The translations under genes and the position numbers were made by a program. Source: Halorussus limi (GTDB lineage Archaea; Halobacteriota; Halobacteria; Halobacteriales; Haladaptataceae). Taken from it: a stretch of 64,000 nucleotides of DNA. Positions 1 through 64,000 of this stretch are shown one piece after another. The DNA lies in the NCBI RefSeq assembly GCF_023238205.1, contig NZ_CP096659.1, positions 744,001 through 808,000 on the forward strand, in the 5' to 3' direction. The notes beneath the pieces were generated by a model, which was not told the DNA's origin, ran no database searches, and saw only the letters and a program-made list of their open reading frames with translations. Within the stretch, counting starts at the first letter, position 1; every line of letters begins with the position of its first letter.

Positions 1-368
1 AGCGCTGCGGGGACCACGACTGCTGCCGGATGACCCTTGACGTCACGATGGCCGTCGTCGATGTCAAGAACGTTTGCGGCTGTTGCATTCGCGAGTGATG
101 CCTCGGTGGGTGGAGCTGTCCGGCCGTTCCCATCGAGCACTGTTACATCGCCATTGTCGTGTGCACGGTCAAGTGCATGGTCACGGACTACCTCACCACT
201 CCCATATCGGTATCCTGCTGTGATCGCAGCGAGCGTATCTAGCACTCGGCGGCGAACCGTCTCTGTGACAACTTCGTCATAGGTGGACAGATTCGCACAG
301 CGGGCAAATTGTGCGACTTTCACTGTCCCAGAGGCCGAATCTTGGGCCTCTGTTTCACTGCCAGTCAT
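1..368 (-). CDS. MmgE/PrpD family protein, N-terminal part (cut by window edge)
   Basis: About 122 codons are readable from an ATG at 368 down to the window edge, with no stop. The translation contains the family block ATAANVLDIDDGHRDVKGHP followed by AAVVVPAAL, which is typical of the MmgE/PrpD helical domain (2-methylcitrate dehydratase and related dehydratases, decarboxylases and isomerases). The start lies one base after the stop of the Rieske gene, so it is the third gene of an operon with the amidohydrolase and Rieske genes. The family is known for removing or shifting groups on small carboxylic acids. The substrate here cannot be read from the sequence, and the rest of the gene lies outside the window. 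Confidence 0.85.
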   Translation of the reverse strand, partial: MTGSETEAQDSASGTVKVAQFARCANLSTYDEVVTETVRRRVLDTLAAITAGYRYGSGEVVRDHALDRAHDNGDVTVLDGNGRTAPPTEASLANATAANVLDIDDGHRDVKGHPAAVVVPAA

Positions 369-369
369 T

Positions 370-837
370 TCAGAGGTACACGACGACTTGGTCGTCTTCG
401 ACATCCACCTCGTACGTATCAACAGGCGGTTCGTCACCCTCAAGGTCGACATCACAACCACAGCTATCGTCACTCGGGGTTTGCCCACTTTCGCCGTCCT
501 GTGACGATTCGACGGCCGTCTCGTATGAGCGGGCCTTTACTTTGTGGGGGTTGAATACTGATTCACCGGACGTGATCTCAAACTCCCAGCCGTGCCACGG
601 ACATCTGAGGATGTGGCCATCACACTCCCAGTTGACTTCTCCAGGTTGCTCGGCCGTGACAGTACCGGTTACTTTTCCTTCGCAGAGCGGTGCTCGTTGA
701 TGTGGGCAGTCGTTCTTCAATGCGTGATACTCACCGTCAACGTTGAACACGCCAACGGAGACACCATCTAGCTCCACGATTTTGCGTTCACCGGGTGCGA
801 TCTCCGAAGTCGGACAGATTTCAAATCTCTTCTGCAT
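370..837 (-). CDS. Rieske [2Fe-2S] ferredoxin-like protein
   Basis: 155 residues. The two Rieske cluster-binding motifs are present: CPH in DCPHQRAPLCEG near residues 43-54 and CPWHGWEF near residues 79-86, matching the C-x-H and C-x2-H ligand pattern. The protein is longer than a minimal Rieske ferredoxin. Its C-terminal 50 residues are acidic and contain a CGCD stretch of unknown role. It probably acts as a soluble electron carrier, or as a small subunit of an oxygenase-like enzyme, for the pathway encoded by its operon partners. It starts 2 bases after the amidohydrolase stop and is followed after 1 base by the MmgE/PrpD gene, which suggests one transcript. No oxygenase catalytic domain is visible here. 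Confidence 0.85.
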   Translation of the reverse strand: MQKRFEICPTSEIAPGERKIVELDGVSVGVFNVDGEYHALKNDCPHQRAPLCEGKVTGTVTAEQPGEVNWECDGHILRCPWHGWEFEITSGESVFNPHKVKARSYETAVESSQDGESGQTPSDDSCGCDVDLEGDEPPVDTYEVDVEDDQVVVYL

Positions 838-839
838 GA

Positions 840-1943
840 TTAACTCGTGGGGAGGGTAGTCGGGTCGTCCGGGAGGCCGTACAGTTCTTGGGCGTTCTTC
901 GCGAAGACGCGTTCTTCCATCTCATCAGGGAGTGGCGGGAGTGCGTACATGGGCGAGTCCGTATCCCAGTGTGGATAGTCGCTTGCAAACATCACCGTCT
1001 CCTCGGCATGCATCATCTCGAGGATACGGACGAGATCTTGGGGGTCGTTCGGCTCTTCGATAGGTTGGGTCGTGAACCGAACTTGGTCGCGGATATACTC
1101 GCTTGGTGGCTTCTGGAGATACGGAACTTGCGCTCTAAGCGCCTTCCAGTTTTTGTCCATCCGCCAGAGGAAGTGAGGAACCCAACTGAGTCCACCTTCG
1201 ATGAACACCCAATTGAGGTCAGGGAATTTCGCAAAGACCCCTTCGGCGGTGAGACTTACAAGTTGACCCATGCCATAGGTACCAAGCAGCGAGTGCCACT
1301 CAAAGTACGTGTCGGGGTGGCCAGCTCCGGTTGGCGGTCGCGTGACACCGTGTCCTTCTGTGTATGGGTGCATCGCGATAGGGAGCCCCATCTCTTCGGC
1401 CGCCTCGTACATCGGCCAATAGTATTCATGTCCATAGGGGAGCTGTGACGCATACGGCATCACGACTTGGACGATGCGGGGATGGTCACCAAGATTGCGA
1501 ATCATCTCGGCCATCCGTTCAGGTTTCTGTGGTGCTGCAATCAGCGACCCGACGAACGGACCTCCCTCCGAAAGCCAGCGGTCAATGACCCACTTGTTGT
1601 TAGCCACCGCAAGTTCGGCTGCATAGTCCCTGTTCGGGAGTGCTGTAAGGTTCAGGTAAGAGTTCCCGGTGAGAATTGCGTAGTCGACACCGTATTCGTT
1701 CAAGTGGTGCTCTTTCATCTTCTCGATGTCCGACCCTGGCTTACTCCCATCGTCCGGGATAGCATCACGGCGAGAGAACTCCGCGACGTTGTCGTAGAGG
1801 ATTGCAGGAGACTGGAGACCGCGATCCTTGTACCGGTCGGGAAGGTACTGGATGACCTCTTCCTCGTCTTTCCACCGTTGGTGGATGTCACAGTCGATGA
1901 GAGTTGGACCCTCACCGGACCTATCGAAATTGCGTCTAGCCAT
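840..1943 (-). CDS. Amidohydrolase family 2 (metal-dependent hydrolase/decarboxylase)
   Basis: 367 residues from ATG 1943; a TTG at 1958 in the same frame is less likely. The fold markers of the amidohydrolase-2 family (ACMS decarboxylase-like TIM barrels) are present: an early metal-site stretch IDCDIHQ, a central His in MHPYTEGHG, FIEGGLSWVPHFLWR, and a late Asp in FASDYPHWD. Members cleave C-C or C-N bonds in carboxylated ring or chain compounds using a divalent metal. It is the first gene of a three-gene minus-strand operon with Rieske and MmgE/PrpD proteins and diverges from a nitrilase-family gene, a grouping that points to catabolism of a small organic acid or amide. The substrate is not deducible. 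Confidence 0.85.
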   Translation of the reverse strand: MARRNFDRSGEGPTLIDCDIHQRWKDEEEVIQYLPDRYKDRGLQSPAILYDNVAEFSRRDAIPDDGSKPGSDIEKMKEHHLNEYGVDYAILTGNSYLNLTALPNRDYAAELAVANNKWVIDRWLSEGGPFVGSLIAAPQKPERMAEMIRNLGDHPRIVQVVMPYASQLPYGHEYYWPMYEAAEEMGLPIAMHPYTEGHGVTRPPTGAGHPDTYFEWHSLLGTYGMGQLVSLTAEGVFAKFPDLNWVFIEGGLSWVPHFLWRMDKNWKALRAQVPYLQKPPSEYIRDQVRFTTQPIEEPNDPQDLVRILEMMHAEETVMFASDYPHWDTDSPMYALPPLPDEMEERVFAKNAQELYGLPDDPTTLPTS

Positions 1944-2171
1944 CGGTGGCTGAATCAAAATGGGCTATCGTGGTTATAGTTCAGGGCGCACTTGTGTCGA
2001 TTATTTATGTCCCCCGTAGCTCACCGTTTTTCCGTCTGTGTTCTAGAGCTGGGGGTATCATAGACTACAAGAAGGTCAATGATACCAACTGTTTGTGCGA
2101 ACCCTTACAGCCATGTGGTGTGCAGCGTTCATCATGAACTCTCAAGTTCAATCCTGGAGGTGCATGGTATC
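1944..2171. promoter_or_regulatory. Divergent intergenic region
   Basis: About 230 bases separate the amidohydrolase operon (leftward) from the nitrilase-family gene (rightward). Both promoters must lie here. An AT-rich stretch around 2000-2015 (TTATTTATGT) could serve as a TATA element for the leftward operon. No operator repeat is clear by eye. Confidence 0.4.
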
Positions 2172-2942
2172 GTGACCGAACCTTGTGTCGCAGTTTGTGA
2201 GTTCGAACCTACGGTTGGTAACCCCGAGTTGAACACGGAGGTGATATCCGAACTCGCTGAATCATGTTCAGTAGATACTCAGGTCACAGTTTTCCCGGAA
2301 CTTTCGCTTACCGGATACGACTTGGACATACTACCGGAACACGCTATTGAAGTACCGGGCCAAGAAACAGATGCCCTGTCTGCTATTGCCGCCGATTCAG
2401 GGATTGATCTTGTCGTCGGTGCCCCAGAGCGGGATGGACGTGAACTGTATAATTCGCTACTCTACATTTCGAATAACGGTGTTGAGGCAGTGTACCGCAA
2501 GCGCCGGTCATGGGGTGACGAGGCAGACATTTTCTCGACCGGTACTGAAGCAACGACAGTCGAGACACCGCTCGGTAAGGCAGGATTCCTCCTTTGTTAC
2601 GACCTGAACTTCCCAGAGCTATCGATGGAGTACATGGATGCCGACTGCGACCTCCTATTCGTGAGCGCGGCGTGGCGTCAGTCGTACGCCTCGGACTGGC
2701 AGCTACTCGCACGGGCTCGGGCCCTCGATAATACATGCTATGTAGCAGCTGCGAATCACCGCGGATCACAGTCTGGACGTGTCCACGCCGGAGGAAGCCT
2801 CATTGCCGGTCCACGCGGAGATGTACTCAGTAAGACGACTGATGGTATGCGGATTGTCGGTTGCCCGATACAGGAGACGGTGCTCAAATCGGGACGTAAA
2901 CGGAATCCCGTCCGTGAAGCACGTCGACACCAGTCCCGCTGA
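2172..2942 (+). CDS. Carbon-nitrogen hydrolase (nitrilase superfamily)
   Basis: 256 residues from a GTG at 2172. The open frame extends upstream to 2079, but the domain begins at TEPCVAVCEFEP, so the GTG is preferred. The Glu-Lys-Cys triad can be placed: Glu in FPELSLTGYD, Lys in the YRKRRSWG stretch, and Cys in LLCYDLNFPEL. The family hydrolyses amides, nitriles or N-carbamoyl compounds in the cytoplasm. The length is normal for a single-domain member, with no glutamine-dependent NAD synthetase domain attached. It diverges from the amidohydrolase/Rieske/MmgE operon and may act on the same compound class; that link is inference from position only. Confidence 0.85.
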   Translation: MTEPCVAVCEFEPTVGNPELNTEVISELAESCSVDTQVTVFPELSLTGYDLDILPEHAIEVPGQETDALSAIAADSGIDLVVGAPERDGRELYNSLLYISNNGVEAVYRKRRSWGDEADIFSTGTEATTVETPLGKAGFLLCYDLNFPELSMEYMDADCDLLFVSAAWRQSYASDWQLLARARALDNTCYVAAANHRGSQSGRVHAGGSLIAGPRGDVLSKTTDGMRIVGCPIQETVLKSGRKRNPVREARRHQSR

Positions 2943-2973
2943 TACTACAGTGGGCAAAATAGAACGAAATAGA

Positions 2974-2981
2974 CGCACTTA
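2974..2981 (+). promoter_or_regulatory. Putative TATA element of uspA
   Basis: The AT-rich stretch ACTTAAAT lies about 45 bases upstream of the UspA start. This would leave a short 5-prime leader of about 20 bases. The call is by eye. Confidence 0.35.
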
Positions 2982-3022
2982 AATCAAAAACATGTCCGGG
3001 CGACTGGTCTTGTGAATACACC

Positions 3023-3460
3023 ATGACGGAACATCATGCGAAGACTCCGACTGTCGTAATGCCTGAGAGCAAAAATCCCGCATGGGCTCGTCGGACTGCC
3101 CACACAATTGCGGAGATGGAACAGGAAGACGGCTCTGAAGTCGTTCTCCTCTCCATCCTTGACCCAGAAACAGTAGACGATACCACTAACATTGATGACC
3201 GTGTCTCAGAACGGGCTGCTATCCAGAGTGCAAAAGAAGAATTAATTGACGCTGATCTCCCTGTCACTACACTCGGTATTCCGAACGCCAACCGTCCGGA
3301 CGGTATTATTCAGGGGATCAAGCAGACAAACGCCGATCGGGCGTACATGTATAGTCGCAAGCGAACCCCGGCTGGGAAAGCCATTTTCGGAAGTACAATT
3401 GGAGATGTCTTAGCTCGTTCACCAGTTCCGGTAGTCGTTATTCCGTCTATGGATAGGTGA
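3023..3460 (+). CDS. Universal stress protein (UspA family)
   Basis: 145 residues, the usual single-domain UspA length. The C-terminal nucleotide-site region is recognisable as AGKAIFGSTIGDVLARSPVP followed by VVVIPS. The N-terminus is short of the usual ILVPVDGS strand and reads TPTVVMPESKNPAWAR. UspA proteins are cytoplasmic nucleotide-binding stress factors, and in haloarchaea they are often encoded beside transporters. This one sits between a nitrilase gene and the osmoprotectant importer on the same strand, about 180 bases from the latter, so a link to osmotic stress is plausible but not shown. It has its own AT-rich promoter candidate upstream. Confidence 0.85.
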   Translation: MTEHHAKTPTVVMPESKNPAWARRTAHTIAEMEQEDGSEVVLLSILDPETVDDTTNIDDRVSERAAIQSAKEELIDADLPVTTLGIPNANRPDGIIQGIKQTNADRAYMYSRKRTPAGKAIFGSTIGDVLARSPVPVVVIPSMDR

Positions 3461-3577
3461 GCAAGCCGCTAACTGGTTTCTAGAAGCTTCTGTCTAAAGC
3501 GGAGAATGTAGGCCACCGAAATTGACATCGACATATAAAGATCGAAGCGAACATTTTCGGCTGGTATAGAAATCCTC

Positions 3578-3586
3578 TATAAAAAG
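3578..3586 (+). promoter_or_regulatory. Putative TATA box of the osmoprotectant operon
   Basis: TATAAAAAG lies 58 bases upstream of the substrate-binding protein ATG, giving an expected transcript start about 35-40 bases before the ATG. It is the strongest archaeal TATA match in the 3461-3643 gap. Confidence 0.5.
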
Positions 3587-3643
3587 ACTCCTAATAGTAC
3601 GTGCGAAGTATTACCGGGAAAAGGACAATCGTTTCGATAGACC

Positions 3644-4579
3644 ATGTTAGACCAACTCTCACGAAGGGATATGATCAAAAGTGTCGCCAGCACGGGGGTT
3701 GCTGGCGTACTTGCAGGTTGTGCAGGTATGGGTGGCGGTGGCTCGGTCAAGGTGAGTTCCAAGCAGTTCACTGAACAGGAACTCCTTGGCTACATGGCTC
3801 TTGAGTCGTTGAAAGCTAACACTGACCTCACCGTCAAAGACGAGATTGGCCTTGGCGGAACGACAACGAACTTCAAGGCGCTTAAAGAAGGTCAGGTGGA
3901 TGTCTACTGGGAGTATACAGGAACTGCGTGGAGTACACTTCCACCATCCCATGACAAGGTCATTACGGATCCCAAGAAGCTCTACAACAAGCTTGATGAG
4001 AACTGGGACGACCAGCAGGGCCTCGAATACCTGAAACGTGCTCCGTTCAACAATACATACGTTTTGACGGCGAACCCAGACTGGGTGAAGAAAACCGGCG
4101 TAGAAACAATTAGCGACCTCGCGAAGTACATCAACGACGGAAACACGGATTTCACCGTCGTCATGAACGCAGAGTTCCAATCTCGTCAAGACGGGTGGCC
4201 AGGACTCGCTAAACACTACGGATTCGCCGGCGTGAGGAAAAAACTGAACGTCAAGAACATCGGATCTGGCCTCACCTATCAGGTTGTTGGTGAAGGCGAA
4301 GCAGCTGTCGGCATGGGGTTCAACACAAACCCGAAGATTCCCAAATTCAATCTCAAGGTACTGAAGGACGATCAAGGGTTCTTCCCCGTTTACAATCCTG
4401 CCCCGATTGTCAATCAGAAGGCGCTCGACAATCATCCGGCAATGAAATCTGCGCTCAACAAAATCGGACCGAACCTCACGACCGACAAGATTCGCAAACT
4501 CAATCAGAAGGTCTCACTTGAGGGGAAGGACGCCAACAAGGTCGCAAAGCAGTTCCTGAAGGACGCAGGTGTCATCTAA
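3644..4579 (+). CDS. Osmoprotectant ABC importer, substrate-binding lipoprotein
   Basis: 311 residues. The N-terminus carries a twin-arginine SRRDM motif at residues 6-10, a hydrophobic stretch and a lipobox LAGC with Cys26, so it is probably Tat-exported and lipid-anchored outside the membrane. The mature part matches the ProX/OpuCC-type glycine betaine/choline binding family (QFTEQELLGYM near the start, DVYWEYTGTAW, and a PAPIVNQKALDNHPAM stretch). It captures a quaternary ammonium compatible solute and hands it to the two permeases encoded downstream. It is the first gene of a four-gene operon; the next start is 11 bases away. The exact solute (betaine, choline, carnitine) cannot be decided. 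Confidence 0.92.
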   Translation: MLDQLSRRDMIKSVASTGVAGVLAGCAGMGGGGSVKVSSKQFTEQELLGYMALESLKANTDLTVKDEIGLGGTTTNFKALKEGQVDVYWEYTGTAWSTLPPSHDKVITDPKKLYNKLDENWDDQQGLEYLKRAPFNNTYVLTANPDWVKKTGVETISDLAKYINDGNTDFTVVMNAEFQSRQDGWPGLAKHYGFAGVRKKLNVKNIGSGLTYQVVGEGEAAVGMGFNTNPKIPKFNLKVLKDDQGFFPVYNPAPIVNQKALDNHPAMKSALNKIGPNLTTDKIRKLNQKVSLEGKDANKVAKQFLKDAGVI

Positions 4580-4590
4580 ACAGTTCCATC

Positions 4591-5298
4591 ATGTCATTAC
4601 TTGATCCGCTGATATTGGGTGCATACATCCAGTTTCTTCTGGACAATGCACCGAGTCTCTTTAGGCTCACAATACAGCACATCGTAATCATCACTCAGGC
4701 AATTGCGGTTGCCGTCCCCCTAGGGGTCCTGCTAGGAACGCTTATCACCTTCAATGAGCGAGCAGCGACCGTCGTGCTCTGGTTGGCCGGGATTATGATG
4801 ACGATCCCTAGTATCGCACTATTCGGACTCTTGATTCCCTACTTCGGCATCGGGAATCCACCGGTTATCGTGGCACTCATCCTCTATTCCCAACTACCCG
4901 TCGTGCGTAACACGTACGTCGGTCTTACAGAGGTTAATCCGGCAGCCATCGAAGCCGGTGAAGGGCTTGGAATGACACAGCTTGAACGACTCCGCAAAGT
5001 GAAAATACCCATGGCACTACCGGTCGTGATGGCAGGCGTTCGTAACGCAGTCGTCGTACTCATTGGAATTGCTGCCATCGGTGCCTTCATCGGGGCAGGC
5101 GGCCTCGGAGATTTCATCTTCGACGGTATCTCCGATGCCAACACTCCGAAGATTGTAATCACTACTATCTGTCTCTCCCTACTTGCGCTCACGTTCGATT
5201 ATGGCTTTGCACTGATCGAACAGCGACTACGGCAGCGGAACGGTGAGTCAGTTGATCCTCTGCTCTTCCAGCGATTACTAAACAAGGTGAAAGCATGA
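4591..5298 (+). CDS. Osmoprotectant ABC importer, permease 1
   Basis: 235 residues with about six hydrophobic segments. The EAA loop that contacts the ATPase is clear at about residues 121-140 (EAGEGLGMTQLERLRKVKIP), followed by the MAGVRNAVVV helix typical of ProW/OpuCB permeases. It forms the transmembrane channel together with the second permease of the operon. Its stop overlaps the ATPase start by 4 bases (ATGA), so the two are translationally coupled. Two separate permease genes with the ATPase between them is the OpuB/OpuC arrangement rather than the single ProW arrangement. Confidence 0.92.
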   Translation: MSLLDPLILGAYIQFLLDNAPSLFRLTIQHIVIITQAIAVAVPLGVLLGTLITFNERAATVVLWLAGIMMTIPSIALFGLLIPYFGIGNPPVIVALILYSQLPVVRNTYVGLTEVNPAAIEAGEGLGMTQLERLRKVKIPMALPVVMAGVRNAVVVLIGIAAIGAFIGAGGLGDFIFDGISDANTPKIVITTICLSLLALTFDYGFALIEQRLRQRNGESVDPLLFQRLLNKVKA

Positions 5299-6338
5299 GC
5301 TCCACCATTGAATTCGACAGCGTTACGAAGGTGTACGACGACGGAACCGTCGCAATAGAAGACATCAGTTTCACGGTCGAAGAGGGAACAACAACAGTCC
5401 TCGTCGGCCCCTCTGGATGTGGGAAGACCACGACGATGCAGTTGGTCAACCGCCTTGAGGAACCAACTGAGGGAACTGTACTGTTCGACGGGACAGACAT
5501 TCGCAACCTTGACCCGATCGACCTCCGTCGCGATATCGGCTATGTCATTCAGGAAATCGGACTCTTCGACCATATGACGGTCAAAGAGAACGTCGCGACG
5601 GTTCCAGACCTCAAGGGGTGGAATCAAGACCGAATTGATGACCGCGTTGACGAACTCTTGGAACTCATGGACCTCCCGCCTGCCGAGTATCGGGACCAGT
5701 ATCCCGAGGCTCTATCGGGCGGTCAGCGTCAGCGTATCGGGGTGGCGCGTGCCCTTGCTGCAGATCCGGACGTCCTTCTAATGGACGAACCGTTCGGTGC
5801 ACTCGACCCCATCACTAGGGAAAACCTACAGGACGAATTCCTCGAAATCCAGGAGGAGATCAACACGACCATTCTGTTCGTCACACACAGCATCGACGAG
5901 GCACTGAAAATGGGCGACCGCATCGCTATTTTCGACGTCGGCGAACTCGTCCAATACGATTCACCACAGGCAATCCTCGAGGAGCCAAAAAGTGAATTCG
6001 TCGAGGACTTCATCGGTGCAGACCGCACTCTCAAGGAGCTTCAAGTAATCCAAGCCGGAGACCTAATGGAACCTGCTGACGGTTACGAGAGCATCGTTGA
6101 CACAATTGGTGAAAGTGTGAACAGCGGTGAAGAAGTGGTCCCGGTATCACCGACTGACTCCACGCAGGTGGCGCTCTCGCGGATGATTCAAGCAGACATC
6201 GAAGCCATCCCTGTTGTCGATGACGGGGAAGTTCTCGGCGTCGTGACCGAGGATGCCATCCGTGACCGTCGAGAGGAACCAACCAACGGCGGAGACCGCC
6301 AGTCGGTGTCGAAGACAACAAACACAGGTGATGTCTAA
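5295..6338 (+). CDS. Osmoprotectant ABC importer, ATPase with C-terminal CBS region
   Basis: 347 residues. The nucleotide-binding domain is complete: Walker A GPSGCGKTT (about 38-46), signature LSGGQRQRIG (about 140), Walker B VLLMDEP (about 160) with the switch His in LFVTHSIDEAL. The last 100 residues contain a CBS-type segment (AIPVVDDGEVLGVVTEDAIR), which in OpuA/OpuC ATPases senses ionic strength or cyclic dinucleotides. Only about one CBS repeat is obvious, so gating by a full CBS pair is uncertain. It powers import through the flanking permeases and overlaps both of them by 1-4 bases. Confidence 0.92.
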   Translation: MSSTIEFDSVTKVYDDGTVAIEDISFTVEEGTTTVLVGPSGCGKTTTMQLVNRLEEPTEGTVLFDGTDIRNLDPIDLRRDIGYVIQEIGLFDHMTVKENVATVPDLKGWNQDRIDDRVDELLELMDLPPAEYRDQYPEALSGGQRQRIGVARALAADPDVLLMDEPFGALDPITRENLQDEFLEIQEEINTTILFVTHSIDEALKMGDRIAIFDVGELVQYDSPQAILEEPKSEFVEDFIGADRTLKELQVIQAGDLMEPADGYESIVDTIGESVNSGEEVVPVSPTDSTQVALSRMIQADIEAIPVVDDGEVLGVVTEDAIRDRREEPTNGGDRQSVSKTTNTGDV

Positions 6339-7012
6339 TGGGTGTCCTCGGTCAGCTCATCACGGCATGGAGATACCTGCTAGCTCACAGTGACAAGTTC
6401 CTTGAGCTCCTCCGCCAGCACGTGGCTTTGGTTTTCTCGTCCGTCTTCCTCGCCATTGCCGTCGCCGTACCGCTTGGTATTCTTGCAACCCGGAACGAAC
6501 GGGTTAAAGGCATCATCCTAGGACTCGGGAACATTGCCCAAACTATTCCGACGCTAGCAATCATTGCACTCGTCTTTCCACTCCTCGGGATTGGCTTTCT
6601 GCCCGCATTCGTTGGCCTATTCACCTATGCAGTTCTCCCCATCTTGACAAACACGATAACTGGAATCGAAGACGTGGATGACGGAACTGTCCGAGCAGCT
6701 AAAGGGATGGGTATGACCGACTGGGAAATCCTTCGAAAAATCCAGCTCCCTCTTGCTGTTCCAGTCATCTTCGCAGGGATTCGAACAAGTACAGTCATCA
6801 ATGTCGGGACCGCTTACCTAGCCTTCTTCATCGGTGGCGGAGGACTCGGACTATGGGTTATCTCTGGAATTAACCTCTACAACATGCCCCAAGTTCTAGC
6901 TGGCGCGATTCCAGGAGCACTGCTCGCAATTACCCTCGATAGTCTGTTCGCCCTTGTGGAAAAACAATTGAACGGCGAAGCAACACAGGCCGACGGTGCA
7001 GTGACCGGTTAA
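6338..7012 (+). CDS. Osmoprotectant ABC importer, permease 2
   Basis: 224 residues, hydrophobic, with an EAA-type loop RAAKGMGMTDWEILRKIQLP followed by FAGIRTSTVINVG, as in OpuCD/OpuBD permeases. It is homologous to the first permease but clearly diverged, consistent with a heterodimeric channel. It starts on the last base of the ATPase stop, so it is translationally coupled. It ends the operon, and the strand then enters the GC-rich palindromic region. Confidence 0.92.
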   Translation: MGVLGQLITAWRYLLAHSDKFLELLRQHVALVFSSVFLAIAVAVPLGILATRNERVKGIILGLGNIAQTIPTLAIIALVFPLLGIGFLPAFVGLFTYAVLPILTNTITGIEDVDDGTVRAAKGMGMTDWEILRKIQLPLAVPVIFAGIRTSTVINVGTAYLAFFIGGGGLGLWVISGINLYNMPQVLAGAIPGALLAITLDSLFALVEKQLNGEATQADGAVTG

Positions 7013-7229
7013 CGGCCCTCACGGCAAAAGCCATAGAATCCCATCTCATTCTGCTCCTTGGCAAATTAATGAAGATTCCGATTAGGAGAATGTATCCTAT
7101 TACCCGAAATAACCTCGTCTCACTAGCCACTATTTGATTACGGAATCACCTTTTCTAAGCCCGTAGGATGTGGCTAGAGTATCACGTACCGAAACCGGAT
7201 CGACCATTGATGCTCTACGGCCCGCCCCG

Positions 7230-7287
7230 CGCGCCGCATGCCGCCCTCCGCATCGCTCGCGACAGACCATTCCGGGCATGCGGCGCG
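7230..7287. repeat. 13-bp perfect inverted repeat
   Basis: The left arm CGCGCCGCATGCC at 7230-7242 pairs with the right arm GGCATGCGGCGCG at 7275-7287, around a 32-base loop. It is perfect over 13 bases and lies in the non-coding junction region. Confidence 0.75.
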
Positions 7288-7389
7288 AAGCGCCGTTCCG
7301 GGCTAAAGTGAATGTGCCTTCGACGCCAGCGGGTCTCCCGTTTCGGTCCCGGACTTCCGGAGGCTTCCGGGACACTCCGCAAGCTCCGC

Positions 7390-7417
7390 CCCGCGACGGA
7401 CGTAGTTGCGACGCGGG
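7390..7417. repeat. Short GC inverted repeat
   Basis: CCCGCG at 7390-7395 pairs with CGCGGG at 7412-7417, with a 16-base loop. It is short on its own, but it is the middle one of three hairpins within 310 bases. Confidence 0.4.
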
Positions 7418-7490
7418 CGAAACGGGGACTCCGCTGGACTCTTGCTCCGAGCGGGTCGGCGCGCGGTGCTGGATGCGTGGCCTCCGATAG

Positions 7491-7538
7491 CGCTCTCGCT
7501 CGCGCCCGGCAAGCCGGGCGAAGGCGCGAGCGAGAGCG
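7491..7538. repeat. Long GC-rich hairpin (16-bp perfect arms)
   Basis: The arm CGCTCTCGCTCGCGCC at 7491-7506 is the exact reverse complement of GGCGCGAGCGAGAGCG at 7523-7538. The 16-base spacer itself contains much of a smaller hairpin (CCCGGC, AA, GCCGGG at 7505-7518). Such a strong palindrome in non-coding DNA suits a replication or transfer origin, a terminator or a structured RNA; which one cannot be told. Confidence 0.75.
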
Positions 7539-7648
7539 TACATGTCGGAGTAGTTGGTGTAATCGAGAAAGCTACGGCTGGAGAGTCGTGGTGTCGGAAG
7601 AAGACGCCGAGTGAGCGCCTTCATGCGGTACCACAGCCAGTGATACCA

Positions 7649-8545
7649 ATGTCGAGTAAGAACGCTAGCAGCAAGGTTGTTTCGGTCGATGAACAGACAT
7701 TCGAACAGACGGACGAGCAAGCGGTCGGGGAAGATAACTTCGAGGTCGTCGATGAAACGCCGGAGTTCCGGGCGACGGTGCAGATGGAGACGCAGGCGAA
7801 GGTGGACGGGAACCACCCGGAAGGAATCGTCGAGACGAGCGACGAACGGATAGAAGGTGTGACCCTCGAACAGGAAGAACGCATCAGAGCGCGGGAAGCC
7901 GAACTGGAGCGCATCAGCGCACAGGCCGAACTCGGAACGAAAGACGGCCGGGCGAAGCGAGCGAGAAGTAACGCAGCGAAGGGAAGCGTGAAGCGTCGAA
8001 TGGAGTTCCAGAAGCGAGCGGCGAGCGTGGATCCCTTGGCGGACCCTGAGCGGCCGGACCCGCGCGAGGAGCTGACCCAGGACGAACTGGCGAGCGTGAA
8101 CGAGCAGACGAGACGGCTAGACGCGAAACTCGAAGGCTGGTCGAGAGGTGCAATCAGTCGACGGTTGGCCGAGCGCGTGGTCGAAGGGTCGAGTATCACG
8201 AGCGCGGTCGTCGGCGTCCACGAAGAGCTACAGACGGCTCCGGGACAGGTGATTCCAATCGGGAAAGTCGAGGACGTCGATCGGAAGGAGGTGAGCATCG
8301 AAGGACGTGTGACCCAATTGTGGGACGCAGATTCATCCGCAATTCAGCAAGTCGGGTTGCTCGAAGACGAAAGTGGCCGAACCAAGGTGACCGTCTGGAA
8401 GAACTCAGACCAGCCGTGGATGGAGGAAGGCGAACGCGTCCAGATTCGTGGAGCGGCTCGGAACTGGTACGAGGGACGTGTCTCGCTGGCCGTGACCGGG
8501 TGGTCGTCGATGTTCTTCCCTGAGCGCGGTCGGTGGTGGGAGTAG
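7649..8545 (+). CDS. OB-fold DNA-binding protein (RPA-like), plasmid type
   Basis: 298 residues from ATG 7649. The frame is open upstream to 7406, but that part is arginine-rich and unlike the rest, so it was excluded. The first 180 residues are highly charged with a helical, probably coiled-coil stretch (EEERIRAREAELERISAQAE). The last 100 residues read as an OB-fold of the replication-protein-A type (VSIEGRVTQLWD, GLLEDESGRTKVTVWKN, GERVQIRGAARNWYEGRVSL). Such proteins bind single-stranded DNA or nucleic acid. Related genes are common on haloarchaeal plasmids and integrated elements, and this is the first gene after the palindromic region. A role in element replication or transfer is inference. 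Confidence 0.7.
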   Translation: MSSKNASSKVVSVDEQTFEQTDEQAVGEDNFEVVDETPEFRATVQMETQAKVDGNHPEGIVETSDERIEGVTLEQEERIRAREAELERISAQAELGTKDGRAKRARSNAAKGSVKRRMEFQKRAASVDPLADPERPDPREELTQDELASVNEQTRRLDAKLEGWSRGAISRRLAERVVEGSSITSAVVGVHEELQTAPGQVIPIGKVEDVDRKEVSIEGRVTQLWDADSSAIQQVGLLEDESGRTKVTVWKNSDQPWMEEGERVQIRGAARNWYEGRVSLAVTGWSSMFFPERGRWWE

Positions 8546-8767
8546 CGCGCTAAGCAGTCTCGTTCTTTTTGATACCGTCCACCCGACGCCCGCCGCCCCA
8601 CCCTCCGCTCCGTGCTCACTTCGTTGCGCGCGCAGCCACGACCTCTAGCAGAGGACAGTAGTCGGTCGTCAGTTCAGAAGCAACGTAGCGATGAGCTATC
8701 TATACGCTCGGCAGATGTCCAAAGCCAATTAGGTCGCCGACTGAAGATGGCGTGCGTCACGGCTGAG

Positions 8768-8797
8768 TTTTATACACCCCACGAGGGGCGAGGGTGT
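8768..8797 (+). promoter_or_regulatory. T-tract plus hairpin leader of the TFB gene
   Basis: TTTTAT at 8768-8773 is followed at once by a GC palindrome. ACACCC at 8774-8779 pairs with GGGTGT at 8792-8797, or alternatively CCCC (8777-8780) pairs with GGGG (8785-8788). The gene start is 37 bases downstream. This arrangement recurs before five other genes of this element. Confidence 0.55.
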
Positions 8798-8833
8798 CGA
8801 GTCAGCGACATCCTCGAACAAGTCGTGATATCT

Positions 8834-9760
8834 ATGGCAAGTAGTGCTATCTACGAGACGGCGTTCGACGAAGACGTACAGGACGAAAGTAACCAGTGTC
8901 CGGAGTGTGACGGACGGGTCACTACCAACGTAGCCGAGACCGTCTGCGAGGAGTGTGGACTAGTTCTCGAAGACGAACGTATCGACCACGGGCCGGAGTG
9001 GCGGTCGTTTAGTGACGATGAGCAGAACCGAGAGCGTACAGGTGCGCCGCTGACGGCGACACGCCACGATCGGGGTCTCTCGACGAAAATCGGAAACAAC
9101 GTAGAGGCAGCAAGTGGACAGTTCGCTGGCCGAAAACGCCGTCGACTCGCGCGGATGCGCCGTGAACACAGTCGCAGTCGGTTCAGGTCGAAAGCCGAGC
9201 AGATTCTCGCGCATGGACTCGGCGAGATCCGCCGACTGACTAGTGCACTCGGGCTCTCGAAAGCACTCGGCGAGCAGGCGTGTTCGCTTTTCCGGAGCGC
9301 ACAGAACGAGGATATCCTCCGAGGACGGTCGGTTGAAGCGATGGCGGCCGCGAGCGTCTACGGCGCGTGTCGATGTCTTGGTCTCTCCAGAACGCTCGAC
9401 GACGTAGCGAGCGTTGCGCGCGTCGCGCAGTCGAGAGTGCGCAGTTCCTACCAAGCGATGAACGTGGAACTCGGACTCCCGGCAAAACCCGTCGAGCCGA
9501 CCGCGTTCGTGCCGCGACTCGCCTCGGCGCTCGACGTGACCGATTCGATACGCCAGCGGGCGCGGACGCTCGCAAGGGCGGCACAAGAAGCGGAGGTCAC
9601 GGTCGGGGTCCAACCGTCTGGGTTCGCGGCGGCCTGCCTTTACAAAGCGTGTCATAAACACGGCTGGTTGGTCAGCCAACGAGAAGTCGCGGAGGTGGCC
9701 GACAGTAGCCCACCGACGATACGGACACACCGGGACGCGCTCGATGAACTGGACGTGTAG
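8834..9760 (+). CDS. TFIIB-family transcription initiation factor (TFB)
   Basis: 308 residues from ATG 8834, chosen because the zinc ribbon follows directly; the frame is open to 8612 but without family sequence. Zinc ligands are C22, C25, C38 and C41 (CPEC, CEEC), followed by the B-reader-like ERIDHGPEWRSFSDDE. Two cyclin-like repeats follow (about 115-205 and 210-300) with the typical SVEAMAAASVYGACR block and a C-terminal helix-turn-helix reading SQREVAEVADSSPPTIRTH. TFB recruits RNA polymerase to TBP-bound promoters. An extra TFB carried on a plasmid-like element could direct transcription of element genes. It is slightly divergent but appears intact. Confidence 0.9.
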   Translation: MASSAIYETAFDEDVQDESNQCPECDGRVTTNVAETVCEECGLVLEDERIDHGPEWRSFSDDEQNRERTGAPLTATRHDRGLSTKIGNNVEAASGQFAGRKRRRLARMRREHSRSRFRSKAEQILAHGLGEIRRLTSALGLSKALGEQACSLFRSAQNEDILRGRSVEAMAAASVYGACRCLGLSRTLDDVASVARVAQSRVRSSYQAMNVELGLPAKPVEPTAFVPRLASALDVTDSIRQRARTLARAAQEAEVTVGVQPSGFAAACLYKACHKHGWLVSQREVAEVADSSPPTIRTHRDALDELDV

Positions 9761-9790
9761 CTAGCTTCCGAGACGAAACGATAGAACCCT

Positions 9791-10169
9791 ATGGCAACAC
9801 TCCAAGCAGCAACGACGTCGAACGGTGCAATCGTAACGGACCCGAGCGCGTTTGCACACTCTGCGAGTCGTACTGTTTCGGGACGCTCGAGTGGGATGTG
9901 GACGACGACGGTCGATTCTCGTTGTGGGGATACGACGCATTCGAGGTCTACGGGCGTCGAGAAAACGGCCTGCCCGACTACAAAGCAGGACAGCAGACGC
10001 ACGAGTTCCTTCAGGCACTCGCAGCGTACGTCGAGGAAGGCGACGAATTCGATATTCAGACGGCCAGATTACCAAGTGTCGGTTCCCAGTGCTTGCCTCT
10101 CGATACGATGTCCGGCATGGCGACGTCCTGTAAGCAGACCTTCAAACTCTGGAGTCGATTGAGGGTTGA
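9791..10169 (+). pseudogene. Decayed zinc-finger haloarchaeal hypothetical protein
   Basis: A coherent protein can be read only by changing frame. After ATG 9791 the +1 frame from 9793 reads GNTPSSNDVERCNRN and then a CTLCESYCFG cysteine cluster, followed by GRFSLWGYDAFEVYGRRENG to about 10060. The sequence then continues in another frame with ITKCRFPVLASRYDVRHGDV, meets an in-frame TAA at 10131, and finishes ADLQTLESIEG with TGA at 10167-10169. One base missing beside the start, one frameshift near 10060 and one nonsense codon are therefore needed to explain it. The product would have been about 125 residues with a CxxC-type zinc site, of unknown function. It lies just behind the TFB gene. 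Confidence 0.65.
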
Positions 10170-10279
10170 ATCGTCTGGCGCGTCCTATCAAAATGGATGT
10201 TGTCGCTAAACGTGGTCGCGGAGAGTGTCAGCGAAGGGATTTCGTGAGTGATCCAAATGCTGATTCAACTTCGGCGGTA

Positions 10280-10525
10280 ATGTCATCAACGAGGATGTCG
10301 CGCCACGTTCGGCTTGATGACGACCTCTATGAGCGCATCAAAGCAAACAGACAGGAGGGAGAGTCGTTTAGTGATACGATCGAGCGCCTCATCGACAACC
10401 GTTCGCTCCGCGACCTTCAGGATGTCTTCGACAGCGAGCAAGTGGACGAGATGCGAGACGCGGTCAAGATACCAGAGGAAGAAGATACTGCCAAGATCCG
10501 TGAACTTGGCGAGCGCTTCGACTGA
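10280..10525 (+). CDS. VapB-type (ribbon-helix-helix) antitoxin-like protein
   Basis: 81 residues from ATG 10280; ATG 10295 is equally possible. The sequence RHVRLDDDLYERIKANRQEG followed by ESFSDTIERLIDNRSL resembles the N-terminal DNA-binding part of archaeal VapB-family antitoxins (DUF217 group), with an acidic C-terminal tail that could hold a toxin. The usual partner, a PIN-domain VapC, is absent. Instead the next two genes encode an MNT-HEPN pair, with the MNT start 19 bases downstream. It may be an orphan antitoxin or an extra regulator of the downstream pair; only position supports the second idea. Confidence 0.7.
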   Translation: MSSTRMSRHVRLDDDLYERIKANRQEGESFSDTIERLIDNRSLRDLQDVFDSEQVDEMRDAVKIPEEEDTAKIRELGERFD

Positions 10526-10544
10526 TCGGCAACACAACTATATT

Positions 10545-11003
10545 ATGCGGGACGATGAACACTTAGGTATGGTGCAGACAGACGACTCCGCGGTCGAACG
10601 CGTCGAGCTCGACCGACTGCGGTCGTATCTCGACCAAGAGCGAGTCGTCTTTGCGATTCTCTTCGGCTCGCACGCACGCGGAACGGCTGGACCGGACTCA
10701 GACGTGGACATCGCACTCCGTTTCCCGGAGACGTTGGACGCTCGGGAACGATTCCAACTGCGAAATCAAATCGATGCGGACCTCCAGCAGTATGCCGAGG
10801 AGTTTGTGGACGTAAGCGATATCGAGCAACTCCCGACAGCCGTCGCACACGCCGCTCTCCAAGACGGTCTCCTGTTAACTGGCGACGAGCAGGCTGTCGA
10901 AACCTATCACGAGCAAATCAAAGACGAGTACGAATCAACGGTCGACGAGCGAAAACGCCAACAGCGTGAATTCATCGACCGATTAGCAAGCGGAGACGTA
11001 TAA
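10545..11003 (+). CDS. mntA: MNT-domain nucleotidyltransferase antitoxin (MntA-like)
   Basis: 152 residues from ATG 10545; ATG 10569 would give 144. The minimal nucleotidyltransferase active site is intact: G41-S42 in GSHARG and the aspartates D53 and D55 in SDVD. In characterised MntA/HepT systems this enzyme transfers AMP units onto a tyrosine of the HEPN toxin and so silences it. It ends directly before the HEPN start (zero gap), the normal coupled arrangement. The last 40 residues form a charged helix that may contact the toxin. Confidence in the family is high; polyAMPylation is by analogy. Confidence 0.88.
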   Translation: MRDDEHLGMVQTDDSAVERVELDRLRSYLDQERVVFAILFGSHARGTAGPDSDVDIALRFPETLDARERFQLRNQIDADLQQYAEEFVDVSDIEQLPTAVAHAALQDGLLLTGDEQAVETYHEQIKDEYESTVDERKRQQREFIDRLASGDV

Positions 11004-11420
11004 ATGGTCAACGAAGACGTGTTCGTTGACAAACTCCGCCACATCAACCAGTACATCAAGGACCTCGAACAGATGCGAGGTCTCTCGAAAGCCGAATACG
11101 TGGACGATATGGTGACCCAGCGAGCAGTCGAACGGACGTTGATGAACCTCATTCAGGCATGTATCGACCTCGCTCAGCACGTTCGGTCGACAGAAGATCT
11201 CTCCCCGAGCGGAACCGCCAAACAGGAGATACAGGCGCTTGGAGAAGCAGACATCATCTCGAACGAGACGCAGGCGAAACTCGAAGAAGCAGTCGGGTTT
11301 CGAAATATTCTCGCGCACAGATACGGCGACGTCAACCACGACGTTGTGTACGACGTGCTCCACGATGACTTGGAGTGGTTCAATCGCTTCCAACAGGAAC
11401 TCGCTCGGTGGTTCCAATAG
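11004..11420 (+). CDS. hepT: HEPN-domain RNase toxin (HepT-like)
   Basis: 138 residues, all-helical composition, with the HEPN catalytic motif R-x4-H-x-Y at residues 100-107 (RNILAHRY): R100, H105 and Y107. The tyrosine is the residue modified by MntA in studied systems. HepT toxins are RNases that cleave tRNA or mRNA and are kept inactive by the partner MNT protein. It starts immediately after the mntA-like stop. Together the pair is a type VII toxin-antitoxin module that would stabilise the element or protect against phage. All key residues are present, so it is probably active. Confidence 0.88.
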   Translation: MVNEDVFVDKLRHINQYIKDLEQMRGLSKAEYVDDMVTQRAVERTLMNLIQACIDLAQHVRSTEDLSPSGTAKQEIQALGEADIISNETQAKLEEAVGFRNILAHRYGDVNHDVVYDVLHDDLEWFNRFQQELARWFQ

Positions 11421-11553
11421 CTCGATTGAACAACGACGGACTACTACCGATACACCGACCACGACTGTTAGCCCGGTCGTGTTCTCTCGTCCTCACCTTG
11501 AACATAGGCCTCACGTATTCTTCCGGCGTGGAGTCCCGAAAAATCGCTCTCGG

Positions 11554-11589
11554 TTATTTTTGGTCGCCCCCGACAGGAGCGGAGGCGAC
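11554..11589 (+). promoter_or_regulatory. T-tract plus hairpin leader
   Basis: TTATTTTT at 11554-11561 is followed by GTCGCC at 11563-11568, which pairs with GGCGAC at 11584-11589 across a 15-base loop. The GTG start of the next gene is 5 bases past the right arm, so the hairpin would overlap the ribosome-binding region if it is transcribed. Confidence 0.5.
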
Positions 11590-11594
11590 GACAA

Positions 11595-11810
11595 GTGAGC
11601 AACGTTACAGACGACGAGTCGAATGGACTCTCACCAGAACAACGACTTGAACCGCGAAACATCCGACTCATCGACCCAAGCATTGCGATGATAGACGATA
11701 TGGACACACTCCGTGCCTGTGTCGCCTACGAGAATACTCACCAGAATCGCATTCAAATTCTTCGACGACTCAAGCGACGTGCAGAAGAAATTCGCTCAGA
11801 GCAGGCGTAA
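11595..11810 (+). CDS. Small hypothetical element protein (71 aa)
   Basis: GTG start. 71 residues, charged, with a probable helical C-terminal half (NRIQILRRLKRRAEEIRSEQ). The sequence RNIRLIDPSIAMIDDMDTLR has normal haloarchaeal codon and residue use, and the gene is flanked by two similar leader hairpins, which supports it being real. No domain is recognised. It is one of a series of small genes in the same direction between the toxin pair and the secretion operon. Confidence 0.6.
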   Translation: MSNVTDDESNGLSPEQRLEPRNIRLIDPSIAMIDDMDTLRACVAYENTHQNRIQILRRLKRRAEEIRSEQA

Positions 11811-11830
11811 CGCTCCGTCTCTCGGAGAAC

Positions 11831-11860
11831 TTTTTTCGAGCCACGAGTCGGTGGAGGCTC
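11831..11860 (+). promoter_or_regulatory. T-tract plus hairpin leader
   Basis: TTTTTT at 11831-11836 is followed by a bulged hairpin. GAG (11838-11840) and CCAC (11841-11844) pair with GTGG (11851-11854) and CTC (11858-11860). The ATG of the next gene is at 11867, 6 bases past the stem. Confidence 0.45.
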
Positions 11861-11866
11861 AAAACG

Positions 11867-12166
11867 ATGACCAACCGACCAGAAATCGAAGTGCATCGCC
11901 AGACGTCCTTCGGCGACGACGGTGAACTTGAGATGTCGGAAACCAGTATCGAAACCTCACTCGAGGATTTCGGCGCGGAAATCGACCACCGTGAACCTAC
12001 GTCACGTCGTGACCGACCCGAAGCGAGCGAGTTCGGCGTCGATGACCGTCCCAAAGTCGAACGGACGGACGCGAGCGACCAATCGACGCTTTTTGCGGAT
12101 ACCGCCGCCGACCAGCAGACGCTAACGGGCGACGACGCACAGGGGCAATTCCTCTTCGAGGAGTAA
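11867..12166 (+). CDS. Small acidic hypothetical protein (99 aa)
   Basis: 99 residues, strongly acidic, Asp/Glu/Thr-rich with little hydrophobic core, so probably largely disordered. It has no recognisable domain. The composition fits a haloarchaeal protein, and a leader hairpin precedes the ATG and another follows the stop. A C-terminal pattern of QSTLFAD and GQFLFEE repeats the idea of Gln plus aromatic residues in an acidic context, reminiscent of short binding motifs, but no partner can be named. Confidence 0.6.
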   Translation: MTNRPEIEVHRQTSFGDDGELEMSETSIETSLEDFGAEIDHREPTSRRDRPEASEFGVDDRPKVERTDASDQSTLFADTAADQQTLTGDDAQGQFLFEE

Positions 12167-12185
12167 CCCATTCTAGGTAGTACGG

Positions 12186-12216
12186 TTCTTTTCGCGCCTG
12201 CAGGGGTGCAGGCGCG
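12186..12216 (+). promoter_or_regulatory. T-tract plus perfect 10-bp hairpin leader
   Basis: TTCTTTT at 12186-12192 is followed by CGCGCCTGCA (12193-12202), a GGGG loop, and the exact complement TGCAGGCGCG (12207-12216). It is the strongest stem of the leader series. The ATG of the next gene is 28 bases downstream. It could also act as a terminator for the upstream gene, but the T-tract precedes rather than follows the stem. Confidence 0.6.
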
Positions 12217-12243
12217 TTCGGTTTCGTGCCTGTCTCAGAGACT

Positions 12244-12453
12244 ATGAGTACGAAACGTTCCAAACTCGACATCACCGAGCGCGAACTTGAACGACTACTC
12301 GCAAAGCATGCTGAAGCAGGAATCCCCGAGCTGGTGCTGGTCGAACTTCTCCGAGACTACGCCACGACCATCGAAACAATAGGCTACATCCCGCGAACCT
12401 GGAGACCGAGCGAATACACCGAAAATAAGCCTTCCACGGGACGGAAGCGATGA
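12244..12453 (+). CDS. Small hypothetical protein (69 aa)
   Basis: 69 residues from ATG 12244; the frame is open 18 bases further upstream. The sequence KLDITERELERLLAKHAEAG followed by IPELVLVELLRDYATTIET suggests two amphipathic helices, possibly a small helix-turn-helix or dimer module. The stop overlaps the start of the next tiny zinc-ribbon gene by 4 bases (ATGA), so the two are probably co-translated. Function unknown. Confidence 0.6.
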   Translation: MSTKRSKLDITERELERLLAKHAEAGIPELVLVELLRDYATTIETIGYIPRTWRPSEYTENKPSTGRKR

Positions 12454-12605
12454 CCGCATCCTTTCTTCGGCGTACCTTGTTCGGGAGGACGCCGGACCCT
12501 AACTTCGTCTACGAGTGCCGACGATGTGGGACCACTGTTGACACCCACGACGAGGAGTGCCCGTACTGTGGTCCAACCGATATCGTCGAGTACGAAATCT
12601 CCTGA
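12450..12605 (+). CDS. 51-residue zinc-ribbon protein
   Basis: A short gene overlapping the previous stop (ATGA) and ending at TGA 12603-12605. Four cysteines form a clear ribbon: C23 and C26 (YECRRCG) with C37 and C40 (CPYCG), spaced 10 residues apart, followed by TDIVEYEIS. The basic N-terminus (FLRRTLFGR) could bind nucleic acid. Tiny CxxC proteins of this type are frequent in haloarchaea and many are of unknown function, with some affecting stress or biofilm behaviour. The overlap with its neighbour and the intact ribbon make it a convincing real gene. Confidence 0.7.
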   Translation: MTASFLRRTLFGRTPDPNFVYECRRCGTTVDTHDEECPYCGPTDIVEYEIS

Positions 12606-12647
12606 GGAGTCTCACCCGTTTCTGGCGACCTGCTACGCGACGTTGAG

Positions 12648-12705
12648 TTTTTTCTCCCCCTGAGGGTTGCGGGGCCTCGTTCAGCGGTCCTGCAGGTGAA
12701 CTGCA
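12648..12705 (+). promoter_or_regulatory. T-tract plus GC hairpins before the DUF6735 gene
   Basis: TTTTTT at 12648-12653 is followed by CCCTGAGGG (12658-12666) and a run GGGG at 12671-12674 that can pair with CCCC at 12656-12659. A second small stem, TGCAG (12691-12695) with CTGCA (12701-12705), ends at the base before the ATG. The arrangement matches the other leaders of the element. Confidence 0.5.
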
Positions 12706-13344
12706 ATGGGACATCGCGCATTGGTCGCATACGAACGGCCCGACGAGTTGTACAACCTCCACTATTCGCACAACGGTGGACTCCACCTCCGACTGAAACG
12801 AGAACTAACGTCACGTACACCCTTCGGGGGTGAGAAGCCGAACACCAGACAGGAACTGTTGGCCGAGCTTCTCAAATCGACGGATAGCACAGACACAATC
12901 GTAGAAGGATTTCTCGGAGCAGATGATCGACCACAGACAGCAGTCGATTTGAAGCCGAAAGCGACCCGACTGACGAAAGACGAAATCATCACAGAGTATC
13001 TAAACTACGCCAGTAGTGAAGCCTTCTACGTCGTTTCGAGCGAGTTCGACGTAACGGCATACCGAGTCCACTGGTTCGGTCTTCACCACGTTGCCGACAC
13101 CGCTGAAGCGAGTCCACTCCGTGGACACGGTGCGCTTCGGACTATTCGATGGTACAACAGCGAGCCTGTTGGAGATGGCTTCGTGCAGGGGGAGTTCAAG
13201 ACGCTGAAACGGATTACCGGCGATTTGCTTGACCGTGGCGTCTTCACTCACGAGGAGGCCATCACGTACCTGAAACAGAATCTCGTCGCGTGGACAGACG
13301 AACGAGCAGAGCTCATTATTCGAACCTCCTCTGTGTCGCACTGA
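12706..13344 (+). CDS. DUF6735-like haloarchaeal protein
   Basis: 212 residues beginning MGHRALVAYERPDELYNLHY and then SHNGGLHLRL, an N-terminus I recognise from the haloarchaeal DUF6735 family found on plasmids, proviruses and integrated elements. There is no known catalytic motif. A central segment (SSEAFYVVSSEFDVTAYRVH) and the aromatic-rich IRWYNSEPVGDGF suggest a mixed alpha/beta fold. It is encoded in the small-gene series between the toxin pair and the secretion operon. The function of the family is unknown, so it serves mainly as a marker of mobile DNA. Confidence 0.7.
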   Translation: MGHRALVAYERPDELYNLHYSHNGGLHLRLKRELTSRTPFGGEKPNTRQELLAELLKSTDSTDTIVEGFLGADDRPQTAVDLKPKATRLTKDEIITEYLNYASSEAFYVVSSEFDVTAYRVHWFGLHHVADTAEASPLRGHGALRTIRWYNSEPVGDGFVQGEFKTLKRITGDLLDRGVFTHEEAITYLKQNLVAWTDERAELIIRTSSVSH

Positions 13345-13347
13345 CAG

Positions 13348-13369
13348 TTTTATCGCCCTCTGATGGGCG
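13348..13369 (+). promoter_or_regulatory. T-tract plus hairpin leader of the SWIM gene
   Basis: TTTTAT at 13348-13353 is followed by CGCCC (13354-13358), the loop TCTGAT and GGGCG (13365-13369). It closely resembles the element upstream of the TFB gene (same TTTTAT, same C-run/G-run order). It begins 3 bases after the previous stop and 60 bases before the SWIM ATG. Confidence 0.55.
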
Positions 13370-13407
13370 AGAGGTCACAGAGAAATCGAGCCTCTTTGCA
13401 GTAAGCC

Positions 13408-13848
13408 ATGTCTACGAATCCACTCGAAGAACTGGACGTGACGAATCGCATCCTCAAACGAGCGCAGTACGAAGCGATGGAGTTCGCCCTCGCGCCTGAC
13501 GGCGTTCAGGTTCGGAACGACAGTTACGCGAATCCGGACGAACACGAGTATCTCGTCGAAGTCGAGGACGAACTACCGACCTCGTGTACGTGTCCTGCTG
13601 ACGAAAAATATAGTGGTGCGTGCAAACACCGAGTCGCCGTAGCGATTCGACGACCGATACTGAAAGTAGCGACCCAACAACAACTCATCGCAGACGGTGG
13701 CATTAGCGAACGGCAAGCCACGAAGAGTCGTAGCGAAAGTGAGGGGGAGTCACCAGACAATCCACACTGTGACTGTGCAGACCTTTCGGGTGACTTCCCG
13801 TGTTGGGATTGCTACTACAACGGTCGACGTGACCTCCCGGATAAGTAG
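13408..13848 (+). CDS. SWIM zinc-finger protein
   Basis: 146 residues. The SWIM motif CxC-xn-CxH is present: C60 and C62 (SCTCPAD), then C72 and H74 (ACKHRVA). A second cysteine group near the C-terminus (HCDCADLSGDFPCWDC) could bind another metal. SWIM domains bind DNA or protein and occur in transposases, helicases and haloarchaeal element proteins. The N-terminal part (TNRILKRAQYEAMEFAL) resembles the usual start of the haloarchaeal SWIM family. It is the last small gene before the 300-base gap that precedes the secretion operon. Confidence 0.8.
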   Translation: MSTNPLEELDVTNRILKRAQYEAMEFALAPDGVQVRNDSYANPDEHEYLVEVEDELPTSCTCPADEKYSGACKHRVAVAIRRPILKVATQQQLIADGGISERQATKSRSESEGESPDNPHCDCADLSGDFPCWDCYYNGRRDLPDK

Positions 13849-14148
13849 TCCTCGCCTCCCTCAAACTGGCTGATCCCGATTAGCAACAGAGCACCAGCTA
13901 CGAAAGGAATGTCCTCTCGGGGGAACGCCACCTCGCTATCAGCCCTATCGCAGCCGAGCTTCGCTAATTTTCACCGAAAGTCACCTTCCGCAACCGAGAC
14001 CTGAATAGTTTCCTCTGTCTTTCAATTTGTAAGGGAAAATTTAAATAGAAATCTTGCACGGCCTTCCTCACGGACAAGTCGACGGGCCCGAAGCCCCAGC
14101 TAGTCCACATTCGGCTTAGTATCTCTTGTCGGCTTGACCGTTTAAATC
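13849..14148. promoter_or_regulatory. Promoter region of the secretion-like operon
   Basis: 300 bases without a gene. A good archaeal TATA element (AATTTAAATAG, about 14037-14048) lies about 100 bases before the operon ATG, which would give a leader of about 75 bases. That leader contains GGGCCCGAAGCCCC (about 14091-14104), able to form a small hairpin. A second AT stretch, TTTAAAT, lies only a few bases before the ATG and is too close to be a promoter for it. The first 180 bases hold nothing recognisable. Confidence 0.5.
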
Positions 14149-14565
14149 ATGAACGTACTCGAATACTGGAAGGTAACTGTCGAAACGTACTACAGAACGC
14201 TGACCGGCCGACACGGATCGAGGAGCCGGATACTCATGCTATCGTTGGTCCTACTGAGTATTATCGCCGTCTATCCCGCAAGTGCCCAATCGCTGGGTGA
14301 ATCGTTCTGTCAGAGTGATATGGCGGACACGATTCGGAATGGATTTACTGTCCTGCAATTTGGCGGCCCCCTCGTCGGCGGCTTTCTCGCACTCGGTGCG
14401 ACCGTCGCTATTCCGACAGTTCGCCGAGCCGATATCAAGAAGGAACTGAAGACAATTCGGAACCAAGGATTCATTTGGGGAGTTATCGTCGCACCGCTGG
14501 CGACGCCGATTCTCCAGTTTGTCCTCAACAACATCGTCGCTGGAGGGGCGAGTTGCAGCTTCTAA
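14149..14565 (+). CDS. Pilin-like two-helix membrane protein (VirB2/TrbC-like position)
   Basis: 138 residues. A basic N-terminus is followed by a hydrophobic signal segment ending PASAQS at about residues 43-48, then two hydrophobic helices (about 65-85 and 105-130) separated by a basic loop (RRADIKKELKTIRNQG), plus two cysteines (SFCQ and the C-terminal SCSF) that could form a disulfide. This size and two-helix topology match VirB2/TrbC-type conjugative pilins. It is the first gene of an operon ending in a VirB4 ATPase. Sequence similarity to bacterial pilins is not obvious by eye, so the call rests on topology and context. Confidence 0.5.
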   Translation: MNVLEYWKVTVETYYRTLTGRHGSRSRILMLSLVLLSIIAVYPASAQSLGESFCQSDMADTIRNGFTVLQFGGPLVGGFLALGATVAIPTVRRADIKKELKTIRNQGFIWGVIVAPLATPILQFVLNNIVAGGASCSF

Positions 14566-15083
14566 GATCCCTTCTTGGAAGCCTCTGTGTCCTTACCCTC
14601 GTCGTCGGAGCGCCAGTCACATCCACGACCAAACCCGTTGCACAACCACCGCCTGACCCGGACCACGGTGTGAACAATTCAACTCACTATACGCTCTGGT
14701 CGAGGGACAGCGACGAGCGTGCGTCGGGCCAATCGAGTCGGTGGTCAAATCACTCAACAGAGCCGATGCGGGAAGTAGCGAAGCGAACGGACGTTCCATA
14801 CGAGTCGCCACCGCAAGCAGTCGAACGGTGGAACAGCGGCGATATCGACGACTTCCCGCAGACAACTGCCAACCAATCGATTCATCCGCCGAACGCGACG
14901 CTCACGAATGGAAGCTTCGTGAAGGATGCCTACGCCTCGGTGTTTGCCATCCAACCCTCGACGCGCGTTCGACGGTCACCTACAGAGCAACCGCTCTACG
15001 TCGCTCCGAACGGCACAGTCCTCGGGACGATTGATTACCGAGTCGAATCTCCGGACGACGTGAGTTCGGACGGTCAGACGTGA
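14553..15083 (+). CDS. Secreted ectodomain, N-terminal portion (split gene, part 1)
   Basis: About 176 residues from a TTG at 14553 that overlaps the end of the pilin-like gene. The start gives a signal-peptide-like N-terminus (QLLRSLLGSLCVLTLVVGAP). The rest is Thr/Ser/Asn-rich with several N-x-S/T sequons (NNST, NHST, NQSI, NATL, NGSF), as expected for an exposed glycoprotein. It has no membrane anchor, and its last strand (LGTIDYRVESPDDVSSDGQT) stops abruptly at a TGA. The next frame begins with an overlapping GTG and continues in the same style, so the two parts may be a single protein split by a one-base shift. No enzymatic motif is visible. Confidence 0.6.
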   Translation: MQLLRSLLGSLCVLTLVVGAPVTSTTKPVAQPPPDPDHGVNNSTHYTLWSRDSDERASGQSSRWSNHSTEPMREVAKRTDVPYESPPQAVERWNSGDIDDFPQTTANQSIHPPNATLTNGSFVKDAYASVFAIQPSTRVRRSPTEQPLYVAPNGTVLGTIDYRVESPDDVSSDGQT

Positions 15084-16267
15084 CTTGGACGCTAAGCGAC
15101 CATCGGATTTCGGAGGTACGCCTGAAAGTCGACGGGACCACCGAGAACACGACCACGGGCACACATACGCCCACTATCGAGTACTCCTCGATTGCAACGT
15201 ATCCCGGTGAATCCCATACGGTGACGTTGGTCGCTGAAATCAGCGCTGCGGTACGGAAACGGACCAAGACTTGCACTACCCGAGCCGCCGATGGTGAGTG
15301 CCAGTCGTGGAATGTTACCTCCGAACGCTCAGTCGAGACCGTTACCGTACGTGACTCGATCGACGTGGTTGAGTATGACCTCTCGGTCTCCGGATTCAAG
15401 ACGCGGTATCCCGATGGCGACCTCGGATTGGTCGTCTACAAGAACCATCCGTGGCGTGGCTATTCAATGTCGAACGGAGACGTGCGTGGCGTCTGGCGGT
15501 TCTACTCGGCAAGAGACCCCGCGTGGGATACGCTCGTGACGAGTACTGAGAACGGGGAGACAGTAGCGCCGTCGTCACTACAACCGCTCCAAGTACATGC
15601 CTATCCAAGCGAGACAGGGCCAACGGCGGTGCCGAGGCGGAGTGTACTGCTTCTGGACACCTACGGGACGAAAGAACGGCCGCCGTCGTTGCCGACTTCT
15701 GTCCGGCTTCAAGTGGTCGAACAGCCGTACATGACCAGTTACGGTATTGCGACTCGGGCACAGACACCGTCTCGAACGCTTTCAAACGTCACGGCGACTG
15801 GCCTCGTTCGCGGCGTCGATGCCGACGTAACTGACTCGTCGTTCGCTGATATTCCAGTCAACGAGAGTAACCTGACGATCAGCGTCGTCAACCGGACGGA
15901 AGAGCGGGTCACAGTCTCGGTAACGCTCTCGGATCGAACAACGGGCGACCCAATCAACACAACTGGCCGTACTGGCTACGTCGTCCTTGACGGAGAGCGC
16001 GTGAACACGTCCGAAAACGGAACCATCGTCAAAATCCTTACTCGGCCGAGTAGTGGTATCTCGGCACGCTACGAGCCAGGCCATTGGTGGCGACACGCCA
16101 CCGGCTACGTCGGCGATAGCGATAGTCGATACGTTCGGAGCGGCGGCCTCGATATCGCCTCGATATTGTATCGCATCGCCGTCTTCGCTTCTGTCTACCT
16201 CTTCGGCGTCTTCATCGTCAGTCGATTCACCGGCTGGAGACTCTGGCCACCGTGGAGGGGACTATGA
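15080..16267 (+). CDS. Ectodomain with C-terminal membrane anchor (split gene, part 2)
   Basis: 395 residues from GTG 15080, whose GTGA overlaps the previous stop. The protein is beta-rich with many sequons (NTTT, NVTS, NVTA, NESN, NRTE, NTTG, NTSE, NGTI), and near the C-terminus it has one hydrophobic helix (ASILYRIAVFASVYLFGVFI) followed by a short basic tail. That is a type I membrane topology with the long N-terminal part outside. There is no signal peptide in this frame, so export would require continuity with the preceding ORF. It probably forms an envelope-exposed part of the secretion or mating apparatus. Its stop overlaps the next ATG by 4 bases (ATGA). Confidence 0.65.
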   Translation: MTWTLSDHRISEVRLKVDGTTENTTTGTHTPTIEYSSIATYPGESHTVTLVAEISAAVRKRTKTCTTRAADGECQSWNVTSERSVETVTVRDSIDVVEYDLSVSGFKTRYPDGDLGLVVYKNHPWRGYSMSNGDVRGVWRFYSARDPAWDTLVTSTENGETVAPSSLQPLQVHAYPSETGPTAVPRRSVLLLDTYGTKERPPSLPTSVRLQVVEQPYMTSYGIATRAQTPSRTLSNVTATGLVRGVDADVTDSSFADIPVNESNLTISVVNRTEERVTVSVTLSDRTTGDPINTTGRTGYVVLDGERVNTSENGTIVKILTRPSSGISARYEPGHWWRHATGYVGDSDSRYVRSGGLDIASILYRIAVFASVYLFGVFIVSRFTGWRLWPPWRGL

Positions 16268-17655
16268 GTAGAAAACAAGCAACGCTACGACGCTTCGCGG
16301 CGCAACTACGGAATCGAATCTCTGCCAGAACACTAAGCGTAGCACCGTTAGCCGTCTTTGTGGGCCTAATCGTCGCCGTTCAACCTGCGCTTGCCCAGGA
16401 CGGCGGTGGTGGCTCGCTCGGTGACGTTATCGTCTGGGCGATCAAGGAAGCGCTCCGAGTCCTATTTAGTCCAATCAAGGGCGTCATCCAACAGCATGCG
16501 GACGCCCTCGTGACAACAGTCGTCGAGACACCGCATCCCGAAACGGTGTTCAGTCGGCCCACGAATGGTTCATGGCCGAAAATCTATGACTACTACTGGA
16601 ATGCTATTATCCCCGTCTCGCTGTTCCTGTACGCGCTTGCGCTCGGACTCGTGATCTTCCTCGAATCGACGAGCTACCTCTTCAGTAACTACCACCGGAC
16701 GAAACTCAAGAAGCGAGCCTTCTCGGGACTACTTGGACTGCTAGCTTGGTGGTGGGTCGATGCACTCGCTCGCCAACTACTGAGCGAGCTGACTGTCTTC
16801 TTAGTCCCCGATCTCTCGCAGGTGTCGCTGTTCCAGACGCTGTCGTTTAGTTCGATGGGAGCTCTCGGCGTCGTCCTTACCCTTAGTGCGGACTTCGGAC
16901 TGTTCGTCCTGTTGGCGCTCATCTATTTCCTGCGGCAGGTCGCCCTCTATCTGTTTACGCTCATGATGCCGCTGTTGATCGTGTTCTGGATTCCTGGTAT
17001 CGGGCCGTTCACCATGGTCTCTCGATTGATGAAACGGCTAGCAGGATTCTACGTCCCATTCTTGTTCATGACACTCCCGGTCGCGCTCCTGTTCCGTCTT
17101 GGAGAGCTTCTCGGGTCGAGCTTCAGCCTTTCGATGGGCGGAGTCGGTGCATGGCTCACAGCCCTCGTCATCCCCATCGTCGCCGTCCTGTCGCCGTTCG
17201 TCCTCTTCTGGCAGGCCGGAGCAATATTCTTCATGGCCGACCGCATCGGCCGCCACGCATCTGCGCGGCGGACGACAGGACGAATGAAGACCGCCCGCGA
17301 GCAGAGCCAGACGGTCGCCCAGGGTGGCCGAAACTTCGCTCGCGGCGTACGTGATGACTCGCCTGTGAGACAAGACGGACAGACGATGTCCGGGTCGGGT
17401 AACTCGCGGGCACACGCCGCAGGTTCAAGGCTCAATTCCGCGGGGACGCAACTCCGGGATAGCCTCCAAACGGACAGCGGTGAATCCGGCAGTACGTCGA
17501 ACGCTGGTGGCACGCAACGATCTGGCTCCAGTAGCCGCGACGTAACCCTCGAAAACCTTCGTTCTGACGACCGCCGTTCGAGTAGCTCGCAGAGCCAATC
17601 TGACGACCGTTCTGAGAATAACTCTGATTCAACCACTAGTTCCTCCAACCAATGA
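16264..17655 (+). CDS. Polytopic membrane protein, VirB6/TrbL-like
   Basis: 463 residues from ATG 16264. A signal-like segment ending in ALAQDG (about 45) is followed by about six or seven hydrophobic helices up to residue 330 and then a long Ser/Gln/Arg-rich hydrophilic C-terminal tail of about 130 residues. This layout, a multi-spanning core with a long polar tail, is that of VirB6/TrbL channel proteins of conjugative type IV secretion systems. It lies between the anchored ectodomain and the VirB3/PrgI-like gene and overlaps both by 4 bases. Sequence-level similarity to bacterial VirB6 cannot be judged by eye. Confidence 0.6.
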   Translation: MSRKQATLRRFAAQLRNRISARTLSVAPLAVFVGLIVAVQPALAQDGGGGSLGDVIVWAIKEALRVLFSPIKGVIQQHADALVTTVVETPHPETVFSRPTNGSWPKIYDYYWNAIIPVSLFLYALALGLVIFLESTSYLFSNYHRTKLKKRAFSGLLGLLAWWWVDALARQLLSELTVFLVPDLSQVSLFQTLSFSSMGALGVVLTLSADFGLFVLLALIYFLRQVALYLFTLMMPLLIVFWIPGIGPFTMVSRLMKRLAGFYVPFLFMTLPVALLFRLGELLGSSFSLSMGGVGAWLTALVIPIVAVLSPFVLFWQAGAIFFMADRIGRHASARRTTGRMKTAREQSQTVAQGGRNFARGVRDDSPVRQDGQTMSGSGNSRAHAAGSRLNSAGTQLRDSLQTDSGESGSTSNAGGTQRSGSSSRDVTLENLRSDDRRSSSSQSQSDDRSENNSDSTTSSSNQ

Positions 17656-18665
17656 AACAACGTGACCCAACGAAACGGATTCCGAAATCACTCGGTACAG
17701 ACACGAAACTATTCGGGAGTTACACACTGACGGATCTCTCAGTCGCACTCCTGCCCGGTGTCGTTGTCGTCCTCGTGATGCAGGTCGTTCTCCCGGCCGG
17801 TCTTACCGTCGGCGGGTATCGCGTCCAAGGACTAACGTTGCCCGTCGCTGGACTCGCAATCGCGTTCGGTGGATTGTTCGTCTATCTCACGCCGGCCTAC
17901 GCGTCGAGTCTCGACTGGCTAGCGACGTTCTTCGACTTCCATACGAGTTCGACTGAACACGCTCACGAAGAAGCAAAGGAGTATACGCAAGTCGAACAGG
18001 TCCATCCCGAGCGTGGTGCTATCGAACGGACCGACGGCGTCTTCGTCGGAATGGTACAGGTACGTCCGCCGACGATGGCCCTTGCAACTGACGCAGAGTG
18101 GGAGGCGAAGGCAACCGCCTTCCGTGACTTTCTGAATACGACCATCGATTTCCCGCTCCAGATTTACTCGACGACCCAGACGTTCCCTGCAGACGAGTAT
18201 CTGGACCGATACAGAAGTCGACTCGATGACGAAGACGTGCAATCGAACCCACAGCTCGAAGCGCTCATCGAACACTATGTCGAGTGGTACGAGGCGGAAC
18301 TCGACGAGCGCCAGATGACCATCCGTGATCACTACGTTATCATTCCTGTTGCACCACGGGAGGTGCAGTTCGAACGCGAGAGTCTGACACAGAAACTCGC
18401 CGAGCTACCGTATCTGGGCCTGTTCGTGCAGGCATGGTTCGCCCCGCGCCGTGCCGAACAGCAAGAAGCGATGGTCGATACGCTCAACGAACGCCTGCGG
18501 CAGGTCCAGACTGGACTTCGAGAAATCGACGGCTGTAACGCAGACCGAGTTGCTGTGACCGAAGCGACCCAACTCATCGGAGAGTTCTGGGCGGACGAGA
18601 ACCTCGACTACGGTGATATGGAGTCTGTTCTGCGAACGAGTCCGCTTGTTCGGAGCAATACATGA
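17652..18665 (+). CDS. Membrane protein in VirB3/PrgI position with cytoplasmic domain
   Basis: 337 residues. The N-terminus reads DPTKRIPKSLGTDTKLFGSY, followed by two hydrophobic helices (about 30-52 and 60-83) and a cytoplasmic domain rich in acidic residues (RGAIERTDGVFVGMVQVRPP, HYVEWYEAELDERQMTIRDH). A short two-helix protein directly upstream of VirB4 is the usual VirB3/PrgI arrangement. Here it is fused to a domain resembling the non-ATPase N-terminal region of VirB4 proteins, so VirB4 may be split over two genes. It overlaps both neighbours by 4 bases. Confidence 0.6.
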   Translation: MKQRDPTKRIPKSLGTDTKLFGSYTLTDLSVALLPGVVVVLVMQVVLPAGLTVGGYRVQGLTLPVAGLAIAFGGLFVYLTPAYASSLDWLATFFDFHTSSTEHAHEEAKEYTQVEQVHPERGAIERTDGVFVGMVQVRPPTMALATDAEWEAKATAFRDFLNTTIDFPLQIYSTTQTFPADEYLDRYRSRLDDEDVQSNPQLEALIEHYVEWYEAELDERQMTIRDHYVIIPVAPREVQFERESLTQKLAELPYLGLFVQAWFAPRRAEQQEAMVDTLNERLRQVQTGLREIDGCNADRVAVTEATQLIGEFWADENLDYGDMESVLRTSPLVRSNT

Positions 18666-20605
18666 TTCGAGAGAAACTACCCTTCTGGAGTAGTAGTGAA
18701 GAGACGGGCAGCGAACACGACGATAGTTCGGATAATCCGACTGTCGCGCATGAAAATGACACAGGTGACCTTGACACTATTCCGGACATTCACCAGACTA
18801 TCGTCACGCCGTCGAGTATCGACGAGCGACCGAACGCAGTTCAGACCGGGACGGATTGGACTCAGACGCTTTGGGTTGGGGAGTATCCCGATGCGCCCAC
18901 GGACGGCCTCTTCGAGTCGCTGTATTCGACGGCCGAAACACGCCAGACGGATATCTCACTCCATCTCGACCCACGCGATACGCGAGCGACTCTCGACTCA
19001 CTCGAAAACCAAATCGAGGACCTCGAAGCCGACTACGAATACCTCTCCGAGAAACGCCGTGCCGGAGCGCGTGGCGTCAAGAAAGACCTCGAAGACTACC
19101 AGGAGATGTACGACGTCCTTCGGAACACACCAACGAAGGCGTTCGATGTCTCGATGTATCTGGCCTCGCGTGGACCGTCTCAGAACGACCTTGGGACAGA
19201 TGCCGTCACCAGCACGGCACGGCGTTCACCTGCGAACCTGACACCGGTTACTCCTCGGTGGTCGCAACTGGACACGCTCATCTCTGGGAGTCCTGTCGGC
19301 GTCGACAAACTAAATGAGACGATGAATACGAAGACGCCGATGTTGAGCGGTGCAGTCGGCGCGATGTTCCCGTTCGTCTCTGGAGCCTTCGCCGAGCCCG
19401 GCATTGAGTATGGAACATACGCGCTCAACGAGAGTCCGCTAATCTTCGACCGTTTCAATCGAGAGACGGGCTACTGCATGATGGTCATCGGGAAACTTGG
19501 CGCAGGCAAGTCCTTCTCGACGAAACTCCACCTCACCCGGCGGGCAATGTACGACGAAGACTCGGTCATCGTCATGCTTGACCCCTTGGCTGGCTTCGCT
19601 GGCGTGAACGATACCCTCGGCGGTGAGCGCGTAACTGTCGGCGGGACGCGAGGGTTCAACCCCCTCGAGCTGAAGGCAACTCCAGACTCGGTGTTCGCAG
19701 AAGTACCGGACTTGGACCCGTGGGGAGAGCAGATCTCGTGGGTGCTCACGTTCTTCGAGACGTTCTTCGCTCACGTCGCCAACAACCCGCTCGGCGACCG
19801 CAAGCAGACGCTTCGCCGGACAGTTCAGGAGACCTACGAGCGACAAGGCATCACTCGTGACCCTGCGACGCATCACAAGGAATCGCCGACGGTACGAGAC
19901 GTTATCTCGACGCTTGAAGACCTCCTGCAGGATCCTGAGGCATTCGGGTATACCACTACAGGGGAACAGGATAGCGTCCGCGCTGATGCACAATCGCTTC
20001 TAAAAGATCTCCGGCCATCGTTCCGGCCTGAGGGAGACCTTGCTAACCTCGCACGTCAGGCCGAGTTCGACCTTGACTCGAAGGTCATCTATCTGGATCT
20101 CCACCAAGAGGAGGGGACACGTGGACGCACAGAGACGAGCCTGATGATGCAGGTTCTATTCAACGCGGTCTACGAGCGGGCCAAACAGACCGACAAGCGA
20201 GTCGTGTTCGTCATCGACGAAGCGCACTATTTGATGAACGACGCAACATCGCTAGAGTTCCTAGAGACGGCGGTGAGGCACAGTCGCCACTACGACCTCT
20301 CGATTCAGTTCATCACTCAGACTGGTGGAGAGTTTGCGTTGACGCCGGAGGCTCGGACGATTGCGAATCTTTGTTCGGTGACGCTCGTCCATCGCGTGAA
20401 AGAAGAAGCCGAGAAACTCGCTGAGTGGTTCGACTTGAGCGAGCGCGAGGTGAACTGGGTACGAACCGCAAAGGCCGGGAACGAAGACGATGGATTCTCT
20501 GAAGCATTGCTCGGTATCGACGAAGAAGGCTGGTTTCCGCTTCGTGTCCGGGCGAGCGACTTCGAAGCAGACGTTATCGATCGTGGCGGTGATCGTATGC
20601 GATAG
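18662..20605 (+). CDS. VirB4-family conjugation ATPase
   Basis: 647 residues. Walker A is GKLGAGKS at 277-284 and Walker B is VVFVIDEAHY with D519-E520, followed by SRHYDLSIQFITQTGGEF, the sensor region typical of VirB4/TraC/TrwK ATPases. The N-terminal 60 residues are acidic and probably flexible, and a coiled-coil segment lies at about 115-150 (LENQIEDLEADYEYLSEKRR). It would power assembly of the secretion channel at the inner face of the membrane. It is the last gene of the operon. A VirD4 coupling protein and relaxase do not follow, so the system is either partial or depends on genes elsewhere. Confidence 0.88.
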   Translation: MIREKLPFWSSSEETGSEHDDSSDNPTVAHENDTGDLDTIPDIHQTIVTPSSIDERPNAVQTGTDWTQTLWVGEYPDAPTDGLFESLYSTAETRQTDISLHLDPRDTRATLDSLENQIEDLEADYEYLSEKRRAGARGVKKDLEDYQEMYDVLRNTPTKAFDVSMYLASRGPSQNDLGTDAVTSTARRSPANLTPVTPRWSQLDTLISGSPVGVDKLNETMNTKTPMLSGAVGAMFPFVSGAFAEPGIEYGTYALNESPLIFDRFNRETGYCMMVIGKLGAGKSFSTKLHLTRRAMYDEDSVIVMLDPLAGFAGVNDTLGGERVTVGGTRGFNPLELKATPDSVFAEVPDLDPWGEQISWVLTFFETFFAHVANNPLGDRKQTLRRTVQETYERQGITRDPATHHKESPTVRDVISTLEDLLQDPEAFGYTTTGEQDSVRADAQSLLKDLRPSFRPEGDLANLARQAEFDLDSKVIYLDLHQEEGTRGRTETSLMMQVLFNAVYERAKQTDKRVVFVIDEAHYLMNDATSLEFLETAVRHSRHYDLSIQFITQTGGEFALTPEARTIANLCSVTLVHRVKEEAEKLAEWFDLSEREVNWVRTAKAGNEDDGFSEALLGIDEEGWFPLRVRASDFEADVIDRGGDRMR

Positions 20606-20671
20606 CTTCTAGAGACGAGATATATCGAGTAAAAGGATGGAAAATCGGTGGAACCGTACTAAGATAACAGG

Positions 20672-20677
20672 TTTTAA
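20672..20677 (+). promoter_or_regulatory. TATA element for a leaderless start
   Basis: TTTTAA lies 27 bases upstream of ATG 20704, the spacing expected for a haloarchaeal leaderless transcript. It marks the glycan locus as a new transcription unit separate from the secretion operon. Confidence 0.6.
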
Positions 20678-20703
20678 GCTATAGCACTCTCCCAAATCGG
20701 GTG

Positions 20704-22107
20704 ATGGTCTCCGGGTACCGGTATCGAGTGTTAAGCGTCGTCGGCACGGCGTTCATTGCGGTTCTCGCCGTCCTGATTGCGAACGCCTCCTCTTTACAGA
20801 TGCTGTTTACGACTGCGGTCCCGGTGTTCCGGCGATTACCAGCGACCGTGTTGGCTGGCAATAAGCTCGTTTTGGTCGTCGTGACGACGACGCTCGTCGT
20901 TGTTGGTTCGCTGGTGCCGCTGTTCAAACCCTGGCCGCGGCGGATTCTCGATACGATTCTCCACACCCAGCGGCGCACGGTCACCGCCTGCCTCGCGCTC
21001 GCCACTATCGGGTACTTCGACTATACGTATCGACTCCCTCGCTCTACGCTCGTACTGGCGACGGCCGTACTCCTCGTTGGCCTTCCGATGTGGTTCGTGG
21101 CAATTCGTCGTCGACCATCGAACCAACACCGGGCAGTCATCGTGGGTGACGATCCCGAGGAGATCGCCGACGTGCTGGACGAAATCGACGTGCCGGTGGT
21201 TGGTTACGTCTCACCGCCGAGTCCGTACTACACCGACAGTGAAGAGGTTTCGAGTAAGCCTGCGGTCGCCGACGGTAGCGGTGAAGCACTGTTGGCGGAC
21301 TTGGACTGCCTCAGCGGCCTCTCACGACTCGACGAGGTACTCGTCGATTACAACGTCGATACGGTGGTGCTGGCGTTTGCCCAGCCCGACCGCGCGGAGT
21401 TCTTCGGCGCGCTCGACACCTGTTACGACCACGGCGTCGACGCGAAGGTACATCGAGAACACACCGACGACGTGTTGACGACGACGGCCAACCCGGACGA
21501 CATTCTCGTAGACATCGAACTCGAACCGTGGGACTGGCAGGACTACGTGTTCAAGCGTGTGTTCGACATCGCCTTCGCGTTCGCCGGACTATTGGCATTT
21601 GCCCCCTTTATATTCGTCATCGCAGTGGCGATCAAGCTCGACAGCTCAGGACCAGTCCTGTACAGCCAAGAGCGGACCGCGGAGTTCGGCGACACGTTCA
21701 CAGTCTTCAAGTTCCGGACGATGGTTCCTGAAAACGAGTCGGCGACGCCCATCGATGACGAGGCGAACGACCGTATTACTCGCGTCGGGCGGTTCCTCCG
21801 CAGGACACATCTTGACGAGGTCCCCCAACTGTGGTCGATTCTCATAGGACAGATGAGCGTCGTCGGACCGCGAGCGGTCTGGACCGACGAGGAGCAACTG
21901 CTGGAGGAGACGACGGATATGTGGCGCAAGCGGTGGTTCGTCAAGCCCGGACTTACCGGCCTCGCCCAGATCAACGACGCTAAAAGTACGGACCCGACCG
22001 CGAAACTCCGGTACGACCTCAAATACATACGTCGCCAGTCGTTCTGGCTCGACGTGAAAATCGTGGTCCGTCAGATCTGGAAAGTGCTCTCTACCGCTAC
22101 GGAGTGA
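20704..22107 (+). CDS. Polyprenyl-phosphate sugar-1-phosphate transferase (WbaP/WcaJ type)
   Basis: 467 residues from ATG 20704; a GTG lies one codon upstream. Four or five N-terminal membrane helices are followed by a central CoA-binding-like domain (HRAVIVGDDPEEIADVLDEI) and a C-terminal bacterial sugar transferase domain. The latter shows VFDIAFAFAGLLAFAPF, VFKFRTMVPENE, LRRTHLDEVPQLW, GQMSVVGPRA and PGLTGLAQIN, the family signature. The enzyme moves a sugar phosphate from a nucleotide sugar to a lipid carrier (dolichyl phosphate in archaea), the committed first step of lipid-linked glycan assembly. It is the first gene of the locus, with a leaderless promoter. Confidence 0.92.
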   Translation: MVSGYRYRVLSVVGTAFIAVLAVLIANASSLQMLFTTAVPVFRRLPATVLAGNKLVLVVVTTTLVVVGSLVPLFKPWPRRILDTILHTQRRTVTACLALATIGYFDYTYRLPRSTLVLATAVLLVGLPMWFVAIRRRPSNQHRAVIVGDDPEEIADVLDEIDVPVVGYVSPPSPYYTDSEEVSSKPAVADGSGEALLADLDCLSGLSRLDEVLVDYNVDTVVLAFAQPDRAEFFGALDTCYDHGVDAKVHREHTDDVLTTTANPDDILVDIELEPWDWQDYVFKRVFDIAFAFAGLLAFAPFIFVIAVAIKLDSSGPVLYSQERTAEFGDTFTVFKFRTMVPENESATPIDDEANDRITRVGRFLRRTHLDEVPQLWSILIGQMSVVGPRAVWTDEEQLLEETTDMWRKRWFVKPGLTGLAQINDAKSTDPTAKLRYDLKYIRRQSFWLDVKIVVRQIWKVLSTATE

Positions 22108-22233
22108 CGTGAGACGAGCGAGTACATTATAGGACGAATCTACGCTGACACGGTGTAAGCCGGGTTTCTTCGCCGGGAGTTCTCCCACCGTCGTGTCGTA
22201 GGGTTTATTGGGTCATCACGTTATTTCGCCACC
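22108..22233 (+). other. Structured spacer before aglB-like gene
   Basis: 126 bases. A palindrome-rich patch lies at about 22150-22205: ACACGGTG near 22151 can pair imperfectly with CACCGTCGTGT near 22188, and GCCGGG repeats occur on both sides of TTTCTTC. It could be the terminator of the preceding gene. AT-rich TTATTTCG about 15 bases before the ATG is too close for a TATA box, so the promoter is unclear. Confidence 0.35.
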
Positions 22234-25215
22234 ATGACTGACGTACGCGAGGCGACCGACGACCTCCTCGCGGAGAAACCAAATCTCGAATCGGACCTGC
22301 GCGAAGTGCTCTCGGTCGACGAGCGCACTAACGGGTGGTCCTTTGACGACGTGCCACTCGACTCGGGGACGTTCGGCGAACTCGTCTCGCGCGACATCGT
22401 CGCCAAGGACAGTGACGCATACGAAGTAAGAGACCCCCGCGCTGTTCGGGCGGTCCTCGACGGCGATTCCGACACTGCGGTCGAATCCGAACGCGGCGAC
22501 GGACCGAACCTCCCGTCGCTGTCGCTTCCATCGGTGTCGATAGCGGAGGCGGGCGCGCTCGGTGCCGCGTTGGCGTTCGTCCTGCTGATGCGAACCTACA
22601 TCTATCCGAGCGTATTCCGCGGCGACTATGTCGTCCTCCCCTCGAACGACCCATACTACTACCGCTACTGGGTCGAGCAACTCGCCGCGGACGCGACTGG
22701 TATCTTCGACTTTAGTGTGCTTTCCAGGGTTCCCAGCGCAGTGGCGAAAGGCGAACCCCTGATGGTCGGAACGCTGTGGTGGCTCACCAACCTGCTCGGC
22801 GGGGCCGACGCCGCGGGATGGGTGCTGGCGTGGTACCCCGTCGTCTCCGCGCTCCTCGTCGGGGTGCTGGTGTACGGTATCGCGGTCCGGGTGACTGGTG
22901 ATCGGCGAGTTGCACTCGCGTCGGTCGTGTTTCTCGCCGTGATTCCGGCGTTCGCCTACCGAACGGGGCTCGGATTCGCCGACCACCACGCCTTCGACTA
23001 CCCGTGGCTCGCGCTGACCGCGCTTGCGCTGGTCCTGCTGGCCGACGTGGACCGAAATGACTTGGCCGAGATTCGGCCGTGGCTGGCGGCGGGCGTGTTG
23101 GGCGTCGCAGTGGCCGGACAGGTGATGGCATGGGAAGCCGGACCGCTACTCATCGGTGCGCTCGGTGCCTACGTCGCCGTTCGGGCCGCCGTAGACGTTC
23201 GAGTCAATCGGTCGCCGCTCGTGTCGAGTACGCCGATTCTGGTCGGACTGGCGTTCGCATCGGTGCTCACCCATCTCGCTCACACCGGCTTCGGATGGCA
23301 TACCGACGTAGTGGCCTACTCGCCGATGCTGTTATTCGTCGGCGTGCTGGCCGTGTCACTTGCCGGCGAAGCAGTCCGTCGGGCCGAGATGCCAGCGTTC
23401 GTCCTCGGCGGGGCCGAAGTCGCCGGTGTGCTGACCGGCTTGTTGGTTCTCCAGACGTTCCTGCCGACGTACGCCGCCCGATTGAACCAGCGGCTGACCT
23501 TCCTCCTGTTCAAGTCGGGACCGGCGGAGACCCAGTCGATATTCGCGGGCGGTGCGTCCGGATTCTTTATCGGCCCGATTCTCGAACTCGGCTTCGCGTG
23601 GTTCCTCGGCTTGCCGATGTTGGCGCTGGTCGGGTGGCGGGCCTACCGGCAGGAACGCCGTGCGTGGCTCGTCGTCTCTACCTACGGGTGGTACTTCCTC
23701 GTGCTGGCAACGTTCCAGCGGCGGTTCGTCGGCGAGTTCGCGCCCTTCATCGCCATCTTCGCGGGCTACGGCTTCGTCGTCCTGTCTGCCAAGCTGGACG
23801 TGACTTCACCGGTCGCGCTCGGCGATGACGAACCGCATGGCGAGACGTGGCGACCGTTGTTCGGGCTCCCGGAACGGGGTACGGTCACGATGGTTGTGAT
23901 CCTCCTGCTGTTCGTGACTAGTGCGGGCGCGGTGCAGACCGGCGTCCGACACGAGCAGGTTAAAATCGAGGACGAGAAGTTCGAGGCCGCGACGTGGATC
24001 GATGAGTACGCCGACGAGCAAGGGTTGGAGTATCCGGAGAACTACGTACTGAGCAAGTGGGGTCGCAATCGTGTCTATAATTACTTCGTGAACGGCGAGG
24101 CGAGGTCATACAAGTTTGCAGAGAACCACTACGAATCATTCCTCTCTTCGCGGAATCCCGAATCACAATATCAAAAGCTGAACGATAGGGTTGGGTTCAT
24201 CGTCACGAAAGACATCGACGTGCAGAAGGTTCCGAAGAACTCCAACTACGCCCGACTCCATCACCGGTTCGGAAGTGCCGGAACCAACGGCCGGACTGGC
24301 GCAGGTCATTACCGGGCGCTCTACGCCAGTGACAGCAAGTCGATCAAAGTGTTCGGACTCGTCCCAGGTGCGAGGATTGTCGGCAACGCTTCGCCGGGCG
24401 AGAAGGTGACGATCTCAAAGGAAGTCGAAGTTGAAGGCGCGAAGTTCGACTACGAGCGGACGGTAAAGGCCAACCCCTACGGGGTTTTTAGCGTGACCGT
24501 TCCGTACGCCGGTAAGTACACCGTCGACGGAGACACCCAGTCGGTCTCCGAAGTCGCAGTGACTTCGGGGCAGCTCGTGAAATCTCACCGGCGAAGCGGC
24601 CTCGCGCATTGGCCGTTTGAGAAGGCCAGGGACAAAGCGGTGTACGATCGAGTCGGCGGCCATCGCGGAACGGTGAACGGATCTACATCGCAGGTAGACG
24701 GCGTCTCAGGAAAGGCGCTGGCATTCGATCAGAACAAGACGAAGTACGTCGAAATGAACGTAACTGCCCCCCAGCAGTTCACGCTCAGCCTGTGGGTGAA
24801 GCCCGACCGAATCGACGTAACCGAGAAGAACGACTATCGCCGCCTGATTAGCAGTCCAGATCTCTCCAACGTTCTCGTCATCGGTGAGGGCAGACAAATA
24901 GTATTCCGTGTTCCTGGAGTTGAGAGAAGTTACTTCGGAGCGAGCGAGGTTCCGGTCGGTGAGTGGTCCCAAGTCACGGCCACCTACAACGGTACTCACC
25001 GAACGATTTACGTGAACGGCACGCAGGTCGGAACCGACAGAATCGGCAACAGAATAGTCGACTGGAACGGACAACTCCGACTTGGAAGCGGATACAGTGG
25101 GGAAACACGGCACGCCTACAACGGTGCAATAGACGAGGTTCGCATCTTCGACCGCGCACTTACGCCGGAAGAGGTCCGTCAGCGCTACGAGGCGGATAAC
25201 GCAACTGCGACGTAA
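22234..25215 (+). CDS. AglB/STT3-type oligosaccharyltransferase with C-terminal LamG-like domain
   Basis: 993 residues. After a 100-residue soluble N-terminus, about a dozen membrane helices carry the first acidic motif SNDPYYYRYW (about 139-148) and the second acidic motif ADHHAFDYPW (about 249-258), as in STT3/AglB. The soluble region should hold WWDYG; the corresponding site reads SKWGRNRVYNYF with W609, a known-looking haloarchaeal variant lacking the Asp. From about residue 790 the sequence becomes a concanavalin-type LamG domain (FTLSLWVKPDRID, WSQVTATYNGTHRTIYVNGT, GAIDEVRIFDRALTPEEVR). The enzyme should transfer a lipid-linked glycan to Asn of exported proteins; the lectin-like tail could bind glycan. 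It is probably a paralogue of the housekeeping AglB. Confidence 0.88.
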   Translation: MTDVREATDDLLAEKPNLESDLREVLSVDERTNGWSFDDVPLDSGTFGELVSRDIVAKDSDAYEVRDPRAVRAVLDGDSDTAVESERGDGPNLPSLSLPSVSIAEAGALGAALAFVLLMRTYIYPSVFRGDYVVLPSNDPYYYRYWVEQLAADATGIFDFSVLSRVPSAVAKGEPLMVGTLWWLTNLLGGADAAGWVLAWYPVVSALLVGVLVYGIAVRVTGDRRVALASVVFLAVIPAFAYRTGLGFADHHAFDYPWLALTALALVLLADVDRNDLAEIRPWLAAGVLGVAVAGQVMAWEAGPLLIGALGAYVAVRAAVDVRVNRSPLVSSTPILVGLAFASVLTHLAHTGFGWHTDVVAYSPMLLFVGVLAVSLAGEAVRRAEMPAFVLGGAEVAGVLTGLLVLQTFLPTYAARLNQRLTFLLFKSGPAETQSIFAGGASGFFIGPILELGFAWFLGLPMLALVGWRAYRQERRAWLVVSTYGWYFLVLATFQRRFVGEFAPFIAIFAGYGFVVLSAKLDVTSPVALGDDEPHGETWRPLFGLPERGTVTMVVILLLFVTSAGAVQTGVRHEQVKIEDEKFEAATWIDEYADEQGLEYPENYVLSKWGRNRVYNYFVNGEARSYKFAENHYESFLSSRNPESQYQKLNDRVGFIVTKDIDVQKVPKNSNYARLHHRFGSAGTNGRTGAGHYRALYASDSKSIKVFGLVPGARIVGNASPGEKVTISKEVEVEGAKFDYERTVKANPYGVFSVTVPYAGKYTVDGDTQSVSEVAVTSGQLVKSHRRSGLAHWPFEKARDKAVYDRVGGHRGTVNGSTSQVDGVSGKALAFDQNKTKYVEMNVTAPQQFTLSLWVKPDRIDVTEKNDYRRLISSPDLSNVLVIGEGRQIVFRVPGVERSYFGASEVPVGEWSQVTATYNGTHRTIYVNGTQVGTDRIGNRIVDWNGQLRLGSGYSGETRHAYNGAIDEVRIFDRALTPEEVRQRYEADNATAT

Positions 25216-25221
25216 CGTCGG

Positions 25222-26505
25222 TCACCACGTCAGTCCTTGGTAGGTGATTCCGTTCCGACGCTCTACGGTTCTGCGGCCGTCGACGACGACAGAGTCTGTC
25301 ATTGCGTCGAACTTGTCATCCAATGTCGCGAACTCTTCCTAGTCAGTCACGATTAGTGCGCCGTGCGTCTCGTCAAGTACCTCGGCGGCCGACTCGGTGT
25401 ACTCGATGTCGGGGAAGTGCTCCCGCATGTTTTCAGTCGCTACTGGATCGTAGGCAACGATTTTGGCGTTACGCTCGCGGAGGCTCTCAATGATGGGAAT
25501 CACGGGGAGTTACGCACGTCGTCAGTGCCGGGCTTGAATGCCAGTCCGAGAACGGCCACGCCCTTTCCGGCGGGGTTGAGATGTAATTCAAGTAGGTCGA
25601 GCATACGCTTAGGCTGCTCGTCGTTGACCTTGACTGCGGCTTCTAACAGGCTAGGGTCGTAGTCTGCGTCTTTAGCTATGGCAATCAGCGCGGGCACATC
25701 TTTCGGGAAGCAACTGCCGCCCCATCCCACACCCGAACAGAGGAACCGCTCGCCGATGCGGTCGTCCATGCCCATTGCCTCTGCGACTTCGTAGGCGTCT
25801 ACACCGTACTCCTTGCAGAGGTTCCCGAGTTAGTTGACTAGACTCACCTTGGTCGCGAGGAAGGCGTTGTTGGCGTACTTTATCATCTCTGCTTCTCGAA
25901 TCCCCGTCTCGACTAGTTCAGCGTCGGAATCAGCGAACAGAGGGTCGAACACCTCTCGAAGCCAGTCGCAGGTGAAGTCACTCCGAGTGCCGAACACCAC
26001 CTTGTCCGGATTCTTGAAGTCCGAGACTGCGCTTCCCCCGGAGGAACTCGGGGTTCATCGCCACATGGAGGTCCTCGCCCAGTTTCTTCACCGCTGCTTC
26101 GGCCACGAGTGGTGCAATAGTCTCCTCGGTCGTACCTGGAACCACCGTGGGTTTGACCATGTGCGGATCGTCTTTCGCGGCGAGGGCCTCGCCGAGTGAG
26201 CGTGCGCCAGCTTTCATCGCCGATAGGTCAATGCTACCGTCTTCACGCGACGGTGTCGGAAGCGCGAGCAAGGTCACGTCCGTCTTGCGGATCATGCCGT
26301 AGTCGGTCGTCGAGTTAAATCAATCCCCACCGCATTCTGAAACGAGTCCGTCCAACCCTGTTTCGTCGATGGGCTCGTCTCCGTCCTCGATGGCCGCCAC
26401 GAGTTTCTCGTCGATGTCGACGTTCGTCACCTCGTGTCCGTAGTCGGCGAGACAGGCTACCACGGTGGTCCCGGCATATCCGCTTCGGACGATGCTGACG
26501 TTCAT
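25222..26505 (-). pseudogene. UDP-sugar 6-dehydrogenase (UDP-glucose/ManNAc dehydrogenase family), decayed
   Basis: Pieces of one protein lie in order on the minus strand. The Rossmann start MNVSIVRSGYAGTTVVACLA is followed by an in-frame TGA near 26320, then TDVTLLALPTPSREDGSIDL and STVVPG-like sequence to MNPEFLR. A frameshift leads to DKVVFGTRSDFTCDWLREVF, then a nonsense codon in KVSLVN[13 protein letters not shown] near 25830. The catalytic-Cys region [14 protein letters not shown] is next, then [18 protein letters not shown], another stop and the end [13 protein letters not shown]. At least four lesions make it inactive, although the catalytic Cys codon survives. The intact ancestor would oxidise a UDP-sugar to a uronic acid for glycan synthesis (AglM-like). 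It is convergent with aglB. Confidence 0.88.
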
Positions 26506-26735
26506 CGTTCGATGGATTTCCGGCTGGTCTTTTGAGGGTTCGGATAGACGGAGTACGTGTCGAGGTATCCACTGGTTGGATCCGTAGAGGTGCCTTTGAA
26601 AGGCTATTCTGATTTCTTAACATCCATCAATAATTCTTTCTCCCGAATAGCGAGCAACGCGGCCGCCGTCGTTCGACGTAGTATGGTCGCTCGGAGTCTA
26701 AAACTATTTAACACTCGCTCGGAGTCAACACGCAC

Positions 26736-27456
26736 ATGAAAGCCGTCGTGCTAGCCGCCGGAGAAGGAACTCGGCTTCGACCTCTGACCGAGGACAAGTC
26801 GAAGGAATGGTCGAAGTGGACGGAAAGCCGATTCTGACCCACTGCTTCGACCAACTGGCCGAACTGGGGGCCGACGAGTTCGTAGTCGTGGTGGGATACC
26901 GCAAACAGGACATCATTGAGTACTACGGCGACAAATACGAGGGTATCCACATCACGTACGCTCACCAGTGCGAATAGAAGGGACTTGCCCACGCGTTGCT
27001 CACCGTTGAGGAACACTGAGGACGACTTCATGCTCATCTTGAGCAATAACATCTTCGACGCGAATCTGGATGACGTAGTAAAACGCCAACAGGAGTACAG
27101 CGCTGATGCTGCCTTCCTCACCGAGGAAGTGCCCTATGAAGAAGCTAGTCGGTACGGGGCCTATGACACCAACGACTACGGCGAGATCACTGACGTGGTG
27201 GAGAAGCCCGAGGACTCGCCGTCGAACCTCGTGATAAGGGGCTTCTACACGTTCACGTCCGCTATCTCGTTCAACCTCCAACCGCGGTGAGTACGAGATC
27301 AGCGAGGCCATCGACCTCCTCATCCAGAGCGGCCGCACCATCGACGCCATCCGGATGGACGGCTGGCGCGTCGACGTCGGGTACCCCGCAGACCGCGACC
27401 GGGCCGAGCGCCTCATCCGCGGCGAGGACTCCGAGGCCGAGGTCGCAAAATCATAG
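26736..27456 (+). pseudogene. Sugar-1-phosphate nucleotidyltransferase (AglF-like), decayed
   Basis: The start MKAVVLAAGEGTRLRPLTED is the canonical nucleotidyl-binding motif. A frameshift near 26805 interrupts before MVEVDGKPILTHCFDQLAEL. In-frame stops follow at HQCE-stop-KGLAHALL (26976-26978) and after LLTVEEH. Reading then resumes with FMLILSNNIFDANLDDVVKR, SRYGAYDTNDYGEITDVVEK and, after another shift near 27285, EYEISEAIDLLIQSGRTIDA and WRVDVGYPADRDRAERLI, to TAG 27454-27456. The residues are otherwise well conserved, so inactivation seems recent. The ancestor would make a nucleotide-activated hexose. It lies between the dehydrogenase and epimerase pseudogenes. Confidence 0.88.
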
Positions 27457-27516
27457 GATAACCTACACCGAATCCGACTCGGAGGTTTTTATCGTATCCG
27501 TTCTGGGGCATGGATA

Positions 27517-28010
27517 ATGGAGATACTCGTCACCGACAATGCAGGCTTCATCGTGAGTCACCTCGCCGAACAGTTTGCGAGCGACGGCCAAGATGTAGTG
27601 GTTTTTATATCTTCCAACAGCTTGAAGGATTTATCTCAACGGCGAACCGCCAATCAGCTACGGCGACGCCACCCAGAGCCGAGACTTCACCTACGCCCAT
27701 GACATGATGTAGGCGAACAGGACGTTGCTGGAGTCTGATGCCACGGACGGCAAGGCCATGAACGTCGGCAGTATGGACAACATCGAAATTCCGACGCTGG
27801 CCGAGGAAATCCGTGAACAGATCGCGCCGGAACTGGAGTCACACTACGCCGAACGTAACGACGCAGACGCCGAACACACCCGTGCCGACATTTCGAAGGC
27901 AAAGTAGTTGAACGACTATGAACCGACGACGATCCGGGAGGGTGTCGAGCCGTTCATCGAGGTACTAGGGGAACCGGAACTGCTACGAACTGCTCGTCCG
28001 TAACTCGTGA
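27517..28010 (+). pseudogene. NAD-dependent sugar epimerase/dehydratase, truncated and frameshifted
   Basis: The start MEILVTDNAGFIVSHLAEQF is a degraded GGAGFIGSH Rossmann motif (two glycines lost). After about 30 codons most of the enzyme is missing. The sequence jumps to the C-terminal part PPISYGDATQSRDFTYAHDM, an in-frame stop, NVGSMDNIEIPTLAEEIREQ, another stop at 27905-27907, then LNDYEPTTIREGVEPFIE and, one more frame later, NRNCYELLVRNS ending at TGA 28008-28010. The internal deletion removes the YxxxK catalytic region, so the gene is dead. A functional version would be about 310 residues long. Two intact epimerases of the same superfamily exist 3 kb downstream. Confidence 0.85.
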
Positions 28011-28364
28011 ACACACGACGGTTCGCCTTCGAGAAGTTGGCCTGTGGTCGAGACGACCATCTCCGGTCGGCTGTTCGTGGCAAGCGCTATTGTAGCCGCC
28101 ACAGTATCCCCAAGGGAGAATGTCGTTTTCGTTAGATGAAGACGAACGACACTCCATGATTGTCGACGCTTGTACATATCTCGGCGGCCCGGATGTTTTC
28201 CACAGTCGTCCCCGTAGAGTGCGTCTGGGCCGACTTCCACACTGTGTTCGTCTTGGTCTGTCGTAACGCTCATCATTCGAAACTTAACAGGCCCTATCGT
28301 CGTTTACGTGGAGGTACGGGAATGAAACAGAAAACACTAACCGTCACGCTCGTAGCTATCCGAT
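28011..28364. other. Gap between pseudogene block and sulfatase
   Basis: 354 bases. On the minus strand a frame of 97 codons (28276 to 27983) runs through it and into the epimerase remnant; its sequence (RLHLTKTTFSLGDTVAATIA and DALYGDDCGKHPGRRDMYKR) looks partly protein-like but matches nothing I recognise. It may be a remnant of another gene. No terminal inverted repeats or transposase motifs were seen. The promoter of the downstream sulfatase is not obvious. Confidence 0.35.
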
Positions 28365-29756
28365 ATGAGTGACGAACCTAACGTATTCATACTTTCGGCT
28401 GATTCTCTAAACCAGCAGTATTTTTCCGATTTCCTCCCCGAGTTAGCAGACCTCGTTAATGCCGTCGACTTTACCGATGCAATTGCAACCGCCTCGGACA
28501 CGAACTCGGCGATGCCGGGATTGGCGACGAGCGTCTACTCTGACTCGGTCCCCGGATGGGGCCTCCCAGACGAGGACCCACCGGTAACGATCGCTGAACG
28601 ACTGGCGAAGAGCGGATACGACTGTGGCCTCTGGACCGACAACTACCTGTTCGGGGAAGAGTACAACTACACTACCGGGTTTAGCGCGGGGAACCTTGGA
28701 ACCCCGACATGGAAGAAGCGTCTCGTCAACGCCATCCGGGAAAGCCCGTTTGAGCAGACTCTAAATATCGCTGAATGGGTCTATTTCAATGTCTTCTCCC
28801 AACTGAAGGGGAAAATCGCATCCGAAGAATCGTTCTATCGAACGGCCGAAGACCTTCATTCGAGCGCGTTGGAGTGGATTCGAACGTCTAACGATAGTCC
28901 GACGTTCTGTTGGATTCACTACATGGACACGCACCATCCGTACGAACCGCCGAGCGACTACCTCAATCCGATATCGTTTAACGAGAGCAGAAGTCGCTCG
29001 AAACTCGGGGAGTTCACCCGGAACGTTATCAAAGCGAACGGGGAGGGATTTTCCGACTCAGAAATAGAAGACGTCCGGAAGGCGTACCGGGCGTCCTGCC
29101 GCTACCTCTTTGAGGAGGTTAGACGATTTATCCAGATCCTCGTAGAGGAGAACCATTTCAAGCCGAGTAAAGACGTTCTCGTGTTCACGGCCGATCATGG
29201 GGAGTGTCTCTCACCGAGAGAACACGGAGTGATGGGACACGTCCCACCTGCATTCTGGGAGGAAATTGTGAACGTACCACTACTCGTCAGTAGACCCAAT
29301 TGGGACCGTGAAACGGTCGAGGGACAGGTGAGTCTAATCGACGTTATGCCGACGATTCTCGATGCGGTAGGAGTAGACATCCCCGGTTCGGCGGAAGGTA
29401 CCGCTTGGAGAACTCCGAAAGACGCAGTTGTCGAGCAGTCTATGTTCGTATCGGAGTGGCAAGCGACCAACTGGGACTCTCGCCAAACGTATCGCGGTGT
29501 CCGCACGGACGCGGGGTGGAAGCTTTTTGGTGCACATAAGGATGGAACCGACGTCGGAATACTGGCACGCCGGTCTCCAGAGGATTCCGAGGAGGAGGTT
29601 TACATCGGTGACAGCAATCCTATGGGTGAATTCGGTGACCGCTGGCACGAACTTTCCGCCGAACTCGATCGGGGACCCATTCTCGGGACGGACGAAAAGA
29701 TCGAGACTGAGGACTCCGTCGAAGACCACCTGCGCGACCTCGGTTACGTCGAATAG
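28365..29756 (+). CDS. Sulfatase / alkaline phosphatase superfamily protein
   Basis: 463 residues. Metal-site features of the superfamily are present: the early Asp-Ser in LSADSLNQQYF and the late Asp-His in FTADHGECLSPREHGVMGHV, with a WIHYMDTHHPYEPP block. The nucleophile region reads TNSAMPGLATSVYSD, without the C/S-x-P-x-R formylglycine signature, so sulfatase maturation is doubtful. It could be a phospho- or sulfo-group hydrolase or transferase acting on glycan precursors. No signal peptide or membrane helix is visible, which points to the cytoplasm. It lies inside the glycan locus next to a GT4 transferase on the opposite strand. The C-terminal DHLRDLGYVE is a common haloarchaeal sulfatase ending. 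Confidence 0.82.
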   Translation: MSDEPNVFILSADSLNQQYFSDFLPELADLVNAVDFTDAIATASDTNSAMPGLATSVYSDSVPGWGLPDEDPPVTIAERLAKSGYDCGLWTDNYLFGEEYNYTTGFSAGNLGTPTWKKRLVNAIRESPFEQTLNIAEWVYFNVFSQLKGKIASEESFYRTAEDLHSSALEWIRTSNDSPTFCWIHYMDTHHPYEPPSDYLNPISFNESRSRSKLGEFTRNVIKANGEGFSDSEIEDVRKAYRASCRYLFEEVRRFIQILVEENHFKPSKDVLVFTADHGECLSPREHGVMGHVPPAFWEEIVNVPLLVSRPNWDRETVEGQVSLIDVMPTILDAVGVDIPGSAEGTAWRTPKDAVVEQSMFVSEWQATNWDSRQTYRGVRTDAGWKLFGAHKDGTDVGILARRSPEDSEEEVYIGDSNPMGEFGDRWHELSAELDRGPILGTDEKIETEDSVEDHLRDLGYVE

Positions 29757-29760
29757 TCCG

Positions 29761-31029
29761 CTAGCCGTCGACCTTCGACAATTGTTCGTGATACTGTTTG
29801 AGAGACCGTTGCTTATTGAACTCCTGCTCAAACACCTCTCGAGCGCGTTCTCCCATCTTTTCGGTCATTTCCGGGTCATCAAGCCATCGTGTAATTGCGT
29901 CGACGATCTGGTCGGGAGACTGCGGGTCGACGCGGATTCCACAGCCCGTCCGTTCGACGACTCGACCGATTTCAGAGTCGGGTTTCGAAATCGCCAAGAC
30001 CGCCTGCCCGCTCGCGAGTGCAGTATAGAACTTGCTCGAAACACATAGACCCTCGACGCCCTCTTCCATCGTCACGAGCGCGATGTCGCCGGACGTCAGC
30101 GAATCGGGGAGTACTTCCTTAGGCTGGTACGGCAAGAACGAGACCGTGTCGAGCCCGTAGTCCGCTGCCATCTCCATCAGCTTAGGCTTCTTACCACCCT
30201 CGCCGATGAAGAGAAACTCGAACTGGTCAGATACGCTGCGACGTGTTTTCTCCAGTTTACTCGCGGCCTCGACGACACTCTCAAGGTCGTGATGGAGCCC
30301 AAGGTTTCCGGAGTAAAGCACCGTCGTTGGTTCAACGAGGTTGTGTTCCCAGGAGAACTCGTTCTCGGTTTTCTGCTGGGGTTGGATGAATTCACCATCC
30401 TCCCAGTTGTGGATGACAGTGACGTTACATTCCTCCCCGTACTTACTGACGAGCGTCTCTTTCATCGTCTCACCGATTGTTATCACCTCGTCTGCACGCC
30501 GATACGCACAGCGGTTGAGCCAGTCCCACACGCGATAGACGACACCGTCCTCGGAGAGGTACCCCAGTTCCACTGCCATATCAGGATAGAGGTCGTAGAC
30601 GACGGGGACGTAGGAGTAGCCGCGGATGGTCCCGAGCCACCACCCGAGGATGGGGAGGAACGGTGGTGCAGTTGGGAGCAGGAGCGTTTGCTTTCGACGA
30701 CTGAACAGGAGGTGCAAGAACGCACTTAAGAAGAACGATACATCATTCAGTAGACGGTACTTCGTTCCCTCGTTCTTGTCGAATCGCGTCGCAATGATTC
30801 GCCGGATAGGGACACCTTCGTACACCTCAAACTTCGGTTCTGTTCGTTCCCTGTCCGCAGACGAGTACGCGGGTTGGCCAGTGAGTACGTCGATATCGAC
30901 TCCACGGTCGGCGAGACCTATTGCCAGTTCGGTCAGAATCGTGGCATTTGCAGAGGTGTCCGGATGGAAGAATTGAGTCACCATCTTCACGGAAGGCCCC
31001 TCCCATTTGTCGTTCGTGTTCTCAGGCAT
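29761..31029 (-). CDS. Glycosyltransferase family 4 (WbuB-like)
   Basis: 422 residues from ATG 31029; the frame is open 90 bases further but without domain sequence. The N-terminal domain (VTQFFHPDTSANATILTELA, VLTGQPAYSSADR, GVPIRRIIATRF) and the GT-B C-terminal donor site (VLYSGNLGLHHDLESVVEAA, FLPYQPKEVLPDSLTSGDIA, SSKFYTALASGQAVLAI with the terminal EIGRVVE) match WbuB-type GT4 transferases, which act on N-acetylated deoxysugars in O-antigen pathways. It is cytoplasmic or peripheral at the membrane and adds a sugar to the lipid-linked chain. It is convergent with the sulfatase gene. Confidence 0.88.
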   Translation of the reverse strand: MPENTNDKWEGPSVKMVTQFFHPDTSANATILTELAIGLADRGVDIDVLTGQPAYSSADRERTEPKFEVYEGVPIRRIIATRFDKNEGTKYRLLNDVSFFLSAFLHLLFSRRKQTLLLPTAPPFLPILGWWLGTIRGYSYVPVVYDLYPDMAVELGYLSEDGVVYRVWDWLNRCAYRRADEVITIGETMKETLVSKYGEECNVTVIHNWEDGEFIQPQQKTENEFSWEHNLVEPTTVLYSGNLGLHHDLESVVEAASKLEKTRRSVSDQFEFLFIGEGGKKPKLMEMAADYGLDTVSFLPYQPKEVLPDSLTSGDIALVTMEEGVEGLCVSSKFYTALASGQAVLAISKPDSEIGRVVERTGCGIRVDPQSPDQIVDAITRWLDDPEMTEKMGERAREVFEQEFNKQRSLKQYHEQLSKVDG

Positions 31030-31163
31030 GTTTGTCCGTGAGTCTTCGCCCGGGGTATAATAAACAACTGAAAACCACTTGGAGTAGTTTTCGTGTCGAA
31101 GATAATTGAGTCGCATCACACCGAATCCGCAGGAATTAGGTACCCCAGTGAGAGGGAAGAGAT

Positions 31164-32174
31164 ATGGACTGGAAAGATGACAGAGTCCTCGTTACTGGTG
31201 GTGCCGGGTTCATCGGTAGCCACCTCACGGAACGCCTCCTCGAATTGGGTACCGAAGTCGTGGTCGCCGACGACTTCTCCCGCGGCTCCCGCGAGAACAT
31301 CGAACACCTCCTCAACGACATAGAGCTCCGGACGGTCGACCTGACGACTCACAAGGGGTGCGTCGAAGCGACCGAGGGCGTCGACCATGTCTTCCACCTG
31401 GCGGCCAGCGTGGGCGGCATCCACTACATCCAGCGCGAGAACGTCGGTGGACTCACCCCCAGCGTACTGATGAACCAGAACATGCTGGAGGCTGCCCGCA
31501 TCAACGACGTGGACCGCCTCCTGTTCGCCTCAAGTGCCTGCATCTACCGCCAGCAGCATGACGACCTCAACCGGTTCAGCGAGGACCAGGCCATCCCTGC
31601 GAACCCTCACAGTACCTACGGGTGGGCCAAGGTCCTCGGTGAGGTCGCCTGCGAGGCCTACCACGAAGACTGCGACCTCGACACGGCGATGGTCCGCATC
31701 TTCAACTGCTACGGGCCGCGCGAGAGCCTCGACCCTGACAGCAGTCACGTCATCCCGTCGCTGTGCCGGAAGGTTATAGAAGAACCCGACGGTGGGTCCA
31801 TCGAACTGTTCGGTGACGGCACCCAGCAGCGGGGCTTCATCTACATCGCCGACCTCGTGGAGGGGATGATCCGCGCCATTGAGAAGAAGGTCGATGGCGA
31901 ACCCGTCAACCTCGGTAACGGCGACGAGGTCGTCACTATCAACGAACTCGCCGAGACCATCGTCGACATCTCGGGCAAGGACATCTCCATCCAGCACGAC
32001 CTCTCGAAGCCGACTGGCACCGACAAGTACGCCGCCGACGACACGAAAATGAAGGAAGAACTCAACTGGGAGCCGACCGTCAAGTTCGAGGTCGGCGTCA
32101 AAGAGGTGTACGACTGGGCAAAGGAGCAACTCGACGCCGAGAAAGCTGCCGCCACGGCGGGTGGTTCCCAATGA
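31164..32174 (+). CDS. NAD-dependent sugar epimerase (extended SDR) 1
   Basis: 336 residues. NAD site VLVTGGAGFIGSH (about 8-20), active-site STYGWAK (YxxxK) with the preceding SSACIY, and substrate strand IFNCYGPRESLDPDSS. The length and SSACIYRQQ/ASVGGIHYIQRENVGG features resemble GDP-mannose 3,5-epimerase-like extended SDRs. It should convert one nucleotide sugar to its epimer for the glycan. Its stop overlaps the next epimerase start by 4 bases (ATGA), so the pair is co-translated. This gene and its neighbour are more GC-rich than the flanking sulfatase and GT genes, suggesting a separate origin. Confidence 0.9.
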   Translation: MDWKDDRVLVTGGAGFIGSHLTERLLELGTEVVVADDFSRGSRENIEHLLNDIELRTVDLTTHKGCVEATEGVDHVFHLAASVGGIHYIQRENVGGLTPSVLMNQNMLEAARINDVDRLLFASSACIYRQQHDDLNRFSEDQAIPANPHSTYGWAKVLGEVACEAYHEDCDLDTAMVRIFNCYGPRESLDPDSSHVIPSLCRKVIEEPDGGSIELFGDGTQQRGFIYIADLVEGMIRAIEKKVDGEPVNLGNGDEVVTINELAETIVDISGKDISIQHDLSKPTGTDKYAADDTKMKEELNWEPTVKFEVGVKEVYDWAKEQLDAEKAAATAGGSQ

Positions 32175-33187
32175 GCTTCGACAGCGAGCGCGTGCTCGTA
32201 ACGGGCGGGGCGTCGTTCATCGGGTCACACCTCGTGGAGGACCTCGTCGAACGGGGGGCGCGCGTGCGAGTGGCCGACGACTTCTCCAGCGGTACCATCG
32301 AGAACCTCGCGGCGGTCAAAGACGAGATCGAAGTGTTGGACGGCAACCTCAAACGCCGGTCGTTCGCCGAAGAGGCCACGCAAGACATCGACCGCGTCTT
32401 CCACCTCGCTGCCGACCATGGCGGCCGAGGATACATCTCAAACTACCCCGCGAACTGCGCCACCAACATGGCGCTGGACAACATCGTCTTCGAGACGGCG
32501 GTCGAGAACGGCGTCGAGAAGATCACCTTCGCCTCCAGCGCGTGTACCTATCCCACGGACATCCAGCAGGAGCAGCGCCCACTCCGCGAAGACATGGTGA
32601 GCTTCGACGAGCGTGGTGGCGCGTACGCCGACGAGGCCTACGGCTGGGCGAAACTAATGGGTGAGCGCTCCCTGCAAGCGTTCCACGAGCAGTACGGCGT
32701 CGACGCGAGTGCAGTCCGGATCTTCACCGCGTACGGTCCCCGGGAGAACGAGACCCACGCCATTGTCGCCCTCATCGCGAAGGCCTACGCTGAGCAGGAC
32801 CCCTACCAAATCTGGGGCGACGGTGAGCAGACCCGCAACTTTACCTACGTCTCGGACATCGTGAGCGCGCTCGTGCTGGCCAACGAGAGGATCTCGGACG
32901 CCACACCGGTCAACGCCGGGATACCAGACTACATCTCTATCAACGAGGTCGCGGAGGCCATCTTCGACTACCTCGACTGGGAGCCTGACGAGATAAATCG
33001 GATGACCGACAAACCGGTCGGGGTCCGCCACCGCGCGGCTGACACGACCCGTGCCGAGGAGCTACTGGGCTGGGAGCCCGAGCACTCGCTCAAAGACGGG
33101 ATGGCCGAGACCATCGACTGGTACGTCGAGAATCGGGACAAGGGGTACGTCCAAGAGAATCTGGAGACACTGCTCCACGAGCGGTAA
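32171..33187 (+). CDS. NAD-dependent sugar epimerase (extended SDR) 2
   Basis: 338 residues. NAD site VLVTGGASFIGSH, with Ser in place of the usual third small residue, catalytic SSACTYP and EAYGWAKLMGE (YxxxK), and RIFTAYGPRENETH. It is related to the adjacent epimerase but clearly not a recent duplicate. It overlaps that gene by 4 bases. Together they may perform two successive epimerisation or dehydration steps on one nucleotide sugar. The exact substrate cannot be read. It is followed by a convergent GT4 gene only 6 bases away. Confidence 0.9.
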   Translation: MSFDSERVLVTGGASFIGSHLVEDLVERGARVRVADDFSSGTIENLAAVKDEIEVLDGNLKRRSFAEEATQDIDRVFHLAADHGGRGYISNYPANCATNMALDNIVFETAVENGVEKITFASSACTYPTDIQQEQRPLREDMVSFDERGGAYADEAYGWAKLMGERSLQAFHEQYGVDASAVRIFTAYGPRENETHAIVALIAKAYAEQDPYQIWGDGEQTRNFTYVSDIVSALVLANERISDATPVNAGIPDYISINEVAEAIFDYLDWEPDEINRMTDKPVGVRHRAADTTRAEELLGWEPEHSLKDGMAETIDWYVENRDKGYVQENLETLLHER

Positions 33188-33193
33188 CGCCAG

Positions 33194-34336
33194 TTATAGC
33201 GAGGTATACACCTCCTCGATTTCATTGAAGTGGCCCTCGACAGGGAACCTCTCTAGAGCGTGTTCGCGACCAGTCACACCCATTTGACTGCAAAGTGATT
33301 CGTTCTCATAGAGTTCCGTTAATCGCTCGGCAATCTCGTCCGGTGCATTCTTCTTGGGAACGATAAACCCTGTTTCGCCATGCGTAATCTGTTCTGGAAT
33401 TCCGCCACTTCGACTTCCGACGACGGGCTTTGCTGCAAGCATTCCCTCAAGGACGACCCCTGGGAACGGGTCCTCATGGCGGGGGAGGTGAACAACTACA
33501 TCAGCAGCAATGAGTGCCTCCACGACGTCGGGGTAGAAGCCGGTCAGGTGAACGCGTTCCTGCTTTACAGCGGCAGTCTCAAGACTATCGGCGTATTCTT
33601 CATGTCCATCTACTCGACCGCCCATGAGGCAGAACTCAATATCATCGTATTCTTCAAGATAGTCGGCTACATCAAGCAAGCGGTCATGGCCCTTCGTCTG
33701 AGCTAATTTCGAGACCTGAAGAACCACAAATGATTCAGGATCGATACCAAGACGATTATAGAACTCGTCATCGTTTGGAGGGTTTCTGAATCGTTCGGGC
33801 GACGGCACACCGTCGTGGACGACTTGAATGTTTTTGCTTTCGATACCTACATCGTGGAACAATCGCTCTTGAGTCCGTTTAGAGACGCAGATTATCCGGT
33901 CAGAACAGAGTGCGGTAAACCGCGCGAGAAACCACCGTAACCACCAAGAATCAACGTGCGCTCGGACATGGCAGACCGTCTTTGCCCCGGCAAGCTTTCC
34001 AGCGATAAGTCCATGGGGATATTTTATTTCATTGACGTGGACGATATCAACATCCTCCCGGTAGATGTGTATCGTCAATGTAACTGTTGCGATAAGGCTG
34101 TAAAGGAGAAAACCGATGTGACCTAGTAATGATCGCCGAAGACGAAGAGGTTCGGTCCAGTGAATGATGGTTTCGATCCCGGTCTTATCATACCATTCCA
34201 TAATACCTTCATCACCGGGGAGAATAGCTATCGTGTGATGTCTCCCTCGTTCCCTAATTCCCTTAGCGAGACGGAACATCCATTGTGATGCTCCACTGTG
34301 TATTTGAGTGGAGGAGCCGTAATACAGAATCTTCAT
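33194..34336 (-). CDS. Glycosyltransferase family 4
   Basis: 380 residues with the GT-B architecture: an N-terminal acceptor domain (MKILYYGSSTQIHSGASQWM, DIVHVNEIKYPHGLIAGKLA) and a C-terminal nucleotide-sugar domain (FVVLQVSKLAQTKGHDRLLD, VHLTGFYPDVVEALIAADVV). The donor motif E-x7-E spans PGVVLEGMLAAKPVVGSRSG and GIPE. It is a retaining transferase, sugar unknown. It is transcribed leftward, convergent with the epimerase pair and divergent from the second sulfatase. The promoter area upstream contains an AT-rich stretch (about 34360-34375). Codon use is less GC-rich than in the epimerases. Confidence 0.88.
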   Translation of the reverse strand: MKILYYGSSTQIHSGASQWMFRLAKGIRERGRHHTIAILPGDEGIMEWYDKTGIETIIHWTEPLRLRRSLLGHIGFLLYSLIATVTLTIHIYREDVDIVHVNEIKYPHGLIAGKLAGAKTVCHVRAHVDSWWLRWFLARFTALCSDRIICVSKRTQERLFHDVGIESKNIQVVHDGVPSPERFRNPPNDDEFYNRLGIDPESFVVLQVSKLAQTKGHDRLLDVADYLEEYDDIEFCLMGGRVDGHEEYADSLETAAVKQERVHLTGFYPDVVEALIAADVVVHLPRHEDPFPGVVLEGMLAAKPVVGSRSGGIPEQITHGETGFIVPKKNAPDEIAERLTELYENESLCSQMGVTGREHALERFPVEGHFNEIEEVYTSL

Positions 34337-34427
34337 CTATCGACTGTTACCCACTACCCCAATTATATCTTTTTCCTTCGTCAGTTGGCCGATGTCATCG
34401 CCAGAGTCTTTAGGAGTACGAGACGGT

Positions 34428-34441
34428 TAAACTAAAGTTTA
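34428..34441. promoter_or_regulatory. 14-bp palindrome upstream of second sulfatase
   Basis: TAAACT, AA, AGTTTA is a perfect inverted repeat 20 bases before the ATG at 34461. It overlaps the position expected for a TATA box of a leaderless gene and could be an operator or part of the promoter. Confidence 0.45.
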
Positions 34442-34460
34442 GACGCTCCAACTACGTCGC

Positions 34461-35660
34461 ATGGCCAATGGTCTGTGCGAATCTCTTCAGTCTCTCGATG
34501 TAGAGAACGTTTTCGTGTACGTCGGAGATGCTGTCCGATGGGACTACCTCCCGGACGAGATATCGTCGGAAGGAGCAGTCATCAAAACTGTGGCGGCCTC
34601 TGTCCACAGTCCACCGTCGTTCGCGTCACTATCAACCGGTCTCTATCCACCAACTCACGGTGTCTCCTCGTTCTCGAATCAAGTACATCCAAACATTCCA
34701 ACCCTCTTCGACTTAGACGGATACGAAACGCGATTTCTTAACTCCGTCCGTGAACAGTCTCATGATGTGGACCCGATCTATTCGGTCCTCCGTGAACAAC
34801 CACCGGACGTGACCAATCCCTTTAAGAATCTTCCATCACCGTTCGTCGTGATGGAACGCGGCCCAGGGGGTCACGCCCCGTATGGTGACTTTGACGGTAC
34901 TGCGTGGGAATATTTCCAGAATCGGAGAGAGTCGCAGATAAACCTCATCCAGTCGGAATACGGTCAAGCAGTCAAAGCAGACGCTGTTACCTTTCAGGAG
35001 AGACTGAACGACCTTGAAGATGCAGGTCTAACTGAGGACACACTGGTCATCTACACCTCCGACCACGGTGAATTATTGGGCGAAGGCGGCGGGTTGGGTC
35101 ATAACGAGCCAATGCGACCTGAGCTAGTCTACGTCCCGACAGTATTCATCCATCCCGACATTGACTCCCAAACGGTGTCTGGCCGTCACTTTAGACACGT
35201 GGACGTAGTACCAACCATTACGTCGATACTATCGGCTCCACTTGAAGGTGAATTGGATGGCCGAGCAGCCACCGATGGACTATCTGAAGAACCTGGGCTA
35301 ACCTTCTACGATAGTTCATTTCTCCCCGATGCGATTCCATTCCTCGACGGGAATCTCTGCTACGAGGGTGCGTGGGACGCCGCCGGAGGGTATATGTTCG
35401 CCAAGAGTGGACGAAGTGATAGACTCGCCGTCCTGTTCGGCAAGAGCGTCAAAAGTGCAAAGCGAGGCTATCTCCGGCGGAATATTGCCCGAGCCGCAAA
35501 GTCGTACTGGACTGATGAGAAAGCCTTCGGGCAACCCGATTTCGAACGAGACCAAGCGACCGCGCAACTTCAGGAGGTCAGGGAACGGAAAATAGCCACG
35601 ACTGAAGTCAAGTTGACCGACGATGCCGAGGACCAACTTCACGATTTAGGATATCTGTAA
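34461..35660 (+). CDS. Sulfatase / alkaline phosphatase superfamily protein
   Basis: 399 residues. Superfamily residues: an early Asp in YVGDAVRWDYLPDE, a nucleophile region SVHSPPSFASLSTGLYPPTH with Ser instead of Cys, and a late metal site YTSDHGELLGEGGGLGHNEP. The formylglycine signature C/S-x-P-x-R is not present in standard form (HSPPSFASL lacks the Arg). No signal peptide or membrane helix is seen. It may remove or transfer sulfate or phosphate on glycan or lipid precursors. It is the second such protein in the locus; the two share the DLGY C-terminal ending but differ in length. A palindromic promoter element lies just upstream. Confidence 0.82.
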   Translation: MANGLCESLQSLDVENVFVYVGDAVRWDYLPDEISSEGAVIKTVAASVHSPPSFASLSTGLYPPTHGVSSFSNQVHPNIPTLFDLDGYETRFLNSVREQSHDVDPIYSVLREQPPDVTNPFKNLPSPFVVMERGPGGHAPYGDFDGTAWEYFQNRRESQINLIQSEYGQAVKADAVTFQERLNDLEDAGLTEDTLVIYTSDHGELLGEGGGLGHNEPMRPELVYVPTVFIHPDIDSQTVSGRHFRHVDVVPTITSILSAPLEGELDGRAATDGLSEEPGLTFYDSSFLPDAIPFLDGNLCYEGAWDAAGGYMFAKSGRSDRLAVLFGKSVKSAKRGYLRRNIARAAKSYWTDEKAFGQPDFERDQATAQLQEVRERKIATTEVKLTDDAEDQLHDLGYL

Positions 35661-35742
35661 GTGAATAACGACGAACTCCTGCCCAAACAGCTCTCCAAGG
35701 TGGTTCCCCTACGAATGAGACTGTGTAGTAAAGTAGTTAGCA

Positions 35743-36876
35743 TCAAACGTTGCGATAGAGGCGTTCATAAATGTTGAACGTTCTACGGGCGCACTCTTCC
35801 CACGTAAACTGGGCGGTCTGCTCTATCCCACGGTTCGCTAGCCTCTTATGCCGGTTGGGGTTGTCTAGAAGCCTCACCATTGTGTCCGCGAACGCGGTTG
35901 CGTCGTCCGGATTATCAATGAGGACGCCACCGTCACCCACTACCTCCGGAACTGCGTACACGTTTGAGGCGATGACGGGCGTTCCACAGGCCATCGCCTC
36001 TGCAAGAGTCAACCCGAAGTTCTCGTGATACGTCGGCGAGATCATCGCAGTTGCCCCGGCGTAGAGGGATGGAAGTATAGATTCAGGTACTTTACCGAGA
36101 CGAGTGATTCGGTTCCCGAAGTCGGCGTTGACTATCAACCGGTCTATCTCGGGGGTATCCCACCCCGATCCTGCGACGATGAGTGATATATCGGATCGAC
36201 GTCTCGCTGCTTCATCGAACGACTGGACGAGTCCAGTAGGGTTCTTCCGCTGGGAGCAGTTGTTGACTGTTAAGAAGTACGGCTGCTCAACATCTAGACC
36301 GTCGAGCCCTCGTTCAATCACTTCGTCGGACAAAGGCGTGAATCGATCGTGGTCGATTCCATTATAAACTGCCGACACTGCGCCCTCGTCAAGTGGATAG
36401 TGATCGAGTAGTTGCCGACGACTGGACTCGGATACTGCAATTACATGATCAAGCTTTCGGCATAGGTACGGCCAGACGTGCGTCTTCTGTATTCGGGTCT
36501 TGAGCGGCGCAGGATGTTCGTCAATCACGAGCGGTTCAATACCGTGTATTGTCGTCACTGTCGATGCTGAGAGCCGCCCGACAAGCGGAAAGCGATGGAT
36601 TCCCTCCTCAAAGTGAATTACGTCCAAGTCAAACTCGGCAAGCCGTCGTGCTGCTAGCCCTGGAATCGATGGGATGACGACAGGTTCGACCCGTGGATGG
36701 TCAAACAGGGGAAGAGAGTCGTCGGAGAACTGAAAAAAGACGAACTTCACGTCGTCAGTCAGGTCAAGGAGCGCTTCGCAGAGTTTCCGTCGATAAACTT
36801 GTGGACCGCCGACCGACTGGTGAAGACGTTCGGTCTGAATTCCAACCCGCATTCGACGCAACTCTTTCTCAGACAT
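35743..36876 (-). CDS. Glycosyltransferase family 4
   Basis: 377 residues from ATG 36876; ATG 36852 (MRVGIQTERLHQSVGGPQVY) is equally plausible and starts right at the domain. GT-B fold: N-terminal VDVIHFEEGIHRFPL-like region, DHVIAVSESSRRQLLDHYPL, YFLTVNNCSQRKNPTGLVQS, and the donor-site E-x7-E in FGLTLAEAMACGTPVIASNV with AVPEVVGDGG. It is a retaining transferase similar to mannosyltransferases of this family. It ends 83 bases from the convergent sulfatase and is preceded at 65 bases by the flippase gene on the same strand, so the two probably form an operon. Confidence 0.88.
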   Translation of the reverse strand: MSEKELRRMRVGIQTERLHQSVGGPQVYRRKLCEALLDLTDDVKFVFFQFSDDSLPLFDHPRVEPVVIPSIPGLAARRLAEFDLDVIHFEEGIHRFPLVGRLSASTVTTIHGIEPLVIDEHPAPLKTRIQKTHVWPYLCRKLDHVIAVSESSRRQLLDHYPLDEGAVSAVYNGIDHDRFTPLSDEVIERGLDGLDVEQPYFLTVNNCSQRKNPTGLVQSFDEAARRRSDISLIVAGSGWDTPEIDRLIVNADFGNRITRLGKVPESILPSLYAGATAMISPTYHENFGLTLAEAMACGTPVIASNVYAVPEVVGDGGVLIDNPDDATAFADTMVRLLDNPNRHKRLANRGIEQTAQFTWEECARRTFNIYERLYRNV

Positions 36877-36940
36877 ACAAATGAGTATGTCGGTTTGTTC
36901 GAGACTGGTGCAAGTCCGATGCGACGATTTCACGCAGTTG

Positions 36941-38497
36941 CTATCGGTCAAAGGAGGCTCTGTCCAGTATATCGGCTACTGTGTTATTTTGGACTCCGAC
37001 GTGATTCATCACGGCCTCAATCATCGCCGCCTCCGCTTGACGCACGCTCCGAGCGAGAAGGTACAGTCCGACATGGAGGACTCCGACAAACGTGGCGTAT
37101 CCCGCGACGACTATCGGAGAGATAGCGACCGATTGACGAACGACGACTCCAACCATGCCAGCGACGACGAGCGTCCCTACCACCGGTCTAAGGTAATCCC
37201 GACAGAATGGGTGTAGACCTTTCTCACGATAGAGGTATGCCGATACCGCCACGTTACCGAGTAGGAAGGCGGCCATCGACCCAAGCGCAGCACCGACAAT
37301 TCCGAGGCTCGGGACCAGTAACACGCTAAGTATTAAGTTAACTAGGACCATCAATGAACGGGCGGCTAACAATTTTCGACGCTGTCCCAGCATGATGAGC
37401 GTATGGCCGTTCGTCCCGAGTAGCGTATGGGAGAAGAATCCGAGCGCGAGCAACTGCATCACCGACGCACCTGCGGCGAGGTCCGGACCGAATACGACAG
37501 TAAGGACGGACTTCGGGAAAAACATGAACGTCAGAAACAGCGGAAGCGAAGCACCGACGACCCACTTGGTCAGTATCACGTACAGTGATTGGACACGTTC
37601 GATGTCGCCGTCAGAGTAGAACCGTGACGCAATTGGGAGATAGAGGAAGGTAACCGAACCGAGGATCATCGGAATCGTTCGTGTCAGTAGAACAGTCGCA
37701 CTGTAGAGACCGACCGTCGCTGTGTCAGTGTATATCCATATAATGAACGTGTCTACCCACCGCATCAGATGATTGGCAAAGAAAACAGCGAGTAGCGGAA
37801 AGGAGAAGACGACGAGTCGGCGCGCAACAACGGGTTCGGGAAAAGTCGGTCGGTACTCGATATTGAGTGCGATGTAAACTATGAACACGAGTGCGGCAAT
37901 GACGTATCCGCCGACCCACGCCAAGATGACGGACTCGAATCCGAAGTTGAAGAAGCCTGCTACCGCCACGGCGGCGAGGAAGCCGAACTTAGGTACTAGC
38001 GTGCGAAAGTAGAGCTTCGGCTTGGAGTTGTTTAATCCCCGGAAAACGGCGACGAATACGTCCACGAACACCATGGCAGGGAGTGCGAACGCAAATAGCG
38101 AGATGTATGTTACTAGTTCTGAATCACCGAACAGCGACACAAACCGACTTCCATACGCGAACATGACGACAGCCAGAATCGCGGTAACACCACTCGAGAC
38201 AAGTACGCCCGCCCCGATCGTCTCACGAATCGTCGCGGTATTCTGACCACCTTGCTCGTAACCGAGTTGACGTGGGAGGCCAGTTCGAAATCCGAGTGTG
38301 CCGACAGCCGCGACAAGTGAAGTAATCAAGACCCCAAGCTTCAGCAATCCATATCCTGACTCAGAGAACGTGCGAACGACCCAGACCTCCGCAAGAAGCC
38401 CCGAACCCCGGCCGATAATCGTCCCGAGGAGGACGATGACCGCACCGCGGAAGGCGTCTTGTAGCGCATCTGCGAGATCACTGTCGGCGTCGCTCAT
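36941..38497 (-). CDS. Lipid-linked oligosaccharide flippase (Wzx/AglR-like, MOP superfamily)
   Basis: 518 residues with about 14 hydrophobic segments, the size and topology of polysaccharide-transport MOP flippases. The N-terminus contains FRGAVIVLLGTIIGRGSGLL and GYGLLKLGVLITSLVAAVGT, and the middle has FANHLMRWVDTFIIWIYTDT, typical of the family. It should turn the lipid-linked glycan across the membrane so that the polymerase or AglB can use it outside. It lies upstream of a GT4 gene on the same strand. No separate archaeal signature distinguishes Wzx from Agl15/AglR types by eye. Confidence 0.88.
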   Translation of the reverse strand: MSDADSDLADALQDAFRGAVIVLLGTIIGRGSGLLAEVWVVRTFSESGYGLLKLGVLITSLVAAVGTLGFRTGLPRQLGYEQGGQNTATIRETIGAGVLVSSGVTAILAVVMFAYGSRFVSLFGDSELVTYISLFAFALPAMVFVDVFVAVFRGLNNSKPKLYFRTLVPKFGFLAAVAVAGFFNFGFESVILAWVGGYVIAALVFIVYIALNIEYRPTFPEPVVARRLVVFSFPLLAVFFANHLMRWVDTFIIWIYTDTATVGLYSATVLLTRTIPMILGSVTFLYLPIASRFYSDGDIERVQSLYVILTKWVVGASLPLFLTFMFFPKSVLTVVFGPDLAAGASVMQLLALGFFSHTLLGTNGHTLIMLGQRRKLLAARSLMVLVNLILSVLLVPSLGIVGAALGSMAAFLLGNVAVSAYLYREKGLHPFCRDYLRPVVGTLVVAGMVGVVVRQSVAISPIVVAGYATFVGVLHVGLYLLARSVRQAEAAMIEAVMNHVGVQNNTVADILDRASFDR

Positions 38498-38697
38498 GAT
38501 CCAAAACGAGTCCAGACGAGTAAAGCAGACTCCCGGTCGATTCGCATAGGGATTGCATGGAGGGTACTGAATGAAGAGGAGACCACGTTCAGAGGGTGAA
38601 CATTCATTGGACTACCTTTTTGAGAGCCGTTATAGAAAAGTTCTGATTCACAAGTTGGCCACATCCTCGACAGATGAAGTCCGGTACTTGATAACGA

Positions 38698-39444
38698 CTA
38701 CGCTTTGTCGCGGACCCCGGTAAGTACGTAGACATCGTTTTCGATGCACTTCTCGCGGACCCACTCGTCGGCGACCTCTTGAGATTCGACCGAGTACGAA
38801 AGGTCTTCCAGCAAAGACGCTACCTCGTCAGTCGGTGCATCGAACTCACCGTGGCTCTCAACCAAGATGACGCGGGGGCGAATCTGGAGGTTAGACAGAA
38901 TATCGATTTCTGCACCCTCGCAGTCGAGTTCCAATACGTCACATTCAGGGAGGTCCTCAGGGGAAAGATGGACCGCAGTAGTGGAATCCCCTAACACCTC
39001 GACACTCGGTCCAACGAGTGCGTGATGAACGTCCACGCGGTCTGTTACGTCGTTGAGTTCGAGCGTCTCCTCGATAGCGTCAATTAGACGCTCAGCAGCC
39101 TCGTAGACCGTTACCCTCCCGTCCTCGCCAACCTGTCGTGCGGCGTTGACCGCAGTGACACCATAGCCACCGCCGACCACGACTACATGGTCACCCTCGC
39201 GGACGCGTGACTGGAGACCCTCCACTAGCGCACTCTCATATCCTGGTTTGTCCACTGGATGCCACGGAAGGAACGAGTCGCCGAGATGGTTCACCTTGAC
39301 CTGCGTGTTATTATAGGTGGCGGTGAAACGAGGGAGGTGCGGACGAATCATACGGTCGTAGAAATACGGAAGCGCCCGTTTGAGAAGCGCAATTCCACCC
39401 TTCATCCGGTAGTAACGAGCGGCTTTCTCAACGAAGTTGGTCAT
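38698..39444 (-). CDS. FkbM-type SAM-dependent methyltransferase
   Basis: 248 residues. The SAM-binding loop reads HVVVVGGGYGVTAVNAARQV followed by VTVYEAAERLIDAIEETLEL, and a second motif CDVLELDCEGAEIDILSNL is diagnostic of FkbM-like methyltransferases. These methylate hydroxyl groups of sugars or polyketides. In this locus it probably O-methylates a glycan residue, a common archaeal glycan modification. The preceding flippase and the following polymerase are on the same strand, separated by about 200 bases on each side, so it may have its own promoter. Confidence 0.85.
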   Translation of the reverse strand: MTNFVEKAARYYRMKGGIALLKRALPYFYDRMIRPHLPRFTATYNNTQVKVNHLGDSFLPWHPVDKPGYESALVEGLQSRVREGDHVVVVGGGYGVTAVNAARQVGEDGRVTVYEAAERLIDAIEETLELNDVTDRVDVHHALVGPSVEVLGDSTTAVHLSPEDLPECDVLELDCEGAEIDILSNLQIRPRVILVESHGEFDAPTDEVASLLEDLSYSVESQEVADEWVREKCIENDVYVLTGVRDKA

Positions 39445-39653
39445 ACCACGATTCGAAATCCAACTGGGTTAACGGTTCTGTCTTTGCTTGACGATACTTG
39501 CTGATACGAATACGTCAAGAGATTCACCTATAGACGTGTTTAGACCCGATTATCCAGACAATTACCAGCGTTGAATCTCACTGATGGTCAGGCGTTGTCC
39601 TCCCGAAGGAGAAGACGCCTACGAGCCACGGGCAATAACAGAATGAAAGTTGG

Positions 39654-41201
39654 CTACGGGTTTTGGTCGAATTCCTCAATGAACCGGATGAAGTAAGATC
39701 GTTGAGCGATCCCTCTTATTCGTCGGGCTGTCCTAAGGAGTATTCGTCGAAGAGTACTGTTCTCGATAGCCAACATTGCGTACTGGTTGGTGGCAACTAC
39801 ATTACTGTAAAGAACGTTGTAGATGTGAGAGTTAGAGAACTTTGAGCCTGAATTATCTGGGTCGAAGTCCACTTCTCGTTCAACTCTCGCGATGTAGAGG
39901 GCGGCCATGCCTAGCGGTACGAGATAGAGGCACAGGCTGATAAACATCTTTTCAGCACTCGGGAATCGGCCGGCGAGGAAAAGAACGACGGTCGTCAAGA
40001 GAATCACTGATGGTGAGTTAGAGTTCGTAGCGCGATATTCAACGAGAAGGCGGAAGACGAAGCCGATAGCCAATAGTCCAATGAGAACACCGATTATCCC
40101 GAGATTCCAATACAGGTCGCCGAAGAGCATTGGCGGTGTTCGATTTCCTGCATTGTAAATCTCTATGGCGAGTTCCCGCGATGCGGGGAACGGTTTGCCC
40201 GGCCAAATAGCGCGAGGGATTGGGAAGACAAGCCACTGGAAAAGTCCCCTACCGTACAGGAACTCCATCTCTGTAGGGAGTTGATGAACGAGATGCGCAA
40301 TGACGGTGACGTTCCCGCGGTCAGCACCTGCTAAGCTCTCAAATATGGTAACCGGAGTTAGTCGAAGGCCTGAATTGGCACGGAGCGATAACATAATCGC
40401 CGAGAGGACTGCAAACACCGTCCCGACTGAGAAGAGCAAAACAGCTCTGATACGACGATACTGTATATAAAAGCCGAACAGGAGAATAGTCGTCCACATA
40501 ATTGCACTACGGCTACTTATCAGAAAGCCGAAGACAAAATAGACGAAGACTATGCAGAGCGAGAGGAGGCCAAGAAGTGACGATAGCTTCCGACCCTCTT
40601 CAAGGGTGGTCAAGAGCCCTAAGAAACCCGCAAACAGAAGGAATCGTACGAACCACCGAAAATACGATGAATAAAATGTTCGCTTGCTTGAAATGTCTCC
40701 GCCAACGGAGAAGATGGCGATTGGAAGGAAGAAGGCTGTGCCGATGATGGCATAAAGCGTGATTATTTCGCGCGCCCGTTGTCCGTCCCACGTTTCCGGG
40801 AAGGAGGGAATCTGCGTCGCAAGAGCAGACCCCCTCGCCGACGAGAAACCGTAGACAAAGGCAGCCATACCCACTAAGACGACGAATCCGGCTTGGACGA
40901 GAATTGCACGAGGCTCGTTCAGAAGTGCCCATGTCGCTTCCCTCGAATCGAGAGCGACGAAATCGTACAGAGGACCAATGACGTAGATCAGTAGTATTAT
41001 GGATAGATAGATGAAAGGATGCGAAAGCGACCAGTCGGCGTATTTGGACAAATAGACGACACCAATAAGGAGGACAGTAGCGATGAACATTATCGCAGGA
41101 ACGGTCGGGAGGACCAAAGATATCAAGGCAGAGAGAGCAAAGATTATCGATAGAATCTGCAATCTCGAATCCGATTGAAAATCCGAATATGGTACCACCA
41201 T
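39654..41201 (-). CDS. O-antigen polymerase-like (Wzy-type) membrane protein
   Basis: 515 residues with about 12 hydrophobic segments and a large periplasm-side-type loop in the second half (ELAIEIYNAGNRTPPMLFGD) preceded by GRGLFQWLVFPIPRAIWPGK, a region typical of oligosaccharide repeat-unit polymerases. Such enzymes join lipid-linked repeat units outside the membrane. With the WbaP-like transferase and Wzx-like flippase it completes a Wzx/Wzy-type set. Sequence in this family is poorly conserved, so it could instead be an O-antigen ligase. The C-terminal 60 residues are soluble and basic. Confidence 0.75.
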   Translation of the reverse strand: MVVPYSDFQSDSRLQILSIIFALSALISLVLPTVPAIMFIATVLLIGVVYLSKYADWSLSHPFIYLSIILLIYVIGPLYDFVALDSREATWALLNEPRAILVQAGFVVLVGMAAFVYGFSSARGSALATQIPSFPETWDGQRAREIITLYAIIGTAFFLPIAIFSVGGDISSKRTFYSSYFRWFVRFLLFAGFLGLLTTLEEGRKLSSLLGLLSLCIVFVYFVFGFLISSRSAIMWTTILLFGFYIQYRRIRAVLLFSVGTVFAVLSAIMLSLRANSGLRLTPVTIFESLAGADRGNVTVIAHLVHQLPTEMEFLYGRGLFQWLVFPIPRAIWPGKPFPASRELAIEIYNAGNRTPPMLFGDLYWNLGIIGVLIGLLAIGFVFRLLVEYRATNSNSPSVILLTTVVLFLAGRFPSAEKMFISLCLYLVPLGMAALYIARVEREVDFDPDNSGSKFSNSHIYNVLYSNVVATNQYAMLAIENSTLRRILLRTARRIRGIAQRSYFIRFIEEFDQNP

Positions 41202-41350
41202 TCTAACTCGCTGTTTAGCGAATTCCTATTAAAAGGTATTGGATTCCGGTCTTTACTCGGCTCTGAAAGCGACGGTTCAAGATGTTAAAATCATAACGTG
41301 GGGTTGATTATCGCAGGGCGGACTGAAGCACAACAGTTTACCGGCTAGGA

Positions 41351-41373
41351 TTATTTCGTTGCCCGTAACGAAA
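41351..41373. promoter_or_regulatory. Promoter with 7-bp palindrome before the DUF4330 gene
   Basis: TTATTT at 41351-41356 lies 25 bases before ATG 41376, as expected for a leaderless start. It overlaps a perfect inverted repeat TTTCGTT (41354-41360), GCCCGT, AACGAAA (41367-41373) that ends 2 bases before the ATG. The repeat would cover the transcription start and is a good operator candidate. Confidence 0.5.
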
Positions 41374-41375
41374 CT

Positions 41376-41867
41376 ATGGATCCAATCGACGAAAAGGGCC
41401 AACTGTTTGGTACCGTCAATATCATCGACGCGTTCGTAGTCTTCCTTGTCCTAGCGGTCATCGCCGCTGGCGCGACATTCATCCTCGGAACAGAAAACCA
41501 ACTAACGAACACCACGGACCAACTTGAGAACACGACTACTACAGTTACCTTCGAGATCACTGGGGTCCAACCCTACACCGCCGACGCCATCCCCGAGGGA
41601 CCCCTTCAGACGGACACCATTGTCTCAGTCCAAAACAAGTCCGTCCAACCTACTGAAATCATCGTAAAAGACAAGAACGGAATTCTCCACAAGCAGACCC
41701 ATCCCCGGAAAAAAACTGTCGTCCTCCAACTCACACTCAACACTATGACGACCGAGGATGACGTACTCCTGTGGAACAAACCGCTTGAAGTCCGCCGTCA
41801 ACTCGTCCTCGACTTCGGTCAGGTTACCGTGAAAGGAACAGTCACGAACTTCTCAGAGGAAGGATGA
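41376..41867 (+). CDS. DUF4330 membrane-anchored protein
   Basis: 163 residues. The N-terminus IDEKGQLFGTVNIIDAFVVF with one transmembrane helix (about 16-36) is typical of DUF4330 proteins, which are usually encoded in polysaccharide or exosortase-like loci of haloarchaea and cyanobacteria. The rest is beta-rich and lies outside the membrane (FEITGVQPYTADAIPEGPLQ). Function unknown; it may assist polymerisation or export. It is the last gene of the glycan locus before the GC-rich chromosomal part and has its own palindromic promoter. Confidence 0.8.
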   Translation: MDPIDEKGQLFGTVNIIDAFVVFLVLAVIAAGATFILGTENQLTNTTDQLENTTTTVTFEITGVQPYTADAIPEGPLQTDTIVSVQNKSVQPTEIIVKDKNGILHKQTHPRKKTVVLQLTLNTMTTEDDVLLWNKPLEVRRQLVLDFGQVTVKGTVTNFSEEG

Positions 41868-41924
41868 TTTTACTAGCCGCACTCGAACCTACGGAACCCC
41901 CAAATCGAGAACAGCGAAAGTAGC

Positions 41925-43715
41925 CTACTCCACCGTCACGCTCTTCGCCAGATTCCGCGGCTTGTCGATACTACGCCCCAGTTGCTTCGCCACGTAGTAC
42001 GCTACCAACTGCAACTGTACGTTCGCCAGCACCGGCGCGACCCGCGGGTGCGTCTCGGGAATCTCCAGCACAGCATCGGCGTACCGCGCCACGTCCGATG
42101 CCCCATCGGTCACTGCCACCACCGGAGCGTCTCGCGCTTCCACTTCCTTCACGTTCCCGACCGTCTTCGTCGCCTGCGTCCCGTTTCCGGTCGCGATGGC
42201 GAACACCGGCGTCTCCTCGGTGACCAGCGCCAACGGGCCGTGCTTCAACTCGCCTGACGGGAACCCCTCGGCGTGTTTGTAGCTAATCTCCTTCAGCTTC
42301 AGCGCGCCCTCCAGCGCGACTGAGTGATGGTAGCCGCGACCGATGAAGAAGTAGCCCTCGCTGTCGACGAACCGGTCGGCGACCCGCTCGGCCCGCGAGG
42401 AGTCCAGAATCTCCTGTACCTGTCCCGGCAGGTCCCGAAGCGCCTCCACGACTTCGCGCGAACCACCGCGCTCGGTCAGCGCGGCCGCCAACAGGTTGCA
42501 CGCCACGACCTGCGAGGAGAAGGTCTTGGTCGCCGCGACGCCGATTTCGGGCCCTGCCCGAATCATCAGCGCCCGGTCGCACTCGCGGGCAGCGGTCGAC
42601 CCCACGACGTTCGTCATCGCCAGCGTCTCGACGTTCCGGCGCTCGGCCTCCCGGAGCGCCGAGAGGGTGTCCGCGGTCTCGCCGCTCTGGGTGATTCCGA
42701 CGACCAGCGTGTCGTCGTCGACCGGCGCGGGCGCGGTGGCGTACTCGCTGGCGAGGAAGGCTTGGGCGTGAACCCCCGCCTCGCGGAGCGCCTGCGCGCC
42801 GTAGAGCGCGGCGTGGTACGAGGTGCCGCAGGCGACGAACTGGACCGACGACGGACTCAGGCCCTCCAGCGCCTCGACGCTGACCGACCCCGCGAGTTCG
42901 TCCACGCGCCCCCGGAGGCACTTCCGGAGCGCGCGGGGTTGCTCGTGAATCTCCTTGAGCATGTAGTGGTCGTAGCCGCTCTTGGCGGTCTCCTCGGCGT
43001 CCCACTCGACGCGCGAGACCGACTTCTCCAGCAGGTGGCCCTCGGCGTCCGAGACGGTCCACGACCCGGATTCGAGGCGGGCGAACTCGCCGTCCTCCAA
43101 GTAGACCACGCGGTCGGTGTAATCGAGGAAGGCGGGCACGTCGCTGGCGAGGTAGGCCGCGTCGTCGCCGACGCCGACGACCAGCGGCGAGTCGTGGCGC
43201 GTGGCGAGGACGGCCTCCGAGTCGGCCGAGACGGCGGCCAGCGCGTAACTGCCCTCCAGTCGGGCGACCGCCGCGCGGAACGCCTCCTCGAAGGTCGCGC
43301 CCTCGGCGAGTCGCTCTTCGACGAGGTGCGGAACCACCTCGCTGTCGGTGTCGCTGTCGAACTCGTGGCCTCGCTCCCGGAGTTCCGCACGGAGGTCGGC
43401 GTAGTTCTCGACGATGCCGTTGTGGACCACCGCGACGTCGCCTTCGCAGTCGGTGTGTGGGTGGGCGTTCTCGTCGCTCGGCGGCCCGTGAGTACTCCAG
43501 CGCGTGTGCCCGATGCCGACCGGCCCGTCGAGGTCGGCGGTGACGGCCTGCTGGAGGCGCTGAATCTCGCCCTCGCGCTTGCAGACCGAGAGGTCGCCGT
43601 TCGAGAGCGCGACCCCCGCCGAGTCGTAGCCCCGGTATTCGAGACCTTCGAGGCCGGTGAGGAGAACGTCGAGGGTCTCGTCGCTCCGACCCGCGCAGGC
43701 GATGATGCCGCACAT
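41925..43715 (-). CDS. glmS: Glutamine-fructose-6-phosphate aminotransferase (isomerizing)
   Basis: 596 residues, normal for GlmS. The N-terminal glutaminase has the nucleophile Cys2 (MCGIIACAGR) and GHTRWSTHGPPSDENAHPHT. Two SIS domains follow, with CGTSYHAALYGAQ, ITQSGETADT, GRGYHHSVALEGALKLKEIS and the C-terminal KPRNLAKSVTVE. It makes glucosamine-6-phosphate from fructose-6-phosphate and glutamine, the entry to UDP-GlcNAc. Its ATG overlaps the stop of the small repeat protein gene (ATGA), and a GlmU-like gene lies upstream of that, so the three form a hexosamine operon. All catalytic motifs are intact. Confidence 0.96.
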   Translation of the reverse strand: MCGIIACAGRSDETLDVLLTGLEGLEYRGYDSAGVALSNGDLSVCKREGEIQRLQQAVTADLDGPVGIGHTRWSTHGPPSDENAHPHTDCEGDVAVVHNGIVENYADLRAELRERGHEFDSDTDSEVVPHLVEERLAEGATFEEAFRAAVARLEGSYALAAVSADSEAVLATRHDSPLVVGVGDDAAYLASDVPAFLDYTDRVVYLEDGEFARLESGSWTVSDAEGHLLEKSVSRVEWDAEETAKSGYDHYMLKEIHEQPRALRKCLRGRVDELAGSVSVEALEGLSPSSVQFVACGTSYHAALYGAQALREAGVHAQAFLASEYATAPAPVDDDTLVVGITQSGETADTLSALREAERRNVETLAMTNVVGSTAARECDRALMIRAGPEIGVAATKTFSSQVVACNLLAAALTERGGSREVVEALRDLPGQVQEILDSSRAERVADRFVDSEGYFFIGRGYHHSVALEGALKLKEISYKHAEGFPSGELKHGPLALVTEETPVFAIATGNGTQATKTVGNVKEVEARDAPVVAVTDGASDVARYADAVLEIPETHPRVAPVLANVQLQLVAYYVAKQLGRSIDKPRNLAKSVTVE

Positions 43716-43900
43716 CAGGCGGTCACCTCGTTCGCCACCCCGTCTCCGTCGGCGGTCGCCTCGTCGACCACCCCGTCTTCGGCGGTCGCCTCGTCGACCA
43801 CCCCGTCTTCGGCGGTCGCCTCGTCGACCACCCCGTCTTCGGCGGTCGCCTCGGTCCCCTCAGCGACCACCCAGTTTACGTCAGCAGATGTCACGGTCAC
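43715..43900 (-). CDS. 61-residue tandem-repeat protein in glmU-glmS operon
   Basis: 61 residues from a GTG that directly follows the stop of the GlmU-like gene; its TGA overlaps the glmS ATG. More than half of it is a 10-residue repeat EDGVVDEATA, three similar copies plus a variant, encoded by a 30-bp DNA tandem repeat. The N-terminus TVTSADVNWVVAEGTEA is not repetitive. No domain is recognised and the composition is extremely acidic, so it is probably unstructured. The exact start and stop coupling on both sides suggests it is translated; it may only bridge ribosomes between the flanking genes. It could also be a chance frame in a repeat. Confidence 0.5.
   Translation of the reverse strand: MTVTSADVNWVVAEGTEATAEDGVVDEATAEDGVVDEATAEDGVVDEATADGDGVANEVTA
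43751..43852. repeat. 30-bp tandem repeat, about 3.4 copies
   Basis: Perfect 30-base periodicity from 43751 to 43852 with unit boundaries at 43771, 43801 and 43831. The unit is a multiple of three and keeps the small acidic frame open. Copy number could vary between strains. Confidence 0.9.
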
Positions 43901-45103
43901 TCACCGGTACACGTCGGCGTGTTCGCTTATATTTTCGGAAACGGTCACGCCGGTCCGGAGGTGGGCGTTCGGTCCGACCAGCGTGCCGGGCGCGAAACTC
44001 ACGTCGCCCTCGGCGCGCACGCGGTCGGCCAGCACCGCGCCGAGTCGCTGGTCCTCGAAGACCGTGTCGCCGACCCGCACGTCGCCCGGGCCGCCAGACA
44101 CGGTGGCGTCCGCCCCCAGCGCGACGCCCTGCCCGGTCACGCAGTCGATGAGGGTGGCGTTCGGCCCGACCCGCGTGTCGGTGTCCAGCACCGACCGAGT
44201 GACCACCGCGTTCGCGCCGACGGTGGCGTTCCGACCGAGCGCGGTGTACGGACCGACGACCGCGCCGGGACGGACCTCGGTGTCGGGGCCGACGACGACC
44301 GGGGCCTGCAGGGTGGCGTCGTCGTGGACCGTCGCGCTGTCGGCGACCCAGACCGAGTCCTCGCGCTCGGGTTCGGTGACGCGGCCGGCGAGCAGGAGGT
44401 CCTGTGACACGTCGAGCAGGTCCCACGGGTAGGTCGCGTCCTCCCAGAGTTCCTCGGTGACGACGCCGCGGACGACCCCGTTCTCGTCGATGAGGTCGAC
44501 CAGCGTGTCGGTCAGCGCGAGTTCCCCCTGCACGCGCGGGGTCTCTTCGATGGCGTCGAAGATGGCGGGACCGAAGGCGTACACGCCGGCGTTGAGCAGG
44601 CGGTAGTCGTCGGTCTCGGGTTTCTCGACCAACTCGACCACCCGGTCGCCGTCCATCACGACCGCGCCGTAGTGAGAGACGTCGGCCTGTTCGGTGACCG
44701 CGAGCGTGGCGTTGCCGTCGTCGGCCTCGAAGGCGTCGAGCACGTCCGCGACCATCTGGCGCTCGATGACTTGGTCGCCGTTGACCACGAGGAACCCGTC
44801 CTCGCCCTCGACGGCCTCGCGGGCCTGCACGAGCGCGTGGCCGCTCCCCAACTGCTTGTCCTGCGCGACGTAGTTGACGGGTACGTTCCGGTAGGTCGGC
44901 CCGAAGTGGTCCTGCACCCGGTCGCGCTTGTAGCCGACGACGACGTGGAGTCGCTCGATTCCGGCCCCGATGAGCGCGTCGAAGACGTGTTCGAGAATCG
45001 GCCTGTCGGCGGCCGGGAGCATCGGCTTCGGACGGTTGCGGGTCAGCGGTCGCAGGCGGGTTCCCTCCCCCGCGGCCAGCACGACGGCGGCGCGAACTGT
45101 CAT
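43901..45103 (-). CDS. glmU: Bifunctional sugar-1-phosphate nucleotidylyltransferase/acetyltransferase (GlmU-like)
   Basis: 400 residues from ATG 45103. The N-terminal nucleotidyltransferase has AAVVLAAGEGTRLRPLTRNR, KPMLPAADRPILEHVF and NGDQVIERQM. The C-terminal half is a left-handed beta-helix with hexapeptide repeats (DATLQAPVVVGPDTEVRPGA, TALGRNATVGANAVV). The architecture matches archaeal GlmU/Sac0394-type enzymes that acetylate glucosamine-1-phosphate and form UDP-GlcNAc. It is the first gene of the operon with the small repeat protein and GlmS. UTP versus dTTP preference cannot be told. A GlmM mutase is not in the window. Confidence 0.9.
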   Translation of the reverse strand: MTVRAAVVLAAGEGTRLRPLTRNRPKPMLPAADRPILEHVFDALIGAGIERLHVVVGYKRDRVQDHFGPTYRNVPVNYVAQDKQLGSGHALVQAREAVEGEDGFLVVNGDQVIERQMVADVLDAFEADDGNATLAVTEQADVSHYGAVVMDGDRVVELVEKPETDDYRLLNAGVYAFGPAIFDAIEETPRVQGELALTDTLVDLIDENGVVRGVVTEELWEDATYPWDLLDVSQDLLLAGRVTEPEREDSVWVADSATVHDDATLQAPVVVGPDTEVRPGAVVGPYTALGRNATVGANAVVTRSVLDTDTRVGPNATLIDCVTGQGVALGADATVSGGPGDVRVGDTVFEDQRLGAVLADRVRAEGDVSFAPGTLVGPNAHLRTGVTVSENISEHADVYR

Positions 45104-45205
45104 AGGTAGAGCATCGGTCAGCGGGCGTATCAATTTTCGGCCTGTCGCGGTCGGCGTTCGGCCGAGCGGAGTTCGGTCTCGGAGAGTCGGTGCGAAGCCG
45201 GCGGG

Positions 45206-46027
45206 TCAGATAGCCAGCGCCGCGCCGCCGAGCATCGCCAGCGCGCCGAGGCCGACGCAGACGCTCCAGAAGGGCACGCGCTCGACGACTCGCATCAGCG
45301 CGTCGATGGTCAGGTAGCCGACGACCGCGGCGGTTCCCAGCGCGAGGGCCGCCTCGACGGGCGTGACCGACGGAACCCCGGTGTCGAGCAGGACGAGGAC
45401 GCCCGCCCCGAGCGCGGCCGGAATCGACAGCAGGAACGAGAGGCGGAACGACGAGGGGCCGTCGTGGCCGCGGAACAGCAGGGCCGAGGCCGTGGTGCCC
45501 GACCGGGAGACGCCCGGCAGGATGGCGAGTCCCTGCAGCGCGCCGACCAGCACGGCGTCGAGGAGGTCGGGAGACGCTCGCCCGCCGAACTCGAAGCCGT
45601 CGGCAACCCGCTGGAGGACGCCCGTCGCCACGAGCAGGACGCCGACCAGCGCGACGAACGCGCCGCCGGTCAGCGCGGAGACGACCGTCTCCAGCGTGAG
45701 GTAGGCCGCGATGCCGACGACGCCGGAGGCCAGCGTGGCGACGGCGAGGAACGAGAGGGTCGCGGTCTCTCCGCCGTCGGAGAAGGCGCTCCCCGGCCGC
45801 CAGCGGGGGAGCGCGCCCAGCACGTCGGCCAACTCCTCGCGGTAGTAGACCGTCGCCGAGAGCGCGGTCCCGGCGTGGAGGAACAGCGAAAACTGGACCG
45901 CCGCCTCGGGCGAGGACCCGAGCGCGGTCAGGAAGACGGTGATGTTGCCCTCGCTCGAAATCGGCAACCACTCGAAGACGCCCTGCAACGCTCCCGCGAC
46001 GACGGCTATCAGCGCGGACCGGTTCAT
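45206..46027 (-). CDS. uppP: Undecaprenyl-diphosphatase-like phosphatase (UppP)
   Basis: 273 residues from ATG 46027; the frame is open further upstream without domain sequence. Hydrophobic, with about eight helices. The family motifs are present: QGVFEWLPISSEGNI near the N-terminus and LPGVSRSGTTASALLFRGHD in the middle, whose Glu, Ser and Arg form the active site. It dephosphorylates polyprenyl diphosphate released after glycan transfer so that the carrier can be reused. This function connects with the glycan locus upstream. It ends 102 bases before the GlmU-like start on the same strand. Confidence 0.9.
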   Translation of the reverse strand: MNRSALIAVVAGALQGVFEWLPISSEGNITVFLTALGSSPEAAVQFSLFLHAGTALSATVYYREELADVLGALPRWRPGSAFSDGGETATLSFLAVATLASGVVGIAAYLTLETVVSALTGGAFVALVGVLLVATGVLQRVADGFEFGGRASPDLLDAVLVGALQGLAILPGVSRSGTTASALLFRGHDGPSSFRLSFLLSIPAALGAGVLVLLDTGVPSVTPVEAALALGTAAVVGYLTIDALMRVVERVPFWSVCVGLGALAMLGGAALAI

Positions 46028-46152
46028 ACTCGGTGGGCGAACGTCGGAGGTAAAAACTGCTCGGAAGTCGGTCGGGCGGAGACGGGGCCGACGGAGTTTC
46101 GGGTCCATTCTGTCGGAGCCATCGCCGCACCGAAGACTGCGTCCGGGAGTCG

Positions 46153-46428
46153 CTAGTCGTCTTCCAGACTGCCGGCGTCGAACTCGCCGTCGAGGTACTG
46201 CTCGCCGAGGTCGGTGATGCTGTAGGTGCCGCCGCCGACGTTCTCCAGCAGGCCGTGGTCGTCGAGCGCGCGACAGCGCATCCCGAGGTGGTTGGTCGAG
46301 TAGTCGAGGTCGTCGCCGATTTCGGCCAGTCGGTCGCGGACGGCCGACGGCGGGTAGTTGCCGTGTTCGCGCAGGAATTCGAGGATTCGCTCGTCTGCTT
46401 GGGTGAGCCAGTCGGCGTGTTTGCGCAT
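46153..46428 (-). CDS. Winged-helix regulator (PhiH1 repressor-like)
   Basis: 91 residues from ATG 46428. The sequence reads MRKHADWLTQADERILEFLR, EHGNYPPSAVRDRLAE, DYSTNHLGMRCRALDDHGLL and GGGTYSITDLGEQYLDGEFD, the standard haloarchaeal phage PhiH1 repressor-like winged helix-turn-helix. It is a probable DNA-binding regulator, target unknown. A strong TATA element lies about 30 bases upstream, giving a leaderless transcript. It ends 125 bases upstream of the UppP start on the same strand. Many paralogues usually exist per haloarchaeal genome. Confidence 0.88.
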   Translation of the reverse strand: MRKHADWLTQADERILEFLREHGNYPPSAVRDRLAEIGDDLDYSTNHLGMRCRALDDHGLLENVGGGTYSITDLGEQYLDGEFDAGSLEDD

Positions 46429-46454
46429 TGTGAGACCGATTTTCGGCGGCACGA

Positions 46455-46465
46455 CATATATATCT
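46455..46465 (-). promoter_or_regulatory. TATA box of the PhiH1-like regulator
   Basis: On the minus strand AGATATATATG lies 27-37 bases before ATG 46428, matching a leaderless haloarchaeal promoter. Confidence 0.6.
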
Positions 46466-46715
46466 ACCCGTTTGAGCAATGTCGAGATTGTTGTACTGTG
46501 CGGAGAGGCGGGTTTACTGAACGTGAAGGTTGGTCTACCGCCGACGGAGTCGCCGTCGGGTCGATAGTCGCCGTCGCCGGTAGTCACCCGCGGCGAGAAG
46601 TCGCGTCGCTTTCGGGGCACGGACGGAGAGCGCCGCTGAAAAGGCGAAGAAACGGAGACGGCTATCGGCGGGCGTGGGCGACGACGACCGCATCGGGGAC
46701 CGACGGTTCGCCGCG

Positions 46716-47105
46716 CTACTCGACGGGTTCGCGCCAGTGAACCGTGACGTTGTTCACCGCGAAACTGTCGTCGGCGTCGTCGTCGCGGACGAATTGGAGA
46801 CTGTTCGCGCCCTCGACCAGTTCGACTTCGGTGACGGCGTCCTCCCAGTACTGCCACCCGTTCCCCGGCGGCACGTCGAACCCGCCGAGCGACTCGCCGT
46901 TGATTCGGAGTTCGTGGCCGTACTCGCCGACGCGGAACGCCTGCAAGCCGACGTACGGGTCGGTGGCGCGGTCGGTCGGCACCGTGAACTCGAACTCCTC
47001 GGTGGCGTCGCCGACGTACTCTGCCCACGGCACGTCGAGTACGTCCTCGTCCGGTCCCAAGTAGGCGCTCACGTTCACCAGCGCGTAGTTGGCGCGGTAG
47101 GCCAT
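46716..47105 (-). CDS. Conserved haloarchaeal beta-sandwich protein
   Basis: 129 residues from ATG 47105. The translation MAYRANYALVNVSAYLGPDE, VGLQAFRVGEYGHELRINGE and ANSLQFVRDDDADDSFAVNN with VTVHW resembles a carbohydrate-binding-like beta sandwich, found as a single-domain hypothetical in many haloarchaea (DUF7383-like). It has no signal peptide, so it is probably cytoplasmic. It diverges from pus10. A long open frame continues upstream of this start on the same strand but is only the reverse of the neighbouring genes. Function unknown. Confidence 0.7.
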   Translation of the reverse strand: MAYRANYALVNVSAYLGPDEDVLDVPWAEYVGDATEEFEFTVPTDRATDPYVGLQAFRVGEYGHELRINGESLGGFDVPPGNGWQYWEDAVTEVELVEGANSLQFVRDDDADDSFAVNNVTVHWREPVE

Positions 47106-47249
47106 GGGCGTTCCACGACGCCGGCCCTCAAATTCGTGGGGGCGGGACCGGACGCGTCGGGAGGCGGACCGCGACGACGCCCGAGTTCGACGCCGTCTTT
47201 CCCGCGCGAATGAGAAACCGGTAAACCGCCGCGTCGCCACCCTCCTACC

Positions 47250-48575
47250 ATGACCATCCTCGAAGACGCCCGCCGCGTCGCCGAGAACGGCCCCGTCTGC
47301 GACTCGTGTCTGGGCCGGTGTTTCGCCGACCGGAGTTTCGGGCTGACCAACGCCGAGCGCGGCCGCTCGCTCCGGGTCGCGGCCGCTATCGAAGACGACG
47401 AACCCTTCGAACCCGCCGACGCCGAGGCGTGTTGGGTCTGCGAGGGCGAGAGCCAGCGATTCGACGAGTACGCCGAGCAGGTCGCCGGGTCGCTCGACGG
47501 GTGGCAGTTCGACACCTATCAGGTCGGGACGCGCACCCCGCCGCTCCTCGAAGAGAACGAGGCCCTGCTCCGGGAGTCGGCAGACCTGCCCGAGGACGCG
47601 GGCGAGTCGTTCAAGTCGGAGTTCAACCGCGAGGTCGGCAAGCGCGTCGGCCGGTTGACCGGCGCGGAGGTCGATTTCGGGCGGCCCGACGTGCTGGCCC
47701 TGCTCAACGTGGACCCCGAGCGCGAGGACATCTCGGACCACGCGGTGGAGGTCCAGATAAACTCGGCGTTCGTCTACGGCCGCTACCGGAAGCTGGAACG
47801 CGACATCCCCCAGACCGAGTGGCCCTGCCGGGAGTGCGGCGGCACGGGCAAGCAACTCGCCGAGGGCGGCGGCGAGGAACCCTGCGACCACTGCGGCGGG
47901 TCGGGCTACCTCTACGACGAGAGCGTCGAACAGTTGACCACGCCGCCGGTCTTGGAGGCGATGGACGGCGGCGAGGCGCTGTTCCACGGCGCGGGCCGCG
48001 AGGACGTGGACGCGCTGATGCTCGATACGGGCCGACCGTTCGTCATCGAGGTCAAGCGACCCCGGCGCCGCGACGTGGACACCGACGCGCTGGAGGACGA
48101 AATCAACGAGTACGCCGACGGCAAGGCCGAAGTCACCGACCTCGCGCTGGCGACTCACGACATGGTCGAGCGCGTGAAGGAACTCGACGCGAGCAAGACC
48201 TACCGCATGGACGTGGCGTTCGAGGGCGACGTGACCGCGCAGGCCCTCGAAGAGGCAATCGAGGAGCTTCGAGGCACCACGGTCGAGCAGGACACCCCTC
48301 AGCGGGTGGACCACCGCCGAGCGAGCATCACCCGGACCCGGACCGTCTACGACGTCGACGGTCACCTCGAAGACGAGCGCCACGCCGAACTGGAGGTCCA
48401 CGGCGAGGGCGGTCTCTACGTCAAGGAACTGGTCTCGGGCGACGAGGGCCGGACGACGCCGAGTCTCGCGGGCCTGCTGGGCGTCGAAGCGGAGGTCACG
48501 GCGCTCGACGTGCTGGCCGTGGAGGGCGAGGACGAAGCGTTCGACGACCCCGACTACCTGAAAGAATCGGTGTAG
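47250..48575 (+). CDS. pus10: tRNA pseudouridine(54/55) synthase Pus10
   Basis: 441 residues. The N-terminal THUMP-like zinc domain has CDSCLGRCFADRSFGLTNAE and CWVCEG, with a second cysteine set CRECGGTG and CDHCGGSGY inserted in the middle. The catalytic part has GREDVDALMLDTGRPFVIEV with the catalytic Asp in the DVDALMLDTGR block. Pus10 forms pseudouridine 54 and 55 in archaeal tRNA. The zinc insert with CxxCxGxG resembles a DnaJ-type ribbon and is typical of haloarchaeal members. The gene is monocistronic, between a divergent hypothetical and a DUF2270 gene. Confidence 0.93.
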   Translation: MTILEDARRVAENGPVCDSCLGRCFADRSFGLTNAERGRSLRVAAAIEDDEPFEPADAEACWVCEGESQRFDEYAEQVAGSLDGWQFDTYQVGTRTPPLLEENEALLRESADLPEDAGESFKSEFNREVGKRVGRLTGAEVDFGRPDVLALLNVDPEREDISDHAVEVQINSAFVYGRYRKLERDIPQTEWPCRECGGTGKQLAEGGGEEPCDHCGGSGYLYDESVEQLTTPPVLEAMDGGEALFHGAGREDVDALMLDTGRPFVIEVKRPRRRDVDTDALEDEINEYADGKAEVTDLALATHDMVERVKELDASKTYRMDVAFEGDVTAQALEEAIEELRGTTVEQDTPQRVDHRRASITRTRTVYDVDGHLEDERHAELEVHGEGGLYVKELVSGDEGRTTPSLAGLLGVEAEVTALDVLAVEGEDEAFDDPDYLKESV

Positions 48576-48725
48576 ACTCTCGGAGACGGACCGACGCAGG
48601 CCGTCGCGAGCGGTCGGCATCGGCTTTGCACAGCGGCGTCGCGCAGAGCCTTCGTAACGGAGCCGGCGAACCCCGTCCCTCGCAACGCCACAAACCGTAG
48701 GTCGCGGAGCGTCGTACTCCGGGAC

Positions 48726-49475
48726 ATGGGGGGTTCCGGAGACGCGGCCGCGGACGGTCGCGACGAGGCGACGGTGAGCGACCCGAGCGACGACTCGGAG
48801 GGACCGGACGAGAGCATCGGCGAGGCGTTCGCGGAGGACCCGTCGGACGCCATCTCGCTGCTGGGGCACTTCTATCGGGGGCAGATGGATCGCGTGACGG
48901 CGTGGCGAGGCCGCCTCGACCAGACGTCCTACTGGGCGGTCACCATCATCGCCGCCCTGCTGACGTGGGTGTTCTCCAGCGCGAACAACCCTCACTACCT
49001 CCTGCTCATCGGGATGGGTGCGCTGGTGGTCTTCCTCGCGGTCGAGACCCGGCGCTACCGGGCCTACGACGTGTGGCGCGAGCGCGTCCGCCTGCTGGAA
49101 CAGGACCTGTTCGCGGAACTGTTCGACCCGGACAGGGATATCTCGCATCCCGACTGGCGGCGGCGTATCAGCGAGGACCTCCGGAACCCGGCGGTGAAGA
49201 CACCGCTTTTCACGGCGTTCTCGCGGCGACTCCGCCGAATCTACTACCCGCTGTCGCTCGTGCTGTTGGCGGCGTGGGTCGCCCGAGTCACGGTGTTCCA
49301 ACCGAAGCAGTCGTGGCGAGCGACCGCGAGCGTCCTCAGCGTTCCGGGGACTGCGGTCGTCGCGGGAGTCGCCGTCTTCTACCTCGCGGCGACGGCCGCC
49401 GTGGTCTACGGACTCGTCCGGCGGAGCGGCGGCGAGTTCCACGAACGCGAGTCCACCGACCCGTGGCGGGAGTGA
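48726..49475 (+). CDS. DUF2270 membrane protein
   Basis: 249 residues. After an acidic N-terminus the sequence DAISLLGHFYRGQMDRVTAW followed by RLDQTSYWAVTIIAALLTWV is the DUF2270 signature. Three or four membrane helices are visible (about 75-110, 180-200 and 220-245), with the cytoplasmic block YRAYDVWRERVRLLEQDLFA in between. The family is widespread in haloarchaea and of unknown function. It lies 150 bases after pus10 and is convergent with the HalOD1 gene. Confidence 0.85.
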   Translation: MGGSGDAAADGRDEATVSDPSDDSEGPDESIGEAFAEDPSDAISLLGHFYRGQMDRVTAWRGRLDQTSYWAVTIIAALLTWVFSSANNPHYLLLIGMGALVVFLAVETRRYRAYDVWRERVRLLEQDLFAELFDPDRDISHPDWRRRISEDLRNPAVKTPLFTAFSRRLRRIYYPLSLVLLAAWVARVTVFQPKQSWRATASVLSVPGTAVVAGVAVFYLAATAAVVYGLVRRSGGEFHERESTDPWRE

Positions 49476-49500
49476 GTTCGCGGTCCCGGTCCCGGGCCGG

Positions 49501-49794
49501 TCACTCGGCGGCGGGCGACACCGCGATGCGACCGTCGGCCCGGACGCGAACCGCGTACTGCTCGACCGTGACCGTGAACTCCCACTCGTCGTCGGCGTTC
49601 GCTCGGAAGAGGTCGTCGAGCGCCTCCACGTCGACGCTGTCGTAGAGTCGAACGTCGAGTTCCGGCGGGGCGACGCCCTCGACCGCGGCGAGTGCGGTGT
49701 AGATGGACCGGCTTATCGGCTCCGAACTGTCGGGGTCGTGTCGGGTCCGGTAGAGCGTCGCGTCGGTCTCGGCGGAGGGGGTTGCGATTGCCAT
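49501..49794 (-). CDS. HalOD1 output-domain protein
   Basis: 97 residues. The pattern SRSIYTALAAVEGVAPPELD, YDSVDVEALDDLF and FTVTVEQYAVRVRADGRIAV matches the haloarchaeal HalOD1 output domain found alone or behind response-regulator receivers. Here it is a stand-alone domain and its signalling partner is unknown. It lies between the MATE transporter (same strand, 138 bases upstream of it in transcription) and the convergent DUF2270 gene. Confidence 0.85.
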   Translation of the reverse strand: MAIATPSAETDATLYRTRHDPDSSEPISRSIYTALAAVEGVAPPELDVRLYDSVDVEALDDLFRANADDEWEFTVTVEQYAVRVRADGRIAVSPAAE

Positions 49795-49932
49795 ACTTCT
49801 CGTGAGTCCTCCAAGCGTATCAATTACCGGCAGACGGCCGTCAGACGCACGGATTACGCCGTCCGCGGCGAAAGAGGGCCGCCCCGCTCTCGGGGCGAAC
49901 GCGGCTTTTTCGCGCCGGTCGGTGCAGGTCGG

Positions 49933-51375
49933 TCAGTCGTCGGCCGACGCGCCCGGCCGGAACTCCCGACTGATGGCCTTCCACTTGCCGGTCGAGAACC
50001 GGTGGTAGTTGACGAGTGCCGGGACGGTCGTCTCGGCGACGAACGAGAGGTAGAGACCCGTAAGTCCGAGCGAGGTGGCGGCCCCGAGGTACGCGACCGG
50101 GATGGCGACGCCGAACATCCCGACGACCTGACTGTAGAAGGTCCAGCGCGTGTCGCCGCTGGCGTCGAGCGGTCCGGCGGTCGCGGACTTGACGCCCTGC
50201 GCGACCGCGGCGACGCAGGCGGCGTAGACCAGTTCGACCGCGACGGGAATCGTCGCGTCGCCGCTCTCGCCGACGAACAGGCCGACGATGGGTTCGGCGA
50301 ACAGGCCCACGAGGACCGCCGCGACGACGTAGGTGGCGACCGAGAACGCGATGATGTCGTAGGCGTACGCCTCGGCCCCGCGCTCGTCGCCCTCGCCGAG
50401 TTCCTGCCCGACGAGGCTGCTGGCCGCGAGTCCGAAGCCCCATCCGGGCGTGTTCATCAGGCCCCAGATGCGCCGCGCGATGACGTACGCGGCCACGACG
50501 CTCGGGCCGAACAGGCCGACGATGGCCAGCATCGGGAACTTGGCGACGGTCCAGACACCATTGCGACCCACGACCGGAAGTCCGATGCGGACCAAGTCAG
50601 CGATGGTCTCGCGGTCGTAGTAGGTGCCCGCCGGGTTCACCCGCACCGGGAGGTCGCCGATACCGGGGAGTCGTCCGGCGACGAGTCCCGCGGCGAAGGT
50701 GCCCGTGACGAGGACGTTCGACAGCACGGTGCCGACCGCGGCCCCGGTGACGCCGAGACCGAGACCGAAGATTAGGACGCCGCTCAGGACGATGTTGGCT
50801 ATCGCGCCGCCGCCCCGGACTATCATCGGCGTCCACGAGTCGTCCGCGCCGATGTAGATGCGACTGCCCACGAGATTGAGACCCGCGAAGGGGACGCCGA
50901 CCGCGAGGATTCGGAGGTAGGTCGCGCCGAGTTCGATGGTCCGCGGGTCGTCGGTCATGACCGCGACGAGTCGAGTGGGAAACAGCCAGAATGCGGCCGC
51001 GACCGGGAGCGAGACGGCGAGGACGACGAGCGCGCTGCCCCGGACCGCGAGCGCGAGTTCGTCGTCGGCCCCCGCGCCGAACCGCTGGGAGACCAACGCG
51101 ATGGTCCCGCCCGCCAGACCGCCGCCGAGCGAGAACGCGACGCCCCAGTAGGGACTCGCGAACCCGATGCCGGCGATGGCTACGGGTCCGACCGCTGACC
51201 CGACCATCGCCACGTCCACGGCGTTCTTCGACATGCGCGCGAGACCGGTGACGATGCGGGGCCACGCGAGGTCGGTCGTCCGGCGAACGCGCTCGGGCGA
51301 GACGAGTCCGGCGCGAGCGAGCACCCGGCCGACCGCGAGGACGAGCAGTCGAACGGGATTCGGGAAGCGTACCAC
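49933..51375 (-). CDS. MATE family efflux transporter
   Basis: 480 residues from a GTG at 51375 (VVRFPNPVRLLVLAVGRVLA). The start is uncertain because the frame stays open far upstream, but composition changes there. Twelve hydrophobic segments with the MATE/NorM features SKNAVDVAMVGSAVGPVAIA, FSLGGGLAGGTIALVSQRFG and GLAASSLVGQELGEGDERGA, in two homologous halves. It exports cationic drugs or metabolites by Na+ or H+ antiport. Typical length. A short AT-rich patch (TTAAAATGTTTTCTATG near 51401-51417) lies just upstream of the start and could hold the promoter. Confidence 0.9.
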   Translation of the reverse strand: MVRFPNPVRLLVLAVGRVLARAGLVSPERVRRTTDLAWPRIVTGLARMSKNAVDVAMVGSAVGPVAIAGIGFASPYWGVAFSLGGGLAGGTIALVSQRFGAGADDELALAVRGSALVVLAVSLPVAAAFWLFPTRLVAVMTDDPRTIELGATYLRILAVGVPFAGLNLVGSRIYIGADDSWTPMIVRGGGAIANIVLSGVLIFGLGLGVTGAAVGTVLSNVLVTGTFAAGLVAGRLPGIGDLPVRVNPAGTYYDRETIADLVRIGLPVVGRNGVWTVAKFPMLAIVGLFGPSVVAAYVIARRIWGLMNTPGWGFGLAASSLVGQELGEGDERGAEAYAYDIIAFSVATYVVAAVLVGLFAEPIVGLFVGESGDATIPVAVELVYAACVAAVAQGVKSATAGPLDASGDTRWTFYSQVVGMFGVAIPVAYLGAATSLGLTGLYLSFVAETTVPALVNYHRFSTGKWKAISREFRPGASADD

Positions 51376-51590
51376 GTCGGTTGGTATGTTTCGAATCGAA
51401 ATTAAAATGTTTTCTATGTTCGCAGCCGTCGCAGGCCGACGGCCCGGAAGCGCGGGAGGCCCGGGAGACGGCGGTCCTCGCGGTAGCGGTGCTATGTCGG
51501 GCGTAACTCCTCGGTTCAAGCCCGGAGCACCCTCCCTCCGGACTCTCCGACCGCCACTCGACTCGGCAGATTCAGCGAACCGGACTCCGG

Positions 51591-52298
51591 TTAATCGCGC
51601 TCTCCGCGCAGCGTCTCGAAAATCGCCTCGGCGCGCTTCCGGCCGACGCCCTCGACTTCGCGTAAATCGGCGGGCGTCGCCGCCACCGCCGCCTCGACCG
51701 ACGGGAACTCCTCGTAGAGCGCGTCGGCGGTCTGCGGGCCGACGCCCTCGATACACCCGAACAGTCGCTTGGTCCGCGGGGTGGCGTACCCCGTCACGCT
51801 ACCGGCGGGAAGCGGTCGCAGAGAGGGGTCCTCGCGGTGCTTGCGGAGCAGGCGAATCGCCACGTCCACCAAACGCTGTCGGTCCGAGCAGGGGATGACC
51901 GGCGTGTCGTGGCGCGCGGCGAACGAGGCCATCGTGCCGTGGACCGCCGCGGCGTCGAGGCCGGGTCTGCGCGACCCCACGTCCGCGAGGTCACCCTCCA
52001 GCAGGACGTAGGCGTGGTCGTACGCGTCGGCCATCTTGACGACCTGCTCGCGGAGGTCGGTGCCGGAGGCTCCGATGGCGGAGTTCGCGTAGTCCGAGAC
52101 GGTCTTGCGCTCGATGCCGACCGTCCCGAGGACCGACCCGCCTTCGGAGGCCGCGTCTTCGGGTGCGTTTTCGTCGATTATCGCGATATCCGCCGCGGGG
52201 AGGCGTCGCACTTCGACCGCGGTCACGTCGTCGTGGGCCTCGACCGCTCGGCGGACTCCCTCGGGTTCTCTGTCGTCTACGGCGACCGAGAGCGTCAT
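51591..52298 (-). CDS. ERCC4-domain nuclease with helix-hairpin-helix
   Basis: 235 residues. The N-terminal ERCC4 nuclease has AVDDREPEGVRRAV and the catalytic GTVGIERKTVSDYANS (ERKxxxD motif). The C-terminal (HhH)2 domain reads LFGCIEGVGPQTADALYEEF and LREVEGVGRKRAEAIFETL. This is the XPF/Mus81-type layout without a helicase, as in short archaeal XPF or the nuclease half of Hef. It cleaves branched or flap DNA in repair. It diverges from the RNase HII gene, separated by 160 bases, consistent with a DNA-maintenance pair. Confidence 0.92.
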   Translation of the reverse strand: MTLSVAVDDREPEGVRRAVEAHDDVTAVEVRRLPAADIAIIDENAPEDAASEGGSVLGTVGIERKTVSDYANSAIGASGTDLREQVVKMADAYDHAYVLLEGDLADVGSRRPGLDAAAVHGTMASFAARHDTPVIPCSDRQRLVDVAIRLLRKHREDPSLRPLPAGSVTGYATPRTKRLFGCIEGVGPQTADALYEEFPSVEAAVAATPADLREVEGVGRKRAEAIFETLRGERD

Positions 52299-52458
52299 TC
52301 GACGGTGGTAGGGGTTCGGGGCGTATCAGCGTCTCGGCTGTCGGAACTCCGGAACGAAATCCGCGGGTCGAAATCGGGCGCAGAGCGGACGAGCGACCGG
52401 CGCGTCCTGCGCGCCGACCATCGTAAGAGCCAACTGCTCGCGCGCGGACTTCGACAGC

Positions 52459-53154
52459 GTGTTCGGAGTAGACGAGGCCGGAAAGGGGCCGGTGCTGGGT
52501 TCGATGTTCGCCGCCGCGGTCCGGGTCGCCGACCCGGCCGACCTCCCCGCCGGCATCGACGACTCGAAGAACGTCGCGCCCGAGCGCCGCGAGGAAATCG
52601 CGGCCGAACTCCGCGCGGACGAGAGCGTCGCGGTCGGGGTCGCCGAGATTCCGGTCGAACGCATCGACGGCGAGGAGGACATGAACACGCTGACCGTGGC
52701 GGCCCACGCGGAGGCGGTCGCAAACGTCCTCGAAGCGGACGGCGCGGAGGGCGTCGCCCGCGACGGTGGCGGGCACCCAGAGGGCGTCGCGGACGCCGGC
52801 GACACCAGCGAGGAGCGATTCGCCCGGCGGGTCGCCGACCGCGTGCCCGAGGACGTGAGCGTGACCGCGGAACACGGTGCCGACGAGACGTACGCCGCGG
52901 TCGGCGCGGCCAGCATCGTGGCGAAGGTCGAACGCGACGCTCACGTCGCGGCGCTCGCCGAGGCGTACGCCGAGGAGTACGGCCCGCCGCTCGACGAGTT
53001 GGGGTCGGGCTATCCGAGCGACCCGACCACCCGCGAGTTTCTGGAAGCGTTCGTGGCCGAGCGAGGCGAGTTACCCGACTGCGCGCGCCGGAGTTGGTCT
53101 ACCTGCGAGGACGTGCTGGCCGCGGCCGAGCAGTCGGGACTCGGCGACTTCTAA
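52459..53154 (+). CDS. rnhB: Ribonuclease HII
   Basis: 231 residues from GTG 52459, which begins directly at MFGVDEAGKGPVLG, the catalytic DEAGKG motif. Further motifs: DDSKNVAPERREEIA, ERIDGEEDMNTL with its Asp, EHGADETYAAVGAASIVAK and LGSGYPSDPTTREFLEAF. It removes ribonucleotides and RNA primers from DNA. It ends 4 bases inside the convergent small membrane protein gene, a tail-to-tail overlap. A GTG start in a core gene is common in haloarchaea. Confidence 0.94.
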   Translation: MFGVDEAGKGPVLGSMFAAAVRVADPADLPAGIDDSKNVAPERREEIAAELRADESVAVGVAEIPVERIDGEEDMNTLTVAAHAEAVANVLEADGAEGVARDGGGHPEGVADAGDTSEERFARRVADRVPEDVSVTAEHGADETYAAVGAASIVAKVERDAHVAALAEAYAEEYGPPLDELGSGYPSDPTTREFLEAFVAERGELPDCARRSWSTCEDVLAAAEQSGLGDF

Positions 53155-53420
53155 GCGGCGTCGATGTCGTCGGGCCACCACTTCGAGAGGAGCATCCGGA
53201 CCCCCTGTCCGACGAGTGCGATGCCGAGGACGACGAACGCGGTTGTCACGACGTTCAACTCCGGGGTGTTGAAACCGAGTGCGACGAGACCGAACCCCGC
53301 GTAGATGCCGACGAGGGCGACGACCGTCCAGAAGAGTCGTCCGACCAGTCGAGAGAGTTCCGCTCGGACCGCACGACGAACGACGCGCTCTAACTGCTCG
53401 TCGGAGATGTCGGAGGGCAT
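53151..53420 (-). CDS. Small two-helix membrane protein
   Basis: 89 residues. An amphipathic N-terminus (SDEQLERVVRRAVRAELSRL) leads to two hydrophobic helices (about 28-49 and 58-79) and a short tail WWPDDIDAA. Composition is typical haloarchaeal. No family is recognised. It is convergent with RNase HII with a 4-base overlap, and 165 bases separate it from the secD stop. Confidence 0.65.
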   Translation of the reverse strand: MPSDISDEQLERVVRRAVRAELSRLVGRLFWTVVALVGIYAGFGLVALGFNTPELNVVTTAFVVLGIALVGQGVRMLLSKWWPDDIDAA

Positions 53421-53585
53421 GGTCGGGAGTTGTTCGGCGTCGTACGAGAAGATTCGCGTCTACTCCTCCGGACACGACCCCGGTACCGGTTTCTCACTGG
53501 GAAGTTTTCGCCGCGGAGCGTCGCGGGGAGTATCGGGAAGGAAGCGAATCCGTCGAAGGAGGCGACGAGCGAAAATCGAGGTCGC

Positions 53586-55172
53586 TTACTTGTCGGTCAG
53601 CAGACTCCGCAGGATGTCACCGTAGGCCGGACGCGTCACCAGCACCCCGATGAGGACGCCGAGGATGGTGATGATGGCGAAGCCCTGCAGGTCGCCGAGC
53701 GAGAGGACCGCCAGCGGACTCATCGCGATGATGGTCGTCGCGGCGGCCGCGCCGATGACCCAGAACGCCTTCCGGAACCGACTCTGGAAGACGCGCGAGG
53801 ACGACACGTCGCCCTCGGACATCACCTCGTCGGCGATGATGATGAGGTCGTCCACCCCGGTCCCGATGACCGCGATGAACCCGGCGATGTGCGAGAGGTC
53901 CAGCGGCAGTCCGACCGCCGCGGCGAACCCGAGGAGGATGACGACCTCCGAGAGCGCCGTCACCAGCATCGGCGCGGCGACCTTCGGGTCACCGTAGCGG
54001 AGGAAGACGACGGCGCTGACCGCACCGACCGCGACGAGACCGGTGATGAGCGAGTAGAGTTTGAACTCCTCGGCCAGACTCGGCGCGAGGAAGTACGACG
54101 TGCCCTGCTCCATGTTCAGCGAGGCCGGGAGCGAACCCGCGTTGAGGTGAATCTGGAGTTCGCGGGCCTCGGACATGTTGGCCGTGCCCATCACGAAACT
54201 CGGGTTCTGCGTGAACTTGCCCTGCCGGAACGTCTGGGCGAGGTCCGGACTCATGTTCGCCGCGTAGACGACTTCGCCGTCCACGACGGTGTAGAGGCAG
54301 TAACCGGGACTCTCGGGGTTCGCCCGGTAGTTACAGGCCCGGACTCCCTCGTTCGTGAAGCCGAACTTCCGCATCGCGTTCGAGAAGTTCTCTGCGGCTT
54401 GGTCGTTCAGGACCACGGGAACGTTCGGGCCGATGCCCTGAGTCTCTTGGGCGGTCCCGATGCTGCTGAAATCGCCCTGTGAGAGCAGGGGCGTCGTGCG
54501 CGTCACGGTCCCGTTGTCGGTCTGGACCGGGTACGCGGCGACGACCTGCACCTGCCCGCGCTGGGTCACGAGTTCTTCGAGTTGGCTCCGGTTGGTGTTG
54601 GGCATCTCGATGACGACGAAGTGCTCGTTGCTCGCGGTCGTCACCTGCTGGACTTGCCCGCCGGAGAGACCCGCCTCCGAAATCTTGTCCCGGAGGATGC
54701 GCACCACCGTACTGCGCGTCTCGGCGGTGACGCCCTGCCGGACGCTCTCGTAGTCGTAACCGGCCTTCTGGAGCGCCTGTTCGAACTCGTTGGTCGTGAC
54801 GTTACCGGCGAAGACCTCGACGGTCGTGGTCTCGTTGGCGGCCTGCGCGAACCGGACGGTCACGTCGGCCGCAGTCACGCCCGAGAGGTTGCCGGCGACC
54901 CGTCTCTGAACGGTCGGGGCGTCGGTGCTCTGCGGCACGTCGACGCCTTCAGCGGTCACTCCGTCGACTGGTGCGCGGATGCGGGTGCCGCCCGAGAGTT
55001 CGAGACCGAACTTGAGGTTGGTCGGGCCGTCGCCCTGGGTCTCGTTGACGAGCGCGCCGCTCTGGCCACCTCCGCCGCCGTCGCTGCCGACGCCGGGCGA
55101 GAAGAGCGCGAACGTGCTGACGACGAGGAACACCGCGAGCAGGATGACCCGCCAGTTGTCGCGGATATCCAT
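53586..55172 (-). CDS. secD: Protein-export protein SecD
   Basis: 528 residues. The N-terminal helix (VILLAVFLVVSTFALFSPGV) is followed by the P1 ectodomain starting GLELSGGTRIRAPVDGV and a second group of membrane helices with GFIAVIGTGVDDLIIIADEV, the conserved proton-relay region. With SecF it pulls translocated proteins outward using the ion gradient. The gene order secF-secD on the minus strand, with the secF stop overlapping the secD ATG (TAATG), is the archaeal arrangement. The central ectodomain has a Cys pair (RACNYRANPESPGYC). Confidence 0.95.
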   Translation of the reverse strand: MDIRDNWRVILLAVFLVVSTFALFSPGVGSDGGGGGQSGALVNETQGDGPTNLKFGLELSGGTRIRAPVDGVTAEGVDVPQSTDAPTVQRRVAGNLSGVTAADVTVRFAQAANETTTVEVFAGNVTTNEFEQALQKAGYDYESVRQGVTAETRSTVVRILRDKISEAGLSGGQVQQVTTASNEHFVVIEMPNTNRSQLEELVTQRGQVQVVAAYPVQTDNGTVTRTTPLLSQGDFSSIGTAQETQGIGPNVPVVLNDQAAENFSNAMRKFGFTNEGVRACNYRANPESPGYCLYTVVDGEVVYAANMSPDLAQTFRQGKFTQNPSFVMGTANMSEARELQIHLNAGSLPASLNMEQGTSYFLAPSLAEEFKLYSLITGLVAVGAVSAVVFLRYGDPKVAAPMLVTALSEVVILLGFAAAVGLPLDLSHIAGFIAVIGTGVDDLIIIADEVMSEGDVSSSRVFQSRFRKAFWVIGAAAATTIIAMSPLAVLSLGDLQGFAIITILGVLIGVLVTRPAYGDILRSLLTDK

Positions 55173-56053
55173 TATCGGGCCACCCCCTCGTACTTGTACC
55201 AGCGAAGCAGGCTGAGGTTGAGCATGTAGGTGTTCATCAGGTCGGTCGCGAGGCCGAGGACGAGCACGATGCCGATGTCACGCAGGAGGTCGATGCCGAA
55301 TATCCACGCGACGAGCGCCATGACGGCCATCGCCGACAGCGAGGTGACGGTCATCGTCACGCCGGTCCGCATCGCGCGGTGGGTCGACTCGTAGAAGTCG
55401 CCCGACCGGCGCAGGATGTGGTTGTTCAGCAGGATGTCGGAGTCGACCGAGTACCCGATGAGCATCAGCAGCGCCGCGACCGTACCCAGCGACAGCGGGA
55501 TGCCGAGCAGGTTCATCAGCGCGAGCGGAATCACGATGTCGCTGAACGCGGAGATGACCACCGCGATGGAGGGGACGAACGACCGGAACATCAGGAACAC
55601 GAGGATGCTCATGCCGACGAACGCGAGACCGACGCCCATCAGCGCGAGTCGCTGGGTCGATTCGCCGAAGCTGGCGGAGGTCCCCTGCACGGACTTCACC
55701 ATGTCCGCGGTCGATTGACCTTGGACCGGTTGTAAGTTGTTGCGCGCCTGGTCCGCGATGTCTTCGGCTCCGGGCGGGAACGTCACGATATAGGTGTTGT
55801 CGGCGGTCCGGACGGGCGTGACGGACGCTTCCGTCGCGAACGCCGAGGAGATTTCGGAGGGCGGTGTCGAAGTCTGGACACGTAGCTCCGTGCCACCAGT
55901 GAACTCCATTCCGAGTCGTACCGGTGCGCCGGTGAAGACGTACCACCCGACGATAACCAGCAGTGCGACGGCGAGAATCGCGAGAGGTATCGCCGCCAAC
56001 TGCCGATTGGTGTACTGGGTGTAGTCCACCTCCGGCACTTCGAACGCTACCAT
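55172..56053 (-). CDS. secF: Protein-export protein SecF
   Basis: 293 residues. One N-terminal helix, a small ectodomain beginning LGMEFTGGTELRVQTSTPPS, and five more helices with LLMLIGYSVDSDILLNNHIL, the SecF signature region, and RAMRTGVTMTVTSLSAMAVM. It forms a complex with SecD at the Sec translocon. It is translated first and coupled to secD by a one-base overlap. It diverges from a small conserved haloarchaeal gene, with about 110 bases between the two starts. Confidence 0.95.
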   Translation of the reverse strand: MVAFEVPEVDYTQYTNRQLAAIPLAILAVALLVIVGWYVFTGAPVRLGMEFTGGTELRVQTSTPPSEISSAFATEASVTPVRTADNTYIVTFPPGAEDIADQARNNLQPVQGQSTADMVKSVQGTSASFGESTQRLALMGVGLAFVGMSILVFLMFRSFVPSIAVVISAFSDIVIPLALMNLLGIPLSLGTVAALLMLIGYSVDSDILLNNHILRRSGDFYESTHRAMRTGVTMTVTSLSAMAVMALVAWIFGIDLLRDIGIVLVLGLATDLMNTYMLNLSLLRWYKYEGVAR

Positions 56054-56164
56054 ATGGGTGTGGAATGTGAGACGGCCGTGAATAAGTGTTCTTATCCAGT
56101 TTCACTAACTCGATGCCGTCCCGTGGGAAGAAGGCTCAAACCCGTCGGGCGCGTAGTCGGACGT

Positions 56165-56533
56165 ATGGGGAGCAACACCGACGAAGTAGACGACCTGAGC
56201 GAGCGACACGAGAATCTCTCGCCCGCGGACCGCGTCGTCGTCTCGTACCCGGAGGACCTGAGCGACTGGGGACGGTTTCAGGTCGAGAAGGACGCCTTCG
56301 TGGCGTACCTCCGGAAGACGAAGACCGACCGGGTCCGGCAGGGAGACGTGTGGGAGGAGTTCGTCGGCGTCGGGTGCTGTGGCAGTACGCTGGACGTGCC
56401 GCTCCGGGTCGAAGACATCCAGGGCGGCGAGACGTTCGGACCGGAGACCGAAGTCGAGTGGTCGGTCAGGGAGGCCTGCGGAATCGAGGGCGGGTGGCAG
56501 GTCCAGAGTCAGGGCGGACCGAACGAGGTGTAG
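56165..56533 (+). CDS. Conserved haloarchaeal protein (DUF7968-like)
   Basis: 122 residues from ATG 56165. The N-terminus is acidic, followed by ADRVVVSYPEDLSDWGRFQV, EKDAFVAYLRKTKTDR and a GVGCCGSTLDVPLRVED block with a CC pair that could bind metal. It resembles a widely conserved haloarchaeal hypothetical family. No enzymatic motif. It diverges from secF and is convergent with the DUF5812 gene 11 bases away. Confidence 0.7.
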   Translation: MGSNTDEVDDLSERHENLSPADRVVVSYPEDLSDWGRFQVEKDAFVAYLRKTKTDRVRQGDVWEEFVGVGCCGSTLDVPLRVEDIQGGETFGPETEVEWSVREACGIEGGWQVQSQGGPNEV

Positions 56534-56544
56534 GCCGACGCCCG

Positions 56545-57024
56545 CTAGGGCATGTATCGGACGCTGACGACGCCGTCCTCTGCCCGGACCTCGACGCGGG
56601 AGACGCCGAGTCGGGCCGCCCGCGAGAGCGTCCCCTCGTCGTCCAGCACGTCGGTGACGGCGTCCTCGGTGTCCTCGGGCGGCACCGTGAGGACGTGAAT
56701 CTCGCCGTCGCCGGCGCGCTCGGTGCGCGTGATTTCGCCCACGTCCTGTTCGTCCGCGATGTCGCGTTCGTGGACGGTCGGGGGTTCGTCGCTCCGCTCG
56801 GTCGAGAGGCCCCGGCGTTCGTCGACCTCCACGACCGACCACGTGAGGTTCATCGGCGGGTCGGGCGCGACCGTCGCTTCGACGGCGTCGGTCTCCTCCA
56901 CGCCGGGGTTCGAGGAGAGGGTGTGAACCTGCCCGTCGTGTACGTCCTTCAGCACGGCCGAGTCGCCCTCGGCGTGGGTGACGAGAAACGTGCTGGTCTT
57001 CTCTTCGGGGTCGGCGTCGCTCAT
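56545..57024 (-). CDS. DUF5812 family protein
   Basis: 159 residues beginning MSDADPEEKTSTFLVTHAEG and continuing AVLKDVHDGQVHTLSSNPGV, a pattern I associate with the haloarchaeal DUF5812 family. It is acidic with an OB-like beta-rich first half and an alpha/beta second half (RAGDGEIHVLTVPPEDTEDA). Function unknown. It is convergent with the preceding small gene and 95 bases downstream of the membrane protein gene on the same strand. Confidence 0.75.
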   Translation of the reverse strand: MSDADPEEKTSTFLVTHAEGDSAVLKDVHDGQVHTLSSNPGVEETDAVEATVAPDPPMNLTWSVVEVDERRGLSTERSDEPPTVHERDIADEQDVGEITRTERAGDGEIHVLTVPPEDTEDAVTDVLDDEGTLSRAARLGVSRVEVRAEDGVVSVRYMP

Positions 57025-57119
57025 GATTCGAAGTACGGAACCGCGGCTTTTCCCGGTTGCGTTTGCGGTATCGGAACCCGGTAGTCGGCGAGGGTCCTCG
57101 CACAGGACCCCGACAGGTC

Positions 57120-57638
57120 CTATCGCGCGAACCGATGCACGAGGAGGATGAGCGCCGCCGCGACCAGCGGCGGTGCGACCGCGTACGCGGCGGGGAGCGA
57201 GTAGAGGAACTCCACCGCGGGCGCGAGGAGCGCGGGCGGCGTCTCGCGCTGGGCCGGCGGCGCCGAGACCAGCAGCGAGGCGTACAGCGACCCGATGAAG
57301 AGGTAGCCAGCGAGCGCGAGCGACAGGTCGCCGCGGGCGCTCGCGGTTCCGCGGGCGTGGCGCCGCCCGGCCGAGAGGACGGGCGCGACCAGTGTGACGA
57401 GCAGGAGGACGCCGACGACGATGAGGAACGCCCGCGAGAACGTCGCGAGTTCCGACCCGCCCGCGGTCTCGAACACCCAGACCGGGAACGCGAGCAGGAG
57501 CAGGACCGCCAGCAACGCGCCGAGGAGCGCGCTGACGAGGACGTACGTCTTGAGGAGTCGCGACTCGGTGCGGGCGAAGGCTCTGCGGAACGCCCCGACG
57601 ACGAGGCTTCGGGACCCGTCGGCAGTCGAATCCGGCAT
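57120..57638 (-). CDS. Haloarchaeal membrane protein, hypothetical
   Basis: 172 residues from ATG 57638, giving four hydrophobic helices (about 35-58, 72-95, 110-130 and 145-168). The N-terminus PDSTADGSRSLVVGAFRRAF ends with a basic patch facing the cytoplasm. No family recognised. It is encoded on the minus strand, with the DUF5812 gene following it in transcription order. Confidence 0.65.
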   Translation of the reverse strand: MPDSTADGSRSLVVGAFRRAFARTESRLLKTYVLVSALLGALLAVLLLLAFPVWVFETAGGSELATFSRAFLIVVGVLLLVTLVAPVLSAGRRHARGTASARGDLSLALAGYLFIGSLYASLLVSAPPAQRETPPALLAPAVEFLYSLPAAYAVAPPLVAAALILLVHRFAR

Positions 57639-57932
57639 CGTCCGGACCTTAGCAAGGACCGCCAATAAGCCGTGCGATGCCGACAGCGGCCGACGAACGC
57701 CGAGCGCCGTCGGTCCCCTCGCTCCGACAGGGGAACGAAGTATATTTCTTTAGCAATTGAAGATAATGTTATAAGATGGGTAGAGATATCCGAAGCGGCC
57801 GTTAAGACGGGACTATCGACACGGTTCTTACAGAAAGGCTGGGGACTGCTGGCCGCGGCGACCGGTGATGAGTCGCGGCGTCGGGACCGCGTCAGTCGTT
57901 GGCGCTGTTCGCTCTCCGTTCGCTCGTTCGTC
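57639..57932. other. Intergenic gap with AT-rich island
   Basis: 294 bases between two minus-strand genes. Most is GC-rich, but 57738-57790 is distinctly AT-rich and contains, on the minus strand, TTATAACATTATCTTCAATT. This is the likely promoter zone for the membrane protein gene, although it is about 100 bases from its ATG. No RNA gene was recognised. Confidence 0.4.
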
Positions 57933-58727
57933 CTATCCGTCGCTCCCCGAGTCGGAATCCCCGTCGCTCCCTCCGTCGTCACAGCTACCGGTCCGGATTT
58001 CGATTCGCTCGCCCAAGTCGAGCGAGATGCGGTCGGAGACGCTCGCCGACCCCGAGAGGAACTGCCAGTCGGTCACGGTGCCCTCGTAGTGGTCGCCGTA
58101 GAGCGCGGCCTCGTCGTTGAACGCCGGGTCGATGGTCACGGCGAAGTCGTCGCCGAGGCCCCGGAACGCGCCGCCGTCGGTCCCGCCGCTTCCCCACGTC
58201 CAGTCGACGCGCTGGCGGTCCCCCTCGACGTTCCACTGGTCGTAGTTGGTCGCGGCGATTTCGCCGGTCTCGGGGTTCGGATACAGGTCGTCTTTGACCA
58301 CCCACTGGCCGTCGTCGGGAAGCCCGGTGAATCTGAACGTCACGGCCCCGGAGTCGGAGGTCTGGACGCTCCCGTGGACCACGACGAGGCTCGTCCCCTT
58401 CGGCCCCCGATAGAGGAACGCGATGCTGGTCTGGGCGCGTTGCAGGTCCCGCGTGCCCGCCGAGGCGTAGTCGGTGCTCTCGCTCGCGACTGCACCGTTG
58501 GCGTCCATCACCCGCTCCGCCGGTAGGTGGTACTCGTAGAACGTCTCGACCGTCATCTGTCCCCGGAGCGGCCGCACCGGAACGCACTCCTCGCCCTGCA
58601 CGAGGACGTACTGGGAGTCGTCGCGGGTCGCCGCCGCGCCGCGAGTCGCGACCGACCCGAACGTGAAACCGGCTCCGACGGCGGCCAACAGCGACCGTCG
58701 GGTCGTCGATTGTGAGTTCCCGTCCAT
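57933..58727 (-). CDS. Tat-exported hypothetical protein
   Basis: 264 residues. The N-terminus has the twin-arginine motif TTRRSLLAAVGAGFTFGSVA followed by an alanine-rich cleavage region (GAAATRDD), so it is probably secreted by Tat. The mature part is beta-rich (YVLVQGEECVPVRPLRGQMT, FRFTGLPDDGQWVVKDDLYP, GDRQRVDWTWGSGGTDGGAF), and the C-terminus is an Asp/Ser/Gly tail (DGGSDGDSDSGSDG). It has a single pair of Cys. I do not recognise the family. It diverges from pgi. Confidence 0.75.
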   Translation of the reverse strand: MDGNSQSTTRRSLLAAVGAGFTFGSVATRGAAATRDDSQYVLVQGEECVPVRPLRGQMTVETFYEYHLPAERVMDANGAVASESTDYASAGTRDLQRAQTSIAFLYRGPKGTSLVVVHGSVQTSDSGAVTFRFTGLPDDGQWVVKDDLYPNPETGEIAATNYDQWNVEGDRQRVDWTWGSGGTDGGAFRGLGDDFAVTIDPAFNDEAALYGDHYEGTVTDWQFLSGSASVSDRISLDLGERIEIRTGSCDDGGSDGDSDSGSDG

Positions 58728-58868
58728 GCTCTCGTTCGGCCACGGCGAGAGTGAATTTTGTTATCCGGTCGTTACTTCAGTTTCCCTCTGCCGGTATACT
58801 AATCGACCCTGACAGGTCAGCGCCGCGGGACCCGCCCATTTTTGGTTCGCCGCGTCGCCGACTGTGGT

Positions 58869-60161
58869 ATGCGCGTAGACCTCGGCAACGCACTCTCGGA
58901 AGTCGCCGACCCCGGACTCTCCCGCACCGAACTCGACGAGTTGGACGAGCGAGTCGCCGACGCCCACGAGCGAATCGAGCGCGGCAGGGCGGACGCCGAA
59001 CACGGTTACGCCGCGCTGAACCTGCCCGAGACCGCGAACCTCGACGCGATTCGGACCGCGGTCGAACCGTTCGCCGACGCCGAGGCGGTCCTGACGGTCG
59101 GTATCGGCGGGTCGGCGCTCGGCGCGGCCACCCTCGCCGACGGCCTCCCCTCCGAGACCGACGCCTACTTCCTCGACAACGTGGACCCCGAACACGTCTC
59201 GCGCCTGCTCGACTCCCTCCCGCTTGATTCGACCGCGGTCAACGTCGTCTCGCGCTCGGGCACGACCGCCGAGACGCTCGCCAACTTCCTCGTCGTCCGC
59301 GAGGCGATGGACGACGCCGGCGTCGACTGGACCGACCGGACCTTCGTCACCACCGGCCGAGAGGGCAACCTCCGGCGACTCGCCGAGAAGGAGGACCTGC
59401 CCGCGCTCGACGTGCCCGACGGCGTTCCGGGCCGGTTCTCGGTCCTCTCGACCGTGGGACTCGCCTGCGCCGCCATACAGGGCCACGACCTCGACGCGAT
59501 TCTCCGGGGCGCACGCGACGAGGCCGACCGGCTCGCGGGGTCGCTGTACGAGTCGCCGGCCTACGCCTACGGCGCGGTCTCCTACGCCCTCGAAGAGCGC
59601 GGCGCGGCGGTCAACGCGATGATGCCCTACGCCGAATCGCTGGAAACGTTCGCCGAGTGGTTCGCCCAGTTGTGGGCCGAGAGCCTCGGCAAGGACGGCC
59701 GGGGCCAGACCCCCGCCCGCGCGCTCGGCGCGACCGACCAGCACTCTCAACTCCAACTCTACCGGGCCGGACCTCACGACAAGATGGTCACACTCGTGCG
59801 ACCCGAGGAGCGGGCGGACCGCGCCATCCCGCACACCGACCTCGACGGCCTCTCGTACCTCGGCGGGTCGTCGCTGGGCGACCTGCTCGACGCCGAGTTC
59901 GAAGCGACCGAAGCCAGCCTCGCGGAGGCGGGTCAGCCGAACGTCCGCGTCGAAATCGACCGCGTGGACGAGCGGAGCCTCGGCGAACTCCTCTACGGAA
60001 TGGAGGCCGCCTGCGTCGTCTACGGCGAACTCGCCGGCGTCTCGACGTTCACCCAACCCGCGGTCGAGTGGGGCAAGAAGGCGGCCCGCGGACTGTTGGG
60101 CGGCGGAGACTTCGAGGAGGCCGACGCCGTCGCCGAGAAGACGACGCTGACCGTCGAGTAG
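58869..60161 (+). CDS. pgi: Glucose-6-phosphate isomerase
   Basis: 430 residues from ATG 58869. PGI motifs are in place: VGIGGSALGAATLADGL, VVSRSGTTAETLANF (phosphate site), ESLGKDGRGQTPARALGATD, QHSQLQLYRAGPHDK, and the C-terminal QPAVEWGKKAARGLLGG with the active-site Lys. It interconverts glucose-6-phosphate and fructose-6-phosphate. The length is that of the shorter archaeal/bacterial PGI type. Its product feeds GlmS encoded 15 kb away. The gene is monocistronic. Confidence 0.95.
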   Translation: MRVDLGNALSEVADPGLSRTELDELDERVADAHERIERGRADAEHGYAALNLPETANLDAIRTAVEPFADAEAVLTVGIGGSALGAATLADGLPSETDAYFLDNVDPEHVSRLLDSLPLDSTAVNVVSRSGTTAETLANFLVVREAMDDAGVDWTDRTFVTTGREGNLRRLAEKEDLPALDVPDGVPGRFSVLSTVGLACAAIQGHDLDAILRGARDEADRLAGSLYESPAYAYGAVSYALEERGAAVNAMMPYAESLETFAEWFAQLWAESLGKDGRGQTPARALGATDQHSQLQLYRAGPHDKMVTLVRPEERADRAIPHTDLDGLSYLGGSSLGDLLDAEFEATEASLAEAGQPNVRVEIDRVDERSLGELLYGMEAACVVYGELAGVSTFTQPAVEWGKKAARGLLGGGDFEEADAVAEKTTLTVE

Positions 60162-60246
60162 TACGGTACGGCGTCTCGGTGAGACGAAATAACAGAAAGC
60201 TTTTGACAGTCGTTTAACTACAATCCGGGGCGAAGTAGCTCGAAAT

Positions 60247-61134
60247 ATGTTCGACACAGCCCTCCACCGGCGGGTCGTCCTCGCCGCGCTGGTCGCCCTC
60301 GCGGGCGTCGCCGGCGTGGTCGCGGTCGGACCCGCGACGGCAGACGACGCATCGACGCGGCAAGTAGACTCGGCGGTCGCCCGGACCGACGCGACGAACC
60401 AGAGCGAGAACCTCACGGCGTCGTTCGTCCGCGACGGCGAGCAGGTCGTCCTCCACCCCGGCGCGGACCAGACGGTCCGTGTCCAGACGAACGCCGAGAA
60501 CGGAACGATGCTGAACCTCGGAGTCTGGGTCAACGGGTCGTTCGCGATGGAGAGCATCGCCGAGGTCCCGGAGAACGGGACTGCTACGTTCCCCGTCGAC
60601 GTGAACGCTCTGGACGCGTCCACCGGTTCTGAGGTCCGACTGGTCGTGCGCCACGACGACCAGAAACTCGCCGAGACCGCAGGCGTCGTGAAGCGGATTT
60701 CGGTCGAGTTCGTCCACGACGGCGACCGAATCGTCCTCGAAAACGCCCCGAACCAGACCGTCGAAGTCCGGACCGACGCCGAACCGGGCCGGGAACTCAC
60801 CGTCCAGATGCAGAGCGACAAGTTCGTTCGGACTTCTCCGGCCGTGGTCGGGGAAGACGGCACTGCTACTGCGACGTTCGACCTGAGCGACGTCGAGTCG
60901 GGAAGGGAAATCACGCTTCAGGTGGCCTCCGGTGACGCAGAGACCGTCGGCGTAATCCTGAACGAGTCGGCGATGGCGGACGAGACGACGACGACGGACG
61001 CGCCGACCGAGACGACCACTGACGGGAACGAAACGACGGCTCACGGCGACAACGAGTCCAGCGTACCCGGATTCGGCGTCCCGGTCGCGCTGTGCGCGCT
61101 GGCCGCCGGCGCTGCGCTCGCGCGGCGGGCCTGA
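60247..61134 (+). CDS. PGF-CTERM surface protein (BGTF-like)
   Basis: 295 residues. Sec-type signal (VVLAALVALAGVAGVVAVGP), then two related beta domains, each starting with FVRDGEQVVLHPGADQTVRV or FVHDGDRIVLENAPNQTVEV, as in BGTF surface domains. A Thr-rich stalk (DETTTTDAPTETTTDGNETT) leads to the C-terminal signal SSVPGFGVPVALCALAAGAA with a basic end, the PGF-CTERM signal cut and lipid-attached by archaeosortase ArtA. Several N-x-S/T sequons make it a probable AglB substrate. The product sits on the cell surface. Confidence 0.9.
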   Translation: MFDTALHRRVVLAALVALAGVAGVVAVGPATADDASTRQVDSAVARTDATNQSENLTASFVRDGEQVVLHPGADQTVRVQTNAENGTMLNLGVWVNGSFAMESIAEVPENGTATFPVDVNALDASTGSEVRLVVRHDDQKLAETAGVVKRISVEFVHDGDRIVLENAPNQTVEVRTDAEPGRELTVQMQSDKFVRTSPAVVGEDGTATATFDLSDVESGREITLQVASGDAETVGVILNESAMADETTTTDAPTETTTDGNETTAHGDNESSVPGFGVPVALCALAAGAALARRA

Positions 61135-61249
61135 CCGTTCGCGACCCGACAGTCGTCACTTCCTTTCTTCTTTCGACCGCGCGTGACCGTCGCTCGGTCT
61201 CGCTCGCGCAAACACAGGGACTTTAGCCCGGCCGTCCCTTCGTACGGGC

Positions 61250-62362
61250 ATGGAAGACCGTTCTGCTGCGAGCGTCGGCGTCGCGGTGGCGGCCCTCGCC
61301 CTCGCGGCCGCCGCGTTCCCGTGGGGCACGACCGGGGTCGGTCCGTTCGAGAACGTCGTGGTCGCAGTCCTCGGCGGGGCCGCGCTCGGGGCGTTCTCGC
61401 TCCGGCGGCGCGACCTGCTCGGGCGAGTTCCGGGGTCGCTCGCGGCCGGCGTCGCCAGTCTCGGAATCGTCGGCTACGCGGCCGTCGCGGTCGCGGCCCC
61501 GGTCGCCGGCGGGAGCGCGCTCGTCGCGGAGGCTCCGTCGGCACCGTCGCCGTGGGGCGTCGGCCTCGCGCTGCTGGGCGGGGTCGGCGGCGTCGTCGCG
61601 GCCTACGGCGACGGTCGGGGGTTCCCCGACTCGCTCCGACGGGCCGCGAAAGCCATCAGTTGGAGCCTCGCGGTCGGCTACGCGGGACTGTTCGCCATCG
61701 CGATTTGGGGGAGTCTCCTCGTGGGCATCGCCGGGGGACTGATGCCCGGCGAACCCGGTTCCGCGATGGAACTCGCTCTGGGCGCGGTCGCGCTCGGGTT
61801 CGGGACCGGGACCGTCGCGCTGCTGTACTTCCAGTGGACAGACAAGACGGTCTCGTACCTCGACTTCCGGACGCCCTCCCTGCGCGACGTGGGGTACGTT
61901 GTCGGCGGCGTCGTCGCGCTGTTCGCGCTACAGGCGGTCGTCACCGTCGTCCTCTCGGAACTCGGCGTGCGCACCGCGAACCACAGCATCCAGCAGACCG
62001 CGGCGAACGGCGACGCCAGCATCCTGCTCCTGATGATTCCGGCGTCGTGGCTCATCGTCGGTCCCGGCGAGGAGTTGCTCTACCGAAACATCATCCAGAA
62101 GGACCTGTACGACACTTTCGGCGATTGGGGCGCGGTGCTGGTCGGGAGCGCGGTGTTCTCGCTGGCCCACATCCCGGCCTACGCGACCGGGGCGAGCGTC
62201 GGTGCGCTCGTCAGCACGCTCGCGGTCATCTTCGGCCTGTCGCTGGTGCTGGGCGCGACGTACCTGCGGACCGACAATCTGACCGTCCCGGCGCTGATTC
62301 ACGGCACGTTCGACGCGGTCATCTTCGGCGCGATGTACTTCCAACTGACCGGCGGGGCGTGA
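61250..62362 (+). CDS. CPBP family intramembrane metalloprotease
   Basis: 370 residues with about ten helices. The catalytic motif EExxxR is in PGEELLYRNIIQKDLYDTFG, followed by the His in FSLAHIPAYATG and the terminal TVPALIHGTFDAVIFGAMYF. CPBP (CAAX-like, Abi) proteases cut membrane peptides such as bacteriocins or CAAX proteins. The N-terminal helices form a second, less conserved half typical of haloarchaeal members. It is followed by a small RHH gene. Role unknown. Confidence 0.88.
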   Translation: MEDRSAASVGVAVAALALAAAAFPWGTTGVGPFENVVVAVLGGAALGAFSLRRRDLLGRVPGSLAAGVASLGIVGYAAVAVAAPVAGGSALVAEAPSAPSPWGVGLALLGGVGGVVAAYGDGRGFPDSLRRAAKAISWSLAVGYAGLFAIAIWGSLLVGIAGGLMPGEPGSAMELALGAVALGFGTGTVALLYFQWTDKTVSYLDFRTPSLRDVGYVVGGVVALFALQAVVTVVLSELGVRTANHSIQQTAANGDASILLLMIPASWLIVGPGEELLYRNIIQKDLYDTFGDWGAVLVGSAVFSLAHIPAYATGASVGALVSTLAVIFGLSLVLGATYLRTDNLTVPALIHGTFDAVIFGAMYFQLTGGA

Positions 62363-62441
62363 CGGGACGCGAGGTTGTAGCTCCGAAAAGAGGAGCGTCC
62401 GCCGGACGTCGGCCTCGCGTCCGCTCCTCGTCTGACGTAGA

Positions 62442-62447
62442 TTTAAC
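62442..62447 (+). promoter_or_regulatory. TATA element of the small RHH gene
   Basis: TTTAAC lies about 30 bases before ATG 62473, consistent with a leaderless transcript for the 47-residue protein. Confidence 0.45.
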
Positions 62448-62472
62448 ACCTCCAAACACTTTCGAAATTTGC

Positions 62473-62616
62473 ATGAAGCATCGGTACTCGATCACCTGCG
62501 AGCGTGAGCGCGCCAGACGCATCGAGACGCTGGCCCGCGAGTACGACCTCACGACGCAGGAGGTTCTTCAGCAACTCATCGAAGTCGGTCTCGAAGAGAT
62601 AGAGACCGACGAGTGA
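62473..62616 (+). CDS. 47-residue ribbon-helix-helix-like protein
   Basis: 47 residues: a short strand KHRYSITCERERARRIETLA, then two helices REYDLTTQEVLQQLIEVGLE, with an acidic end. The strand-helix-helix layout fits CopG/Arc-type DNA-binding dimers. It is too small for other domains. It has its own TATA element, is divergent in character from the CPBP gene before it, and converges with the NOB1-like gene. A regulator role is likely but its target is unknown. Confidence 0.65.
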   Translation: MKHRYSITCERERARRIETLAREYDLTTQEVLQQLIEVGLEEIETDE

Positions 62617-62696
62617 CGACGGGAAAACGCCGCGCGTCGGGCGCGCCGCAGGCGAGGCAGTCGCGCCGTCGTCCGACAGTTACGCGAGAACGCCGG

Positions 62697-63161
62697 TCAG
62701 GCGTTCGACGGGTTCTTGCGGGTGAGTTCGCTGCCGCAGATGGGGCACCGGTCCTTGTTCTCGTCGAACTCCCGGCCACAGCCCTGACACTGGAACCGCC
62801 AGTCGCGCTGTTCGGTGATGCCGTCTTGGGCGATGACCTCGACGCTGACGTCCATGTGTTCGGCGACGTTCTGCATCGCGTAGTCGTCGGTGACGAGTCT
62901 GGCGTCGAGTTCGAAGGCGGCCGCGATGAGCCGAACGTCGGTGGTCGATAGCTCCTCGAAGTCACCGGTCTCCTCGGCGGCCCGGCGGACGCGCTCTACC
63001 GCGCCGTCTTGGGGAATATGAATGTGCATCCCCGACCCTTCCATCGCGTCGAAGCGATAGGCGCTCTCGTCTTCGAGTTCCTCCCGGACCATCGGGATGG
63101 TCGCGATGTCTTCGGTCGTGTGATACTCGTTGATGAAGGCTGAGGAGTCTAGAACGTACAT
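62697..63161 (-). CDS. nob1: NOB1-like PIN endonuclease with zinc ribbon
   Basis: 154 residues. PIN domain with the first catalytic Asp in MYVLDSSAFINEY, TDVRLIAAAFELDARLVTDD with further acidic residues, and a C-terminal zinc ribbon CQGCGREFDENKDRCPICGS. The layout matches archaeal NOB1, which matures the 3-prime end of 16S rRNA. It starts immediately after the stop of the PRC-barrel gene on the same strand, so the two are coupled. Confidence 0.9.
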   Translation of the reverse strand: MYVLDSSAFINEYHTTEDIATIPMVREELEDESAYRFDAMEGSGMHIHIPQDGAVERVRRAAEETGDFEELSTTDVRLIAAAFELDARLVTDDYAMQNVAEHMDVSVEVIAQDGITEQRDWRFQCQGCGREFDENKDRCPICGSELTRKNPSNA

Positions 63162-63407
63162 TTACCGCTGAACGACGATGTAGTCTTTTACCGCCTGCAC
63201 TCGTTGCACGGGGACCTGGAATCGACCCTGTTCGTCCGAGTCGAACGCCACCGAGGTACTGTCCAACTGTTCGTCCGGTTCGATGAGCAGGTCGGCGAGT
63301 TCGCCCGTCTTGAGGTCCATGGTGATGTTGTACAGCATACCGAGTTCTGTCCCGTCTGACCCCATGACGGCCTTCCCCGAGAGGTTTTCGGCGAGGATTT
63401 CCGACAT
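63162..63407 (-). CDS. PRC-barrel domain protein
   Basis: 81 residues. The sequence EILAENLSGKAVMGSDGTEL, GMLYNITMDLKTGELADLLI and GRFQVPVQRVQAVKDYIVVQ is a complete PRC-barrel of the short archaeal type, which is often encoded with RNA-processing or cell-division genes. Its stop is directly followed by the NOB1-like ATG. A strong TATA box lies 22-30 bases upstream, giving a leaderless start. It probably acts as an adaptor in ribosome maturation or cell division. Confidence 0.92.
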   Translation of the reverse strand: MSEILAENLSGKAVMGSDGTELGMLYNITMDLKTGELADLLIEPDEQLDSTSVAFDSDEQGRFQVPVQRVQAVKDYIVVQR

Positions 63408-63428
63408 ACGGGGGGTTACTGAGCGCTT

Positions 63429-63437
63429 CTATATAAA
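63429..63437 (-). promoter_or_regulatory. TATA box of PRC-barrel/nob1 operon
   Basis: On the minus strand TTTATATAG lies 22-30 bases before ATG 63407, a good haloarchaeal leaderless promoter. Confidence 0.65.
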
Positions 63438-63463
63438 GGATACGGGGGAGCGCGGCGGGGCGG

Positions 63464-63982
63464 TCAGACGCCGGCACGCGAACGCCACCGCCGGTTGAGC
63501 CACGCGACGTAGCCCAGTCCGATCCCGAAGACGAGGACCCACGGCGAATCGAGCAGTACCGCGACGGCCGGACTCGAACCGAGCAATCGCTCCACGGCGA
63601 ACAGCACCGCGACCGTAGCGACGACCAGCGCGGTGACGACGAACCCGTGCTTGTAGCCGGTGCCCACGAAGCTCCCCTCGTGAGACCGCAGGCCGTAGTC
63701 GGCGTTCTCCCAATCGACGCCGCCGCCACTGCTGGCCTCCGCGAGGCGGAATCCCGGCGGGAAGTGGTCGTCCTCCCACGACTTGCCGTTCGCCATCGAC
63801 CCGAACCGGTAGCGATACCACGCGATGACGGCGAGGAGCGCCGCGCCGCCGGGAGCCGCGAGCGCCGCCGCCACGACGACGGTTCCCGACGCGAACAGCG
63901 GGTCTGGCGACCCGGCGAACAGCGCGTACACTCGTGCCGGAGCCAACACCGTGAACACCCACGGGAACAGCAGGTTCAACAT
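63464..63982 (-). CDS. Haloarchaeal membrane protein (DUF5808-like)
   Basis: 172 residues from ATG 63982, but the frame is still open at the window edge, so the true start may lie outside. Two N-terminal helices (about 1-20 and 30-52) are followed by YRYRFGSMANGKSWEDDHFP, a short polar block, and two C-terminal helices (about 108-130 and 140-160). The WEDDHFPPGF block recalls the DUF5808 pattern of membrane proteins in haloarchaea. Function unknown. Confidence 0.6.
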   Translation of the reverse strand: MLNLLFPWVFTVLAPARVYALFAGSPDPLFASGTVVVAAALAAPGGAALLAVIAWYRYRFGSMANGKSWEDDHFPPGFRLAEASSGGGVDWENADYGLRSHEGSFVGTGYKHGFVVTALVVATVAVLFAVERLLGSSPAVAVLLDSPWVLVFGIGLGYVAWLNRRWRSRAGV

Positions 63983-64000
63983 CGGGCTACCGAGCGCCCG

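Follow-up and report, generated by a model that had tools for sequence, protein, structure and literature searches.

Two kinds of described system invite comparison with the locus considered here. The archaeal DNA-import systems Ced and Ted contain homologues of VirB2, VirB6 and VirB4, and are called domesticated T4SS derivatives by the authors of PMC9905601; and integrated elements containing VirB4 have been described in haloarchaea (PMC9259645). For Halorussus together with type IV secretion, a literature search returned, in the accessible parts of the sources, nothing beyond soil-metagenome work. Our locus lies in a stretch of 64,000 nucleotides (the window) on a 3.58 Mb contig of the Halorussus limi genome. 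To judge from its genes, it is a haloarchaeal conjugation-type operon (pilin/VirB6/VirB4), since a VirB4-like ATPase is encoded there with a VirB6-like channel protein beside it. Two neighbouring frames in this operon are parts of one gene, which differs in length by one base from its intact copies in Halorussus aquaticus and was recently under purifying selection.

The operon and its interrupted glycoprotein gene

The operon genes all lie on the forward (+) strand. The VirB2/TrbC-like pilin candidate (138 aa; 14149–14565) has a signal peptide and two hydrophobic helices, recognised by eye. One of 12 aligned members of its family matches Pfam T4SS_pilin (1.6e-9) and two match TrbC/VirB2 weakly, while the window's own protein matches neither; among solved structures VirB2 was reached only at E = 2, ranked below two unrelated proteins. 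Beyond the glycoprotein gene comes that for the VirB6/TrbL-like channel protein (16264–17655; Pfam TrbL_3, PF19590, 2.7e-25), then one for a 337-aa protein (17652–18665) that is probably the N-terminal part of VirB4 (a weak match to NCBIfam TrsD at 7.5e-6, below cut-off, with no match in Pfam or among solved structures), and then one for the VirB4-like ATPase itself (647 aa; 18662–20605; AAA_10, and NCBIfam VirB4 models at up to 3.7e-42, below cut-off), which matches VirB4 profiles only from about position 190–300 onwards. Homologues of the 337- and 647-aa proteins occur as separate stretches in all of 15 loci (L027–L041), the shorter being frameshifted in L028 and the ATPase lying about 1.4 kb further on in L031, L036 and L037. 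As far as these sequences indicate, the two-gene VirB4 is a conserved split in this operon, and nothing comparable was found for the glycoprotein. Neither a relaxase nor a coupling protein was recognised among the window proteins scanned. Further upstream, at 10314–11420, are two ORFs that by eye resemble a nucleotidyltransferase/HEPN toxin–antitoxin pair, in the part of the element that lies outside the alignment with Halorussus aquaticus.

The glycoprotein frames lie between the pilin and VirB6-like genes. The first (14553–15083) has a TTG start, 176 aa and a TGA stop at 15081–15083; the second (15080–16267) has a GTG start and 395 aa. They share the four bases GTGA (15080–15083), in which the TGA overlaps the in-frame GTG. 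The initial annotation had taken them for one exported glycoprotein divided by a one-base frame change, and its coordinates and overlap were both confirmed. The TTG, which lies inside the last bases of the pilin-candidate gene, is a plausible start because the TTG-coded pattern L-[RQ]-[VL]-[LI] also opens 11 of 30 relatives extracted, just past the pilin gene. An export signal is present in the N-terminal piece and absent from the C-terminal piece (both read by eye), just as had been claimed. The pieces hold seven and nine sequons, respectively, against 16 in the intact relative, where one lies at the junction.

What would the undivided protein look like? A full-length model of the intact relative was poor (mean pLDDT 44.5), because the usable sequences numbered only 11, ten of them close to each other; it nevertheless places beta strands at residues 148–273 and 439–526 and a helix at 531–560. 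The helix, corresponding to 16142–16231 (+) of the window, is a probable C-terminal membrane anchor, as the initial annotation had anticipated. A model of residues 109–284 alone was better (mean pLDDT 65.3), and predicts an Ig/Fn3-like beta-sandwich at residues 146–277 (14988–15382, +; pLDDT in blocks of 61–92 for residues 149 to 278). The best structural matches of this domain are Ig and Fn3 domains, with a middling top VIA-align Z of 8.9 (to CD2); the second beta region resembles macroglobulin domains, also at a middling Z of about 7. On these models, the break would fall inside a single Ig/Fn3-like domain, leaving two of its strands in the N-terminal piece and five in the C-terminal one. 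The first frame had been said to stop in the middle of a strand: it does end within one beta-domain, but just where a predicted strand (175–193) begins. The N-terminal piece (14553–15083, +) would carry the export signal, the N region and the first two strands of the domain, and the C-terminal piece (15080–16267, +) the rest of the domain, a sequon-rich body, a second beta domain and the C-terminal helix. By its position and topology, the protein appears to be the operon's large exposed glycoprotein, its glycosylation being putative. It may help mating cells to make contact, or serve in assembling the pilus. Efficient mating in Haloferax volcanii is reported to need N-glycosylation (PMC5496957), in a fusion-type system that may not be the same.

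Intact and broken homologues across the order

A relative of the glycoprotein is found in 181 of the 392 genomes searched in the order. Among the matches listed, 146 of 150 places (the window included in the 150) have an open frame of 527–739 aa. The exceptions are the window (410), H. caseinilyticus (435) and two frames whose start is no more than 250 bases from a contig end. One frame spans both parts in 67 of 74 loci (L001–L074), a count made from the frames listed per locus; the 74 include duplicates (the same genome twice), and L012, in which an in-frame deletion removed most of the body, is counted as one frame. The expectation of single-ORF homologues in other haloarchaea was thus borne out, and the opposite pattern, of homologues consistently in two genes sharing the window's junction, appeared nowhere among the 150 listed places and the 74 loci. 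Aligned relatives other than the window's are 30–56% identical to the intact Halorussus aquaticus copy, and 22 aligned relatives gave no Pfam family match at E 0.01. A viral origin of the glycoprotein was also considered and was rejected, no relative being found in the viral contigs scanned.

The breaks that do occur are scattered along the gene. That in the window corresponds to residue 175/176 of the intact relative. The nearest other split, upstream of it, lies between residues 127 and 154 of the reference, in L007 and L074 (which have the same frames, and are taken as one H. caseinilyticus plasmid). Those of Halobellus limi (L069) and Haloarcula marismortui CP039134 (L070) are near residues 515 and 406, and that of Halobacterium salinarum KBTZ01 version 1 (L073) is between about 372 and 428; the seventh of the seven loci without a single frame, L025, is a remnant. 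The CP039134 annotation divides the broken gene into two that share four bases, with the same look as in the window. In the other record of Haloarcula marismortui ATCC 43049 (NC_006394, L071), however, it is one frame, annotated as one gene. Likewise, the Halobacterium salinarum KBTZ01 record CP128378 has the gene split in version 1 and annotated as one gene in version 2 (L135). Since a second record of the same strain has the gene intact in these two strains, some splits in the family are sequencing errors.

How the break may have arisen

Halorussus aquaticus has two copies of the operon (L027 and L028), each with the glycoprotein in one 571-codon frame from the same TTG, which supports the proposal of a single type I protein some 570 residues long. 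Homology extends along both parts, the N-terminal piece being 91% identical to residues 1–175 of the intact copy and the C-terminal piece 90% identical to the remainder. In a 6.67 kb block aligned with L027 (13947–20620), the sole intragenic gap is one base at the junction (15077–15083, +), the only other gap being of two bases at 13955, which is intergenic. The same one-base difference separates the window from L028, in which two further one-base gaps affect that copy's own virB6-like and 337-aa genes. The Halorussus limi genome also has, on other contigs, two paralogues in single frames of 578 and 585 aa. Against L027, dN/dS is 0.25 for the N-terminal piece, 0.21 for the C-terminal piece and 0.23 for the pilin gene, and falls to 0.15 (VirB6-like), 0.09 (337-aa) and 0.05 (VirB4-like ATPase), with no stop codons in any of them. 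These values show that both glycoprotein pieces were under purifying selection until recently, and the lesion is thus either young or a sequencing error.

Our preferred reading, which we hold with moderate confidence, is that the two frames are one type I glycoprotein gene of a conjugation-type operon, broken by a real and recent one-base change that caused loss of function. The intact product would be a type I protein of some 570 residues, with an export signal, the Ig/Fn3-like domain, the sequon-rich body, the second beta domain and the C-terminal anchor. The change in length by a single base would bring a stop inside the Ig/Fn3-like domain, so that the cell would make at most an exported, unanchored fragment of 176 residues and, by termination–reinitiation at GTGA, at most a 395-residue fragment lacking an export signal; neither would be expected to serve as the surface protein. 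The surface role, the loss of function and the reality of the lesion are the inferred parts of this account. The copy affected is chromosomal, and in several Halorussus genomes this operon is decaying.

The state of the locus in Halorussus is indeed what favours a real lesion, because the same locus is decaying in other genomes of the genus. At only one of six Halorussus places (in five genomes), an H. aquaticus copy, are all tested transfer-operon genes in one frame; elsewhere the operon is frameshifted, deleted or a remnant. L028 has frameshifts in its TFB, VirB6-like, 337-aa and AglB genes, which may be either decay or local assembly errors, and L027 has one near the end of AglB. In G006, roughly residues 120–426 of the glycoprotein have been lost, while the pilin, VirB6-like, 337-aa and ATPase genes match with no stop and the TFB match has one stop. 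G005 and G007 retain only remains near AglB (a 5'-truncated virB4 and the 3' end of the glycoprotein, respectively). In 26 of 31 loci searched (L029–L041, L068–L074, L135, L137 and L140–L143) the glycoprotein gene is succeeded by one whose product resembles, by eye, a Tat-exported lipoprotein. This lipoprotein gene is absent from the window, L027, L028 and L136 (G006), and also from L138 and L139; in its place the window has the VirB6-like gene, whose start shares the ATGA with the glycoprotein stop. In the window, on the other hand, the locus is not plainly dead: no other transfer gene is interrupted, and selection on virB4 is strongly purifying (dN/dS 0.05).

AglB follows the operon in the window and in both H. 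aquaticus copies; the window's AglB-like oligosaccharyltransferase is encoded at 22234–25215, and its C-terminal residues 789–988 match NCBIfam TafC (3.4e-16, below cut-off). In G006 no AglB was found within 20 kb, and the genes that come next look, to the eye, like those for a sugar transferase, a sulfatase and an epimerase in the window. The Halorussus operons are linked in this way to AglB or to glycan genes. As a general feature of such operons the AglB linkage was rejected: among 15 loci (up to 10 kb on each side) it was seen only beside the two H. aquaticus copies.

A sequencing or assembly error, with the gene unbroken in the strain itself and the deposited sequence one base off, is a possible cause but the less probable one, a recent real lesion being about twice as likely. 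The two splits of this gene that vanish in another record of the same strain (in Haloarcula marismortui and Halobacterium salinarum KBTZ01) make such an error plausible, as does the fact that both pieces look selected, with no second lesion. Against it, the junction is outside any homopolymer, with no three-base run in the overlap, and elsewhere in Halorussus this locus is broken by lesions of different kinds. A check of the assembly, weak in itself, also found no multi-frame case among 41 comparable Halorussus limi genes (six had a stop inside the match), and the reverse comparison found one multi-frame case and five with a stop among 41 in Halorussus aquaticus, samples that are too few and noisy to exclude poor assembly.

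A more far-reaching scenario, speculative and to our minds improbable, is that the glycan-cluster-linked operon of Halorussus is shedding its surface parts in order. The lipoprotein would have gone first and the glycoprotein next (by the frameshift in the window and the internal deletion in G006), with the pilin, VirB6-like and VirB4-like proteins kept under purifying selection, the whole becoming a reduced Ced/Ted-like machine free of a mating-surface glycoprotein that was perhaps a liability, for example as a virus receptor.

Might the two pieces instead be a true two-part protein, made separately by termination–reinitiation at GTGA and re-associating outside the cell? The short stop/start overlap that this calls for is present, and the −4 overlap (ATGA or GTGA) is, according to PMC10666635, by far the commonest unidirectional junction in Haloferax volcanii, where it couples translation; moreover, the operon already holds the conserved two-gene virB4. 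The overlap by itself is, however, uninformative, because about half of all one-base losses in the gene yield one like it: in simulations on the intact relative, the first stop reached after the loss shared bases with a GTG (702) or ATG (168) in frame in 870 of 1707 cases. Such overlaps are frequent because a TGA in the shifted frame needs a codon ending in TG followed by an A. Given also that none of the relatives examined shares the junction, that the C-terminal piece has no export signal (by eye) and that the cut runs through one predicted domain, we consider a two-part protein very improbable.

Recoding, the remaining cause that had been proposed beside an indel (the likelier) and a sequencing error, is a very remote prospect: the frames are one base apart with a common open stretch of 49 nt (15035–15083), as would suit programmed −1 frameshifting or transcript slippage to a full-length protein, but this overlap lacks a slippery heptamer and nowhere has the same base three times in a row, folding of the 80 nt past the first stop is no stronger than in shuffled sequences (z −0.87), and the relatives read straight through and need no recoding. 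A scan for promoters and terminators, using bacterial patterns in this archaeal host, likewise found nothing above shuffles.

Significance and comparison with described systems

The case in the window is that of an ordinary broken or mis-sequenced gene, and not of some novel form of split protein. One candidate for a split or recoded protein is thereby removed from consideration, and it is clear how easily a one-base loss can mimic a coupled gene pair in a gene of this kind. At the same time, attention is drawn to a widespread glycoprotein of haloarchaeal DNA-transfer operons that is without a Pfam match in 22 members, and to a Halorussus chromosomal locus in which the loss of this glycoprotein can be followed.

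How does the locus stand beside the systems described at the outset? Like Ced and Ted, it has a pilin candidate, a VirB6-like channel and a VirB4-like ATPase in one locus; it differs in that the sole similarity to their proteins to be shown was a weak match of the window's ATPase to CedD (1.2e-5). The fusexins (Fsx1) of haloarchaeal integrated mobile elements, as presented in PMC9259645, are likewise membrane proteins of a VirB4 element. The fold of the window's glycoprotein, in contrast, looks Ig/Fn3-like, with middling scores, the sequence matched no solved structure (profile A2, up to E 1), and Fsx1 did not appear in the structural lists, the fold models being too weak to argue firmly against it. 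The closest likeness is with the glycoproteins of haloarchaeal VirB6/VirB4 operons, an unnamed family with single-frame copies on haloarchaeal plasmids and chromosomes. The window's copy differs from these in being cut by a one-base change and in standing without the lipoprotein gene that most of the loci have, but it resembles them in sequence (90–91% identity to Halorussus aquaticus) and shares with them the position after the pilin gene, the signal peptide and the C-terminal anchor.

Follow-up and report, generated by a model that had tools for sequence, protein, structure and literature searches.

AglB-like paralogues of haloarchaea with a rewritten WWDYG site: candidates for a second oligosaccharyltransferase served by a pyrophosphate-linked donor

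The window, a stretch of 64,000 nucleotides from the genome of Halorussus limi, contains a sugar-gene locus in which a gene for a large membrane protein is preceded by that of a sugar-phosphate transferase. The gene of interest, a candidate for a second oligosaccharyltransferase (OST), is an open reading frame of 993 codons with exact boundaries and no interruption. The features of the locus and of the protein are as follows.

20701..22107, + strand: WbaP/PglC-type polyprenyl-phosphate sugar-1-phosphate transferase (PF02397 E 1.9e-59; TIGR03025)
22234..25215, + strand: AglB-like transferase without WWDYG, 993 aa (profile searches and structure model)
22234..22479, + strand: N-terminal domain, residues 1-82, predicted cytosolic (homology to haloarchaeal EMC3/TMCO1 (PF01956) N-terminal domain)
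22552..23958, + strand: GT-C transmembrane core, about residues 107-575 (within the match to 3waj, Z 37.9 over 107-786)
22645..22650, + strand: first acidic motif, N138-D139 (invariant in the paralogue family)
22981..22989, + strand: second motif, D250-H251-H252 (DHH in 64/80, EHR in 16/80)
23527..23529, + strand: E432, equivalent of the TIXE/SVSE Glu (profile alignments; 99% conserved)
23722..23724, + strand: R497 of QxRF, counterpart of the Arg for the lipid-linked donor (profile alignments)
24055..24081, + strand: rewritten WWDYG, K608-W-G-R-N-R-V-Y-N616 (W609, R613 and N616 invariant)
24367..24582, + strand: AglB_L1 peripheral domain, residues 712-783 (PF18079 E 1.9e-10)
24595..25200, + strand: ConA/LamG-like domain, residues 788-989 (PF13385; structural match to AbnA domain 4)
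25225..26505, - strand: AglM-like UDP-glucose dehydrogenase, decayed, its reading frame broken by stops and frame changes (tblastn pieces)
26916..27290, + strand: nucleotidyl transferase fragment, AglF-like (PF00483)
29761..31119, - strand: GT4 glycosyltransferase (profile match)
31164..32174, + strand: NAD-dependent sugar epimerase (profile match)
32171..33187, + strand: NAD-dependent sugar epimerase (profile match)
33194..34336, - strand: GT4 glycosyltransferase (profile match)
35743..36951, - strand: GT4 glycosyltransferase (profile match)
36941..38497, - strand: Wzx-type flippase (PF01943 E 2.4e-15, 57.1 bits, cut-off 28.2)
39654..41201, - strand: probable oligosaccharide repeat-unit polymerase, Wzy-like (TIGR04370 37.6 bits, cut-off 40)

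The sugar-phosphate transferase lies directly upstream of the OST-like gene and is the only PF02397 protein of the genome (200.6 bits, cut-off 27). With the flippase and a polymerase match that falls just under its cut-off, the surroundings agree with the first-pass annotation, which had described a Wzx/Wzy-type locus next to a WbaP-like transferase. The two decayed sugar genes beside the OST-like gene, the UDP-glucose dehydrogenase and the nucleotidyl transferase, count against a working second OST at this site. The window also contains an FkbM methyltransferase.

The window protein is a paralogue within the STT3/AglB superfamily, distinct from AglB proper. Its Pfam STT3 match (residues 113-307) is weak, and it scores 164.8 bits against TIGR04154, the model of haloarchaeal AglB, below the curated cut-off of 450. 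A canonical AglB with WWDYG, scoring 918.8 bits with the same model, is encoded elsewhere in the genome (C1:3376682-3379450). The host has a housekeeping AglB and, besides it, the AglB-type paralogue, whose altered acceptor motif and fused ConA-like domain had been proposed from the sequence.

An AlphaFold2 model of the protein, built on 62 aligned family members, has a mean pLDDT of 91.2. Residues 107-786 of the model superimpose onto Archaeoglobus fulgidus AglB (3waj) with a Z score of 37.9 and an rmsd of 3.8 over 593 residues. Next come STT3 of eukaryotes and PglB of bacteria, with Z scores of 25-33. Both the GT-C transmembrane fold and the soluble domain of the GT66 OSTs are present in the model. 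Residues 788-989 form a ConA-like fold, the best match of which is domain 4 of AbnA, a GH43 arabinanase (5HO2/5HON; Z 22.4, rmsd 2.3 over 186 residues, 23% identity). The likeness to AbnA is one of fold. The similarity to other jelly-roll lectin domains likewise reflects a common fold and was given no functional weight.

Pfam places Laminin_G_3 (PF13385) at residues 843-981 (E 1.1e-26; 94.2 bits, cut-off 27.6), so that a LamG-like fusion, proposed from the sequence to begin near residue 790, is borne out by profile and structure. The AglB peripheral domain PF18079 lies ahead of it; therefore the LamG part is not this peripheral domain, and in the model it is a separate ConA/LamG fold. The fusion had also been taken as the telling feature of a second glycosylation system, and this idea was dropped. 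The LamG domain is carried sporadically, by 20 of the 84 family members on the tree, which requires about nine gains or losses; Pfam confirms it in eight members besides the window protein. The domain is thus optional, and it probably grips a glycan or the cell surface.

The active site was assigned by profile-profile and HMMER alignments to AglB. The two acidic membrane motifs, reported from the sequence alone, are found as N138-D139-P and G247-F-A-D250-H-H252. E432 falls on the TIXE/SVSE glutamate of AglB and R497 on the arginine of QxRF, which we take, from what is known of AglB and PglB, to be the residue that serves the lipid-linked donor. A MAFFT alignment with a single AglB had suggested that the TIXE glutamate was lost; this was overturned by the profile alignments. 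Around the DK or MI motif of the kinked helix the alignment to AglB is unreliable. The position of W-W-D-Y-G is occupied by K608-W609-G610-R611-N612, in the context VLS-K608-W609-G-R-N-R613-V-Y-N616, in agreement with the earlier observation that KWGRNRVY replaces WWDYG. The alteration is real, but it is a property of the whole paralogue family and not a peculiarity of one protein: all 84 members carry the signature W-x-x-[NSV]-R-x-x-N, and WWD occurs in none of them. Conversely, 30 of 30 canonical AglBs have WWDYG and none of them the paralogue signature. Among 80 non-redundant homologues there is no variation at N138, D139, R497, W609, R613 and N616, and conservation of E432 reaches 99%. The second motif is DHH in 64 of them and EHR in the other 16, a branch of mostly Natrialba-type genera, also including Natronomonas, in which EHR..Q replaces DHH..D. 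This change of the second motif counts against reading the family as OSTs.

In AglB, the Trp-Trp-Asp of WWDYG builds the pocket for the Ser/Thr at position +2 of the sequon, and metal binding and activation of the acceptor's amide fall to the acidic membrane motifs (PMC3703281). Since the metal and donor residues are kept and Trp-Trp-Asp is replaced, the donor/metal half of the site is retained and the +2 pocket rewritten. This rewriting is under strong constraint. With x-W-G-x-N-R-x-Y-N in place of the Trp-Trp-Asp pocket, the acceptor rule should differ from Asn-X-Ser/Thr. The retention of the metal-binding and amide-activating residues implies that the acceptor is most likely still an asparagine, chosen without a hydroxyl at +2.

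Ahead of the first transmembrane helix, residues 1-82 match the domain with which haloarchaeal EMC3/TMCO1-like proteins begin (hmmsearch E values as low as 7.5e-16; hhalign E 1.5e-12 at a probability of 97.7). The matched proteins carry PF01956 and belong to the Oxa1 superfamily. This domain had no match in 30 canonical AglBs. From its homology, it may hold the enzyme near the ribosome or the translocon.

Of 393 genomes sampled across the phylum, 44 have the paralogue, every one of them in Halobacteriales; none was detected outside this order at E 1e-40 or better. Twenty of 39 sampled Halobacteriales genomes have it, each together with a canonical AglB. No relative was found in viral contigs. 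Six haloarchaeal plasmid records, none from Halobacterium, carry relatives, which are annotated as 'STT3 domain-containing', 'LamG-like jellyroll' or hypothetical proteins. Database annotation has the parts only under the first two of these names. No paper on the family was found in the literature searched, which covers few subscription papers. Throughout life, N-glycosylation is taken to be marked by WWDYG and the Asn-X-Ser/Thr sequon, and the family may have been missed because OSTs are recognised by WWDYG.

The association with the sugar-phosphate transferase extends beyond the window. Of 53 homologous loci from other species, 37 have a PF02397 gene in the flank, and there it is accompanied by UDP-glucose dehydrogenases, nucleotidyl transferases, epimerases and GT4 enzymes. 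Across the 39 Halobacteriales genomes, PF02397 occurs in 19 of the 20 with the paralogue compared to 7 of the 19 without it (Fisher 1.4e-4). It lies at most 50 kb from the paralogue in 16 of the 19 genomes having both, and within the same distance of the canonical AglB in none of them. As the paralogue tracks a WbaP/PglC-type transferase, a pyrophosphate-linked donor is implied.

A possible target is suggested by Halobacterium salinarum. Asn-2 of its S-layer glycoprotein bears a repeating-unit N-glycan, the transfer of which is bacitracin-sensitive and hence of lipid pyrophosphate origin; replacing Ser-4 with Val, Leu or Asn does not block this glycosylation, a result that was left unexplained because only one OST gene had been found (PMC2952790). 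The glycan consists of 10-15 repeats, is linked via GalNAc and is derived from dolichyl pyrophosphate (PMC8674786). It has been considered unclear whether AglB is responsible for it, and a novel OST may exist (PMC6591318, PMC3871713).

Among 13 Halobacterium genomes, G064 encodes an intact family member of 773 residues (767.8 bits) with the motif SRWSRNRLYN and 37% identity to the window protein. The bacteriorhodopsin of this genome matches the Hbt. salinarum protein with 100% identity, and the species name is our assignment from this match. The orthologue starts 3.3 kb downstream of what we take to be the S-layer glycoprotein gene, recognised from its known signal peptide (MTDTTGKLRAV...) and composition. 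It is followed by glmS and glmU-like genes, and the sole PF02397 gene of the genome, 58% identical to that of the window, lies 5.2 kb downstream of it. The paralogue is present in four of the five Halobacterium genomes with the G064 type of S-layer protein and in none of the eight others (p 0.007), and PF02397 in three of the four paralogue-bearing genomes and none of the nine others (p 0.014); both values are optimistic because the genomes are related. In the four paralogue-bearing genomes the S-layer gene is 3.3, 4.1, 19.5 and 48 kb away from the paralogue.

Several observations in Halobacterium count against a second OST. G095 has the paralogue and lacks a PF02397 gene; its paralogue bears LamG and groups apart from those of the other Halobacterium genomes. 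The mature S-layer protein of G064 would start with Ala-Asn-Ala-Asp, keeping Asn-2 and missing the Ser of the sequon, and that of two paralogue-bearing relatives starts with Ala-Asn-Ala-Ser; what counts against the reading is a third relative, G160, in which the mature N-terminus is not Ala-Asn. The pattern is mixed, and the correlation of Asn-2 with the paralogue is suggestive and is not used as proof. No TIGR04370-type polymerase was found in the 13 genomes, including G064, so that the polymer step there is unexplained; other Wzy types are possible. Taken together with the published properties of the Asn-2 glycan, the Hbt. salinarum orthologue nevertheless appears to be the best available candidate for the OST that attaches it.

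From the retained residues and the genomic associations we infer that the window protein is, on balance, probably a second OST that uses a pyrophosphate-linked donor and has an acceptor rule other than Asn-X-Ser/Thr. The first-pass annotation had suggested a second glycosylation system whose acceptor rule differs, and this is the best reading, without the LamG fusion as its mark. Stronger points in its favour are the signature shared by the whole family, the co-occurrence with the sugar-phosphate transferase, the insertase-type N-terminal domain and the position of the Hbt. salinarum orthologue beside the S-layer gene. The WbaP/PglC-type neighbour would place the first sugar-phosphate on polyprenyl or dolichyl phosphate, creating a pyrophosphate-linked carrier on which the GT4 enzymes would lengthen the glycan. 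Wzx would flip the carrier-bound glycan, and the Wzy-like enzyme may polymerise it. The paralogue would then transfer the glycan to a secreted surface protein through its AglB-type site (D139, D250, H252, E432 and R497), and its insertase-type N-terminal domain may keep it near the translocon. Transfer of a polymer is possible.

Much of the locus could also serve a polysaccharide or capsule ligase that passes a Wzx/Wzy-made glycan to a lipid or a surface polysaccharide rather than to protein. The Wzx/Wzy-like genes, the WbaP-like initiator, the lost sequon pocket and a ConA-like domain able to hold a polysaccharide all suit such an enzyme, yet the AglB-type soluble domain and the amide-site residues are retained, and the Halobacterium orthologue lies next to the gene of the S-layer protein, whose type it follows across the genus. 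We regard a ligase as unlikely. A transferase that O-glycosylates Ser/Thr of the S-layer protein or pilins is somewhat less likely again, even though we know of no enzyme identified for the O-glycans of haloarchaeal S-layers. Known haloarchaeal O-glycans are short disaccharides and are not products of a pyrophosphate pathway; furthermore, the paralogue retains the acidic and Glu residues by which OSTs bind the amide of the acceptor. In favour of O-glycosylation are the loss of the sequon pocket and the presence of O-glycans on haloarchaeal S-layers (PMC2952790).

The fold and the AglB_L1 domain would also be expected of an ordinary AglB duplicate that serves Asn-X-Ser/Thr with a pocket rebuilt from other residues, and WWDYG has been called plastic (PMC3703281). 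Such a duplicate is improbable, given a different invariant signature in every family member, a TIGR04154 score far under the cut-off and gene neighbours unlike those of canonical AglB. Least probable of all is a catalytically dead, regulatory pseudo-transferase: the changed WWDYG and the EHR variant of one branch might hint at it, but D139, E432 and R497 are conserved at 99-100% across the family, and the linkage with a donor-making enzyme is strong.

The second-OST reading can be extended to a translocon-associated haloarchaeal enzyme that transfers pyrophosphate-linked glycans, polymeric in some species, to asparagines without Ser/Thr at +2, and that would be the missing Asn-2 enzyme of Hbt. 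salinarum. This extended form is held tentatively, and we would put it somewhat short of an even chance. If it is correct, the Ser-4 mutagenesis result would be explained. The family gives a defined, deletable candidate gene for the pyrophosphate-derived second S-layer glycan of Hbt. salinarum, and the same gene bears on why glycosylation of Asn-2 ignores the sequon Ser. With the catalytic centre kept and the sequon pocket replaced in every member, the family would be a natural system for learning the acceptor rule, and perhaps for changing it.

Of the known systems, haloarchaeal AglB (TIGR04154, including the host's own copy) shares with the paralogue the GT-C core, the D/DxH motifs, the TIXE-Glu and QxRF residues and AglB_L1. 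Unlike AglB, the paralogue has its own signature instead of WWDYG, a shorter soluble part, an added insertase-type N-terminal domain, other gene neighbours and an optional LamG domain. A. fulgidus AglB-L (3WAJ, 7E9S), the closest solved fold, is 20% identical to the window protein and keeps WWDYG. The haloarchaeal EMC3/TMCO1-like insertases are homologous over the N-terminal ~80 residues, whereas their remainder is unrelated. The window locus resembles the Campylobacter Pgl system, in which PglC, glycosyltransferases, a flippase and the single-subunit OST PglB work on a pyrophosphate carrier; however, PglB keeps WWDYG and the sequon, whereas the window locus has a rewritten pocket and a probable Wzy-like polymerase. 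The Asn-2 OST of Hbt. salinarum, linked to the paralogue here through genomes only, would fit it in its pyrophosphate donor, in the dispensable sequon Ser and in its S-layer target (PMC2952790, PMC8674786, PMC6591318).

The G+C content is about 0.50-0.64 in positions 1-42000 of the window and 0.65-0.72 in positions 42000-64000. This step delimits a genomic island, so that the part of lower G+C, up to 42 kb, is marked as an island carrying both glycan and conjugation genes. The glycan locus includes two sulfatase-superfamily proteins, and a conjugation-type gene set occupies positions 14149-20605, terminating shortly 5' of the sugar-phosphate transferase gene that precedes the OST:

16252-17655, TrbL/VirB6-like gene
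17652-18665, TrsD-like gene
18662-20605, VirB4-like gene
28365-29756, sulfatase-superfamily protein
34461-35660, sulfatase-superfamily protein

Both OST copies of Halorussus aquaticus (loci L034 and L036) are preceded upstream by the same conjugation-type set, and a VirB4-like gene lies close to the OST in Halorussus halobius (L039). Because such genes are found near the OST in all three genomes, a mobile element may be its carrier. Immediately 3' of the OST, positions 25225-27290 contain a pseudogene of UDP-glucose dehydrogenase, disrupted by stops and frame changes, as well as a fragment of a nucleotidyl transferase.

In one branch of the OST family, comprising 16 members (L073, L070, L082 and further Natrialba-type loci), the metal-site motif DHH..D is replaced by EHR..Q, the remainder being kept. 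The substitution may reflect an altered metal site or an altered reaction.

In the Halobacterium genome G095, an OST-family remnant (C1:214037-214520) is flanked by two copies of the S-layer gene, and a distantly related, LamG-bearing family copy is found about 48 kb from it. In Hbt. salinarum, the S-layer gene and the OST are separated by an interval (L138:10893-14235) that encodes a secreted protein together with an ABC ATPase resembling LolD/MacB and a permease resembling MacB/FtsX.
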